DNA of 64,000 nt from Saururus chinensis (lineage: Eukaryota; Streptophyta; Magnoliopsida; Piperales; Saururaceae): the NCBI GenBank assembly GCA_035235625.1, contig CP141147.1, positions 12,947,001-13,011,000 on the forward strand, written 5' to 3'. Below the pieces are notes generated by a model. The model saw only the letters and a list, made by a program, of their open reading frames with translations, made no database searches and was not told the origin of the DNA. Within the stretch, counting starts at the first letter, position 1; each line of letters opens with the position of its first letter. Made by a program: the position numbers and the translations under genes. Of the stretch, positions 1 to 64,000 are shown piece by piece.

Positions 1-1100
1 AGATCCTCATCTATGGATGAGAGCTCTATAAATCCTCTCATACCTCGGCTCTTTCACTGCATGCTCTTAAAGAATAAAATAATAATGTATTTATTACTTA
101 GATTGGGTCAATGTTGTTGTAATGTTGGTTACCTATGTACGTATTGGGTAACATCATCTTTAATGTTGTTCTAATAAAATAAGATCCGAACCTAGTTCTA
201 CCTAGTGGCTAATATAATAAGATAAATTGTTCTATAAAATAGATGAATATCTTTTTACATGATTTGATAAATAATTCATTCACCGAATCAGATAAATTGT
301 TCATTCACATAATCTAATAAATTGTTCATTCATAGAGTGATAAATTATTCAGAATCGGATAAACCATTCTTTTACATAGCCATGATAACTAATGGCTTAG
401 TCCCAAGCTCACGGGGCAACACAAGCCAAAAGGAAATAGATTTTCCCATATGGCAGGTATCCGAAATTGATAGCTTTTAGGCTTTATACAATATAATTAT
501 GCACAAAATGGATATCTTTTATCCCAAATAACTACTCTGTGTGTTCAAAGACCAAAAAAAAATTTCATTCAATGGACAAAAATTCTTTTCAAAATAACAT
601 ATAATATCTCAGTACAAAGAAATAAAAGGCATCATTATGACCCCCCCGATGACACAAAACGATGTTTTAGGCATAACCATAGAAGAATCCATTAAAATTT
701 GTTAATTTTGACTTTAATTTAGAAATTAACTACTTACCCTCTTCTCTAGTGGTCTTGGTCATGGTGGTAATAGTCTCTCCATGTTCTTGATCGTTTTATG
801 TAGAACTTCTCTCTCTTGTCCCTTAGGAGTTCTCACCTTCCTCCTAATATTTTTACCTCTCTATGATGCTCAATTAATAAAGAATGACCCTTTCATTGTG
901 TAGAACATGGTTGAATTACCTAGAAATACTATTTAAATGAACTAAATAAGGTTAAATGAGTCAGAAGTTGGGAAAAGAAGTCGTTTCGTCCAAACACCCC
1001 CCCCCCCCCCCAAATATGGAAGGTGCGAGCACTATAAATCCATGCAACACGCCTATGTACAACCCCTCGACATCATTCACCATGCATCTTGCTTGCAGAA
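1..1100 (-). repeat. Degenerate LTR-like repeat, antisense copy 1
   Basis: Noncoding and AT-rich. Around 380-480 and 730-980 it shares ordered blocks with 7300-7990 and 56085-56800: a block near GCTCACGGGGCAAC, a block near TAGTGGTCTTGG, and one with GTGTAGAACA followed by GTTAAATGAG. Three dispersed copies with the same block order point to one repeat family. In the other two copies a TATA-like box reads on the minus strand, which suggests an LTR in antisense. The outer ends are not resolved. LTR identity is inference. Confidence 0.35.
997..1011. repeat. Poly-C run (15 C)
   Basis: An uninterrupted run of 15 cytosines in AT-rich repeat DNA, directly visible. It is prone to length error in sequencing. 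No function is suggested. Confidence 0.9.
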
Positions 1101-1103
1101 GCT

Positions 1104-2700
1104 ATAACATCCCCGATTTTTTGGTATATTTTTCTGTAGTTTTCTACTCGTATTTTCGATAATGAAATTTGACACTTTGGCGTATCCGTATTTGTAATAT
1201 TCGTGACCGTAAGAGTTGGGAGTAGTGTTTAGTCGCAGGTCATGGGCCTCGACGCATCCAAGAAATTTTTCAGCACAAAAATCGGACGAGACACAAGAGA
1301 ACAGAAATAGAGAGAAAAGAAGAGATGGAAATATACATACATATATATATATATATATAAACCGATTGGGTGTGGTCAGTGTCCCTGTTCGGTGTGAGGC
1401 CGGAGGGGCTTCTGTAGCCAGCTTCCACCCGACTGGCCTCGGCCTGGCGACACCGCTGCCTCCTTGGCTTGGCTTCGCCGGCCGGCCACCGCTCTTTGTC
1501 CCTTTCCCATTTCGACCCGGTGACCCCCCTTTTGAAAATTTTTGCCCAATCCGCCACCGCTGCTGATTGCATGCCCTCCAGCTCGCCACCCCAACTCCGC
1601 TTTGGCAAGGATGACATCCAGCCACCGGCGTCCCAGCCTCCCTGCCCCTCCTTGGTCGGTGCGAGGTAAAAATCTAATGCCTTTTCTATTTTTCCCATTC
1701 CTATGCATTGTGAACCACGGTCGTGCCACCGTCTCCGGCCACTGCCGACCGGCCGTTGGCCTTCCCCCAGCCTGGCGACGGAAAGGCTGCCACCCAGGCT
1801 GTTGTCATGGCCCAGACCACTGTCCTAGCCCAGACCGTCCCTTCCCCGGCTATGACCCCTCCTTCCGCCACCTTCCGATCCAGACAGAGCAATTTGCCCC
1901 ATTTTTGTTTTGTTTTCTCTGACTATGTGTTGCGGCCATTGGCCGTGCCACCGGTGACTGGCTGCCGCCGAATGGCCTTTAGCCCCCCTCTCAGCCCTAA
2001 TCGTCGTTTCTTCCCCGACCACTCTGCCCAATTCCGATCTAGACGGGGGGCCGATTGCCACCTACTAATCGGCCTCTGGATTGCTGCCTCAAGGCTATGA
2101 TGGTTAGGTGCTGAGGTTCGGCCTCCCAATCGACCCTGATTCATTCAATTGGCCGACCCGCATTAGAGCAAAGTTACACTTTTTTGCAGGCTGCATCCAT
2201 CCTCCGCAGTCAGACGTCGGATGATATTGGGCTGACGTCCACTTGACTTGCCGCTATCCGGCTATTGTCGGGTCCCGGCGTCATCCAGGTCTGTCCCTCA
2301 GCTCCTGTTCGACCATTGGTGGCTCGATGACAGCGTGTCCACCCCCTGGCCCGACACTCCGTCATCTTTGGCTTGATTGAATCCCTTTGTTCCTTTCGAC
2401 CAGTAGTTTTACTGCCACGTATGTCAGCCAATGGACAGCAGCGAACCCCTGATTGACCCAAGCACATGAGGCTACCGTTCATGGCCTCCCATGCTCCTCT
2501 GCCCTGCACGTCTGCTGCCCAAACCATGCCCCCAATCTTTGGGCTGCATTTCTTAGTGCCGCCATGAGACCCACCCCAGCGTAGGGGTAACTATTCAACC
2601 TGACACTATGGGTACTTGGGTTGCCTGTCTAATGTCATGGGCTCTGCCCTTGCCTAGCAACGGCTAGGGCCAACACTTCTAGCCTGATTCTACCTCTACA
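1104..2700 (+). repeat. LTR-like repeat with a GC-rich block
   Basis: Begins with TAACATCCCCGATTTTTTGG, close to the TGTAACGTCTGGGATTTTTC that opens the 3.2 kb LTR at 19014. Such starts are typical of large plant Ty3/gypsy (Tekay/Del-type) LTRs. From about 1370 to 2600 composition shifts to GC- and CCG-rich, with overlapping open frames on both strands. None of those translations shows a recognisable domain, so I treat the block as an LTR transcribed leader or unique sequence, not as genes. The 3' end was not found. A captured host-gene fragment is the alternative. Confidence 0.3.
1331..1359. repeat. AT dinucleotide microsatellite
   Basis: ATACATAC followed by a pure (AT)n tract, directly visible, immediately upstream of the GC-rich block. 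Confidence 0.85.
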
Positions 2701-5700
2701 CCCCCACTTTTTTTACACATGATCGAAAACCTATGGGAAAGAGTTCCCGAATTCCAATTCTTCCAAGGGGAAGTAAAAATTGTCAATCATTAGACTCAGT
2801 CTATTGAAGGCTCGACCAATGTCGTACCCATATCCTCCACCGTAACCTATGCTTGATGCACGTCCATCCGTAGGATGATTTGGTTGTGGGTAACATTTCA
2901 AAATGATGTCGCCTTTGTCAGCAACCTACGGTAGGCCTTAGTGCCTCAACATGTGTTTATGGAATTACTCCACCACTAGGCAATATGGCCGCTAAAGCCC
3001 TCCTCTATCTCTCCTATGTCTGTGAGTATGCAACCAAGCCCTCCGCTATCTTGTGAGGCTTCGACAATGCGGAATTGTTGCCGCTGGATGTGGTGTGCGG
3101 TATATTCTAACATTTTGTGGCCAAGAAAATGATTTTAGTTGTTGGCCAACCTTCAATTAGTCACCTCCTATTCTATGGTTGCTTTGCCATCCCTAGTGGC
3201 CTGACCTTGTGTTCTGGCCGCCCTAGTGCGCCCAGTCATATGCTTTGAGTGAAATTGGTCTAACCTTATCGAGATTAATTCCAGCATTTATGAAAATCCT
3301 CGAGACAATAACTCTCTCTAAGCGATGCTTTTGGCTGTCGATTCTGAGCATGGGGCTCACCATCAAATTCTCGTGGATTACGAGGTAGCGGACCTTGAAC
3401 TCGTAATTTCATGATAGCATGCTTTGATTGTGTAGTAGCATGCTAGGAATTTGTAACTTAATAATTTGCATGATAAATGCTGATTAAATAAGCATGTTAT
3501 ATGTATGTGAATTGTGTGTATGTATTGAAGACTAAGGGTACGGTAGTAAGCTATGAATTATATGTATGTGATCAGAGTGTGGAATAGATCTTCGTTGTTA
3601 GCTGGTGGTGTGTGATCGATGAGCAGGAGTAGGAGTGTTTGATTGTAAGTTTGTCGAAGGGGTACTTCATGGGCTATGACATGGAAACTATGATCGTATG
3701 TTGGGCAAGGAAAGACGTAAGATTGATAGGCGAATGTTGGATTTGATGAGATTGAAGAATTGGTTTGGATTGAGTTGGGTGGTACGTTGGAGCAATGAGC
3801 AGAAGACCTAAGCAATGTAAGGATTTGGAAGATTTATGGTTCTTCACGTCAATGGGAATTTGTGAATTAGTGAGGGTGGGCAATATAATTGTACCCGCAA
3901 AATATATGTAATATGAATTGTAATGAAAGAATAATGAGTAAGGAATTAGTAAGGATGTGATTACAAGACTTTGGTTTAAGGGATTACATTTGAGGAGTTT
4001 GAGTAATACATTTTGGTTTTAAAGCAGACGGTGCAAGATGTAAGGCTGTAAGTATATCATGGTAAGCATACGTTGACATGGAATACGAGTTTGACAAGTA
4101 AGGTTACGTAGAGATCTGCAAGACTGTAATGGTAAGAGTGAGTTCTAAGTAGGATTGAATGAGTTAAGTTGGAGTATGTTACCCTTGTGGACTAAGACTT
4201 CAGAACCGGTGTAGTTGTAGCTTTATTAGCTGAAGAATGTAAAACATAAGTTGTTCCAAACATAATTGTACATGCATAAGTTACTTAATATGAACAGGAA
4301 TGGTAAGTAACCCTAATTTGATAACGTTGTGAGTTTGAGATTGAGGGTTTTAATGGATTAAGTTCCATTTTTGTGCCAGTCGATAAGTAATCAACTGAGC
4401 GTCCTTCCTGGTCTAGCCATGGTGTTATCCTACGGGATTTAGTCTTGGTGTTGTATGTCATCCCAGACGTTTGATGCTCTATTGAGAGCGCTATAAGTTT
4501 TTGCCCTTCATGGGCACTATATGTATTTTTGCCTACAAATGGCAATGTATGTTCTGCCCAAGAGTGGGATAATCAAGTGTATTAAACACATCTCATTTTG
4601 CATATTCAAGCATCATCATTCCATAAGCACCATGTGTAACATAAGCATCATTGTTCCTATACAACCTATGTCAATAAGCATTATATACAATGCACATGCA
4701 TAAATTAATTCATGAATGTCTCACAATTGAGAAAATAACCCTACTTAATTAGCCAAAGCATAAGTAGACATACACCTACGAATTTCCCTAATGGGGAAGG
4801 TCCAAATTCCTATAAGGGAAGACTAGAACAGTTTGGATAAGTTGCTTAGTGGGAAAATACCCTCTGGTACGCCGGTGCACACGGAATACCAGCCTGGATT
4901 CTCAAGTCTAGAATACACAACAGTTTAACTCATTATAGCATTCCACTTTTCTCACCTAGGGAGTAACTATCTACAAGGGATGAGAACCCCGTCCACAAGG
5001 GACATAAAACCGATTTGATTAACCTCCAAGTGGCTAATCCAGAAAATAACAACATCTAATCACATCCAATCGATTAACTACAACTAATCATGATTAATCT
5101 TCATTTATATATCATTTGTATGATACATGCAACATGATACATACGTGAGAAAATATTAAATGAGTGCAAGCATAGGTAAACATACTCTAATCAATCCATA
5201 TGTGCTTGAAACATGGTCCATTTATGACAAATAGTATTATATAAGCATAAGCAAGAATATGAATAAATGGAAGTGTCATACTTAAACTAAAACATGTGGA
5301 ACATGATTCATCTATAATCAATGTGACATGTGCAAATATCCATATATTATCATTGCTATAACCTACTGGAATCATGGAGTAAATGTGATGAAAGCATCAA
5401 AATACAGATTTAAAAATAGTAGAACATCATGCTAAACCTATACAAGTATAGTCATCATCATGCTTAAGCTAAATCATATTCCAAAGAAAGTTCACATGCA
5501 ATTAAGTGACATTTATAAGTAATCATAAGTCATCTTAGTCATAGAGAATTACAATTATTAAAAAAGAACAAGAAATGGCTAAAATATCCAAAAAATAGCC
5601 ATTTTCACCATTATGTCGTTTGACCTTTTGAACAGCGGCCCTGTAGCCCGTTAAAATGTCTGGCCATTCGTACAGCTGTTAGCCTATTCGATTGGTGGGA

Positions 5701-6990
5701 ATAATTCACTTTTCTGTTCATCTTCAACCTCTTTAAATTCAAATTGAAATCATTCTAAAATTCTATATAAATTCAAAAATCATAATAGAACATTATATAA
5801 TCACAATCTAAGCCTAGAACATAGTGGATCGAATCATTTTCATGATTAATTATTCCCATATAACCATAAATCACATGCTTTTAAGAAATCACCATTTAAT
5901 ATCAAAATAAAAAACAACTCAAATAAACCTATATTCATGCATTATAATATAGAAAAACCACTTTAGATAAAAATCCCTTACCTCTATCAAGCCTTTGAAT
6001 CCTTTGAATGATCTTCAACCTTAAGAAATCCTACAAAAAAATTAGGGTTTTGGTTAAACCCAATTAAAATTAGCTAATAGATTTAAATCAACTTGAAAGT
6101 AGGTAAATATACATCAACCTTAGGTGAAAAATGAAAATCACCTAATTAGTGTTTCAAATAGAAATTAAAAAGAATATTTAATGAAAGAAAATCAAGAATC
6201 AAGATAGGAGAAATGAAGAAGAGGTGATTAACACTAAAATTGATAGATTAAGGGTGATTGAGGGAAGAAAACTCACCTTAATCTAAGTTTCTCCTTTGGG
6301 AAATGAAGGTAGAGCAATTCCTCCCTACTAACACAACCCTTCCCCATTTGGCAAATAGCTAGGGGGAATACAAACTGTTGGGTTGGAAAAGAGGGTAAAA
6401 CATCCTGAGTGGCTAATTAAGGTATTTTTGGTTTGAAAATGAAATTAATCATACTCAAACCCACTTAAATAAAATAACAAATGACTACATGGTCAAATGA
6501 GTCGCACATTGACCCACACGAACGTTGGTCCCACAGTAGGGCCGCTCCCCTAAACGAGGAAATTATGAAAAAATGTCATTAAATAGATAAAAATTGGATA
6601 AATCGAGCACGACACTAAAACTCTTAAAAATAAAATTAAACATTAATAAATATATAATTAACTAACCCGTAATGACAAAAATAAAAATAACTAAGAAACC
6701 AACAAAAAATCACACAATTAAAATAGAGAATTTAAGAGATATTATAGGAAAGTTATCTCACACTTTTCAAGTGGGACCCACCTAAAAAGAATGCTTCCCG
6801 ATGTCATAACTCTCATTCTTTAACTCCATTTCTTGCGTTCTTTGACTCATTATACTTGTGTCTCCGAGCTATATCCAAAAATGAAGTCATCGCACAACAA
6901 AAACATACATCATAAACACATATGGAATTAATAGATTGTACAATACAAAATATAACTACATGTGGCAAGGATCACTATGCATTGATCTTG
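2700..6990. other. Gene-free AT-rich DNA, probably decayed LTR sequence
   Basis: No open frame longer than about 85 codons and none with a recognisable motif. The stretch 3400-4300 is G/A/T-rich with many short start-stop frames. From 4700 to 6600 it reads like antisense LTR or untranslated sequence (for example GTACGCCGGTGCACACGGAA near 4867), but no paired repeat was found in the window. I see no RNA gene or conserved element here. Confidence 0.4.
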
Positions 6991-6999
6991 TAGTTATAT

Positions 7000-8015
7000 A
7001 GTGTTTTTAATCTCCAGGCATATCATATTTTTAAATATCGGTCACATAAATAATTGCATTGTTTTCTATTGCATCAAGTAGATCATTCATTCGGAAATCT
7101 TTTCCTCTCTCACCTCCATCCTTGCTACATCACTTGTAGAATCTAGGGGTGGGCAAGAATAGTTATAATCAGTAGGTGAGTTAAAGTCTAAAAGAATGCT
7201 ACGAAGAAATCCTTGTAAAACCATCATAATCTTTTCACATAATGTTTTATTAGAAACTTAATCATTTAGAAAACAAAGTAATCCAGAAGCAAATCCATAA
7301 GCCATGATGCCTAACAACCTACTTCCGTGCTCATGGGGAAACTGAAGTTAGAAGGATAGGAGCTTTCACATGATTCTCCACACCCGTGTATGCTTGAACC
7401 GATTATTTTTTTTGTAAGGCATCAAAATATACAAGAATTTCTTGTTCATTTGCCAAGGAACTACCCAAAGAGTGCATTCACCCAAAACAAAACAAGTGCA
7501 TACAAATCATTTCACATATATAACATATTTCCATTAAAACAAAGCAAATAAGCATAGTTGAGCAAAATATTGCAGAAGAATTAACTTCTACAAGTAGCTA
7601 GAATTTAAAACCCCCTACCTTAACCATGGGTATTAACTTTTTTGACTTAAGAGGTCTCAAATAGAGAAAACAACCCTACAACATCGCCCGACATGCTTCT
7701 TTCGGTTGAGAATGCCTCTTGAATGACACAATTCGGACTCAAAATAGCTTAGAACCGGAGAAAAGAAGTTTGAGGAGTGAGCAATGAGAAAGTAGTAGAA
7801 AATTTATTTGGAACACTATTTATAGCAGTGTGGGTGGTTCTTCTAGCGCCATGTATGATGCATGCGCATCAGCCCCGGACACATGTCACATGTGTAGTAT
7901 GCTCACTGCTCATCATTGGACTGGGCCGCGTTCACACAACCCCTTTGTGCATGGTGTGTGCAGCTCATGCTGGCTGGAGCAGCTGACACCAGCCGTATTT
8001 TAACCTACATCAGCC
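7000..8015 (-). repeat. Degenerate LTR-like repeat, antisense copy 2
   Basis: Shares the ordered blocks of the copies at 1-1100 and 55935-56820 (GCTCATGGGGAAACTG near 7330, GGAACTACCCA near 7461, AAAATAGCTTAGAACCGG near 7740). On the minus strand 7816-7825 reads CTATAAATAG, a good TATA box, consistent with an LTR promoter pointing left. A 69-codon plus-strand frame here has no recognisable domain. LTR ends and TSDs are not resolved. Confidence 0.4.
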
Positions 8016-8264
8016 GCTTCTATTTTTCTTTTTCATTATATGACTACATAAATTAACAATGAGATACAGAAAGTCTAATTTCTATTTTTCGATCAAGGAC
8101 AATTGAGGCTAGGGCTAAAGGGGAAGCAGAGAAAGTTTTCTTTACGATAATTTTTGGCTAAATGGAGGTTGTGGGGGCCAAAATTTCTAAGGGTGAAGAT
8201 TATCGATGATGTATGAGTGATGAGATACTTTCCGAACAATTATTTTTGTTAACTTGGCTGGATT
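8016..8264. other. Left flank of the copia insertion, unassigned
   Basis: About 250 bases between the antisense LTR-like repeat and the copia 5' LTR. Its last five bases, GGATT, are repeated at 16712-16716 after the 3' LTR, so this is the other side of the copia target. The right flank carries a Ulp1-MULE gene scrap. I cannot show the same homology on this side. Confidence 0.4.
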
Positions 8265-9258
8265 TGTTGGATCATGGTATGGGCTCGGGCCCGGTTTGGT
8301 CCAACTTGTCACGGTCCAAGAGAACCGGTACAGGCCATAGGGTCCAAGAGTGGTGGGGGCGGTCGTGTCGACCCCACATGTGCCTTCGTTACACTAATTT
8401 GAATGAGACCCACCAACATCACACACGCACACTAGGCATTTGACAAGATCATGCATTTACACGTTGTGGGGCCGAGATGCTCTAATCATGTGTCTATGGT
8501 GGGACCCGTGGTTAGCGAGGGATGGACCCTGTCGCGGGCTTGGTTGTGTGCAAGGGGTCCAGGACTCCATGGGCTTTGAGAAACAAAGCCTGCTTCCTTT
8601 GTGTTTGAACCTCAAGAGATTCCGGTAGGAATTAAACAAGTAAGCCCACTTTGAAAAGCCCACAATTAGGCCTGCCCAAATAAGGAAAGAAGGGAGTATA
8701 TATATAAAGAGAGAAAGAGAGAAGGAGTGCACTAAGTGAAGGGCCGCCCCACTCCTCTCTTCCAATTTCCGCCCCTCTCTCTCTCTCTCTCATTGGTGCG
8801 GCTTGCACAAACAAGGGGAAACCTTGCTGCTGGCTGCCCCATTGCTCCCCTCTCCTTGATCTCTTTGGCAGGCTGAACAAGGGAGAAGACTCTCCTCCTT
8901 GAAGGGATCGTGGACGCTGATTCAAGGGCTGGTTCAGTTCGGAGAATTCCTTCATTCCAAGTGCTGGTTTGTGAGGGATCAATACATAGGTAATCTCCTT
9001 TCTCCATTACTTGTTTGATCTTGTGATTAGCGAGCAAGGGCTGGTTCTTGGAGGGTGTGCAAGGGCTGGAATGGCCAGGTCAGTTGGTATTTGTTCCTCT
9101 TTGATTATCCTCTTTGCTTGATTCATGATTGGGATAGGTTATATTGATAATTAGAAATCTATTATGCAAGATTCCTTTGTAGATTGATTTAAAGAATGGT
9201 TTTTGATTGGTGCGCCACCCCCCTCCCACTGCACTTCCACTGGTCCAGCCACTCTACA
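8265..9258 (+). repeat. 5' LTR of the copia element
   Basis: TGTTGGATCATGG...CACTCTACA, about 994 bp, matching 15729-16711 along its length. It contains a short GA/CT tract near 8710-8790. Position is fixed by the TSD on its left and the PBS on its right. Confidence 0.9.
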
Positions 9259-9259
9259 A

Positions 9260-9272
9260 TGGTATCAGAGCC
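9260..9272 (+). other. Primer-binding site, tRNA-Met type
   Basis: TGGTATCAGAGCC begins two bases after the LTR end. This is the common plant PBS complementary to the 3' end of initiator tRNA-Met. Confidence 0.9.
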
Positions 9273-9708
9273 AATTTGGGGTCATTGGTCGCTGGTTCAA
9301 TCAAAGATCGATTTTGATTACCTGATCTAGGTTATGTATGCTAGAATTGTGGATTTTGTGAAATTGATTGATCTACTTATTCCAATCAAGGGGCTTTTGC
9401 TTCTAAGTTCAAATTGGATATATTTGTGACTGTATTGACTGATTTGCATGCTGGTTTGATGTGATTTGGAGTTTTAATTAAGAAATTGCATGTTTGTATG
9501 CTTGTAGGGGCATTATAGTCAATTTGGTCTTGCAATTTTGTGTATAATTAATTCTCTGATTACGATCTGGACACACACTGTCTTTCTGGTCAACAAGGGT
9601 TAATGGATTTATTTGTGATTAAAATAAATTATTTTTGTGAATAATAAGGGTGTGAATTGACCGTTTTAACCCTAGGGGCATTTTTGTCAATTTACCTTTG
9701 CTGTGTGT

Positions 9709-11120
9709 TGATGCACTGAAATAATGTTTAATTAAATGTTCTCATATTTCGAATTGCAATCCTATTTTGTGTTAATTCATTGCTGATTTGGGCTATTTAT
9801 GTTTTGAATAAGTTAATTGGACCTTAATTGAGTTTATATGTCTAAACAGGCTTTAACAGGATCCAAGTGGAAGAGGAAGTAAAGCCCATCTACCCAAAGC
9901 TATTTGAAAGTCAAGAATGGGCCCCTAATGGTCTAAACATGCATGGAATGGTCGAACATAACCTTGTGGACCCGTTTGATTTGAGATTTGTATGAAGAGG
10001 ACTAAATTAGGAAAGAAGCTGATTCGGACAGATTGATAGAGGATTAGTATTTTGATCATATCTTTTTGTGTATAATTCGGATTGATATAATTTTAGTGGC
10101 ATTAGAAAGAAGACTTCTGTGGCTACAAATGTTATTTCAGGAAGAAATTCTAAATTCTGAAGATATATGGGTTAAATCTGGCATGCAATTAGACAGCTAG
10201 TAAACTAACCCGAGGCCAGCACATGAAGAATATTTTCATTGATTATGATTGATACACATAAGGAAAGACAAGGAGGCTGATTGGTTAACTAAAGGAAGAT
10301 TCAAAGATACTTATTTGCTAAATAATCTAATCATTGCCAAAGAAGCAACCAATCAGGCAATCAATCAGAATGCAATCTAGAGATATGATTTCACTTTCCT
10401 CTTTGAAGCAACCTCTTTTATTCCTATAAATAGAGGGGTGGACGTGATAGATGACGGACTCTCTCCTTTTTGGAGCTCTCCTCTCCTATTTTCTTCTCTC
10501 ATTTTGTAATTTTGTTTTAGTTTTATTGTAATGGCTTTCTAAGCTCTCAAGCTAAGGCTAGAGGTGATTTGTAACAATCTAATGGAGTTCAATTCATGTT
10601 TCAGCAATGGTTTCAAGTAAGTCTTGTTTATTTGAAGTGATGTTTATTTAATATTGTTCTTCTTCTTGTTTCTTTGTGATTTGGATACATAAGATGCTTA
10701 AAGGCTCTCCTTTTTTATCTTTTGTGATTTGGATACATAGAAATCTTTAAGAGAATTATTTTTATCCTTCATCTATCCAAAGCATTTCTATTTTTTATTT
10801 TCAATTTTAATGTTCATATCTTCTGGTTAGATAGAATTTTCATTCGATTCTAACTGAGATAACATGATACATGAAGAACATTATTAGATGTTACAATGAT
10901 CCTTAATGCCTTAGTGTTTTCTCATTTTGATTTCTTAACTCTATATTGCCCCAATACTCTTCTACTCTTTCTTTCTTAGTTTTCCTTTCTTTATTTTTTT
11001 CGTAATAGTTTTCTTTGTTGCACAAGGCTTTCCCTGTGGATCGACCTTGTCTACTACAATTGGCAAGTAAAATAAATCTGAATTTGACTTCTTCATAGTC
11101 TTGTTTCAGACGTAACAACA
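9709..11120 (+). repeat. Athila-like LTR (family B), nested in the copia leader, with PBS
   Basis: TGATGCACTGAAATAATG...GACGTAACAACA, 1412 bp. TATA box CTATAAATAG near 10425 in the sequence CCTATAAATAGAGG. At 11124-11140 TGGCGCCGTTGCCGGGG follows, which matches the 3' end of plant tRNA-Asp, the primer typical of Athila. Leader-like sequence continues to about 11640 but no gag of this family follows. The same LTR recurs at 46690-48125 (reverse, solo), 34041-34950 (inside a chimeric LTR), 44013-44541 (reverse, partial) and 59289-64000 (interrupted). Confidence 0.8.
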
Positions 11121-11640
11121 AATTGGCGCCGTTGCCGGGGATTGCAACGTGTGACAAGAATCCGTTACGAAAAAAAAACTCACTCTAACTTTACTAATTC
11201 TCTAACTTTTATTTTTGCACACTAACTCTTTAAATTCAGTCATTTACTTTATGTCATTTACTTTTAGTACTTAAATTCTGTAATTTTTCTTTTTTTTGAG
11301 ACCGGAGGCACTACCCACGTTACTACTGAAAATTTTTCGGGATCAAACGTGTACCTTGATAGTGCCTTTGGCCTTATTTTGCAATTTTAATTTTTGTCCA
11401 TTAACTTCTAACTCTCTAACTTTTTATATTTTGTCATTTAATTTTTGCACTTTTACTTTTGTTGTTATAAAAAAAAAAAATTGTTGTTGCATGCTCACAT
11501 GGGTACGTGATAATTCTGGACGATTGAGAAGAGTGAACAAATCTTTTGAAAATTCTCTTTATTTTGATACAATGGAGGATCTAAGAACTAACGAGGAACT
11601 AAGAACTAACGAGGATCTTAATTTCTCACGTTCTTTCTTC

Positions 11641-12288
11641 TGAGTAGCTGATGCATCCTGTAGTAGTGGCTCAATGATCTGCTCAAGTACATGAGCAAGA
11701 TCAAAAAGAGTAAGGATATGGTATATCCTCCTCTTCCACACCCGATAATTGTCAACATTCAGCTTCTTAGTTTTCCCTAACTCAGAAGTGATCATCTTGG
11801 AAGCCATTGATTAACTACAAGGAAATAGGGAGAGAACAAGAAATTAATACTATTTATAGAAGGCTGACCGCTTCTAAAAAATAGTACTTAGAAAAATATT
11901 TAATATAAATATAAGCCTAAAAGATAATTGAGTATATTATGCTAAGTTTCTATTTATAAATTCAACTAAATTAGGGTTTGCGTCACTTTCCAAAAATAAC
12001 CCTAGCTACCCCTTAACCCCCTTAAGCAAGTTACCCTAATTAGGTTATATAGGTATTTTATGATTTTAGAATCCCCAAAACACCCTAATCAGTACTTAAA
12101 AATAGTAAATAAACAATTTATAGGCTGCTGGAATTTTTAATTTCTGTCCAGATAAATTTTGGTACAAATTTACCACATTGCCCCTAGGGTTGTTTTGGTC
12201 TTTTCCACCCTTAAGGACACACCAAAAAACTTTAGACAGCAACTTTACAAAGATTATACAAACTAGTGAAACTAAGAAGTGATAATGC
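11641..12288 (-). mobile_element. Copia leader and gag start, lying on the opposite strand
   Basis: A minus-strand frame beginning at 11807 encodes a copia gag N-terminus: the stretch LNVDNYRVWKRRIYHILTLF is the usual start of copia Gag. Sequence upstream on that strand resembles the copia leader. It sits between the nested Athila-like LTR region and the forward-strand remainder of gag, so a segment in this part of the element has been turned round. Confidence 0.6.
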
Positions 12289-12745
12289 TGATGACTTGGA
12301 GACACTGGAGGACCCCATCTCTGAGGGAATCCAAGTGTCTATAGTGTTGAACAGCCTTCCCAAATCTTGGGAGAGTGTAGTGATCTATTTAAATATGAGT
12401 GACTAGAAGATCTAGAGGCTCTGACTGCCAAGCTAAGGCGTGAGCTAGAAAGGAGGAACCATGTGAAGGCTTCTGAGGGTGCTGCCACTGCCAACCTGGC
12501 ACATAACTCTGGTGGGGGCAAGAAAGGTTGACAAGGGCTGTGTCCCTCTAAGAAAGCTTTCAAGAAGAAGGGGAAGAAGCCTCATAGCAAGGGCACTGGA
12601 AAAGGGAATAGCAAACCCAAAGGTGCATGTTTCAAGTGTGGCCAGGTGGGACACTTCAAGGCTAACTGTCCCCAAAAGGATGACCATTCAAGCAATGACA
12701 AGGGCAAGAGCAAGGAGATCGTTTGTGTTATCTCTGAAGTGATGA
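12289..12745 (+). mobile_element. Copia gag, C-terminal part with zinc knuckle
   Basis: Encodes the end of Gag, followed by a lysine- and glycine-rich stretch and a CCHC zinc knuckle CFKCGQVGHFKANC at 12628-12669 (C-X2-C-X4-H-X4-C), the nucleic-acid-binding module of copia nucleocapsid. Confidence 0.85.
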
Positions 12746-14100
12746 TCGCTGACATCAAGGAGAAGACTTGGTTGCTATACTCAAGAGCTACAATGCATGT
12801 TTCCCACTCTAGGGGAACCAGGGGCAAGATGGTCAACCTGATGCTTGGCAAAAATAAAGTCTTCATGGGGAACAACACATACTTCGAGGTGGAGGCTATG
12901 GGGAACTATATGATTCCCCTTAAGGATGGATCTACTCTTGTCTTGACTAATGTACTCTTTGCTTCCTCTATCAGGAGGAACCTAATTTCAATCCCTATTT
13001 TGACCAAGAAGGGGTTTGAAGTTAGGTTCAAGGAGAGTAAGGCTACTGTGGGCAAGGGTGGGACTATTTTATTTACTGCTTCTTTAGTTGATGGGTTGTA
13101 CTGCTTAGATGTAATGAACTCAATTAAATCAAATGAAATAAGCACTTCTGAGTATATTGATTTGTTTGTGGATGATGCCCTATTGTGGCATATGCATTTG
13201 TGTCATGTAAATGTAGACAAGATACATATGATGTCAAGTGTTGGGTTCTTACCCAAAATATCCAAACACCTATGTGTGTCTGAGGATTGCTTATCGGAAA
13301 GATGAGCAAACAATCCTTTCAAACGGGAAAAAGGGCAAATGAACTCTTAGGGGTGGTACATTCTGACATCTGTGGGCCCCTGAATGTTCAGACCCACAGA
13401 GAGATGACGTATTTTAATATGTTCATAGATGACTACTTAAGATATGGGTACATGTATTTAATAAACAAGAAGTCTGATGCCTTAGATAAATTCAAAGAAT
13501 TTAAAGCTGAGGTAGAGACTCAGTTAAGCATGAAAGTAAAAATCCTGACTACTTACAGGGGTGGCGAGTACACCTCTTACCCATTTAAAAACTACTATAC
13601 TGATTAGGGAATAGTTCATCAGTACATCCTACCATACACTCCACAACAAAATAGAGTGGCAGAAAGGCATAATAGGATACTTATGGGCATAGTTAGGTCC
13701 ATTTAAAATCATCACTCTGAGTTAGGAACCAACTTTTGGGGTGAGGTTTTAGACACCGCCATGTACATCCTAAATCGTGTACCAACAAAGGTAGTCCAAC
13801 TAACACCTTATGAGTTATGGATGGGTAGACGTCAAAAGTTAAGGAATCTTAGAGTGTGGGGGTTTAGGGCACAAATAAAGGTGCCTGATCAGCATAGGTC
13901 AAAGATAAACCCCAAGACCATAAAGTTCAACTTTATTGGTTACTGTGACCAGTCTAAGGTATATCGATTTGTGGTTCACCACACAGATGGGACAGTGGGG
14001 GTAATTGAGTCTAGAGACACTTATTTCTTATAAGAAGAATCAAACCCTAGAATACCTAACAAAAGAGTCAATTTATTCGAGGTGGTTAAAGAGGCTGGTC
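12746..14100 (+). mobile_element. Copia protease and integrase remnants
   Basis: Follows the zinc knuckle in copia order. A protease-like segment near 12765-12810 is followed near 13180-13300 by an integrase N-terminal HHCC-like region. The integrase core then contains VHSDICGPLNV, typical of the copia DDE domain, and a later segment with the family motif LNRVPTKVVQLTPYELWMG near 13770-13830. Decayed. Confidence 0.8.
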
Positions 14101-14199
14101 CTAGCAATTCCCCAGAGGAAGTAATTGGATCAGATCAAAACCAAACCAAACCTGAACGCTCAAGAATGACAGGTTGCTATTCAGAAAGAGATGGACTCT

Positions 14200-15640
14200 A
14201 TCCTAAGGAATAAGGTCTAGGAGATAGTAGATCCACCTGAAGGGTGAAAGCCTATTGGGTGTAAATGGATATTAAAAAAGAAGCATAAGGCTGATAGGTC
14301 TATAGATAAGTACAATGCGAGATTAGTGGCCAAGGGGTTCACCCAAGTGTATGAGATGAACTTTAAAGACACATACTCACCGGTGTCAAGATTTAACTCG
14401 ATTAGATGTCTCTTAGTATGTGTTGTGTACTATGATTTAGAATTGAACTAAATGGATGTAAAGACTACCTTCCTAAATGGAGATTTAGAGGAGGAGATTT
14501 ACATGGAACAACTTGAGGGTTTTGTGGTTCCTGAAGAGAAACACAAGGTGTGCAAGCTCATAAAATCATTGTATGGCCTTAAACAATCTCCGAGGCAATG
14601 GTAGTTTACTTTTCACAAGGTGATTATTGAGTATGGGTTCACATTAAATGAACACAATCATTATGTATATACCTTCTAGGATGGGGCTAGGTATATGATG
14701 TTGTCAGTGTATGTAGATGACATACTCTTGATAGGGAATGACCTAACTATGATAGTCAGTTTAAAGGAATGGCTCAAAACCCAGTTTGAGATGAAAGACA
14801 TGGGTGAGGCATCCTACATATTTGGGATGAAAAATAATAGAGATAGAAAACTAGAAAGCTTACTATATCTCAAGAGTCATACATAGAAAGCATTCTCAAA
14901 TGTTTCAATGTCATTGGTTGGAAAACCATTGAGTCCCCTATTTACAAGGGTGCAATGTTGTCTAAGAGTATGGCTCCTCGAACTGAGGAAGACCGACTCC
15001 GGATGGAGTCAGTGCTATATGCACTGGCTATTGGTAGCTTGATGTATGTCATGACCTGTGCATGGCCTGATTTGAGATTTGTGGTAAGCTTGTTAAGCTA
15101 TTACCAAGCAGACCTTGGTCTTCAAAACTGGTAAGGGGTGAAGAGGGTATTTTGGTACCTATTAGGGTCTAAGAGTTTAAAACTCACCTATTAGGCAGAA
15201 AGTTTGTCCTTGGCTGGATAGAGTGATTCAAACTATGCGGGGGATTCAAATGACAGGAAATCCACTGCCGGATATGTCTTCATGTTTGGAGGGGAGGCTA
15301 TATCATGGGAAAGAAAGAAACAGAAGAGTGTTTCTAAGTATACGATGGAAGCTGAGTTTTATGCATGTAGTATTGCAGCTTCCCAAGCAGTATGGATAAA
15401 GGAGTTTCTAGCAAGATGGGGGCTAGAAGGCTGGACTGATTCTCCTGTCTAGATGTATTACGATAATCTGGCAACAATGTTGACACTCAAAAATGGGGAG
15501 ATCAGTGCTAGAGGTAAGCATATTGAGGTGCATTACTATTATATCTTCAATATGCTATAGGGGGGAAAAGTGACTGTGAGTCATCTTCCTACTACTGAGA
15601 TGTTGGCTGCCGTTCACTAAGGCCTTAACGACGGATCTAT
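14200..15640 (+). mobile_element. Copia reverse transcriptase and RNase H remnants
   Basis: RT is recognised by the copia catalytic motif YVDDILLIGND near 14708-14740 and the downstream FEMKDMGEASYIFGM. RNase H is recognised by a DRKSTAGYVF-type segment near 15255-15285 and by AEFYA near 15350. The order RT-RNase H after integrase is diagnostic of Ty1/copia. Decayed. Confidence 0.85.
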
Positions 15641-15728
15641 TTTCTAAGCATGCTCATAGCATTGGTCTTCGACAGGACTAGTGCAAGTCGTTGTTGGATC
15701 ATATGAGCCCTTCACCCATAGTAGGGGA

Positions 15729-16711
15729 TGTTGGACCATGGTATGGGCTCAGGCCCTGTTTGGTCCAATGTGTCACGATCCGGGTGATCCGGTATGGGCC
15801 ACGGGGTCCAAGAGTGGTGGGGGCGGTCGTGCTGACCCCACTTGTGCCTTTGTTACACTAATTTGAATGTGAACCATCGACGTCACACACACACACTAGG
15901 CATTCGACTAGATCGTGCATTAACACATTGTGGGGCCCAGAAGCGCGAATTATGTGTTGATGGTGGGACCCATGGTTAGTGAGGGGTCGACCTTGTCGCG
16001 GGCTTGGCTATGGGCAGGGGGTCTAGGCCTCCGCGGGCTTTGAGAAAAAGAGCCCGCTCCCATTGTGTTTGAACCTCAAGAGAAACTGGTAGGAATTAGA
16101 TAAGTAAGCCTACTTTGAAAAGCCCACAATTAGGCCTGCCCAAATAAGGAAAGAATGGAGTTTATAAAGAGAGAAAGAGAGGAGGAGTGCCCTAAGTGAA
16201 GGGCAGCCCCACTCCTCTCCTCCTCTCTCCAAATTTCCGACCCTCTCTCTCTCTCTCAATGGTGCGGCTCGCACAAACAAGGGGCCTTGCTGCTGGCTGC
16301 CCCATTGCTCCCCTCTCCTTGATGTCTTTGGCGGGCTGAACGAGGGAGAAGACTCTCCTCCTTGGCTGGATCGTGGAGGCTGATTCAAGGGCTGGTTCGT
16401 TGCTGAGAATTCCTTCATTTCAAGTGGTGGTTTGTGAGGGATCAACACATAGGTGATCTCCTTTCTCCATTACTTGTTTGATCTTGTCATTGGCGTGCAA
16501 GGGCTGGTTCTTGGAGGGCGTGAATGCCTAGGTCAGTTGGTATTTGTTCCTCTTTGATTATCCTCTTTGCTTGATTCATGATTGGGATAGTTTATATTGC
16601 TAATTAGAGATCTATTATGTATGATTCCTTTGTAGATTGATTTAAGGATTGGTTTTTGATTGGTGCGCCACGCCCCTCCTACTGCGCTTCAGCTGGTCCG
16701 GCCACTCTACA
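15729..16711 (+). repeat. 3' LTR of the copia element
   Basis: TGTTGGACCATGG...CACTCTACA, about 983 bp, directly followed by the TSD copy GGATT. Substitutions relative to the 5' LTR are frequent and mostly transitions. Confidence 0.9.
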
Positions 16712-17110
16712 GGATTTGATGAGCCTTCATAGCCACATGTGGTGGAGGAACTTGGAAAAGGCTAGGATAGAATTAACCATGCAGACACAAGGTAAAAGTA
16801 GATTTCAGAAGCCACCCTACACCAACCCAATGAAGAGGGGCAAAAGCCTGATGGGGGCACTTAAGAAAAAGAGGAAGAAATTGACCCCAACAAGAAAAGA
16901 TTCCTAGAGCTAGTGGACATTCAACCCATTGCAGTGATCGGCTTCACCAAGAGAGCTAAGGTTTAGCTAGATGGTAGGAAGGTGGATGAACTGCTGAGGA
17001 TATCAGCATTTCTTAACTTGTGTGAATTAAAAGTCACCTGTATGATTGGGAGAGTGAAAGGGGCAAGCTAGGTGCCTTCGAAAAGATCAGATGCATGGAG
17101 TAAGTTCATT
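16712..17110 (+). pseudogene. Fragment of a Ulp1-type MULE gene (linker region)
   Basis: The translation at 16788-16830 contains KSRFQKPPYTNP, matching KSKYRKPPYTDP in the linker of the Ulp1-type MULE gene on the minus strand near 31025. A lysine-rich stretch follows in both. This scrap lies directly after the copia TSD, so the copia element landed in or beside an older MULE copy. Frame does not continue far. No protease core is visible here. Confidence 0.5.
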
Positions 17111-18399
17111 AATATAACTAAAATATAATTGTTTTCATTTTTTATGATGTATTAACAATTATTTATACATTGGGGAGCAATATGGGATCCCTCATAACCT
17201 CTAGCTTTTTTCAGGGTGTCACAACTACCACAATGTCAATGGGTGACAAGGTTTGATATATACAATGTTAAATTTAAAACATTTTGTACTTCCGCATGCC
17301 TTTCCTCGTGTGCAGTAGATGGAGGAAGAGGAAAGTCGTTGCATGACGCAGAGGAGGAAGTCGTTGCATGCTTTCTACTCGGTCCTCTTTTTTGTAAGTT
17401 TTCTTTCATTTCTTGGTTAGTTTCCTTTTATTTCATCATACTTCACTAATAAAACTCTGCGTTGCAAAATGGCCCCACCCCCAAAGTACCGAAAAACCAA
17501 ACTCACACACTATCAAACTGGCAAACTCACAAACTACCAAACCTACTGAATATACCTTACTGAATACCAACTCTTCCTTCCTTGTTTTGTAATGCATATT
17601 CAAGGCAAAGTGTGTAAGAAGACATGGTCATATTTAGGGAAAATATTTGTTTTCAGTTGATAAAAGAGGATGATAGATTTTTATTTATTTGTTTAATGAG
17701 TATAGTTTGGACCATCTTAGTTGTTGTGTTGTATAATAATACACTTTCTCCTAGAGTTCTTCTCAATGTTTCATTACATTTAGATTGTAATTATTTTATA
17801 CTATATATAGGAGAATGGATAGACTTATAGTAACTGACCTCATTTACAAAGTAGGAAAGTTTTTTCTACTCCAAAGTACAAACGTACTTCAATTCTTCTA
17901 ATCCAAAGTACCAAAGTACTTATGCTCACAAGTACCAAAATACTAAAGCACTTATGTTAGAAGGTACTTTTGTTCCTAAGCACCAAAGTACTAGTGTAAT
18001 TTTGATCAAAATTTTGATGTACAAATGTACTTTTGCTCAAAAGTACCAACATACTTCTTTTCAAAAATACCAAAGTACCAAAATATCAAATTGTAGAACA
18101 TAAAAATACAAGACTGAGGTTTGAAGAATATATCATTGATAATGAGATTATATGTATTGATTGTGCATTGTATTTCCTATAATAAATTTTGATACTATGC
18201 GATTTATAACTAAATATGTCCAACACAAGTAAACATTTATAAAAACCTTTGTTATCCCCCAAAACCTATGTATCTATCGTTATCCAAAGAAAATGAAGCA
18301 TCTGTACATATGTATGCACAAGCTTCAAATTGAGTATGTTTTTCCAAATAATTTGATGGACGAAAATTTTCAAAAGGTAAACTAGAACTTATTCAAACC
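17111..18399. other. AT-rich gene-free DNA, probably MULE intron or flank
   Basis: No credible coding frame. It holds short-period degenerate repeats (17490-17560 and 17860-18085) like those in the MULE introns elsewhere in the window. A 77-codon frame at 17216 has no recognisable domain. Confidence 0.4.
17860..18085. repeat. Degenerate short-period repeat around AAAGTACC
   Basis: AAAGTAC and its complement GTACTTT recur a dozen or so times with variable spacing of about 9-20 bases. GTAC is self-complementary, so the block can form many small hairpins. Confidence 0.7.
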
Positions 18400-19013
18400 C
18401 TAAACCATGACTTAGCCAGGTTGTGGTTCTTCAACGTGAGCTAACCAATCTGGCCATTTTGGTGAATCAGATGATGCAGCAAACTGCTCATGATGGGGCA
18501 ACTCGAGTCCAAGCCCTGGTGGACAAGATTGCGCTATTGGAGAGGGCAGTGGTGAACACCGTCCCCAGCATGGAGGAACCCCAGTGGTCTTCAGCCAAGA
18601 AGACCAAAGTGCCGGAACCAAAAGAGTACTCTGGAGGTCAGAGTGTGAAAGAAGTGGGAACTTCTTATGGGATTTGGAGAACTACTTCAAGTTGATCTAA
18701 ACCCCCGACACCGAGCGAGTAGCGGTGGCAGCCATGTATCTCGCGGGAGATGCTAAATTGTGGTGGGGTGCACGATCGGAAGACAATGAGAGTTCTGGTT
18801 GTGCAAGGATTGATGACTGGGAGACTTTCAGGAAAGAGTTGAATGATCAGTTCCTTCCGACCAATGTTGCTTGGACTACATTAAGGAAGTTGAGGCAAAC
18901 CGGATCGGCACGGGACTACGTCAAGCAGTTCCAATCGCTGATGCTAGATGTCAAGGAGATAATGGAACAAGACAAACTCTTCAATTTCATGACGGGACTC
19001 CAACCTTGGGCCC
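18400..19013 (+). mobile_element. Galadriel-like gag, first part
   Basis: Encodes a plant Ty3/gypsy Gag: the stretch with VPEPKEYSGGQ, then AAMYLAGDAKLWWG and a RELNDQFLPTN segment are typical of the retrotransposon gag domain. It ends where a nested LTR begins at 19014. The extreme N-terminus is not recognisable. Confidence 0.8.
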
Positions 19014-20109
19014 TGTAACGTCTGGGATTTTTCTAAATTCCCGAAGCGACTGTGTGAAAACTTTGGTATTAGACCCCTTGAATTTCTCCTGAGAATAACT
19101 TTACCATAAGTTTGGATTAGTGACTGAAACCTATGTATTAGAAAGTAGACAGAAAGAGCTTCGAAACACCACCAAGAACGTGTGAATCGGAGTTCGGATA
19201 AGGGAGATACGACCGTTTGAAGTTGAGCAGATTGCACATGGCCCGTTTACCCGAGGTGGATGGAAGTCCTAAATGTACTAGGAGTTAGGATTCCTAAATG
19301 TAATAGGATTTGAGAGTCCTAAATGAACTAGGAATTAGAAGTCTTAAAAGATTTAGGAATTAGAAGAGAGAGAGTCTTAGCAAGACAATGACTCCAAACA
19401 AGGAGAGGACTTCTAGCCCAAGTAGGAGTCCGAGGAGTGCTAAGAGTGGTGAAAAGAGGTGAAGGATGGATCAACTATATATCTAGTTGGGTTAGGACTC
19501 TTTTGAGACTATTTTGAGCATGTATGGGGGTTGGTTTCCTATTGGTAATGGGGCAGGGATTTTGATTCCGGGATTATAACTAAGGATGGGAGAGTCCTAG
19601 AGGGGGAGGGCACCCAATAGCTTTAAGAGAGGCAGCCCCTATTTATTTTGGGGAGCCTCCTTCTTCTCCATCTTCTTCCTTCTCTCAGCAAGGACCTCTA
19701 TAACCAGCAATTTTGAAGGTGCAAATCAGCCACTTTTGGATTGAATTCAAGGCTTATAAGCATAGCAGCAAGAGGTAGGAACTTTGTGGACATGTTGGTA
19801 CAAGTAGGTGCTTCTTTTCACACCCTCAAGCATGAGGTTTTGATAGATATAATTCAGCCATAGTTCAGCCTAGTTCTAAGGGGTTTTTTTGATGTCATGA
19901 ATCATCCTTTACTTGTTTTGAATGATTGTGATTTTATCGCTTATGTACATGGCTGAATTGTACATGCATGATCCTGATTTTTGTCAAGTAGATTAGCCTT
20001 AATTCATGCAAACATGTTGTTGATTTATATCATTTACTTTAGCCCCATGTAAGGCATGAATGATTCTAATTCTAGTCATGTTTATCATTCAAAATTTGGG
20101 AGTAATTTT

Positions 20110-20455
20110 TGCTAAATTTTATCCCTGGTTCGTGGCCTTAGTTTAGGCTTCACTTTGGTAAAGTAAATCTCTGATTTGAAGCCTTAGTTTAGGCTCCACT
20201 TTGGTCAAGTAAATCCCTGATTTGAAGCCTTAGTTTAGGCACCACTTTGGTCAAATAAATCCCTGATTTGAAGCCTTAGTTTAGGCTCCACTTTGGTCAA
20301 GTAAATTCCTGATTTGATGCTTGTGTTTAGGCTCTACTTTTGCTTATCTTGATCCCTGATTTGTAGTGTACATAAAGGTTATACTTTAGCTTATTTAAAT
20401 CCCTGATTTGAAGCCTTGTTTTAGGCTCTACTTTGACCAAATTAATACCAAATTT
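20110..20455 (+). repeat. Tandem repeat, unit about 46 bp
   Basis: Six to seven imperfect copies of a unit containing CCCTGATTTGAAGCC and TTTAGGCTCCACTTTGG, directly visible within the nested LTR. Confidence 0.85.
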
Positions 20456-20690
20456 TCAGCTTTGATTGTGATATACCATAGTTTGATTATTGATGCTTGT
20501 TTCAGCCTATGCTGTCCTTGAATTTTAGCCTTGATTGTAATATACCTTAGGTTGTTTATTAATGCTTGTTTCGATATACCTTAGGTTGATTATTGATGCT
20601 TGTTTCAGCCTATGATGTCCTTAAATTTCAGCCTTGATTGTGATATACCTTAGGTTGTTTATTGATGCTTGTTTCAGCCTGAACTTGTCA
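20455..20690 (+). repeat. Second tandem repeat in the nested LTR
   Basis: Three to four imperfect copies of a unit containing GATATACCTTAGGTTG and TGCTTGTTTCAGCC, directly downstream of the 46 bp repeat. Confidence 0.75.
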
Positions 20691-20944
20691 TGTTAGGTGG
20701 CTGACGTGAGATGTTCATCTCAGCCCCAAATCCTTTTCATTAGAATGTTGGATTGGTCAAGCTCATCTCAGCATGAGTCTGAGTCCTTGTCATGATGATT
20801 AGAGCGCATGCTTATGCCCTAAGTTTGCCTTTTATCTTGCAAATCATAAGAGTCAATTGCATACATGATAAAGTGTGATTAGTATTAATTCTTTGGATGG
20901 ATTAAGTCATACGTCCATTTAGCATTGTGTTAGTTCACATTAAT

Positions 20945-21350
20945 AGCCATGGCGGTAATCTTTCAGACCCTTGTGGTCTCCGCTTCTTTGGGACGATGGA
21001 TCCCTGCAAATGCGCAAACCAGGTTTTTGAGCATCATGGAAGGCTCATCTACCTCCAACCAGTGTGTCCATGAGCACAGCTGGTACCTACATCTCTAGGC
21101 TCATGGCTGATCCAAGTGGATCTCTAGAGATGATAGGATTTATGATAATAGCCATGACAGTATTCTTTCAAACCCTTGTGGTCTCCGCTCCTTTGGGACG
21201 ATGGATCCCTGCAAACGCACAAACTAGGTTTTTGAGCATCATGGAAGGTTCATCTACCTCCGGCTAGTGTGTCTATTAGCACAGCTGGTACCTACATCTC
21301 TAGGCCCATGGCTAATCCAAGTGGATCTCTAGAGATGCTAGGATTTCTGT
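20945..21350 (+). repeat. Tandem duplication, unit about 205 bp
   Basis: The segment starting AGCCATGGCGGTAATC at 20945 recurs at 21150 as AGCCATGACAGTATTC, with the same following landmarks (CCCTTGTGGTCTCCGC, GGGACGATGGATCCCTGC, GAGCATCATGGAAGG). The copies are about 95% alike by eye. Confidence 0.85.
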
Positions 21351-22252
21351 TAGCATACAATTACTCCTTTGAGCGGGAGTCGGTATTTTCAGGTAACAAT
21401 TAGTGCATTGTTTCCTGAACGGTGTTCATTGTCTTGTGCATTGTGTTGGTCTTTATTGGTTAAAGGTCAGCCCATGTTTCTGAGCTATGTTATATTCAGT
21501 GCTCTGTATATTACCCTTATGTGGTACTGTTTGCAGGATGTTAGCATTAATTATCGAACAATGGTTCAAGAGATAATTAATAACATTATTTGATATTGCT
21601 TGTTAATTAGACAAGTGGAACGATTAAAGGACTTGCATAAATTGTAGGTTGCTTTAACATACATAAGCATTGCATATGTGATGCTATGCTTCTTAGTATA
21701 GTGTAGTTTTAGGCAGAACTACGTCTGGATCCGATCTTGTTGGAAACATTGGAGATGTTGTCTGATGAGTACGTAGGCAACTAACATCGGGTGATGTTGG
21801 CCCGATCCGAAAAACATTAATAAAATCTTTTGTCCTTGTGGAAGCTCTTCTCTTGAAGGCGGAGAGATTCCATTGTTGTTGTTGTGGTTGTTTGGTTTGG
21901 TTAGTTGTAGATTCTCCACGCGACAACAAGTGCAACAAGGAGGCGAGCACAAGATGAAGTTCTTCGTTTCTGCAACTCCAGTACATACGTGTTTTTTTTT
22001 GCATGAGAGTAAACTTGTTATTTATTTTCAGATAAATGAAGAACTTGTACTTAGATGGATGAGCTGTTCTTGGTCAATTTTCAAACATGTAGTAATATCA
22101 ATGTATTTGATATTCGTATTTGTGAACCCTAGTTGTCATGACCTGGATATTTAATCGAATGGTTTGTTTTGTATTTAAGAAAAAGAAAATAATTTCTCGT
22201 GACTACCATTCATGCAAATTTAGAAAGGGTTTTAAAAATCCGGGTCGTCAAA

Positions 22253-23010
22253 GGCCCAAACTGAGTTGAGGAGGCATAACATTCAAGACATCATAGCGGC
22301 TATTACAATGGCCGAAAGGTTGGTGGAGCTTAGGCCAAACACCTCCGGCCCGAAGGACAAGAAGAATGGATCTTTCAAAGGCGGTCACAAGAAGTTTGAT
22401 AAGAATTAAAGCAGCATTGGTGGACGACCGGACAAAGACAAGAAAAAGATGGACCAAAAGGTTAGAAAAACCAGCTACTTTATTTGTCAAGGTCCTCACT
22501 ATGCTCGTGACTGTCCCAAGGGATAGAAGCTGAATGTGATGGTAGCGAACGACGATTCCTCATCCGATGGTGAGACCACATGCATGAATCCCTTTCACTT
22601 GGTGAACGCCATGCGCAAAGAAAAGGAGGATAGGGCGAACTTGTTGTATGTTGAGACCACCCTCAACAAACAGCGGGTCAAGGCGTTGGTCGATAATGGG
22701 GCAACCCACAACTTCCTATCAAAGAAGTTCGCAGACTCAAGCAAGTTTGTGGTGATGAAGGCACAAGCAAAAATCAAAGTGATGAACTCGGTTGCAACCC
22801 CTCTCAGCGGCATCGTCAACCATGTCGATGTGCATATAGGGAAGTGGTCGGGAAAGCTTAACTTTACCATGGTTTCTCTCGATGATTTTCAGATTGTGCT
22901 CGGTATGGACTTCTTACAAAAAGCAAAGGTTTCCATCATTCCACATCTTGGAGGGCTGTTCATAGGCGATGAACAAGCCCCTTCCTACCTTCGTTCCATG
23001 TAGGAAGGAG
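22253..23010 (+). mobile_element. Galadriel-like gag end, zinc knuckle and protease
   Basis: After the nested LTR the gag region resumes with a zinc-knuckle-like CQGPHYARDC segment near 22485-22515. A retropepsin-type aspartic protease follows, with its catalytic motif in ALVDNGATHNF near 22683-22715 and the C-terminal VLGMDFL near 22898-22918. Confidence 0.8.
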
Positions 23011-23129
23011 GAGAGATCGGCGCAATTTCTGTCCACAATGCAACTGACCAAAGGCTTGAGGAAAGGCCAAGAGATGTACTTGGTCTCCATTACGAAGCTG
23101 GGAGAAGAGCCCATAGGAAGAATAGACGT

Positions 23130-24660
23130 TCCAACCCAAGTTAGCGACCTGCTGGCTGAATTTGCGGATGTCATTTCACCTGAATTACCGCAAGTTCTTC
23201 CACTAAGGCATATGGTGGATCATGAGATTGAACTCTTGCCAGGAAACCGTCCTCCCACAAGAGCCCCTTATAGTATGGCTCCCCCAGAATTGAAGGAACT
23301 TCGGATGTAGCTTGATGAGTTGCTGCAAGCAGGTTTCATCCATCCCTCGAAAGCTCCCTTTGGTGCCTCGGTGCTATTCCAAAAGAAGCAAGACGGTTCG
23401 CTACAGTTGTGTGTGGACTCTAAACAAGATTACTGTAAAAAACAAGTACCCGGTGCCTTTGGTTGCTGATTTGTTCGATAGGTTGGCCAAAGCTTCATAC
23501 TTTACGAAGCTGGATTTTCAGTCGGGTTATTGGCAAGTGCGGGTTGCGCAAGGGGATGAACCTAAGATGGCAATGGTGACATTGTATGGTTCTTATGAAT
23601 TCCCAGTTATGCCATTCGGCTTAACCACTGCCCCTGCTACTTTTTGTACACTGATGAATGATGTGTTTAGACCCTACCTCGACCACTTTGTGATAGTGTA
23701 TTTGGATGATATCGTTGTGTATAGCCAGTCCTTAGATGAACACTTGGGACATTTAAGGATTGTGTTGGAATGGTTAAGGGAACATCATTTGTACTTAAAG
23801 TTGGAAAGTGTAGCTTCGCCCAGGAATAAATCTTCTTCCCCAGCCATTGTATATCGTAGGGCATGGTGCAGATGGATATGAAGAAGATCGAAGCCATCAT
23901 GGAGTGGCCTGCTCCCACAAAAGTGCTTGAGTTGTGGTCCTTCCTTGGACTAGCCAACTACTATTGGCGCTTCATCAAGAGCTACTCAAAGAAGGTAGCA
24001 GTGCTGATTGAACTCTTGGAGAAGAACAAACCTTGGCGGTGGATGGCCTGCTCCTACAAAAGTGCTTGAGTTGCAGTCCTTCCTTGGACTAGCCAACTAC
24101 TATTGGTGCTTCATCAAGAGCTACTCAAAGAAGGTGGCGGTGCTGATTGATCTCTTGGAGAAGAACCAACCTTGGCAGTGGATGAATGACTGCCAAGAGG
24201 CATTCATGAGACTAAAGGAGGCCATTGCATCGGAGCCTATTCTAAAGTTGCCGGAGCTCGATGTACCATTTGAGGTACAAACTGATGCCTTTGATCGTGC
24301 TATTGGAGGCATGCTCATTCAAGCCGGTCATCCCGTGGTGTATGAGAGCTGAAAATTGAATGAGACGGAGTGGAGGTACTCCATCCACGAAAAGGAGATG
24401 ACTGCAGTGGTGCATTTCTTGCGCACATGGAGACACTATCTACTGGGAGGTAAATTTATAGTCTGGACTGACAATGTGGCCACAAGCTATTTTTCCATGC
24501 AGAAGAAACTCACAGCGAAGCAAGCCCAATGGCAAGAATTCCTTGCGGAGTTTGATTATGAGCTGCAATACAAACCGAGCAAAGCCAACATAGTGGCTGA
24601 TGCCCTCAGCCGCCGAACGGACCCGGAGGCGATGCTAGCTGCCTTAGTGCAAGTCTAAGG
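23130..24660 (+). mobile_element. Galadriel-like reverse transcriptase and RNase H
   Basis: RT shows TKLDFQSGYWQVRVAQGDE, PFGLTTAPATF and the catalytic VYLDDIVVYS with YLDD at 23699-23710. RNase H follows with TDAFDRAIGG near 24285 and ends in a VADALSRR motif near 24595. This is the standard Ty3/gypsy RT-RNase H block. Decayed. Confidence 0.85.
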
Positions 24661-24739
24661 AGACTTTCTAGACCAAGTGGTGCAGGTGACGCAAAAAGAC
24701 CAAGTCTGCATGTCGCTGCCACAAGCGGTGAAGGACGGT

Positions 24740-25985
24740 GTGGTTCGAAGATTTTGGACCGAGAATGGGGCGCTATAACCAAGGGAGGACGCCTCTTTAT
24801 TCCAAATGCAGACTGCTTGAGACGAAAGCTGCTGCAAGAAGCTCAAGATGCAACGTGGGCTGGACATCTGAGACAAGAGCGCACGTTTGCTCTTTTGAAC
24901 CACAACTATTACTGGCCACATATGAGAGAAGACGTGGAGCAGTATGTACGCACTTGTTTGGTGTGTCAGCAGGACAAAGTTGAAAGGTGGAAAAAAGTGG
25001 GTTTACTTGAACCCTTACCTATACCGGAGAGGCCTTGGATAAGTCTATCTATGGACTTTATCACCGGGCTCCCAATGGTTAAAGGCTTTGGGTCGATCAT
25101 GGTGGTCGTGGACAGATTCTCAAAGTACGGTACATTCATCGTAGCACCTTAAGTTTGCACGGAAGACATTTCAGCGGAACGTTTCTTCAAGAACATCATC
25201 AAACTTTGGGGACTTCCGGTGGACATTGTTAGTGATTGTGACACCCGGTTTATGGGCAGGTTTTGGATTCATCTCTTTGAGATGCTTGGCACCAAGTTGA
25301 ACTTCTCAACCAGCAACCACCCGCAAACCGACGGACAAACTGAGAGGGTGAATGCCATCTTGGAAGAATATCTAAGGCATTATGTGACTGCCAATCAGCA
25401 AAATTGGGTGGATCTCTTGGAGATAGTGCAGTTATTCTACAACCTACAAAAGAGCTCATCTATGGGAAAGAGTCCCTTTGAGTTGGCGACAGGCCAACAG
25501 CCACTTACTCCAAATGATGTGGCTCTACAGTGTGCGGGAGAACGTTGCCTGGCAGCCTACAAACTGGCCAGGGCGCAGACAGAACAAATGGAGGAAGCGC
25601 AGGACTGCCTTGAAAAGCATTCAAGAGGATGAAAAGGAATGCGGATCGGCACTGACAAGCTTGTGAATTTCCAGGTTGGGGAGAGGGTGATGCCCAAACT
25701 CACAACTCAAGTTTGGAAGAAGATGTCAAGGCGGGTGATTCATAGGGGACTTATTCAGCGATATGACAGACCCTTTTCCATCATACGCAAGGTGGGAAAG
25801 CTTTCTTGCCAGCTTGCTTTGCCGGAAAGGTTCAAACTATACCCAGTCTCTCATGTTAGCTTTTTGAAGCCTTATGCGGAAGACTTGGAAGATCCCAGCC
25901 GCAATGCAAAGCAAAGGGCACCTCCTACGGTGTTCAAGCAGTTTGAACGAGAAGTTGATGCTATCCTAAACATGAAGGTCGAAGG
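24740..25985 (+). mobile_element. Galadriel-like integrase
   Basis: The zinc-binding part carries HLRQERTFALLNHNYYWPHM with CLVCQQDK (HHCC). The DDE core carries SMDFITGLP, VVVDRFSKYG and a later HPQTDGQTERVN with its catalytic glutamate context, followed by a C-terminal GERVM-type domain near 25680. Decayed. Confidence 0.85.
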
Positions 25986-26148
25986 TGCTACCAAGAAGAA
26001 TCAGTGATCCTCTTACTTGGTCAAATGGAAGGGGCTGCCGGACAGTGAGAACAGCTGGGAAAGGGACACGACTCTTTGGCAATTCGAAGACCAGATCCAG
26101 AGGTTCCTCACATCGACGAGGGCATCGATGGTTTCAGCGGGGGAGGGT
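25986..26148 (+). mobile_element. Integrase chromodomain and polypurine tract
   Basis: SYLVKWKGLPDSENSWE near 26013-26063 is a chromodomain core with the aromatic and tryptophan residues of the fold, diagnostic of chromoviruses. GCGGGGGAGGG just before 26149 is a good polypurine tract. Confidence 0.8.
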
Positions 26149-26149
26149 T

Positions 26150-26754
26150 TGTAAGCACCAGCGCAGCCTGCTTAGGCTGACTTAGCCACAGAGCAGTCTA
26201 GGATAGGCGCTGCCTTGGGAAGGTGGACACAAGCACGCTGCAGCAACACAAGGAGTGTGCAAGGTGGGCAACTCATGCACGGGCGACGGCAGCAGCCTCA
26301 TGCACACGCCGAAGCGAAGGAAGCAAGTTATAGGCGTGTTGGAGTTTGGCCATGTCTCAGCCTGCTGATTGGCACATGGGCGACGTGCCAAGGCTGGCGG
26401 TTACATAACCAACCAGCACTATCCCCATTAAGACCTGAGTGCATCATGGCGAGGAACATGGGAGTAGTGGCCGATGGTTTAGGGTGGCATTAGATTGTTG
26501 GGGGACATCAATGGGAGTCGACAAGTGTGTCAAGGATTGACGTCATGGTGTAATCCTGCCGATGGGAGCAGCAAGGTGTGGCCGAGTGTAGTAAAAAATT
26601 ACGCAAAGTGTATGCAACTAGGAAGTCTCTCAAGTGCAGGGTATCATTTGTTCATCCTTTCTCGCTCGACATACAGTACCAACTCAAATGTAGTAGGTGG
26701 GTGTATCCTCTTATCTGAGCAACATTTACAGCAATGTACTTTGGCCTTTGTTGG
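26150..26754 (+). repeat. Start of the Galadriel-like 3' LTR, interrupted
   Basis: Begins TGTAAGCACCAGCG directly after the polypurine tract. It ends where CACTA-type terminal sequence starts at 26755. By nesting logic its continuation may be 57797-58293 on the far side of the CACTA nest. That link rests on a TGG target duplication only. Confidence 0.55.
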
Positions 26755-27430
26755 TACTACAACAAAATGTACTATTAGCGGCGCTTTTATTAGAGATGTA
26801 AAAACAAGCGTTGCTAAAAACTAATTAATTGCGACACATAAAAAAGTGTCACAAAAAAATTCACTTGTAGTGATGCTTTATATTAAGCGTCGCTAATAGT
26901 CATTTATTAGTGATGCATAATATAAAGCGTCGCTAATACTAATCATATTAGTGACACTATATATTATGTGTCGCTAATAGTTATGTTATTAGCGATACTT
27001 TAAACAAGCGTTACTAGAAGATATGTGTATGAAAGTTTTTTTCAAAAATTTATAACTACTAGCGGCACATTTTCTTAACCATCGCTAATAGTTTTAACAA
27101 TAGCGGAGCTTATGAAAAAGTGTCTCTAATAATTAGACTATTAGTGATGCTAAAGAAAAAGTGTCGCTAATAGTTATGAATTTAAAATTTAAAACTAAAA
27201 TTTTAAAATTAATAACGACACTTGTAAATATCTTTATTAATTATATAATAAATATTAAAATAATTTAAAATAAAAATTTTAAATATAATATATTTTCTTC
27301 AATATTAACTATTTGTATAAATAATAAATAAATATTAGATAAAAGAGAGTGCCAATCAAAGATTAAACTTTCACTATTCAAATATAATATATTTTATTTT
27401 TAAAATTTTTTTATTAATTTTAAAATATAA
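26755..27430 (-). mobile_element. CACTA element C0, right end (reversed)
   Basis: Starts TACTACAACAAAATG, one base off the CACTACAACAAAA terminus, followed by dense diverged copies of TTAGCGACGC and its complement. From 27190 to 27439 it matches, in reverse complement, the right-hand AT-rich part of the complete CACTA element at 62710-62930, so this is a right end facing left. The preceding TGG at 26752-26754 recurs at 57797-57799, after a degenerate left terminus. Non-coding. Confidence 0.7.
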
Positions 27431-27439
27431 TTTATAATA
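27431..27439. other. 9-bp target-site duplication of the Ulp1 MULE, left
   Basis: TTTATAATA, immediately before the MULE terminus GAGGAATTGACC. Its reverse complement TATTATAAA sits at 42882-42890 before the other MULE end, and as a single copy at 62711-62719 in the related CACTA element without an insertion. Nine bases is the standard MULE TSD length. Confidence 0.8.
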
Positions 27440-28517
27440 GAGGAATTGACCAAGGTATACTCCTACTTTGATCAAATAACCGAAATGTGAGTAAGTTTCT
27501 ACTTTTTACCAAAGTAGACTTGCTCACGTGAGAACTTGTACACGTGGGAGCGCTTTTGACTAAAATTCCCTCCCCAAAGTAGACTCTTCGGTGAATGGTG
27601 TGTCTCTTCATCTCCCTCACTACCGCCACTTCCCGGAGAGCAGCTATTCATCTCCCTCGCCACCTCCACTTCCTGGAGAGCAAATGTTCGTCTCCCTCGC
27701 CATCTATTCCTCTTTGTCATTTCCGATTTCATCTGTCCCCCTCATTGCCCTCATCTCGGCCTCAGGAGGAATTGCCCACGCCCTCACAGCCCTCATCTCG
27801 CCCTCACCGCTCACCGCCCTCATCTCGACCTCACTCTCGACTGCACTGCCTCAACTCGACCTCAACCTCACTGCCCTCATCTGAAGGTATTTATTTTTTA
27901 CAAAATTGATATATTTGCTAATCATAGTCATTGGATCTTGCCTTCATGTCCCATACATGATTGTTGACACGAAAAGGTAGATTTTATTGAGAATAAAGCA
28001 TTAAGCTGTTACAAATTGCTTGCTGTGATTAGTATGTAATGATTAAAGTGTTTAAATTTTTGGATGAGTAAGCATGAATTAGTCTTAAATTGACCATTGT
28101 GACAAAATTGTATGATAAATATTAATATGCAACTGGGAACTGAATAACTACAAAACTAGAAAACTATAGAATTGAAAAATTGGAAATTGACACAAATTTT
28201 ATTGGTCATTGGCCGTAAAATAAGTGGAAAAGTATGAAACTAAATAACTGGTAACATATAAAACTGGAAAACTATAAATCAAGAAAACTATAAAACTGGA
28301 AAACTATATACTAGGAACTCCACCTACAACTAGAAAACGTGAAAACTATAACACTGGAAAACCATTATACTGGATCTTCTGGATTATAAAGAGCTTGATT
28401 AGTGAGCAATAATTTATTTTTTTAGGCATTATCTTTTTCATATATTAATAGCTTGATTATACAATATATGTATATTCCCTTTTGATTGATTTTTAATTTA
28501 ACATCTTTGTATAGGAA
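27440..28517 (+). mobile_element. Ulp1-MULE, left terminal inverted repeat and 5' leader with intron
   Basis: Begins GAGGAATTGACCAAGG. About 440 bp match 42891-43328 and the first about 130 bp match both ends of the MULE at 50131-53863, so this is a long MULE terminal repeat. It contains a CTC-rich leader ending CATCTGAAG, then GTATTT (a plausible splice donor) and a 600-base AT-rich intron with AACTGGAAA-type periodic repeats. The intron ends TTTGTATAG before the ATG at 28518. The same leader, donor and intron recur at 40077-40660 and, reversed, at 33490-33830. Confidence 0.75.
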
Positions 28518-28631
28518 ATGTCAAAGGCTGCATGGAAAAAAATAAGAAAGGGGAAACTGCCGAAGAAGCTATTTGAAGAGGATGACAACGCCCTTCCCGG
28601 AGACAGAGAACTAAGCATAGATGCAGTCTAA
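28518..28631 (+). pseudogene. First exon of a Ulp1-type MULE gene (37 codons)
   Basis: The encoded N-terminus (MSKAAWKKIRKGKLPKKLF) matches that of the minus-strand gene starting at 33485 (MSKAIGKTMKKGKLPNKLY), including the intron and AG acceptor just upstream of the ATG. The frame closes after 37 codons and homology to the DUF1985 region does not continue. It is therefore either a truncated copy or part of an exceptionally long terminal repeat that reaches into the coding region. A short stretch downstream (to about 28700) stays open but is unrecognised. Confidence 0.6.
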
Positions 28632-28695
28632 CTTTGGAGCTCTAGGAAGCCTAGACATCAGCTTAGCTTAGCTATCATGCGATCAATGAGGGGAT

Positions 28696-28875
28696 CACAG
28701 TTGGTGGAGCATGCCTCAATTGAGGATCTTCCTCACAGATGGCGACTGATTAGTCTATGACAATTTCTCTCAGCACAGCATAAAATTATGGTGCACTGAC
28801 AGAAATTGGCATAGGCCATTTTCACTTACGTCAGTGAGGAAGATCCTCAATTGAGACATGTCCCGCGACCACTGT
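28696..28875. repeat. 180 bp near-perfect foldback
   Basis: The two halves are inverted copies centred near 28784 (ATAAAATTAT). Left arm landmarks CTCAATTGAGGATCTTCCTC and GACAATTTCTCTCAG are matched in reverse by GAGGAAGATCCTCAATTGAG and CTGACAGAAATTGGC. The outer ends read ACAGT...ACTGT. Loop length is essentially zero. It could be a MITE, or an inverted duplication of adjacent MULE sequence capable of forming a miRNA-like hairpin. No coding function. Confidence 0.8.
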
Positions 28876-28889
28876 AGAAAAATTTCCCA

Positions 28890-29030
28890 TCGGGACCGAT
28901 TGTCATATGGTATAGACTTTCTCACGTGGGAACATGCAAATGTGGGAAAGCTTTAGACCGAACTACCCTCTCCTTCATCATATGACATCTCGACGGGAAA
29001 AACCTATATCGGCTATATTACGTCTATAAT
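28890..29030 (+). mobile_element. MULE terminal-repeat fragment
   Basis: CTTTCTCACGTGGGAACATG and the following CGACGGGAAAAA line up with 50205-50310 inside the left terminal repeat of the second MULE. The outermost part of the terminal repeat is not recognisable. Facing right, it may be the 3' terminal repeat of the Ulp1 gene copy that ends near 29780. Confidence 0.5.
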
Positions 29031-29779
29031 ATATATATTAAGAAAAAAGTATTCTTGTGGATATGAACAGTGTACAAGTACAATTTGTCTCTCTTTGTCT
29101 TTCCAGGTTTACTGTATACTTTTGTAGTTTCCAATTTGCCATTTTCTCCGCTTGCAGTGAAACTTTTCCATTTTCCAATTCCCATCTTTTCCTTTTCCAG
29201 TTCCCAGCTTGTAGTTTTCCAGTTCCCAGCTGGAAGTTTTTTCCAATACACCATTGACAATTTTCCAGTTCCTAGCTTGCAGTTGTCCACTTCCCAGTAT
29301 TCCCGTTTGGATACAATGTCCATGGTGCATCCCATTATGTTAGTATGGTTTTCTCTAAATTGCTCATTTGTGCATCCCATTATTTTAATACACCATAAAA
29401 TAACCATCTCCAGACAATATCCATTTGAATACAACATAAAAGAACAATATCTGAATATGTGTTCTTAATATTTTTAATTTAAAAACATTGAACACTTGGT
29501 AGGGTTTATGGTTGAACACTCAATATATTTAAAACAACAATATCTAAATACACCATTACATTGAACATTGAACAACATCTGGACATTTTTAATTAAATAT
29601 ATTGAGTGTTGTTTGTGCTTCAACTCTTAGCAGGGTTTATGGTTGCTTCTATGTCTCTGGAAGGCCGTAGTCATCCTCTTAAAAAAGGGTTCAACAGTTG
29701 CATTAGTAAAGCCCTCAATTAAATCTTATGTAAAGAAAATAATTAATGAATGACTAAATTCATACTATAACCCTTTTTT
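29031..29779. other. MULE 3' region with periodic repeats, no gene
   Basis: 29110-29300 holds many copies of TTTTCCAGTTCCCAGC-like units, a diverged form of the MULE intron periodic repeat. Open frames here are products of the repeat. 29480-29700 contains short direct repeats around GAACACT and TAGGGTTTATGG. Nothing else recognised. Confidence 0.5.
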
Positions 29780-32700
29780 TGTCCATAACTGGTAACCAAG
29801 TAACTTCCTTAGCCGAGGCACATCCTCACCAGTGAAGTCAAATGCATATCAATGTGACAAATACCACATGTATAAGCGTACAAGAACACCACAGTCATCA
29901 CAGTTAACCTGTTTGGGGTGACCTACTACCTCCACTCTAACCATCCAAACTTATAGAGGATTATAGGTATAAGGACCTGCAGCTTGCCAACCATAGTGCC
30001 ATATTTTTCCAACTCTTTTCCTGAGTAAAGAGGGTCAAAAATCTGAATATCAGCTTCCCATATATGGAGCACCACCAAAATCCAATGATTGTTGCTGACA
30101 TTGAGTGGGAAGTAATGATGTGAAAATTCTAAAAATGGTTTTCCTTTGACACTCAACAAGCTCTTCAAAGAGTTTGGGACGGATGTCCACATGTCGGGCC
30201 ATTCATCTAAATCTGGCAGCTTGCCATGCGCATTTGCAAATTCCACTCACTTATCCATGCATACTTGCGGTCACGCACAAGCAATCTCTACAAACACATT
30301 ACAGTAAATTAACTTTCATCCTAACAGCTATCCACTATCCTATTGATAATTATGCACTGTCCTATTCATAGTTATACATTTCACAGTTTAGAGTTTAGTG
30401 TATTTAAAAAAATGATGACTTACCAGGAAATCTATTGAGTGGAATGTTTGGTCCCTCACCCATTGAGGCCTATTGTTGCGCAAGAGTGTGACATAAGCAT
30501 CAATGTGCTATATAGAAACAAAAACACATTAGATTAATACATATTCCTTCCTTAGCTCTTACAAACATATATTAAAATGACATAAATCAATACACATACT
30601 TCATCTCCTAGCCATCTCCGAGGGTTTGTAAAACCCTTCAATAATGCTGGGGTTATTAGAGCACCCCCAAGGTCTGCATATCTTCTTATTACAAATACCA
30701 ACCCTTAAATCAAATACAATGCTAAGTAAATAGTATTAAATTTAAAAGGTCCCCGTTTGGAATAATAACAAATAAACTCACTTCTTCACACCCTTCTCTA
30801 AAAACTTATTTAACTTGTCTTCCATTGTTGCCCCAAATGAAACCGGGTTAGTAAAATCCAGTTGGGCAGCCACGCTTAGCTTGAGCAATTTATTGCTCTT
30901 CACTTTCTTCATGGTAGAGGTATCAACCTTTAGGGGTTTAGGGCACATATCCATATCCTTCTCAGTGGCCTTTCTTTTTTTGCCCTTTTTTTGTGGGTCT
31001 GTGTAGGGGGGTTTTCGATATTTACTCTTAGCCCTCACCCTTCCCGCTGGTGCAATTTATAATTTACGCTAACTCAAAAGCTTATTGTCCTCTTCTTCGT
31101 CCTACATAGGAAGATAAGAAAACTATTAGTTCTTGTTCTATGTAAGTACCTTTAATAAACAAAAATTATCTGTACCTCAATGGCAACAATAGTCCCCACG
31201 ACACCCCCATCCTTTTCCTTCTCCTTTACATCTTCTCCCTTCTCCTCCTCCTTTTTCTTCTTAGCTGCGTCCTCCTCCTCGTTTGCATCCTCCCCCTTCT
31301 CCTCATTCTCCTTCTCAGCCTTCTCCTCCTTATCAACCTCATCCTCCTTCTCCTTCTCAGCCTCCTCCTCCTCTTCCTCTTCCTCCTCCTTCTCCTCATG
31401 CTCTTCCTCATCCTTCTCATCCTCCATCTCCTCCTCTTTCTCTTCCTCATCCTTCTCCTCCTCCATCTCCTCCTCTTTCTCCTCTTCCTCCTTCTTCTCC
31501 ACCTCCATACCCTCATCTTTCTCTACCTCCTCCTCCTCCTCTTCCTCCTTATCTTCCTCATCCTCCTTCCCCTACTCCTCCTCCACCTCCTTATCCTCCT
31601 CATCATTCTCTTCCTCCTCCTCCTCCTCCTCCTCCTCCTCATCCTCTTCCTCCTCTTCCTGCTCCTCCTCCCCCTCATCCTCAGCCTCTGCCTCATCGTC
31701 CTCCTCTTCATCCTCCACATCCACCACCTTTTTCACCTCATCATCCATCTCTTTAACCACATTCTACATAAACACAACAAAGAAAAATTAAAATAGTTTT
31801 ACAAGTTTCAAGTGTTCCAGTTTTACACTTGTACATTTGTACAGTTTTGCCGTTTTATAGTTTTCTAGTTTTACAGTTGTCCAGGTTTCCAGTTTTCAAG
31901 TTTTACACTGTACTTACTTCATCAACATGCGGCAAATCACAATCCATTTGACAAGAAAATTTTTCTTCAACAACAGGCACCTACAAACAAATCATTCCAG
32001 CTCATTTTAATTGAAATATAATAATTTGCAAATTTGTAAAGAAAACTTAAACCTCATAGACTTTTTACCTTTTCCTTAGTTGCCTTGTTCATAACCTCTG
32101 ATTCCAATCTATCTACTTTATTTTCAATCCTTCTTAAGGAAGACAATATATCGAGTAGTGTGGCATGCAAACCCTCATCCCCCACCCTATGTTTCCCCTT
32201 TCTATCCTCCTTCCAATTGGAAGTCTCCCCAGCCACTTTGCTTTTCACTATAAAATTCTCATCTACATCTTCCTCTAAAGATTGAGCCACCTCTTGGGAA
32301 TTCCATTCCCCAATAGAGTCATCATCAAAGGTAGACTTCCCATCTACATCCTCACCATCATAAAACTGTTTGAAGACTGACAAATGATGTAAATGTTACT
32401 CTCACATTCGTCAAGAAGGACTTCAAACTTGCAGCTTCATGAATAAGTGCCTTGGACTCTTTGTCCTCAGTATCTACAGTTATGGCCTTTAGAACCTTTA
32501 CCTACATATCGCATGGTAAATGTATCATGTATGTGTATAGCATAAGTCATTCTAAACGAATAAAAAGTTAGTATATACCTTCCCACTAAAAACCACCTCC
32601 TCAAGATAATCGAATTTGGGCTTCTTATAAGATGCCCAGCTACATATATGAGGAAAAGTACTCCTCATTTTGCTTGCACAACAATCCCCTAGCAACGGAA

Positions 32701-33487
32701 TCCTCTCCATTGCCCACACCTAAAACATAACTCTCCATCAGTTAATTACTAAAATATTTTAACAAATTCAATGAATAAGTAAAACTTACTATTACAACAT
32801 GCACAAAACCATAGACATTATAATTTACATTGCCCATAGACCTCGCAGCTTGCTCTAAACCCCACAATGTGTCCCAGTAGCAAAGGTTTCCCCAAGGATA
32901 CTCATCAAAACCATCTAGGTCATCTCCAAGCTACAAGTATCTCCTATCCACCTTATTGTTCCACCCTCTACCTACCAATAAACTTTCCAAGACAAGAACT
33001 ACCGCTAACTTTACAGCATCCTTGTCATTTTCACATACTATAATCTTCTGGAACAACTCCTCCTTCTTTATTAATAATTGCGACCTCCCAAATATTCGTA
33101 GTAAGAGGCTGCCTTTCTTCAAGAATTTGGGCACTGATGGGAGAGGAGGGGTAGAGTCAGCAAATCTCAGGCCACTAACCATACAAAATTCCTTCGCTGA
33201 AAGCTTTATGCTCATCCTCTCATTCACTTAAACTAGGTAATTTGCCTTATGCCTCTTAAGGAGATAGTGGAAGGCTTGGGCAGGGAACATGTTTCGCGTA
33301 ACCTCGCATTCCGTAAACTTACCAAAACATGTCCTCTCAAACAACTTCTTCTGCACTTTATGCCTGTCAAAGTGTTCTTTTAATTTACCAATATAATAAT
33401 AACTTGACTTGCATTGGGGGTCCCCTTTATAAAGCTTATTCGGCAATTTCCCCTTTTTCATTGTTTTTCCTATAGCCTTTGACATAT
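29780..33487 (-). pseudogene. MULE-borne Ulp1/C48 protease gene with DUF1985 domain, decayed
   Basis: Reads right to left. The first exon starts with ATG at 33485 and encodes a DUF1985-like domain (near 33100-33400, ending in the FCMVSGLRF-type motif near 33180). Shorter exons separated by GT-AG introns follow to about 32050, with a coiled-coil-like stretch IENKVDRLE near 32100. An acidic Glu/Lys linker (31179-31764) and a basic stretch (30778-31038) come next. The C-terminal part is the SUMO-protease fold: His in SNNHW (about 30086), Asp in FDPL (about 30035), Cys in a CDDCGV motif (about 29892). This arrangement is known from Kaonashi/KI-type MULEs, where the protein may act in transposon biology rather than host desumoylation. 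In-frame stops occur in the first exon (after YLV at 33228 and after RRYL near 32931), so the copy looks inactive. No mudrA transposase is visible. Confidence 0.75.
31179..31764 (-). repeat. Acidic Glu/Lys-rich low-complexity coding tract
   Basis: On the minus strand almost every codon is GAG, GAA, GAT, AAG or AAA, giving long EEEKEE-type runs. It lies between the coiled-coil and basic parts of the Ulp1-type gene, where related proteins carry a charged linker. Plus-strand Ser- or Pro-rich frames are shadows of this tract. Confidence 0.8.
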
Positions 33488-33821
33488 TTCCTATACAAAT
33501 ATGTTAGATTAAAAACCAATGAAAAGGGCATATAAAAATATTATATAATAAAGACATTAATATCTGAAAAAGATAATGCTCAAACAAAATAAAGAGAATA
33601 CTTTTTATTATCTAGTGTTCCAATTTTATAGTTTTATAGTTTTTCTGTTTTACAGTTATCAGGTTTTATAGTTTTCCAATTATTCCGTTTCTTACTTTCC
33701 CACTTATCCACATATATTATGTCAAATAACCATAAAATTTAATTTCAATTTACTTTAATTTAAATTCTACTTAATTTTATTTAACCACGTATATTTAATT
33801 TAAATTTAACGACACAGTTTC
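33488..33821 (-). mobile_element. 5' intron of the Ulp1 MULE gene, cut at its outer end
   Basis: Upstream of the ATG on the minus strand lies the intron end TTTGTATAG, then periodic TTCCAGTT/TTATAGTT repeats. About 170 bases (33650-33821) match 40487-40660 in the reverse orientation at roughly 93% by my hand count. The homology stops at about 33821, where LTR sequence begins, so this marks a rearrangement junction. Confidence 0.7.
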
Positions 33822-35083
33822 CTTATTTCAACCAATTTTGAGTCCTTTTCATATTGGACTCCTTCCTACGGTTCTTATGCATATATAAAGACATATTTGG
33901 CTCGAAATTGGGGGTTAGCAAGTAGATTTTCTAAAGAGAAAAATGAAGAAGAAGATGAAGAAAAACTCAAAACTTTCAATGGAGATTCAAGTACTTTATT
34001 CTACAATGGAAGGCTAAACTTTTCTTTTACTTAGGAGTTGATGAAAATATTTAATTAGATGTTCTCACATTTTGAATTGCAATCAAATTTTGTGTTAATT
34101 CATTACTTATTTGGGCTATTTATATTTTGAATAAGTTAGTTGGAACTTAATTGACTTTACATGTCTAAATAGGCTTCAACAGATCCAACTAGAAGAGGAA
34201 GTGAAGCTCAACTACCCAAATCTATTTAAAAGTCAAGAATGGGCTCCTAATGCACTAAACATGCATGGAATGGTCTAATACAACCTTGTGGACCCATTGG
34301 ATTTGAGATTTGCATCAAGATAACTAATTTAGGAAAGAAGCTAATTCGGATAGATTGACACAGCCTTAGTATTTGGACCATATCTTTCTATATATAATTC
34401 GGATTGAAACGATTTGGCTATATATAATTCGGATTGATATGATTCGGGTGGCCTTGGAAAGAAGACTTCCTTGGCTACATTTGTTATTTCGGGAAGCAAT
34501 TCCAAATTCCGAAGATTTATAGGTCAAATCCGGCATGCAAACGGACAGCTAGTAAACTAACTCGAGGCTAGCACATAGATAATATTTTCATTGGTTATGA
34601 TTGATACACATAAGGAAAGACAATGAGGCTGATTGGATAACTTAAGGAAGATTCAAAGATACTTATTTTATAAAAAATCATTGATTTATTTGATTGATTT
34701 AGTATCTAATCATTGCCAAAGAAGCAACTAATCAGGCAATCAATCAGGATGTAATCCAGAGATATGATTTTACTTTCCCCTTTGAAGCAACTTCTACTTC
34801 TATAAATAGAAGGGTGGACGTAATAGAGAGAGAATCCCCTCCTCTTTGAAGCTCTATTCCCCTATTTTCTTCTTTTATTTTGTATTTTTGTTTTTAGTTT
34901 TATTGTAATGGCTTTTTAAGCTCAAAAGATAACGCTAGAGCTGATTTGTAAGAGTTTTTAATCAGAAAATTCCTCTTTAGATTTAGTAATAATTCATCCG
35001 TCCCTGAGGTTCGACAACCCTTAAATACTCATCCTAGTACAATTACCTCGTACACTTGCAAAGGGTTTAATTATAAACGATCA
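33822..35083 (+). repeat. Chimeric LTR (family A - B - A)
   Basis: 33822-34040 matches the upstream part of family A LTRs (ACAGTTTCCTTATTTCAACC, TATA-bearing ATATATAAAGACATATTTGG). About 34041-34950 matches family B (GATGTTCTCACATTTTGAAT, later CTATAAATAGAAGGGTGGACG). About 34951-35083 returns to family A (TTTTTAATCAG...AAACGATCA). The first switch falls at GTTGATG, a short sequence shared by both families. Confidence 0.75.
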
Positions 35084-35089
35084 AGTTTT

Positions 35090-35106
35090 TGGCGCTGTTG
35101 CCAAGG
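35090..35106 (+). other. Primer-binding site, tRNA-Asp type
   Basis: TGGCGCTGTTGCCAAGG, two mismatches from TGGCGCCGTTGCCGGGG, the complement of the 3' end of plant tRNA-Asp. It starts seven bases after the LTR end. Confidence 0.8.
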
Positions 35107-36469
35107 ACAGTGTTAATTTGTTACTAAATTAGCTTTAGGATAATTCTAGATACTTTAGTTTCAATTTACTTATTTTTTTTTAGGTTAATTTTTAGTTTCT
35201 TACCTTCTTTTAATTTGATCTTGTAGGTTGAGTTGAAGGTGCTTTCTACACTTGTGGCCACAAGTGGACATTGGCAAGCATAGTGCTTCTCTTCGGTTTA
35301 CAAGATCCTTTTCCCTTTTTATTCTTTTTCCTTAAGTTATTTTTGCTTCCTCTTTCCCTTTTTACACTTAAAATTATGTGGTGTGTTTGTGGTGTATGCG
35401 TAGTCGTCGCTCCTTACTCCCCCGATTAGTACCATTTGACCCTGAGCCTGAGCAGACATCCAGGAGATCTTAGTTGCCCTCGACCTACATCCCTACACCC
35501 CAAACTCTCCCACCAATTCCTCCACCCACACTACTTCTACCTTTTATCATAGCTGAACATCAGTTAGTAGATACACCACTCAAAGCTTGAAGGGAGTATT
35601 ACACTCCCAATGAGTACACCTCCCCTTCATGCATTAAGTTGCTAGAGGTTGCTGCTCAAAATTATGAAATCAAGCCCAATGTCATTCAAATGCTTCCATT
35701 TTTTTATGGACTTAATAATGAAAACCCGTATAGGCACCTAGATGACTTCTTGGAAATATGCACAACTTTTAAGATTTCAAATTTAACCGATGAAGCTGTT
35801 AAACTTCGCCTTTTTCCTTTCACCTTGAAAGATAAGGCTAAGGAATGGCTTCACTCTTTAGAGCTAGACACCATCACAACTTGGGCCCAAATGCAACAAG
35901 AGTTCCTAAAAAAATACTTCCCCATAGGTAAGACCAACCAAATGAGAAAAGCCATAACCACTTTTGCCCAACTTCCCACTGAATAGTTCCATGAGAGTTG
36001 GGATATACTTAAGGACCTTCTTAGGAGGTGTCCTCATCATGCTGTCCCTAAGTGGCAATTAGTGCAACATTTTTACGAGGGTCTTACTGAACAAAATTGT
36101 CATCTTGTTGATGTAAGTTGTGGGGGTACCTTTTTACTAAAAAATGAAAATGAGGCATGGAAACTTTTTGAGGACTTGAGTGAAAATTCTCTTCAACATG
36201 CTGCGTTGAATAGAAATGAGAGTGGACTATCTACCTTGAACAATGCCCCCTCTAAGGGTGGCTTGTATGAAGTCAAAAACCCATTAGACATCTCCTCTAA
36301 AGTTGATACTTTAAGTAGGAAGCTAGACCTCCTTATGACTTCAACACATCAGCCCACTTCCTTCACTCAAGATGCATGCACAATATGCCTTAGCCCAGCC
36401 CATACTATCATAGAGTGCCCCTCTGCCTCTCAATTTCCTGAGCTTGTCCAAGACCATGTGAATGCTACC

Positions 36470-37638
36470 TGATAAGTATAATTTATACGTTATTTTACCC
36501 TTAATTATTCTATTTTCTAGTCTCATTTAAGTGTTAATATAGGTTAAATTATTAGATATTAAATTTAATTAGGTTAGAAAAAGCTTCTATAGTGTTTTGA
36601 ATTAAATTGGCTTATTTTGCAGATTCTTCATTGGCGTTCGAACGGCCTCACTTACCATTCAATCGGTATAACGTAAATTCGAAGAAAAGTCAGTTCAAGC
36701 GTTCGAACGGGTATGTAGGGCATTCGAACGGGATAACGCGCAGTTTCCTTATTTCAATCAATTTCAAGTTTTTTTCATATTGGACTCTTTCTTACGGATC
36801 TTATGCCTATATAAAGACATATTTGGCACGAAATTAGAGAGCAAGTAAATTTTCTAAAGAGAAGAAGGAAGAAGAAGATGGAGAAAAACCCAAAGCTTTC
36901 AATGGAGATTCAAGTGCTTTCTTCTACCATGGAAGTCTAGGCTTTTCTTTTACTTAGGAGTTGATAAAGCTATAGATAAGTTTCAGTTTCTTTTTTTTTT
37001 TAATTTAGATCTCAATTGTGAATTATGACAATTATATGATAAGGATTTTCTTTTTAATGGAAGAGCTTTTCATGTTTATTTAAATCTATGTTGATTTATT
37101 GTCTTGTAGATGATAAATTGATGTGGTTTTGATATTTGCATCAATTCTAATTACTGTGATTTAGATGAGATGGTCATACAATAGTTTTAATGTTTAGATA
37201 ATTAAGGACTTGGATGAGTTATACTAAGATTAGACGGGTCATGCTTATAGCTATTTAGTGTAGATGATTCGTGCTATTGTCAAAGATAGTTCATGCCATA
37301 GAAATTAATTAATGATTCTTTTTGAAGTAATTCTAGCTTGTAGCTGAGAATACTTGCTCATATTCACACTAGATTTAGATTAAGAGTTAAGGAATTGTTA
37401 TGGTTCTATAGTGGATTTGATTTCCTAAGTAAAATCTATCATATTAGTCTCTTACTTTTGATATAGTTTATTCTTTCTTTTGCTTAATTAAAGTTTATGT
37501 TCTTTTTAGTTTTTAATCAGTAAATTCTACTTTAGATTTAGTAATAATTCATCCGTCCTTGAGGTTCGACAACCCTTAAATACTCATCCTAGTACAATTA
37601 CCTTGTACACTTGCAAAGGGTTTAATTATAAATGATCA
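36470..37638 (+). repeat. Solo LTR, family A, nested in Athila-like gag
   Basis: TGATAAGTATAATT...AAATGATCA, 1169 bp, flanked by CTACC at 36465-36469 and 37639-37643. A TATA-like GCCTATATAAAGAC lies near 36788. The TTCGAACG motif recurs upstream. Family members also occur at 52008-53441, 53864-55270 and 58294-59288 (reverse). Confidence 0.9.
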
Positions 37639-38679
37639 CTACCCAATCCTTCCCTAGGGCTAAGAATAATCTATTTTCAAACATATATAACCCTGGGTGA
37701 AGGTATCATCCTAACTTTTCCTGGCAGGCACAAAACCAAGGTGTTGTAGGCAACTAACCCCCTACGCTACCATTCCAAGTCCCACCAGCCCATATCCACC
37801 AACCTCAACTCCAACATCTATATGTCCAACCCAATAGGAGTCCAAGTTTTGAAGAAAAGGTCTTGAGTGCCCTGCAAGGCATTCAATCTCAATACCAACT
37901 CCTCCACTCTCACACACAATCTATAGTAAAGTTAGAAGCCCAAATTGAACAACTAGCCAATGCTATCAATAAGAGAGAGATGGGGACTTTGCCAAGTCAA
38001 CCTATACAAAACCCTAAAGGTCAATTTCAGGTAGAGGGAGCTCCTTCTTCTAATGAACAAGTTAATTCCATAATGACCCTTAGGAGTGGGAGGATTGTTG
38101 ACAAGAGTGTTGGGGGGACACCAGTGACAGATGATAGGACTGAGGAGTTAGAGAGGGCATCCACTAATGAGCCTCAAGTAGAAGTTAGTGCACCACATGA
38201 GATGGAGTTTATATCTTTTTCCCTTTCCTCAGAGTCACTGTCTAAGACCACTTCCGAGGGATTTTATATCCCTAGGGCAAAATTTTGCCCGCGGAAATTA
38301 AAATTTTTTTAAATAAAACTATTTGGCGACGCTCTTTTGAGAGCATCGCTATTATGCCCACAGTAGCGATGTATCACTGTATACATCACTACTGAGCTCA
38401 TATTAGCGTCGCTAATAATTAGAAACAACTGCCGAGGGTGGGCGAAATATTTTTTTTACAATTAAACTATTTAGCGATGCTCTCTAAAATATCCTCCGTA
38501 GCGGCATATTATTGTATACGTCGCTACTAAGCATTTATTAGCGACGCTGTTGTAGAGCGTCGCTAAAAATTAAAAACTACTGGCGCAGGCAGAATTTCAG
38601 CCGTGGCAAAAAAAAAATTTAAGAAAACTATTTAGCGACGCATTGGACGACCGTTGCTAAAACGATTTTTTTATATTTT

Positions 38680-38990
38680 TACTCTCTCTCCTCCCTCCCT
38701 CTCTCTCTCTCTCTCTCACCCTCCTCTCTATCATCCCTCTCCACCCTCCTCTCTCTCACTCTCTCTCTCTTCTCCCTCCCCTCCTCTCTCTCCTCCCCCT
38801 CTCTCCCCTCCTCTCTCTCCTCCCTCCTCTCTCTCTCTCCTCCCTCCCCTCTCTCTTTCTCTCTCACTCTCTCCCCTCCTCCCTCTCTCTCTCCTCCCCC
38901 ACTCTCTCCCCTCCTCTCTCTCCCTCCTCTCTCTATCCTCCCTCCTCTCTCTCTCTCTCTCCTCTATCTCCCTCCCCCTCTCTTTTTCAT
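38680..38990. repeat. CT-rich polypyrimidine tract 1 of C2
   Basis: Almost pure CTCTCC/CTCCCT tract of about 300 bases. Ser- and Leu-rich frames on one strand and Arg/Glu-rich frames on the other are artefacts of composition. Confidence 0.9.
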
Positions 38991-39164
38991 TTAATTTTTT
39001 TTATTGAAAACATAGGTAGTAGCAACATATTCCTATGCATCGCAACTACCAAGGGTAATCATGATGCTTAGAAATATGCGTCGCGATTGCCCTTAGTCAG
39101 TAGCAACGCATATCGCTATGCATCGCTACTGCTTATTTTTTTATTTTTAAAATAATTTTTTCTC

Positions 39165-39520
39165 CCTCTCCTCCCTCTCTCTCTCTCTCCTCTCTCCTCT
39201 CTCTCCTCACTCCCTCTCTCTTTCTCTCTCACTCTCTCCCCTCCTCCCTCTCTCTCTCCACTCCTCTCTCTCTCCCCCTCTCTCCCCTCCCTCTCTCCTC
39301 CCTCCTCTCTCTCTCTCTCCTCTCTCCCTCTACACTCTGTCTCCCTTCTCTCTCTCTCTCCCTCTCTCCTCTCTCCTCCCCCCTCTCTCTCCCCTCTCTC
39401 CTCCCTCCCCTCTCTCTTTCTCTCTCACTCTCTCCCCTGCTCTGTCTCTCTCCTTCCTCCCCTCCCTCTCCTCCCTCTCTCCCCTCTATCTCTCTCTCCC
39501 CTCCCTCCCCCTCTCTCTTT
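39165..39520. repeat. CT-rich polypyrimidine tract 2 of C2
   Basis: A second CT tract of about 350 bases, separated from the first by TAGTAGCAACGCATA-type hairpin repeats. Confidence 0.9.
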
Positions 39521-40076
39521 GTCATTAAATTTTTTATTTAAAAAATAGGTATTAGCAATGCATGTAACTATGTGTCCCTACTACCAACGGTAATAGCGAC
39601 GCATAGTTACATACGTCGCTACTACTATCAGGTAGTAGCGAAGCATACCTATGCATTGCCATTACTTCATAATTTTTAATTTTTTTATTTAAAATTGATA
39701 AATATTAGCGACGCTTATTTATAAATGTCGCTATTGTTGAAACTATTACTGACGTTTGGAAAAATTCATCGTTAATAGTTTTGAAATTTTTAAAAAAAAA
39801 TTAATAGATATATCTTTTAGTGACGCATATGCAAGCATCGATAAAAACCTAAGTATTAGCAATGCATGAACTTAAGCATTGCTAAAAGGTTAGGTATTAG
39901 CGACGTTTGTACTTATACGTCGCTAATAGGCTACCATTAGCGATGCTTAATATTATGCGTTGCTAATATTGGTTTTTTTTGCGACATTTTTTATATGTCG
40001 TTATTACCACTTTGTAGCGACACATTTTATTGCGACGCTTAGAAAAGCGTCACTAATACCCAATTTTGTTGTAGTG

Positions 40077-40664
40077 CTCACTGCCCTCATCTCGGCCTTG
40101 CCCTCGCCTACACTGCGATATCTCGGCCTCGCCCTCATCTGAAGGTATGATATTTTTTATAAATTTGACATGTTTTTTAATTTTAGTCATTGGATTTTTC
40201 CTACATTTCCCATATGTAATTGGTTAACAAATTTCCTCAGTTGGTCTTATTTGGATTTTGACTGTATTTCCCATTTTATTGTGATTGTTACATAAAAACT
40301 AAAATTTGGATTTTATTGCAAATCAAGCATTAATTAGTTACAAATTGCTTGATGTGATTAGTACGTAATGATTGAATTTTGTATTTTTGTTATGAGTAAG
40401 CATCAATTAGTCTCAAATTGACTGCTGTGAAGAAATTATGTTAAATGTTACTGTCAAACTACGAGCTGAATAACTACAAAACTGGAAAAATGTAAATTTA
40501 AATTAAATATATGTGATTAAATAAAATTAAGTAGAATTGAAATTAAAGTAAATTGAAATTAAATTTTCTGGTTATTTGATATAATATATGTGGATAAGTG
40601 GAAAAGTAAGAAACACAATAATTGGAAAACTATAAAATTGAAAATTAAAATTAAAATACGCCCT
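40077..40664 (+). mobile_element. Ulp1-MULE 5' leader and intron, displaced copy
   Basis: From the CACTA end onward the sequence matches 27860-28300: CTGCCCTCATCTCGG, donor CATCTGAAGGTATG, then CATTGGATT, AAGCATTAATTAGTTACAAATTGC and GAGTAAGCATCAATTAG in the same order. From 40487 it also matches 33821-33650 in reverse. It stops at about 40664, where sequence of the Reina-like element begins on the minus strand. Confidence 0.7.
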
Positions 40665-42626
40665 TTGGTAGGTAACAGCAAGAGATCAGTGACAAATGAA
40701 TGGCCCTGTATAGACAAGGTAACCTGCGCACACACCCCATTGCTCCGGAGGTGCTTGTCATCTCCAATTAGGATGTCAAAGGGTTTGGAGTCCGATACGA
40801 AACACCCAAGTCTGGTGGCAACCCTGTCATTAATAAAATTGTGAGTAGAACCACTGTCGATCAGGATAGCTACCTGATGGCACTTGAGGAACCCTGGACG
40901 CGCATTGTGCAAGGCGTAAAAGCCCCAGAAAATGCATGCACAGATATCTCTGGTGAGAGCTCGTCAATGGCGGACAAGGCAGAGCCATCATAACCCTCTT
41001 CTCCTTCGTCAATTTCTTCCACCAGAAGGCTACCCTTAACAGAATAGCGGTGCCCGGGCACGAATTTCTTGTCACATCTGAAACATAATCCCTTCGAACG
41101 ACATTCCTCCATTTGAGCAAGTGTGAGACGTCGCATGATAGGACCAGCAGGGGCGGTTGGCTGAATTGGACGGCCCGGTGCAGAACTGCTGAGGGGCAGG
41201 GGTAAGGAATTGGCGCTAGGGACAGATCGAGCCAACGGTCCCAGCCTCCCTCCTCTACGCTGTCTGGCTAGTTTTTCCTCTTCGATGCGAGCATGACGCA
41301 CCACGTCCCGCATGTTGGCACATGGGAAATGTTGTATCTCTTCTGAAATTTCAGGCTTGAGGCAGCGCTTGAAGGTGCCCACCAAGGCGGCCACCAACCA
41401 ATCGGGCAACTGGTTGGCCACCTTCATGAATTCAGTGTAGTATGCACGGATGGTGGTAGTCTGGCGTAGGGATGATAGCATCTCATTAAAATCCTGGAAC
41501 TCATTAGGCCCAAACTGCACACATAGTTCATTGGAGAAGGCGGCCCAGGTCGGGTAGCACACCTCTTTCTCGAAGCTTTGGAACCAAACTGAGGTGTCAC
41601 TGTCTAGGTGAAAGGCTGCGATGCACAAGCGCTCAGCCTCAGAGTGCGTCCCTTGATAGGCGAAGAATTTTTCCGCCTTGTATAGCCATTCCACTAGATC
41701 ATCATCCCCATTGTAGTGAGGAAATTGTTGGCGGGCTAAACGGGGTTCAACGCTCCCTCTTTGTCCCCCACCATGCCGAGGAAAGTCATCCCAATCTTCT
41801 TCAGCGTCCTGGAATTGGACAGAATGGGGCGGCCTCATAGGGACATTTTCACGAACACTTGGTGTGCCTCGTGTGTCCCAGGTCTGGCATCCCCCTCCCA
41901 ACACTGACTGGCCAGTGCCATAGCGTGCAGGGTAAGGAAGCACCCCTATGTTAACGCCGGCCAGTATTGGGGGGTTCTGGAAGGATGGGCTCTGGAGGCT
42001 GCGAGGGCCCGCCCTTCTGCGGAGGAATTGACGCTGGTACACACAGGAGAGGGTTGACGCGCGCTTCCCATGTGTCCTGCCTTGCCGTCATGCTGGCGAA
42101 ACCACAGTAAGGTTTTGCACTGCCAAGAGTATCTCTAACAGCTTGGCGTTGCTGACCACGGAATTGGCCTTCGGGCTGTCCGCTGCTGATGGTGCTGGAG
42201 CCTCCTTCTCTGAAGGCATCTCCTGCACAACTGCTTGTTTGCCACGAGCCATGGCCGGGTATCGCAAGAGCTCCGATACCAATGATGTGCCCAATGCAGG
42301 CACGATCGGTACCTAGGAGAATTGCGCAGAGAAAGGGGAGAAATATTGAAGAAAGGGGAGAAGTCTGAGAATCTCAAATTGCATAAACTAGAAACAAGAG
42401 TCAAGGCTGCCCCATATAGGAGACAACCCTCCTAGGGAGCCGAACCAGCTGAACCAAATCAGTCTGGTTCATACAATATATTCCTATCAGTGGGTCGGCT
42501 ATACCAGACCACCAACTAAATCAACAAGTACGATAATAAAAGACTACAATACCAATTAAATAATTTAGTGCAATAAAGTAACAATAAGAGAGTCAGTCTA
42601 AGCATCGTGTTCAATCATGCACAACA
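40665..42626 (-). mobile_element. Reina-like Ty3/gypsy chromovirus, 5' half, on the minus strand
   Basis: Reading leftward from 42626: a 344 bp LTR, a PBS (TTGGTATCGGAGC, tRNA-Met type, complement at 42270-42282), then a gag frame (42042 to 40870). The gag carries EWLYKAEKFFAYQGTHSEAE, a WAAFSNELCVQFGP segment and a zinc-knuckle-like CFRCDKKFVPGHR. A protease start follows with AILIDSGSTHNFI. The other half of the same element is on the plus strand at 44545-49391. It looks broken at fewer than ten places in all, apart from the insertion in the other half and the opposed orientation. Confidence 0.8.
42283..42626 (-). repeat. 5' LTR of the Reina-like element
   Basis: 344 bp, reverse complement of 49048-49391 with about 24 differences by hand count, nearly all transitions. 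With a commonly used grass LTR rate of about 1.3e-8 per site per year this gives roughly 2-3 million years, as an order of magnitude. The base group ACGAC after it (42627-42631) is the reverse complement of GTCGT, one mismatch from GTCGC after the other LTR. Confidence 0.85.
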
Positions 42627-42670
42627 ACGACGCTTACAAGCATCGCTAATATTGCAATTTGTTGTAGTGA
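42627..42670 (-). mobile_element. CACTA element C3, terminal fragment
   Basis: Reads GATGCTTGTAAGCGTCGT-type subterminal sequence on the minus strand and ends with AATTTGTTGTAGTG at 42670, the CACTA terminus. It abuts a CT-rich tract with no gap, so C3 appears to have inserted into the CT tract of another CACTA element. Sequence at 49392-49889 beyond the other Reina-like LTR is its likely continuation. Confidence 0.6.
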
Positions 42671-42881
42671 CTCTCTCTCTCCTCTCTCTATCTTCACTCT
42701 CTATCTCTTCACTCTCTCTCTCCTCACTCTATCTCTCATGTCTTTCTCACCCTCTCGCTCTCCTCACCCTCTCTCTCATGTCTTTCTATCTCTATCTCCC
42801 TCTCCTCACTCTATCTCCTCTCCACTCTCTCTATATGCACTCTCTCTTCCTCACTTCTCTCTCTTCACTCTCTCTCTTTTT
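42671..42881. repeat. CT-rich tract of CACTA element C0
   Basis: About 210 bases of CTCTCT/CTCACT. It ends in TTTT-TATTATAAA, exactly the order seen at 62690-62719 in the complete CACTA element, where TTATATTTTA follows. Here a MULE end follows instead. Confidence 0.8.
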
Positions 42882-42890
42882 TATTATAAA
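42882..42890. other. 9-bp target-site duplication of the Ulp1 MULE, other end
   Basis: TATTATAAA, reverse complement of 27431-27439 and identical to the unoccupied site at 62711-62719. Confidence 0.8.
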
Positions 42891-43328
42891 GAGGAATTGA
42901 CCAAAGTAGACTCCTACTTTGGTCAAATAACTGAAATGTGAGCAAGTTTTTACTTTTTACCAAAGTAGACTTGCTCACGTGAGAACTTGTACACGTAGGA
43001 GCACTTTTGACTGAAATACCCTCCCCAAAGTACTCTTCCCGATTCTTGGTGTCTACTCCCGCTCGGTCGTGACTGTTCATCTCCCTCGCCACCTTCACCT
43101 CTCGGCGAGTATTATATTTGCCATTTCCGACTTCATTTGTCATTTCGATTCGCCCTCGCCGGAGAGCTTTTAGTCTTCTTGGCCTCATTCCCTTCTGAGG
43201 CCATTAGTTCCCCCTCACCTTCAGCACCCTTACTATCCTCATCTCGCTGTCGGCTATCTTGCCCTCACCCTCACCCTCACCGCTCTCACTGCCCTCATCT
43301 CGGCCTTGTCCATCTTTCCTTCGTCCTC
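42891..43328 (+). mobile_element. Ulp1-MULE terminal repeat, other end (same orientation as the first)
   Basis: GAGGAATTGACCAAAGTAG onward is about 90% like 27440-27600 and then shares the CTC-rich leader in a looser way. True terminal inverted repeats should face each other. This copy faces the same way as 27440, so the segment carrying it has been inverted. It ends at CTC where CACTA element C2 begins. Confidence 0.75.
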
Positions 43329-44012
43329 CACTACAACAAAAGGACTATTAGCGACACATTTATGCATCGCTAATAGTCTTGTAAGCGTCGCTAATGACTA
43401 TTAGGAAAGCATAAATAACGTCGCTATAAATGTCGAAAAAAGTGTCGTTGCTATTGCTTATTAGCGATGTATAAAATAAACATCGCTAATAAAATCATTA
43501 TGTCGCTAATAATACATTATTAGCGACGTTTATTTTATATGTTGCTAATACTCAATTATTAGTGACGTTATCTATATGTCGCTAAAGAAAAAACAATTTA
43601 AAAAAAAAAGTAAAAAATATCTTATTAACGACGCATAATCATATGCCTCGCTAATATGAAACAATATTTATAAAAAATTAAAATTTATGTATTAGCGACG
43701 CTTATGCAAGCGTCGCTAATAAGAAAAATAATAAAAAAATTAAAAAGACTTTATCGACGCTTTTAAAAGTGTCGCTACAAGCGTTAAAATTTTAAAAAAA
43801 ATTTTGCGAAGGCGATCTGGGAGAGGGGAGAAGGGCCAGATTCCGGCTCCCCACTGAAATCCGGACAATCCTATCGCCAAGGGGAGCCAGGGAGAGAGGG
43901 GGGATTGGGAGGGAGGGGGCTGGGGAGAGGGAGGGGGAGCCGGGGGGGGGGAGGAGCTGGGAGCTGGGAGCTGGGGAGATGCAGGGGCGAACTGGGGAGA
44001 GGGAGGGGGGAG
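43329..44012 (+). mobile_element. CACTA element C2, left half
   Basis: CACTACAACAAAAGGACTATTAGCG at the start, then about 480 bases of TTAGCGACGC-type repeats and a GC-rich core (43800-44012, GGGGAG-rich) like 59930-60650 of C4. It stops in the core where a reversed Athila-like LTR begins. The right half is at 38276-40076. Confidence 0.75.
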
Positions 44013-44541
44013 TGTTGTTACGTCAAAACCAAGACTATAAAGAAGTCAAATTTACATTTGTTTTACTTGTCAATTGTATTAGATAAGGTTGATCCACAGG
44101 GAAAGCCTTGTACAACAAAGTAAACGATTACGAAAAAAATAGAGAAAAGAAAAATTAAGAGTGAAAGAGGTGAAAAGTATTGAGACTATAAAGATTTAAA
44201 AAATCAAGATGAGAAAACACTAAGGCATTAAGGATCATTGTAACATCTAATGATGTTCTTAATGTATCTTGTTATCTCAGTTAGAATCGAATGAAGATTC
44301 TATCTAACCGGAAGATATGAGCATTAAAAGCAAAAACAAAGATAGAAAATGCTTTGGATAGATGAAGGATAAAAAAATTGTCTCTTCAAGATTTCTATGT
44401 ATCCAAATCACAATAGATCAAAAACGAGAGCCTTCAAGCATCTTATGTATCCAAATCACAAAGAAACAAGAAGAAGAACAATATTAAATAAACATCACTT
44501 CAAATAAACAATACTTACTTGAAACCATTGATGAAACATGA
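44013..44541 (-). repeat. Partial Athila-like LTR, family B, reversed
   Basis: TGTTGTTACGTCAAAACC onward matches the reverse complement of 10590-11120. It ends abruptly at about 44541, where the plus-strand half of the Reina-like element begins. That junction is a rearrangement breakpoint. Confidence 0.8.
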
Positions 44542-46689
44542 ATTGAATGTGTTAGGTGTGCAGTGGCTCCAGGAGCTCGGCGATGTTGTTTGGAACTTTT
44601 GGGAGATGTGGATGGACATTGAGCTCCAGGGGCAGCGCGTCCGGTTGGACTGCTCTAGGCCAGGCACTCTTCTCTCCGCCCATCCTTCGAGCACCTTGTT
44701 CTGGTACGCCCCCCAAGGGCTCCTCTTGCAGCAGCGTGCAGCCATTGAGGTGTCTTAGGACATCATGCCGACCGACCTCCAAGAGTTATTGACAGATCAC
44801 CAAGACTTGTTCACTGAGCCACAGGGACTTCCGCCTAGCTATTCTTATGATCATCAAATTCCGATTACCCCTGGCACCGCCCCAACTAATGTGCGTCCCT
44901 ATCGCTACCCACATATTCAGAAAGCAGAGATCGAGTGGCTCGTGTTCGATATGCTTCAGGCAGGAATTATCAGGCCTAGTACAAGTTTCTATTCGTCACC
45001 AGTGTTACTTGTGCATAAGAAGGACGGTACATGGCATTTCTGTGTTGACTACCGCGCCCTCAATGCCGTGACTGTGAAAGACAAGTATCCGATTCCAGTG
45101 ATTGAGGAGTTGCTCGATGACTTGACCGGTGCTACTGTGTTTAGTAAGCTCGACCTACGTTCGGGCTATCATCATATCCACATGAATGCCGCCGATGTGC
45201 ACAAGACAGCCTTCTGAACTCACGATGGCCACTTCAAGTTCCTGGTATGCCATTTGGATTGACAAATGCCCCATCCATATTTTAGTGCCTCATGAACGAC
45301 CTCTTTCATCCGTTCCTGCATCGTTATATATTGGTCTTCTTCGATGATATTCTGGTGTACAGCAGATCCTAGACAAAGCACTTGACACACCTCAGGTCGG
45401 TCTTCTCTATTCTGCGTGCCAATTCTTTATGTCTTAAACGTTCAAAGTGCTCTTTTGGCAGTCAGCAGGTGGATTATTTAGGCCACATTATATCGGGGAA
45501 TGGTGTCGCCACCGACCTAGCCAAGGTGGCCGCCATGCTGTCTTGGCCTATTTCCAAGTGTGTTCGGGCACTCCGTGGGTTTCTAGGCCTCACCGGGTAC
45601 TATCGGCGCTTCATTAGTCAATATGGGGAGTTGACTAGACCTTTGATAGCGCTGCTCAAACGGGGCGCTTTTGCTTGGACTCCAGATGCACAGGAGGCCT
45701 TTGAAGGGCTGAAGCAAGCCATGGCCTCCGCCCCAGTCTTGATTCTGCCTGATTTCAGCTGCCCGTTTGTGGTAGTGACTGATGCTTCGGACGCTGGCTT
45801 GGGGGCGGTTTTGTTACAGGACGAGTGTCCCATCGCCTATTTCAGCAATGCTCTGGCGGGCCATTCCTTGTCGCTATCTGTCTATGAGAAGGAAATGCTG
45901 ACCATCATCCATGTGGTCACCAAGTGGCGCCCATACCTATTGGGTCGACGGTTCCTTTTTCACACTGACCATCAGCCATTGAAGTTTTTCCTCGAATAGC
46001 GGGTGTCCACTCCGTCTTAGCAGCGGTGGGTCAATAAACTTTTGGGTTATGATTATGAAGTTGTGTATAAGAAGGGATCAGAAAACACAGTGGTTGACGC
46101 TCTCTCTCGTATACCTACCCCGGGGTCGTGTTTGGCCTTCTCCACGCTCTCTTGTCCCTTTATTGATGAGTTGAAGCAGGCCTACTGTTCTGATGCCTCG
46201 ACGCAGGCTTTGATTGTTGCTCTCCAGGATGACTCGGCAGCCCATCCGTTTTACACTTGGCGGGATGATCTTTTGTTCTAGAAGGATCGGTTGTGGGTTC
46301 CTGTTGTCTCTGATCTTCACCGCCGCATTATATCTCATTTCGATGATTCTCCAGTGGCTGGTCATGAAGGGGTTTTTCGCACTTATAAGAGGGTCAGCCA
46401 GAGTTTCTTATGGTTGGGGGTTCATCGGGCTATGCATGAGTATGTGACTGCTTGTGATATTTGTCAGCGCACCAAGGCTGCTACCACTTCTCCAGCTGGG
46501 TTGCTCCAACCTCTGCCCATTCCGGACAAAGTATGGGAGGATGTATCGATGGACTTTGTGGAGGCCTTACCGCTGGTGCAGGGTAAGTCGGTGATCATGG
46601 TGGTGGTTGACCGTCTGTCTAAGTATGCTCATTTCTACGTGTTGGGTCATCCTTTCACTGCTAAAACGGTGGCGGACCTGTATGTCTGG

Positions 46690-48125
46690 TGTTGTTATGT
46701 CTAAAACAAAACTATGAAGAAGTCAAATTCAGATTTGTTTTACTTGCCAATTGTAGTAGACAAGGTCGATCCACAGGGAAAGCCTTGTGCAACAAAGAAA
46801 ACTATTACGAAAAAAAATAAAGAAAGGAAAAATTAAGAAAGAAAGAGTAGAAGAGTATTGAGGCAATATAGAGTCAAGAAATCAAGATGAGAAAATACTA
46901 AGGCATTAAGGATCATTGTACCATCTAATGATGTTCTTCATGTATCATGTTATCTCAGTTACAATCGAATGAAAATTCTATCTAACCGGAATATATGAAC
47001 ATTAAAATTAAAATTAAAGATAGAAAATACTTTGGATAGATGAAGGATAAAAATAATTGTTTCTTAAATATTTTATGCATCCAAATCACAAAAGATCAAA
47101 AAAGAGAGCCTTTAAGCATCTTATGTATCCAAATCACAAAGAAACAAGAAAAAGAACAATATTAAATAAACATCACTTCAAATAAATAATACTTACTTGA
47201 AACCATTGATGAAACATGAATTGAACTCCATTAAATTGTTACAAATCTCCTCTAGCCTTAGCTTGAGAGCTTAGAAAGCCATTACAATAAAACTAAAAAT
47301 AAAAATACAAAAGTAAAGAAGAAAATAGGAGAAGAGAGCTTCAAAGAGGAGGGGATTATTCATCTATCACGTCCACCCCTCTATTTATAGGAATAGAAAG
47401 GGTTGCTTCAAAGAGGAAAGTGAAATCATATCTCTAGATTGCATCCTGATTAATTGCCTGATTGGTTGCTTCTTTGGTAATGATTAGATACTAAATAAGT
47501 CCATGATTTATTTAGCAAATAAGTATCTTTGAATCTTCCTTTAGTTAACCAATCAGCCTCGTTGTCTTTCCTTATGTGTATCAATCATAATCAATGAAAA
47601 TATTCTTCATGTGCTGGCCTCGGGTTAGTTTACTAGCTCTCTTTTTGCATACCGAATTCGGCCCATGAATCTTCAGAATTTAGAATTTCTTCCTGAAATA
47701 TCATTTGTAGCTATGGAAATCTTCTTTCCAATGCCACCAGAATCGTATCCATCTGAATTATATATAAAAAGATATGATTGTAATACTAAGGCTCTATCAA
47801 TCTGTCCGAATCAGCCTCTTTCCTAATTTAGTCTTCTTCATACAAATCTCAAATCAAATGGGTCCACAAGGTTGTGTTCGACCATTCCATGTATGTTTAG
47901 ACTATTAGGAGCCTATTCTTGACTTTGAAATAGCTTTTGGTAGATGGGCTTTTCTTCCTCTTCTACTTAGATCCTGTTAAAGCCTGTTTAGACATATAAA
48001 CTCAATTAAGGTCCAACTAACTTATTCAAAACATAAATAGCCCAAATCAGCAATGAATTAACACAAAATAGGATTGCAATTCAAAATTTAAAAACATTTA
48101 ATTGAACATTATTTTAGTGCATCAT
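46690..48125 (-). repeat. Solo LTR, family B, reversed, nested in the Reina-like integrase
   Basis: TGTTGTTATGTCT...TTAGTGCATCA, 1436 bp, the reverse complement of the 9709-11120 LTR. Flanks TCTGG (46685-46689) and TCCGG (48126-48130) make a 5-bp TSD with one mismatch. TATA box near 47390 on the minus strand. Only one LTR and no internal region are present, so it is a solo LTR. Confidence 0.9.
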
Positions 48126-49047
48126 CCGGGAGGTGGCGAAGCTTCATGGTATGCCTCGTACCATTGTTTCTGATCGTGATCGTATCTTCCTTTCTCAGTT
48201 TTGGCATGAGTTCTTTGCCTTACAAGGTACGTCCCTTCATATGAGCACTGCTTATCACCCTCAGTCGGATGGGCAGACGGAAGTAGTTAATCTTTGTTTG
48301 GAGCAATACCTGCGGTGCTTTACGATGATGTAGCCTCGCCGTTGGCTGCAGCTTCTTCCTTGGGCGGAGTGGTCTTATAACACTACATATCACATGCGCG
48401 CGGGCTTCACTCCTTTCGAGGTGTTGTATGGCCGCCCTCCACCTACACTTTTGTCGTATGTCCCTCGTCGTTCTTCTGTGGCTGAGGTGGATTATATGCT
48501 CCAAACCCGTGATGAGGTCTTGTGTCAATTGAAGATGAATCTGGCAGAGGCTCAGAACCGGATGAAACAACTCTATGATGGCCGCTGTACTAATTGGGAG
48601 TTCCAAGTCGGTGACTTGGTTTATGTCTCTGTTTTACCACAACGCCAAACTTCTTTGTTCCAGCCCGAGCATTCCAAGCTTGCTCCCAGGTTTCATGGTC
48701 CATATCCGGTGGAGGCTCGCATTGGTCCGGTTGCTTACCGCCTAATTCATTGGTCCATCTTGTGTTCCATGTGTCCCGTCTTCGCAGGTTTGTTGGTGAC
48801 CGGACGTTGGCTGTGGATGCTTCGCCTCCGCCTTTGATGGGTCCTATTTTGCCCTCTGACCCAGCCCCTGCGTCTGTGCTTGAGAAGAGGCGGGTTCGTT
48901 GTTTGGGTCGCATTGTTACTGAGGTTTTGGTTTCTTGGCGGGGGCAGCCGTTGGAGGATGCGATGTGGATGTCTGATGACGATTTCTTGGCTCGTTATCC
49001 AGCATGGTCGCCTTGCGGACAAGGCGACTAGCGGAAGCATGGTGGAG

Positions 49048-49391
49048 TGTTGTGCACGATTGCACATGATGCTCAGACTGACTCTCTTATTGTTACTTTA
49101 TTGCACTAAACTATTTAATTGGTATTGTAGTCTTTTATTATCATACTTGTTGGTTCAGTTGGTGGTCTAGGATAGCCGACCCACTGATAGGAATATATTG
49201 TATGAACCAGACCGGTTTGGTTCAGCTAGTTCAGTTCCCTAGGAGGGTCGTCTCCTATATGGGGCAGCCTTGGCTCTTGTTTCCAGTTTATGCAATTTGA
49301 GATTTTCAGACTTCTCCCCTTTCTTCAATATTTCTTCCCTTTCCCTGCACAGTTCTCCTAGGTACCGATTGTGCCTGCATTGGGCACATCA
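49048..49391 (+). repeat. 3' LTR of the Reina-like element
   Basis: TGTTGTGCACGATTG...TTGGGCACATCA, 344 bp, followed by GTCGC and CACTA-type repeats. Pairs with the reversed LTR at 42283-42626. Confidence 0.9.
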
Positions 49392-49889
49392 GTCGCTAAT
49401 GTGTATTAGCGATGATTTAAAACAGTCGCTACTGCTTATGTCGCTAATAGTCTAACGTTAGCAACGTTTAGATAAGCATCACTAAATATTATATTTTTTG
49501 CGTTGCATAATTATGGTCGCTAATATGTAAATATTAGCGACGCTTATAATTAAGCATCGCTAATAGTTATGTATTAGCGATGCTTGTGTATGCGTCACAA
49601 ATAATAATTTTTTTTAAGAAAAATTAAAATTTTGAAAAAAAAATAAAAAAATAGTTTATATCGACGCTTGTATGAAGCGTCGCTAATCAAAAAATAGACT
49701 AAAAAATTATTTTTCTATTAGCGACGCTTTTTAAAACATCGCTAATATGTAAAAATAATATAGAAAGTCTTTAGTGACGCTTTCCAAAAGTGTTGCTATT
49801 GACTTCAAAATTTATAAACAAATAGCCCACCGGTGGTGGGAGGGCGACATCGGGGGATACTAAGGTGTCTGTGGGGGGGGGGGGGGGGG
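49392..49889 (+). mobile_element. CACTA element C3, internal part
   Basis: About 430 bases of TTAGCGACGC-type repeats, then a GC-rich core start (CACCGGTGGTGGGAGGGCG) and a run of 17 G at 49873-49889. It follows the Reina-like 3' LTR directly. No transposase frame. Confidence 0.7.
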
Positions 49890-49894
49890 TGACT

Positions 49895-50088
49895 TTGAGT
49901 CCTTGTCCCACTAGGACTCTCTCCCTCTTTTAATTCCTAGTTCTTTTAGGACTTCTAATTCCTAGTTCATTTAGGACTCCCAACTCCTAGTATGTTTAGG
50001 ACTCCCAACTCATAGTATGTTTAGGACTCCCAATTCCTAGTATATTTAGGACTACCAACTCCTAGTATGTTTAGGACTCCCGAGTCCT
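49895..50088 (-). repeat. Antisense fragment of the 3.2 kb LTR family, 26 bp periodic
   Basis: Seven or so copies of TAGGACTCCCAACTCCTAG-like units. The block is the reverse complement of 19255-19385 (ATGTACTAGGAGTTAGG units), so it is a piece of the same LTR family with an expanded repeat. Confidence 0.75.
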
Positions 50089-50130
50089 ACTAGCAAATAT
50101 GGTATAAGGCATATAAAATAGATATATATT
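50089..50130 (-). repeat. Reversed head of a family A LTR
   Basis: TAGCAAATATGGTATAAGG and TAAAATAGATATATATT are the reverse complement of 53864-53905, the sequence on the other side of the MULE. Both flanks of this MULE are therefore inverted copies of the same LTR segment. Confidence 0.7.
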
Positions 50131-50959
50131 GAGGAATTTACCGAAGTAGTCTCCTACTTTATTTAGTCAAATAACCGAAATGTGAGCAAGTTTCTAGTTT
50201 TTACCAAAGTAGACTTGCTCATGTGGGAACTTGTAAGTGTGTGAAGGAATTTTACTTAACTACCCTCTTCTTCACTATTTGACAAGCCGATGGGAAAAAT
50301 ATGCCAGATCGGTTGCTCAGCCCAGGAAAAAGATGTCTTCTTCTTCTTCTCCTATAAGACTTCATCTCACAGTGATTTTTCCTCCTCCTGGGTAGGTTCT
50401 TCTTCCTCATATTTCTGTTTTTCCAGTTTGCTTCATCTTCTATGCTTCTTTTCTCTGGGTCTTTACATCTTCGAGCTGCTTCATCTTCTCTGCTTCTTTT
50501 CTCTGGGTCTTCACATCTTTGAGCTTCGAAGACCTAGTAATTTATTTCCCTTCCACCAAGTAGATTGGTTTAGGTTATTTCAGATGATGAAAAAGGTGTT
50601 ATCCAATGAAAATGTTATTTTGGGTTGGTTATATCTTGGACATTACGTAGTTTTTGCTAGTAAGATTTTCTAGATAACTGGAAAACTGGAAATTGAAAAA
50701 TTGGGACACTAGATCATTGAAATACTTGAAAAGTAGAAAACTAGATTACTGATATGATATGAGAAGAGTATGGAAAGGGACACAAAAGGTTTATTGTGTG
50801 TTTGGGACGTCCATTGGGATGCAAGTGGTAGGAAATATAATTTTGACAATGCGGAAACAAAACTAATTTAATCACCTTTCAAGTTTTTCATTTCAATTTT
50901 CCATGATTTACGTTTTCCAGTTGTCCAATTTTTTAGTTTTCCCATTTCCAGTTTTCTGG

Positions 50960-51541
50960 TTTTTAAGTTTGATAGTATGTGAGTTTTCTAGTTTTCCCTT
51001 TAACACATGGATTATTCTAGTTGATGCAGGCATATATATATAGGGTTCCTCCCATTTTTCTTCTTATGTTGTGAAGCTAATTTAGGCTTTTTTAGGATTT
51101 TTGTTCATATGTTGTTTCGAAAATTATCAAGTTTTCAATTATCTTGTTTTTTAGTTTTATAGTTATTCAGTTTTATAGTTTTTTTGTTTTCCAGTTTTTT
51201 AGTTCTCTAGTTTTTTAGAAATGTTGCATCTGTAGGAGATGAAACAAGAGACATATACTATAACACAAAATAAACAATCTAATCACTGACCCTAATTCAC
51301 AAAATCATCCACCCAGCCCAATGTGAGTACCCCACTAACAACAAGCGAATATGAGATTCAATTCTCACATGGATAAGTTTTCCAGTTTGACAGTATGCTA
51401 GTTTTCCAGTTTTTCCTTTAACACATGGATTATTCTAGTCGATGTAGGCATATATATAGGGTTCCTCCCATTTTTCTTCCTATGTTGTGAAGCTAATTTA
51501 GGCTTTTTTAGGATTTTTGTTCATATGTTGTTTCCAAAATT
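50960..51541 (+). repeat. Direct repeat of about 155 bp inside MULE M2
   Basis: 50970-51130 and 51386-51541 are near-identical, sharing AACACATGGATTATTCTAG, TAGGGTTCCTCCCATTTTTC and GTGAAGCTAATTTAGGC in order. They are separated by about 255 bases. Confidence 0.85.
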
Positions 51542-52007
51542 GCTTATTTGTGTGAACCATGATTTTTCCTCTCACCACTCCCGAAATTACTCATTTGTGC
51601 CAAAATATGAGATAATTCTTTTAGAACAAAATAACAAATGTGTGAGTAAACAAGACAATAGTAATTTAACAATAATTCTCTGATTATCGTCGCTTAGGTT
51701 CCCTACTACATCTCTAGAATTTAACGTATCACTGCCAAATTTAGATCTATTATCATCCCACTCCCTAATCAAACTGCATCCTGCCCACCCTTCATCAATC
51801 TTGAACACATGACATCCTTGATTTATTAAGCTCACTTTTCCTATTTCCCTTACTAGCAAAAACTACGTAATGTCCAAGATATAACCAACACAAAATAATA
51901 TTTTCATCAGATAACACCTTTATCATCATCTGAAATAACCTAAACCAATCTACTTGGTGGAAGGGAAATAAATTACTAGGTCTTCGAAGCTCAAAGATGT
52001 GAAGACC

Positions 52008-53441
52008 TGATAAGTATGAAATATATATATTTTATATGCCTTTTTACCTTATTTGCTACTATAGATTAGGTTAACTTAGAGTTAGTTATGGTTTATATAG
52101 ATTAACTTTGATATTAATATTTTAGTTTTGTTATTAATTAATTTTGGGAGTTATTAGTAGTTTTAGAATGTATTTGAATCAAGTTGGGATCTTAATTATA
52201 TTCTACATGTTTAAAATGTGATGTTTTCATGCTTTGTTGGTAAAATGCGCTTATCGAAGTACTTGGACGATGCTTAGAATAATTCAAAATAGTCTTGACA
52301 TGCTTTAAAGTGATTTTGACATCTTTTTAGAGTTATAAACAAGTTGGAAATTAATATGAACATTAAAGAAAGAGCTTAATGAACAGAAAATGGATTGTCG
52401 AGAAAAACTGTAAAGATTGCAGAAACAGTGTAGCCGATCAAATGGGGCGTTTTAAGGATCAAATGGGTAAACGTGATTTTGGAGAAATATGCAGTATAGG
52501 CATTCGAACAGGCATGCAGGGCATTCGAACGGGATAACGCACTGTTTCCTTCTTTAAGCCAATTTCGATTCATTTTCATATTGGACTCCTTTCTATGGTT
52601 CTTATGCCTATATAAAGATATATTTGGCTCGAAATTAAAGGATTCGAGTAGATTTTCTGGAGAGAAAAAGGAAGAAGAAGATGGAAGAGAACTCAAAGTT
52701 TTTAATGGAGATTCAAGTGCTTTATTCTACAATGGAAGGCTGGACTTTTCTTTTACTTAGGAGTTGATGAAGCTATAGATAAGTTTCAGTATCTTTTCTT
52801 TTTAATTTAGATCTCAGTTGTGAATTATGACAATTGTATGATAAGGATTTCCTTTTAAATGGAAGAGCTTTTCATATTTATTCAAATCTATGTTGATTTA
52901 TTGTCTTGTAGATGATAGATTGATGTGGTTTTGATATTTACATCAATTATAATTTCTATGATTTAGATGAGATAGTCATGCAATAGTTTTAATGTTCAGA
53001 TAATTAATAAATTGGATGAGTTATACTAAGATTAGACAAATCATGCCTATAGCTAGTTTAGTGTAGATGATTCGTACTATTGTCGAAGATAGTTCATGCC
53101 ATGAATTTAATTAATGATTCTTTCTGAAGTAATTCTAGCTTGTAGCTAAGAATACTTATTTATATTCACACTAGATTTAGATTAAAAATTAAGGAATTGT
53201 TATCGTTCTATAGTGGGTTCGATTTCCAAAGTAAATTCCATCATATTAATCTTTTGTTTTTAAAGTAGTTGATTCCTTTCTTTTGCTTAATTTAAGTTTA
53301 AGTTGTTTTTAGTTTTTAATCAGCAAATTCCTCTTTAGATTTAGTAATAATTCATCCGTCCTTGAGGTTCGACAACCCTTAAATACTTATCCTAGTACAA
53401 TTACCTTATACACTTGCAAAGGGTTTAATCATAAACGATCA
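52008..53441 (+). repeat. Solo LTR, family A, nested in the right arm of MULE M2
   Basis: TGATAAGTATGAAAT...AAACGATCA, 1434 bp, flanked by AGACC at 52003-52007 and 53442-53446. TATA-like GCCTATATAAAGA near 52605. Repeated CGAACG-containing motifs near 52500-52530. No internal region, hence solo. Confidence 0.9.
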
Positions 53442-53863
53442 AGACCCGGTGAAAAGAAGCATAGAAGATGAAGCAGCTCGAAGATGTGAAGACCCGGAGA
53501 AAAGAAGCAGAGAAGATGAAGCAGCTCGAATATGTGAAGACCCGAAGAAAAGATGCATTGAAGATTAAGCAAACTGGAAAAACAATTAATATGAGGAAGA
53601 AGAACCTACCCAGGAGGAGGAAAAATCACAGTGAGATGAAGTCTTACAGGAGAAGAAGAAGACATCTTTTTCCTGGGCTGAGCAACCGATCTGGCATATT
53701 TTTCCCGTCAGCTTGTCATATAATGAAGAAGAGGCTAGTTATGTAAAATTCCTTCACATGCTTACAAGTTCCCACGTGAGCAAGTCTACTTTGTTAAAAA
53801 GTAGAAACTTGCTCACATTTCGGTTATTTGACTAAAGTAGGAGTCTACTTTGGTAAATTCCTC

Positions 53864-55270
53864 AATATATATCTATTTTACATGCCTTAGACCTTATTTG
53901 CTAGTATGGATTAGGTTAATTTAGAGTTAGTTATGGTTTAATTATGTTAAGATAGATATTAATATTTTAGTTTAATTATTAATTAAATTATTAGTAGTTT
54001 AAGCATGAATTCAAATCAAGTTGGGATCTTAATAATATTGTATATGCCTAAAATGTGAAGTTTTTATGTTTTGTCAGTAAAGTACGCTTATCGAGGTATT
54101 TGGAAAATGTTTGAATAATTCAAAACACTCTTAACATACTTTAAAATGATTTGGACAACTTTCTGGAGTTACGAACAAGTTGGAAATCAATAAAGACATG
54201 AAAGAAAGAGCTTAATGAACAAAAATTGGACGTGAAACTTAACAGAACTATCAAGATTGAAGAAACAATATATCTAATCGAATGGGGCGTTTTGGAGATA
54301 AATCAGGTAAACATGATTTTTAAGAAAAAGACAATATAGGCGATCGATCGGGCATGTAGGGATAACGCGCAATTTCCTAATTGTAGCCAATTTTGAGTCC
54401 TTCTCATATTAGATTTCTTCCTATGATTCCTATGCTTATATAAAGACATATTTGGCTCTAAATTAATGGTTTTCAGGAGAGGTTTTGAAGAGAAGAAAGA
54501 AGAAAAATATAGAAGATTATTTAAAGCTTTCAATGGAGATTAAACAGCTTTCTTCTACAATGCAAAGCTAGATTTTTTTTTACATAGGTGTTGATGAAAC
54601 TATAGATAAGTTTTAGTTTCTCTTCTTTTTAATTTTGATCTCAGTTATGAATAATGATAATTGTATGATAAGAGTTTCCTTTTTAATGGAATAGCTTTTC
54701 ATGTTTATTCAATTCTATGTTAATTTATTGTCTTGTTGATGATAGATTGATGTGATTTTGATATTTACAACGATTCTAATTTCTGTGATTCTGATGAGAT
54801 GGTCATGCAATAGTTTTAATGTTTAAATAATTAATGAATTGGATGAGTTATACTAAGATGAGATGAGTTATGCCTATAATTTAGTTTAGTATAGATGATT
54901 CGTGTTATTGTCGAAGATAGTTCATGCCATAAATTTAATTAATGATTCTTTCCGAAGTAATTATAACTTGTAGCTAAGAATACTTGTTCATATTCACACT
55001 AGATTTAGATTAATGGTTAAGGAATTGTTATTGTTCTATAGTGGATTTGATTTCCTAAGTAATTTCCATCATATTAATCTATTTCTTTTAATTTAGTTGA
55101 CTACATCTTTTGCGTAATTTTAGTTTTAAGTTCTTTTTAGTATTTAATCAATAAATTCTTCTCTAAGATTTAGTAATAATTTATTCGTCCCTGAGGTATG
55201 ACAACCCTTAAATACTTATCCCACTATAATTACCTTGTACATTTACAAAGGGTTTAATTGTAAACGATCA
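53864..55270 (+). repeat. Family A LTR interrupted at its head by MULE M2
   Basis: From AATATATATCTATTTTACATGCC to AAACGATCA at 55270 it follows the family A LTR throughout. The first bases of the LTR are not present beside it. CACTA-type sequence follows directly at 55271. TATA-like CTTATATAAAGAC near 54435. Confidence 0.8.
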
Positions 55271-55374
55271 GTAGTGATGCATACCATTATGCGTAGCTAC
55301 TACATAAGGTAGTAGCGACGCATACAATTATGTGATGCAACTACAATTTTAAAAAAAAAACCTTAAATAAAAGA

Positions 55375-55670
55375 GAAAAGGGAGAGAGGGAGATAAAAGA
55401 AAAGAGAGAGAGAGAGAGAAAGATGGGAGAGAGGGTGAGGAGAGAGAGAGGAATAGAGAGAGAGAGAGATGAGATGAGGGGGAGAGAGAGGGTAGAGATA
55501 GAGAAGAGAGAGAGGGAGGAGAGATAGACGAGAAGATAAAGAGAAAGAGGGGAGAGAGGAGAGAGGGTAAGGAGAGAGAGATGAAGAGAGGGAGAGATTG
55601 AGGGAGGAGAGAGAGGGAGAGAAGGGAGAGAGAGGAGAGGAGAGGAAGGGAGAGAGAGAGAGAGAGAGAA
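55375..55670. repeat. GA-rich polypurine tract
   Basis: Nearly pure GAGAGG/GAGAGA tract of about 300 bases inside reversed CACTA sequence. Confidence 0.9.
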
Positions 55671-55934
55671 ATGAGAGAAATAGGGGAGGAAAAAATTTTA
55701 ATTATAAATTTTTTTAAAAATTTTGTTAATAAAATGTATAGTAGCGACACATACTGTTCTGAGTCGCTACACATAATGTTATGCATCACTACTACAATTT
55801 TTTTTTTAAAATTAATAAAAGAGAGAAAAGGGAGAAAGAGGAGAGAGAAAAGAAGAGAGAGAAAGAGGGGAGAGAGGGTAGAGAGAGAGGATGAGAGAAA
55901 GAGGGAGGAAGAGAGAGAGGAGATAGTTATACCA

Positions 55935-56820
55935 CTAGTATCTAAGGGTGGGTGAGTAAGTTCATGCTTAGTAGGTCGAATTAAGTTCTACAAGTATGGT
56001 TCATGAACACCTTACTTTTGATAATAATTTCAAGAAAATTTATTTAGAAAATATCAAATTTAAAAAACAACCGATCATAGAATGTCATGATACCTAATAA
56101 CTTACACCTGCACTCATGGGGCAATGGGAGATAGAAGGAAAGAGATTTTCTCATGATATCCTAGTTCCTGTGTGTGCCAAAGCCAAGTGTGTCAATATCA
56201 AGAATCTTCATCATGATAATTCCCAATTTCTAGAAATAATGAACTACCCAGATGGTACTAGTACCCAAAACATGAAAAATTTTATTTAAAAGAAAATAAA
56301 TATTCAAAACAGAGTTTCTTTAAAATAAGTTGAAAAGAATCTTTAATAAAACCCCAATGAATGAAAATAAAAGCAGAAGTTTAGAAATTAAGACCACCCA
56401 TCTCTAATGGTCTTGGGTATTCGTAGCAAAAGCACTTCCTTAAGGTTTTCTCTACAACTAGTCAACGCATGAAAAGTACCACTCTAGTGTGTAGAACACC
56501 CTCGATTTAGCTAGGTACGGTTTTTGAACAGACCTAAACGAGTTTAAAATAACTTAGAAACAGTAAAAGTAAGAAGAGGGTTATAGTAGTAAAAGCACTT
56601 CCTTAAGGATTTCTCAGCTTTAGAGTAGTAAACACAAGAAAATAACCCCTCCTGTGCATAGAACACCATTTATTTAGCTAAGAACGGTTTTTGAACAGAC
56701 CAAAATGAGTTTAAAATGGCCAAGAAACAATAAAAGTAAGAAGAGGAAGAGGAAAATGGGGTGTGAATTGTCTTTCACACCCCCTCCCCTTTAAATAGCA
56801 TGGGAAGGTGGTTCCATGGA
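55935..56820 (-). repeat. Degenerate LTR-like repeat, antisense copy 3
   Basis: Lies inside a GA-rich tract and matches 1-1100 and 7000-8015 in block order. It contains an internal tandem duplication (AGAACACC...TTAGCTA...CGGTTTTTGAACAGACC twice, near 56485-56540 and 56655-56710). On the minus strand TGCTATTTAAAGG at 56789-56800 is a plausible TATA box. Confidence 0.5.
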
Positions 56821-57796
56821 GAGGAGAGAGAGAGAGAAGAGAGAAAAAAGGGGAGAGAGAAAGAAGGCAGAGAGGGTAGAGAGAGATGAGGATAGAGAGA
56901 GAAAGAGGAAGAGAGAGGGGAGAGAGAGACTGTAGCGACACATACTTTATGTGTCGTTAATAACTAGTGTATTCGCAACGCATATATTATGTGTCGCTAA
57001 TAACTAGAGTATTAGCGACGCATATATTACCTCTGTTTACATAGAGGGGAAGGAGGGGGGGAATGGCGAGATAGGGGGGTGCGGGAGGGAGGAGGCCAGG
57101 GGCCCTCCCCCATTCACAACCAACCAAGCCCGGCCCCCCTCGCTCCTCGCTCCCTGGTCCCCCAGCCCCCAGGGAGGGGGTGGGGACAGGGAGAGAGGAG
57201 GGGAGCGAGAGGGAGGAGGGCTCACTACCTGCACGCTTTTTTTAAAAAAAGGTTAGGTTTTATGCATCGCTAATAATATCTTTTTAAAAAACATTTTTAT
57301 AGTAGCAACACTTATCAAGCGTCGCTAATAATGCTTCATTAGCAACGCATATCATATCATTATGCATCGCTAATAATATATTTTTTTAAAATTATTATAG
57401 GAACATTACCTATGCATAGTTTAGTGTAGTTAATAAGATATATTAGCGACGCTTATAATGATGCATCGCTAATAAGCTATTTTTTAGTTTTTTTACATAA
57501 TATTAAATTATTAGCTACACATAATTACGCGTCGCTAGTAACCAATTATTAGAGATGTATAGAACTATGCATCGCTAATAATTTAATATATTGATGCTTG
57601 ATTATGTGTGGCGAAAGCAAAATCATTAGTGATATAAATATATGTCGCTAATGTTAGACTTTTAGCGATGCTTTAAGTTAAGCGTCGCTAATGCGCAATA
57701 GCGACTACAGTTTTATCGACACATGTAGCGATGTTGTTTATGCGTCACTAATAATTGCAGTACTACTAGCGATGTTTTTTGAGTTTTGTTGTCATC

Positions 57797-58293
57797 TGGT
57801 GTGGACAAGTCACAACAAGCAAAAAAAACTTCATCATCTAATGGCTAGATGAGGCAGTACCTATTGGGTGAAATCAAGTTATGCCAAAGCATGCATTACA
57901 TGGAATTATCTAAATTGTGGTGTAAACAATGTAAAGCATCATAGAAAGAACTGAAACATTTGTCACAATTAAGTTTCATGGATGGATACAAGAGTAAGTC
58001 CCCTTGGAGGTGAAGTGTCAACAAGGTCTTGATAGATTGTGTTGGGAGAGTGTCATGAAAGATTAAAGAGTAGTGCTCATGACATGGATGATTAAAAAGT
58101 AGTGCTCATGACACATGCTGGGGAGCACATGTGTTGGTGTGTTTCATACTGGATGTGATACGTTGCGGGAACTACCAACAACGATGCACAATATGTGTAC
58201 ATGTGTGATGGAACCCCTTTCTATAGTGGAATTGTGCCATGTACACTTCTCACTTTGAGAACAAGCATGCTAGTGCATATATGCATTTCTTAC
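57797..58293. other. Unassigned DNA between CACTA C0 and a reversed LTR
   Basis: About 500 bases without a credible gene. It has a short direct repeat around AGTAGTGCTCATGACA (58067 and 58098). By position it may be the remainder of the Galadriel-like 3' LTR (26150-26754) displaced by the CACTA nest. There is no second LTR copy in the window to confirm this. Confidence 0.35.
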
Positions 58294-59288
58294 TGATATT
58301 TTATAATTAAACCTTTTACAAGTGTATAAGGTAATTGTACTAGGATGAGTATTTAAGGGTTGTCAAACCTCTAGGACGGATGAATTATTACTAAATCTAA
58401 AGAGGAATTTGCTAATTAAAAACTAGAAAAAACTTAAACTTAAATTAAGTAAAAGAAAGGAATCAACTAGTTTAAAAGGTAGAGATTAATATGATGGAAT
58501 TTACTTAGGAAATCGAATCCACTATAGAACCATAATAATTCCTTAACTTTTAATCTAAATCTAGTGTGAATTTGAACAAGTATTCTCAGCTAGAAGATAG
58601 AATTACTTCAGAAAGAATCATTAATTAAATTCATGGCATAAACTATCTTCAACAATAGCACGAATCATCTACACTAAACTAGCTATAGACATTACTCGTC
58701 TAATCTTAGTATAACTCATCCAATTCATTAATTATCTGAACATTAAAACTATTGCATAACCATCTCATCTAAATCACAGAAATTAGAATTGATGTAAATA
58801 TCAAAACCACATCAATCTATCATCTACAAGATAATAAATCAATATAGATTTTAATAAACATTAAAAGCTCTTCCATTAAAAAGGAAATCCTTATCATATA
58901 ATTGTCATAATTCACAACTGAGATCTAAATTCAAAATGAAAGAAACTAAAACTTATCTATATCTTCATCAACTCCTAAGTAAAAGAAAAGTCCAGCCTTC
59001 CATTGTAGAATAAAGCACTTGAATCTCCATTAAAAGCTTTGAGTTCTCTTCCATCTTCTTCTTCCTTTTTCTCTCTAGAAAATCTACTCGAATCCTTTAA
59101 TTTATAGCCAAATATATCTTTATATAGGCATAAGAACCATAGAAAGGAGTCCAATATGAAAATGAATCGAAATTGGCTTAAAGAAGGAAACAGTGCGTTA
59201 TCCCGTTCGAACGCCCTGCATGCCCATTCGAATGCCTATACTGCATATTTTTCCAAAATAACGTTTATCCGTTTGATCCTTAAAATGC
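58294..59288 (-). repeat. Family A LTR, reversed, partial
   Basis: TGATATTTTATAATTAAACC onward is the reverse complement of family A LTR ends. It runs through the TATA region (CTTTATATAGGCATAAG near 59110) and the CGTTCGAACG motif (59207-59212) to about 59288, where a family B LTR begins. Confidence 0.8.
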
Positions 59289-59929
59289 CTGATGCACTGA
59301 AATAATGTTTAATTAAATGTTCTTACATTTTGATTTGTAATCCTATTTTTTATTAATTCATTTCTTATTTGGGCTATTTATGTTTTGAATAGGTTAGTTG
59401 GACACTACAACAAAAAGGATTATTAGCGACGTATTTATGCGTCGCTAATGATTATTAGCGACGCATAATAAACATCGCTATAAACGTCAAAAAAAGTGCC
59501 GTTGCTATTGTGTATTTGCGACGTATAAATAAAAACGTTGCTAATATAACCCTTTAGCGACGCATATAAAAGCGTCACTAATTAGATATCATTAGCGACA
59601 CTTTGAACTAAGTGTCACTAATGATAGCTATTAGTGACGCTTTTACATGCGTCACTAATAGAATATCTATTTAAAAAAAATAAAAATTATTTATTAACAA
59701 CGTATATAGAAGCGTCGCTACAAACAGTTATTAGCAACACTTTTCTAGACATCGCTAATAAATTAATGTTTTTAAAAAAAATTCAAAATATTGCTAATAT
59801 TAAAAAAAATTAAATGTAATAACCGCATTTTTGAAACGTCGATAATTTGTTTAAATATATTTTAAAAAACAATAGCAACACATATGGATGCGTCACTAAA
59901 GCGGAGTTTTTTTTAAAAAAAAATCCCTA

Positions 59930-60790
59930 GTGGGCCCATCCGGGCTCACCAGGAAGGGAGAAGGGGGTCCAAGGGGAAAAGATGGCGGGGTCCGGAGAGG
60001 GTGGGGGGAAGAGAGGGGAGCAGGAACGGCCCGAACACCCTCCTCCGGCAAGGGCAGTGAAAGGGCCCGGGGGGGGGGGGGAGGAGGGGGGAGAAATCTC
60101 AATGGACGAGAGGGGGAGGAGATGAAGGGAGATGGGGAGGAATGGGTGGGGTGCCGGAATCCGGTGGGGGAACTGGATTCCAGCAGCCCCTCCTCCGGAA
60201 GGGGAAGGGAGGAGGGCAGAGGCGGAGCCATCGCGGCGGTGGCCAACAATGGACGACGACGGCGGCGGCGGGGTAGGGCATGAGGAAGGGAGGAGGGGAA
60301 GGGAAGGGGGAACAGGGATGGGGGCGGAGGGGTAGGGAGGAGTGCGGAGGTGGACCAGGGACGACGGTGGCGGAGTGGATGTGCACTCCCGAGAAGGGGG
60401 AATGGGGAGGAGGGGGGGGGGGGGGGGGAGGAAGGTGAAGCAGGAGCGGAGGCGGAGCCAGAGCTGGGACGAAGGCGGCCGGCCCGGCGGAGACAGGATG
60501 GAGGCGCGGCGGAGGCGGAGCAGCCTTTGTGAAGGCGGAATGGGGAGGAGGGGTGGGGGCGGAGGGGGATGGGAGGACGGCGGAGAAGACACGGAGTCGG
60601 AGCAGGGGCGGAGACGGGATGGCGACGGCCGGTGTGGCGGAAGGGCGGTGGAGTGAAAGTGGAACTTTGGATATGGGGGGGAGACGAAATATATACTGCG
60701 CGGGCGATTTCGCTCGCGCGGTTTTCCACTTCCCCCGCGCGGACAAAATTTTGCCCACGCGGGCAAAACAAAATTTCAGCGGGCTTGTAG
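59930..60790. other. GC-rich core of C4 with long but unrecognised open frames
   Basis: Strongly G-rich on the plus strand (GGAGGGG units, runs of 13 G at 60069-60081 and 17 G at 60412-60428). Frames of 332, 279 and 219 codons overlap on the minus strand and others on the plus strand. All are Pro/Ser/Arg or Gly/Arg-rich, as expected when stop codons are rare in GC-rich DNA. The 3' part carries GGACAAAATTTTGCCC, shared with 38276. A captured host-gene exon cannot be excluded. I favour a family-specific noncoding core because similar cores recur in C0, C2 and C3. Confidence 0.5.
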
Positions 60791-61002
60791 GAAATTACCC
60801 GCGCACGGAAAATCTTTAGCGACACTTTAGATAAAGCGTCGCTAAAATAATATTTATTGCGACGTTTAATTCTAAACATAGCAATTGTACACACTATTTA
60901 CGATGTTTACATATATACGTCGCAAATAATATAATATTTGCGACGTATACTTCAAAACATCACAAATAATTTTAAAAATAAAAAAAATTTAAATAAAAGT
61001 AC

Positions 61003-61140
61003 TAATAGTGACGTATAGGTAAATACATCGCTATTAGTACATGTATTAGTGACGTATAGATTTATACGTCGCCAATACATGTACTAATAGCGATGTATAA
61101 ACGTATGCGTCGCTATTAGTACTTTTATTTTAATTTTATT
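61003..61140. repeat. Palindrome of about 135 bp in C4
   Basis: AAGTACTAATAGTGACGTAT...ATGCGTCGCTATTAGTACTT with centre near 61072. Both arms contain further small palindromes (GACGTAT...ATACGTC). Arms match at nearly all positions by eye. Confidence 0.85.
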
Positions 61141-61186
61141 TCTTTTATTTTAAAAATAAAAAAATTAATAAAAATTAAAATAAAAT

Positions 61187-61661
61187 TCTTCTCTTTCTCT
61201 TCCCTCTCCTCCCTCTCTCTCCTCCCTCTCTCTCATCCCTCTCTCTTCCCTCCCCTCTCTCTCCTCTAATTTCAATTTTTTAATATTTTTATTCTTAAAA
61301 TTTTATTTTATTTTTTAATTTAAAAAATAAAAAAATTAATAATTTTTTAAAAAAATCAAAATAAAATCCTCTATCTCTCTTCCCTCCCCTCTCCTCTCTC
61401 TATCTCTCTCCTCTTTCTCTCTCTGTCTTATTCCTCTCTCCTCTCTCTCTCTTCCCTCTCATCTCACTCTCTCTCTTCCCTCTCATCTCTCCTCTCTCTC
61501 TCCTTCATCCCTCTCTCTCTTCCCCCTCCTCCCACTCTTCCCTCTCCTCTCTCTCTCCTCCCTCCCTTTCTTCCCTCTCCTCTCTCTCTCCTCCCTCTCT
61601 CTCTCTCTCTCTCTCCCTCTCTTCCCTATCCTCTCTCTCTTCCCTCCCCTCTCCTCTGATT
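61187..61661. repeat. CT-rich tracts of C4 (first group)
   Basis: 61187-61266 and 61371-61661 are CTCTCT/CTTCCC tracts separated by AT-rich DNA. Minus-strand RERE-type frames are artefacts. Confidence 0.9.
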
Positions 61662-61814
61662 TCAAATTTTAAAATTTATTTATTCTTTAAATATACGTAT
61701 TAGCGACGTATATATTTTTACTCATACGTCGCTATTAGTATTTTATTTTAATTTTATTTCTTTTATTTTAAAAATAAAAAAATTACTAATTATTTAAAAA
61801 AATCAAAATAAAAC

Positions 61815-61975
61815 TCCTCTCTCTTCTCTCCTCTCTTTCCCTTTCCCCTCTCCTCTCTCTATCTCTCTCCTCTTCCTCTCTCTATCTTATTCCTCTCTCT
61901 CTCTTTCCTCCCCTCCCCTCTCTCTCCTCTCTCTCTCCTCCCTCTCCCCTCTCTCTCCTCCTCTCCCGCTCTCTC
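61815..61975. repeat. CT-rich tract of C4 (second)
   Basis: About 160 bases of CTCTCC-type polypyrimidine between AT-rich DNA and hairpin repeats. Confidence 0.9.
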
Positions 61976-62097
61976 TATTTTTATATTTTTTATTTAAAGC
62001 AAAAAATAAAAAAATAATAGAGTATTAGCGACGTATAGGTATATACATCGCTAATAAGTAGTAGTGACGTATATGCTATACGTCACTACTACTCAAT

Positions 62098-62290
62098 GGT
62101 ATTAGCATCGTATAGAGTATACATCGCTAATACTTAAAGGTATTAGTGATGTATATGCATATACGTCGCAAATACCATTGTGTATTAGCCAATACGTCGC
62201 TAATACACAATGGTATTAGCGACGTATATGCATATATGTCACTAATACCTTTAAGTATTAGCAATGTATACTCTATACGTCGCTAATACT
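62098..62290. repeat. Nested palindrome of about 190 bp in C4
   Basis: Left arm GGTATTAGCATCGTATAGAG...CCATTGTGTATTAGC is mirrored by GCTAATACACAATGG...CTCTATACGTCGCTAATAC, centred near 62190. Each arm holds two smaller palindromes such as GTATATGCATATAC. Mismatches are mostly CpG-to-TpG type. Confidence 0.85.
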
Positions 62291-62340
62291 CTTATATTTT
62301 TATATTTTTATTAATTTTATAAAAATAAATAATAAATAAT

Positions 62341-62705
62341 ATTTTATCTTTCTCCTCCCTCTCTCCTCTCTCTCCTCCCTCTCTCCCCTCTCTCTCCTCT
62401 CTCTCTCCTCCCTCTCCCCTCTCTCGCCTCTCTCTCCTCCCTCTCCCCTCTCTCTCTCGTCCCTCTCTCTCCTCTCTCTCGTCCCTCTCTCTCCTCTCTC
62501 TCCTCCCTCTCCCCTCTCTCTCCTTCCTCTCCCCTCTCTCTCCTCTCTCTCTCCTACCTCTCTCCCCTCTCTCTCTCCTCTCTCTCCTCTCTCTCTCCTC
62601 CTTCTCCCGTCTCTCTCCTCCCTTTCCCCTCTCTCTCTACCTCTCTCTCCACCTCTCTCTCTCTCTCTCCTCCACTCTCTCTCTTAATGCACTCTCTTAA
62701 CTCTC
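62341..62705. repeat. CT-rich tract of C4 (third, longest)
   Basis: About 365 bases of CTCTCC/CTCTCT, followed by TTTTATTATAAATTATATT, the unoccupied version of the site where the Ulp1 MULE inserted in C0. Confidence 0.9.
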
Positions 62706-64000
62706 TCTTTTATTATAAATTATATTTTAAAATTAATAATAAAATTTAACAAATAAAATATATCATTATAAATAATGAATTATTAACACTAGTTTTTATG
62801 GAAAACTTAATCTTTATTTATTGTATATACAAATAGTAAATATTGAATAAAATATATTATATTTAGAAAGTTTATTATAAATTTTTTAATATTTATTTAT
62901 TAAATAAAATCAATTAATAAATCTATTAGCAATGTTTGTGAGGGAACGTCGCTATTTGATATAGTATTTGCAACGCTTATTTCAAAGCGTCGCTACTAAT
63001 TTATATTTTATATTTTTTTATTTTTAATTCAATACTTTTAGGGACGCTTTGGTAAGCGTCGCTAATAGCAGCACTATTAGCGACGCTTAGTTCTATGCGT
63101 CGCTATTAAGAAACACTATTAGCGACGCTTAGTTATATATATTTTTTTTAAAAAAATATGTATCTTTTAGCGACAGTTATATAAACCGTTGCAAATGGAG
63201 GAACTATTAGCGACGCTTATTATAAAGCGTCGCAAATATATAACTATTAGCGACACATATGAAAATGCGTTGCTAATAGTTTATTTTTTTGCGACAAAAA
63301 AAATGTGTCGCAAATAATCATTTTTTGCGACGTTTAAATAAGCGTCGCTAATATATGCGTCGCTAATGCTCTATTTTGTTGTAGTGGGACCTTAATTGAG
63401 TTTACATGTCTAAACAGACTTCAATAGGATCCAACTGGAAGAGGAAGTGAGCCCAACTACCCAAAGCTATTTAAAAGTCAAGAATGGCCTCTTCATGGTC
63501 TAAACATGCATGAAATGGACAAACACAACCTTGTGGACCCGTTTGATTTAAGATTTATATGAAGAGAACTAAATTAGGAAAGAAGCTGATTCAGACAGAT
63601 TGACATAGACTTAGTAGTTAGACCATATCGCTCTATGTATAATTCGGATTTATATGATTCCAGTGGCATTGGAAAGAAGACTTCCGTAGCTACAAGTGTT
63701 ATTTCAGGATAAAATTCCAAATTCTGAAGATATATGAGTCGAATCCGGCATGTAATCAGACAGCTAGTTAACTAACCCGAGGCTAGCACATGGAAAATCT
63801 TTTCATTTATTATGATTGATACACATAATGAAAGACAATGAGGATGATTGGTTAAGTAAAGGAAGATTCAAAGATACTTATTTGCTAAATAAAGTATTAA
63901 TTTATTTGATTTATTTAGTATCTAATCATTGCCAAAGAAGTAACCAATCACGCAAGCAATCAAGATGCAATCTAGAGATATAATTTTACTTTCCTCTTTG

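Follow-up and report, generated by a model that had tools for sequence, protein, structure and literature searches.

Why do the ends of one transposon in this window (the whole 64,000-nucleotide stretch analyzed) face the same way, and why are the halves of others swapped or placed on opposite strands? The region is probably a nest of transposons with two neighboring blocks, B (~33,809-40,637, ~7 kb) and C (~40,661-44,547, ~4 kb), that were each flipped in situ after the nest had formed, through breaks and end joining:

33809-40637: block B, inverted, judged from the orientation of a MULE piece and of the right half of CACTA element C2
40661-44547: block C, inverted, judged from the orientation of a MULE terminus, an LTR, gag and protease

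The MULE, hereafter MULE1, provided the first set of markers:

27431-27439: left 9-bp TSD, TTTATAATA
27440-28600, + strand: left terminal inverted repeat, ~1.16 kb
30013-33251, - strand: interior, with decayed Peptidase_C48 (30013-30147) and DUF1985 (32868-33251)
33421-33663, - strand: right terminal repeat, inner piece, unmoved in block A
40077-40637, + strand: right terminal repeat, middle piece, including the duplicate at 40493-40637
42882-42890: right 9-bp TSD, TATTATAAA, reverse complement of the left TSD
42891-43328, + strand: right terminal repeat, outer piece, wrong-facing
59403-63386, + strand: CACTA C4, both termini present; near 62711 it contains a related site without MULE1 (empty site)

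As the preliminary description had stated, the MULE ends at 27440 and 42891 face the same way, both being on the + strand, and the 9-bp TSDs are exact reverse complements. A 9/9 match is expected by chance at ~2.5e-5 given the base composition of the 100 + 50 outer bases, a value that is higher on the A/T-rich edge alone. Only with block C flipped do the termini face each other and the 9-bp target duplications become direct, as is characteristic of a MULE. When the pieces of the right repeat were compared with the left repeat, the order p1+ p2+ p3- scored 940, the best of 48 arrangements (runner-up, 697; best of 100 dinucleotide shuffles, -2.6). The joined flanks aligned to C4 62600-62930; with the flip undone they scored 277 against this empty site and ≤166 in other orientations, with a right flank that is mostly CT tract. 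A 32-base exact match spans the join, 29 bases (the 9 duplicated ones included) coming from one side and 3 from the right flank. We rejected several MULE copies, rather than one, as the source of these pieces because the 9-bp TSDs match, C4 offers an empty site, and the other termini face each other: four MULE-type termini were found in all at ≤5 mismatches, the other two being 50131 and 53863, a pair for which no direct target duplication was found.

The Ulp1/C48 segment that makes MULE1 an Ulp1-MULE was present, on weak matches: Peptidase_C48 had an E value of 9e-05 (22.8 bits; cutoff, 20.7) and DUF1985, also weak, one of 9.9e-09 (35.7; cutoff, 35.1). Four of the six frames of the interior gave no Pfam family, and the Pfam scan of 28600-33420 found no transposase family. 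The 9-bp TSD is as in plant MULEs, and the Ulp1 protease segment is shared with Ulp1-bearing grapevine MULEs and Arabidopsis KI-MULE (PMC2528002). KI-MULE is described as being without terminal inverted repeats (PMC2528002), whereas the repeats of MULE1 are ~1.16 kb long and its interior retains only the decayed C48 and DUF1985 matches.

CACTA elements supplied a second set of markers:

26755-27439, - strand: CACTA C1, outer part, lying left of MULE1, with terminus TACTACAACAAAA at 26755
42670-42881, + strand: CT tract, probably belonging to C1, just outside the right end of MULE1
38270-40076, + strand: right half of CACTA C2, ending in its terminus at 40076; inner border set by eye
43329-44011, + strand: CACTA C2, left half, terminus at 43329
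42627-42669, - strand: CACTA C3 terminus, insertion site of the Ty3-type element

Element C2 carries CACTA/TAGTG termini and a 3-bp target duplication (CTC), the features of a CACTA transposon. Its halves are indeed swapped, the left terminus lying at 43329 (+) and the right at 40076, with CTC outside both and MULE leader beyond; flipping both blocks restores their order. The terminus of C1, TACTACAACAAAA, has one mismatch to CACTACAACAAAA, and the C1 interior probably resumes, inverted, at 42670-42881, an assignment that is weaker because this CT tract is of low complexity.

The third marker was a Ty3-type retrotransposon:

40661-42087, - strand: gag and first part of protease (Retrotrans_gag, 1.6e-12; RVP_2, 1.4e-09)
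42283-42626, - strand: 5' LTR
44548-49047, + strand: pol with RT, RNase H and integrase, split by LTR X
46690-48124: LTR X inside pol, flanks CCGGA/CCAGA (4/5)
49048-49391, + strand: 3' LTR

The two LTRs lie on opposite strands, as had been noticed, and agree without gaps at 320 of 344 sites, a divergence of 7.0%. The accompanying claim that their TSDs match in reverse complement held at 4/5 positions after flipping C; the match is imperfect, GTCGT versus GTCGC. Within the element, gag is on the - strand and pol on the +, the split falling inside the protease gene. An LTR pair, gag, protease, RT, RNase H and integrase together identify a Ty3-type LTR retrotransposon, and the domains found were Ty3-type gag, RT, RNase H, integrase zinc-binding and Tf2-1-like SH3. 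The integrase core gave only partial matches below the cutoff, one to either side of LTR X, while its zinc-binding domain passed; a chromo domain trace (E 0.09) was below the cutoff, and the piece at 44546-44755 matched no Pfam family. Ty3-type alone is confirmed, the label "Reina-like" being that of the preliminary description.

Taken as independent markers, these nested elements fix both order and orientation. If position 33808 is to lie beside the reverse complement (rc) of 40493, and the rc of 40661 beside 44548, only a single one of the eight possible signed arrangements of B and C satisfies both adjacencies, by reasoning from the alignments. The sequence shows the earlier order to be A, rcB, rcC, D. 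The two events proposed earlier, at about 40.66-44.54 kb and 33.8-40.5 kb, are supported: flips of about 40.66-44.55 kb and 33.81-40.64 kb repair the MULE, the retrotransposon and CACTA C2 together. Another junction listed with them, at 38.28 kb, exists (a retrotransposon gag meets CACTA C2 repeats at ~38.27 kb, by eye) but is a truncation within the nest, and the model does without it as a breakpoint of the flips. That the inversions are younger than the nest is shown for the elements cut or carried by them (MULE, C2, the Ty3-type element, retrotransposon T and the X piece) and is not extended to all insertions in the window.

The breakpoints themselves, placed from the alignments, involve retrotransposon T and two LTR families, X and Y:

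33809-35083, + strand: 5' LTR of T, a mosaic of families Y and X, 5' end lost at breakpoint a
36470-37638, + strand: solo LTR of family Y within T, TSD CTACC
44012-44547, - strand: 3' part of an X-family LTR in C2, cut at breakpoint c
33808-33809: breakpoint a, MULE terminal repeat against the truncated LTR of T
40637 to ~40661: breakpoint b, with ~21 nt between
40638-40658, + strand: AT-rich stretch of 21 nt within breakpoint b, read as filler
44547-44548: breakpoint c, X LTR piece against the Ty3-type protease gene
33664-33808, - strand: 145-bp duplicate, the copy ending block A, 94.5% identical to 40493-40637

After the 5' LTR of T comes a primer-binding-site-like motif, and the two T ORFs matched no Pfam family. 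All three breakpoints fall inside elements (terminal repeat, LTRs, protease gene) and not at transposon ends. This bears on alternative transposition by MULE or CACTA ends, which expects termini and target duplications at the breakpoints; no such arrangement was found there, and we regard this explanation as extremely improbable even with both transposon types present. Inversions of that kind are described for maize Ac, likewise in a transposon setting (PMC8225341). The Ac/fAc inversions are reported to have termini and target duplications at their breakpoints (PMC8225341), which are absent from the present ones.

Block B is flanked by the 145-bp inverted pair (33664-33808 and 40493-40637; 94.5% identity, E 2e-59), so that the same segment stands inverted at both block ends, as a staggered break predicts. 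The preliminary description had reported a 170-base inverted MULE segment at 33650 and 40487; the segment is present and inverted, with a length of 145 bp. Between the two copies 8/145 sites differ (5.5%), against 24/122 and 28/122 between each of them and the MULE left repeat (47 gap columns); being closer mutually than to the left repeat, they appear to be recent copies of each other. In their outermost 135 sites, the MULE repeats themselves diverge by only 7.4%, and low divergence alone is therefore no mark of a recent duplicate. The pair fits a staggered, filled-in break. No duplicate was found at the breakpoints of block C, so staggering is visible at one break only.

Ectopic recombination between inverted repeats could have flipped B if the 145-bp pair that flanks it predated the flip. 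In that case the MULE piece must already have had an inverted copy where T borders X, and none of the listed repeat pairs links the C breakpoints (40661 and 44547), between which the longest exact inverted match is 8 bases (20 shuffles: ≤9 inverted, ≤11 direct); we judge it quite unlikely. Break and rejoining is favored over both this process and alternative transposition because the breakpoints are not transposon ends and no inverted repeat beyond shuffled level links those of C. Assembly error is an even slimmer prospect: the region is repeat-rich, but 8 sites separate the two 145-bp copies, and extra bases as well as small losses are seen at the junctions. The divergence argues against misassembly because misjoining a single molecule should leave two identical copies; a false join of diverged haplotypes could also give differing ones.

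Under the break-and-rejoin reading, the chromosome would have broken three times: within the right terminal repeat of the MULE, where T bordered the X LTR piece, and within the Ty3-type protease gene. Both fragments would then have been rejoined backwards by end joining. A 145-nt stagger at the MULE-repeat break, once filled in, would have produced the inverted duplicate at both ends of B. In our own reading of the junctions, the TA common to both sides at a, the filler at b and ~5 lost protease bases may be scars; with the lost start of the T LTR, they would be the usual scars of end joining. No source was found for the 21-nt stretch, whose best other match had 3 mismatches; it has five sites at ≤4 mismatches, itself included, and five shuffled versions had 0-11.

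As to the number of events, we tentatively place a single one first, as the most likely course, and with equal reserve picture it as one local shattering: three breaks in ~11 kb of nest, two fragments reversed, and one break staggered by 145 nt. Two successive end-joining inversions, the second breaking at or within tens of bases of the first junction, would give an identical final order, and breakpoint reuse is reportedly counted in work on Drosophila inversions. They are the less likely course: the middle breakpoint must be hit twice, with only ~21 nt between the MULE duplicate and the retrotransposon (40,637-40,661), unless lost bases hide an offset. Replication template switching, in which B would be copied backwards past the first switch point, then C, before resumption, is improbable; it would turn the inverted duplicate into an overshoot and deliver both blocks in a single event, but leaves the tight abutment of the copied blocks (~5 protease bases lost) unexplained.

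The rearrangement looks like a known kind, ordinary chromosome breakage and repair, unusually clearly recorded. Like known staggered-break inversions it has a duplicated segment at breakpoints, there ascribed to staggered breaks followed by repair; unlike them it spans kilobases, lies within the transposons of what is apparently a plant, and comprises two adjacent blocks with a duplicate at one break only. In the retrotransposon-rich maize centromere 10, one report attributes inversions and chimeric or partial retrotransposons to the repair of double-strand breaks, dated by insertions (PMC4806543). The large inversions there were inferred from sorghum synteny (PMC4806543); the order here comes from the nested elements themselves. 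A rough relative date is given by the LTR pair (7.0%) and the inverted duplicate (5.5%), and breakpoints resolved nearly to the base offer a test of mechanism, apparently in a plant. A single shattering, if true, would be a miniature, internally dated case of a break-and-shuffle repair that is elsewhere described at the scale of whole chromosomes.

Small inversions within repeats are easily overlooked because repeat annotation uses colinear pieces. One defragmentation program, according to its author, starts a separate model wherever colinearity breaks and under-annotates rearrangements not due to transposition (PMC2672092). Caution is warranted, as LTR pairs on opposite strands can belong to a single element.

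A four-break model was also considered, in which the X segment in the T LTR (~34040-34951, X 9709-10574) would be one half of a split LTR and the piece at 44013-44547 in block C (X 10588-11120) the other. Their coordinates nearly meet (10574/10588) and their divergences are compatible; the model was provisionally set aside because the Y parts flanking the X segment of T behave as one LTR copy. The three-break model leaves the near meeting to chance. Over the two Y parts, T and the 36.5-kb Y copy differ at 25/228 and 6/131 sites, and the 36.5-kb and 52-kb copies at 33/227 and 7/131. Other pairs among the ten compared scatter more, the 52-kb and 59-kb copies differing at 4/232 and 9/131 sites.

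Transposons, of kinds that point to a plant, crowd the window, whose 64,000 bases include no N. The window was aligned to itself (matches listed down to 90 and 50 bits), junctions were read base by base, protein families were scanned, and alternative arrangements were scored. The preliminary description proposed a local inversion within the transposon nest; evidence from a Ulp1-type MULE, LTRs, the CACTA copy C2 and a protease gene bears this out in substance, and we consider the inverted order itself very probably real.

Elements recording the rearrangement
27440-28600, MULE left terminal repeat
42891-43328 (+), 40077-40637 (+), 33421-33663 (-), MULE right terminal repeat in three pieces, partner of the left repeat
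42283-42626 (-), 49048-49391 (+), LTRs of a Ty3-type retrotransposon, 24/344 sites different
40870-42087 (-), Ty3-type gag (protein scan)
from 44759 (+), Ty3-type RT and RNase H (protein scan)

Both MULE termini (27440 and 42891) carry GAGGAATTGACC on the + strand, and the bases outside them, TTTATAATA and TATTATAAA, are exact reverse complements, as first described; the ends thus represent a single insertion only if one end was turned. The MULE's host is CACTA copy C1, and a related CACTA with two termini, C4 (59403-63386), is MULE-free at the corresponding site. Joined, 42790-42881 and the reverse complement of 27215-27439 aligned across the join to C4 62600-62930 (251 matches, 40 mismatches, 66 gap columns). 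Scores from shorter flanks were 277 for the undone join and at most 166 for the remaining orientations. The exact match spanning the undone join is 32 bases, only 3 supplied by the right flank, the remainder of which is CT tract, so this comparison speaks better to strand and position than to match length. Long CT (or AG) tracts lie in or beside CACTA elements at 38682-39518, 42671-42877, 55403-55678 and 61367-62684.

When joined as 42891-43328(+), 40076-40637(+) and 33421-33663(-), the right-repeat pieces and the left repeat aligned over 1052 sites, 872 of them matching, and 300 gap columns. Among all 48 orders and orientations (middle piece started at 40080), this one ranked first with 940, against 697 for the runner-up, 220 for the present-day order and a maximum of -2.6 in 100 shuffles. 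The claim that the halves of C2 are swapped agrees with its termini (left 43329, right 40076, both +), which place the left half after the right one along the window; outside each lies CTC, then matching MULE leader. Of the possible in-place flips, only one that reverses both blocks (B and C, below) restores C2 order.

The Ty3-type element, inserted within the end of another CACTA, C3, is cut in its protease gene: the aspartic protease domain (RVP_2 positions 32-103 of 136) reaches 40661 on the - strand, and the sequence picks up again as VLGVQWL at ~44548. This short second part alone gave no Pfam match and aligned only weakly with a protease from a different gypsy-type element of the window; presumably about 5 bases were lost, judged by the usual G-C-D-x-V-L-G spacing. 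The LTRs do lie on opposite strands as proposed, but their flanks, read once the flip is undone, match at only four of five bases (GTCGT vs GTCGC). An X-family LTR (46690-48124) interrupts the integrase gene.

The sequence divides into four blocks: A ends at 33808, B spans 33809-40637, C spans 40661-44547, and D begins at 44548. Because the MULE repeat requires A to adjoin reversed B, and the protease gene reversed C to adjoin D, reasoning from these sequence results points to A, reversed B, reversed C, D as the sole candidate among eight signed orders. It also reconciles the directions of the MULE termini and of the LTRs with the order of C2, with no added assumption. The rearrangement is of a known kind; its internal evidence is unusually good.

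The segment at 33664-33808 recurs in inverted form at 40493-40637, with 8/145 sites changed; the inverted MULE segment reported earlier is present at these two places, at 145 rather than 170 bases. They differ from the left repeat at 28/122 and 24/122 sites (gaps omitted), and being far nearer each other, they represent a recent duplicate. Divergence is uneven along the MULE repeat, with left and right differing at 10 of the outermost 135 sites and at 22/168 and 37/204 elsewhere. A staggered break in the MULE repeat, its gap filled before re-joining, would leave such an inverted duplicate; one account names staggered breaks as the prevailing inversion source in some Drosophila (PMC4965816). 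No duplicate was found at the block C breakpoints, which counts against our reading. By reading, MULE and T, the retrotransposon in block B, share TA at 33808/33809, and an AT-rich 21-nt stretch separates the MULE from the Ty3-type retrotransposon at ~40637-40661. Misassembly, for which a join between diverged haplotypes would be the chief candidate, is unlikely in view of the divergence of the duplicates and the scars at the junctions.

Ectopic recombination between inverted repeats is disfavoured, the listed self-matches and an exact-match search having revealed none beyond shuffled level at the block C breakpoints, as is alternative transposition, which in a maize account (PMC8225341) requires transposon ends at the breakpoints, where we saw none. 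Template switching is a further rival. End joining of broken DNA, by which the ends would have been re-joined with blocks B and C reversed, is the simplest remaining reading. Three breaks in a single event, whose chances we put just short of even, would be simpler than two successive inversions sharing one breakpoint, since these would strike one point twice; bases lost at T's LTR, which lacks its first few hundred bases compared with other Y-family copies, could nonetheless conceal an offset between breakpoints.

The flips cut the Ty3-type element and so postdate its insertion, consistent, as regards the elements cut or carried, with the earlier view that the flips are younger than the nest. 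Divergence of the duplicate (0.055; 0.024-0.106) and of the Ty3-type LTRs (0.070; 0.045-0.102) overlap in range, so only the order of events is secure, and the duplicate dates the block B flip only if both arose together.

T's truncated 5' LTR (33809-35083) is a mosaic with Y-family ends and an X-family middle, the latter starting at the very beginning of the X LTR or close to it. This X segment stops at X coordinate 10574 (34951) and the block C X piece starts at 10588 (44547), a near-meeting that our model leaves unexplained and that reflects either chance or a fourth breakpoint. Within 59290-64000, C4 (~3.98 kb, both termini) lies in an X-family LTR whose start coincides exactly with a break in homology to other Y-family copies (59289/59290).

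Y-family solo LTRs (by reading)
36470-37638, perfect 5-bp duplication CTACC
52008-53441, perfect 5-bp duplication AGACC

A second MULE (50131-53863) showed no direct TSD in its flanks. Adjoining its left terminus, 43 bp (50088-50130) form a near-identical inverted copy of the 43 bp that adjoin its right terminus (53864-53906), the latter being part of a Y-family LTR; apparently the left end was repaired by copying the right end plus sequence beyond.
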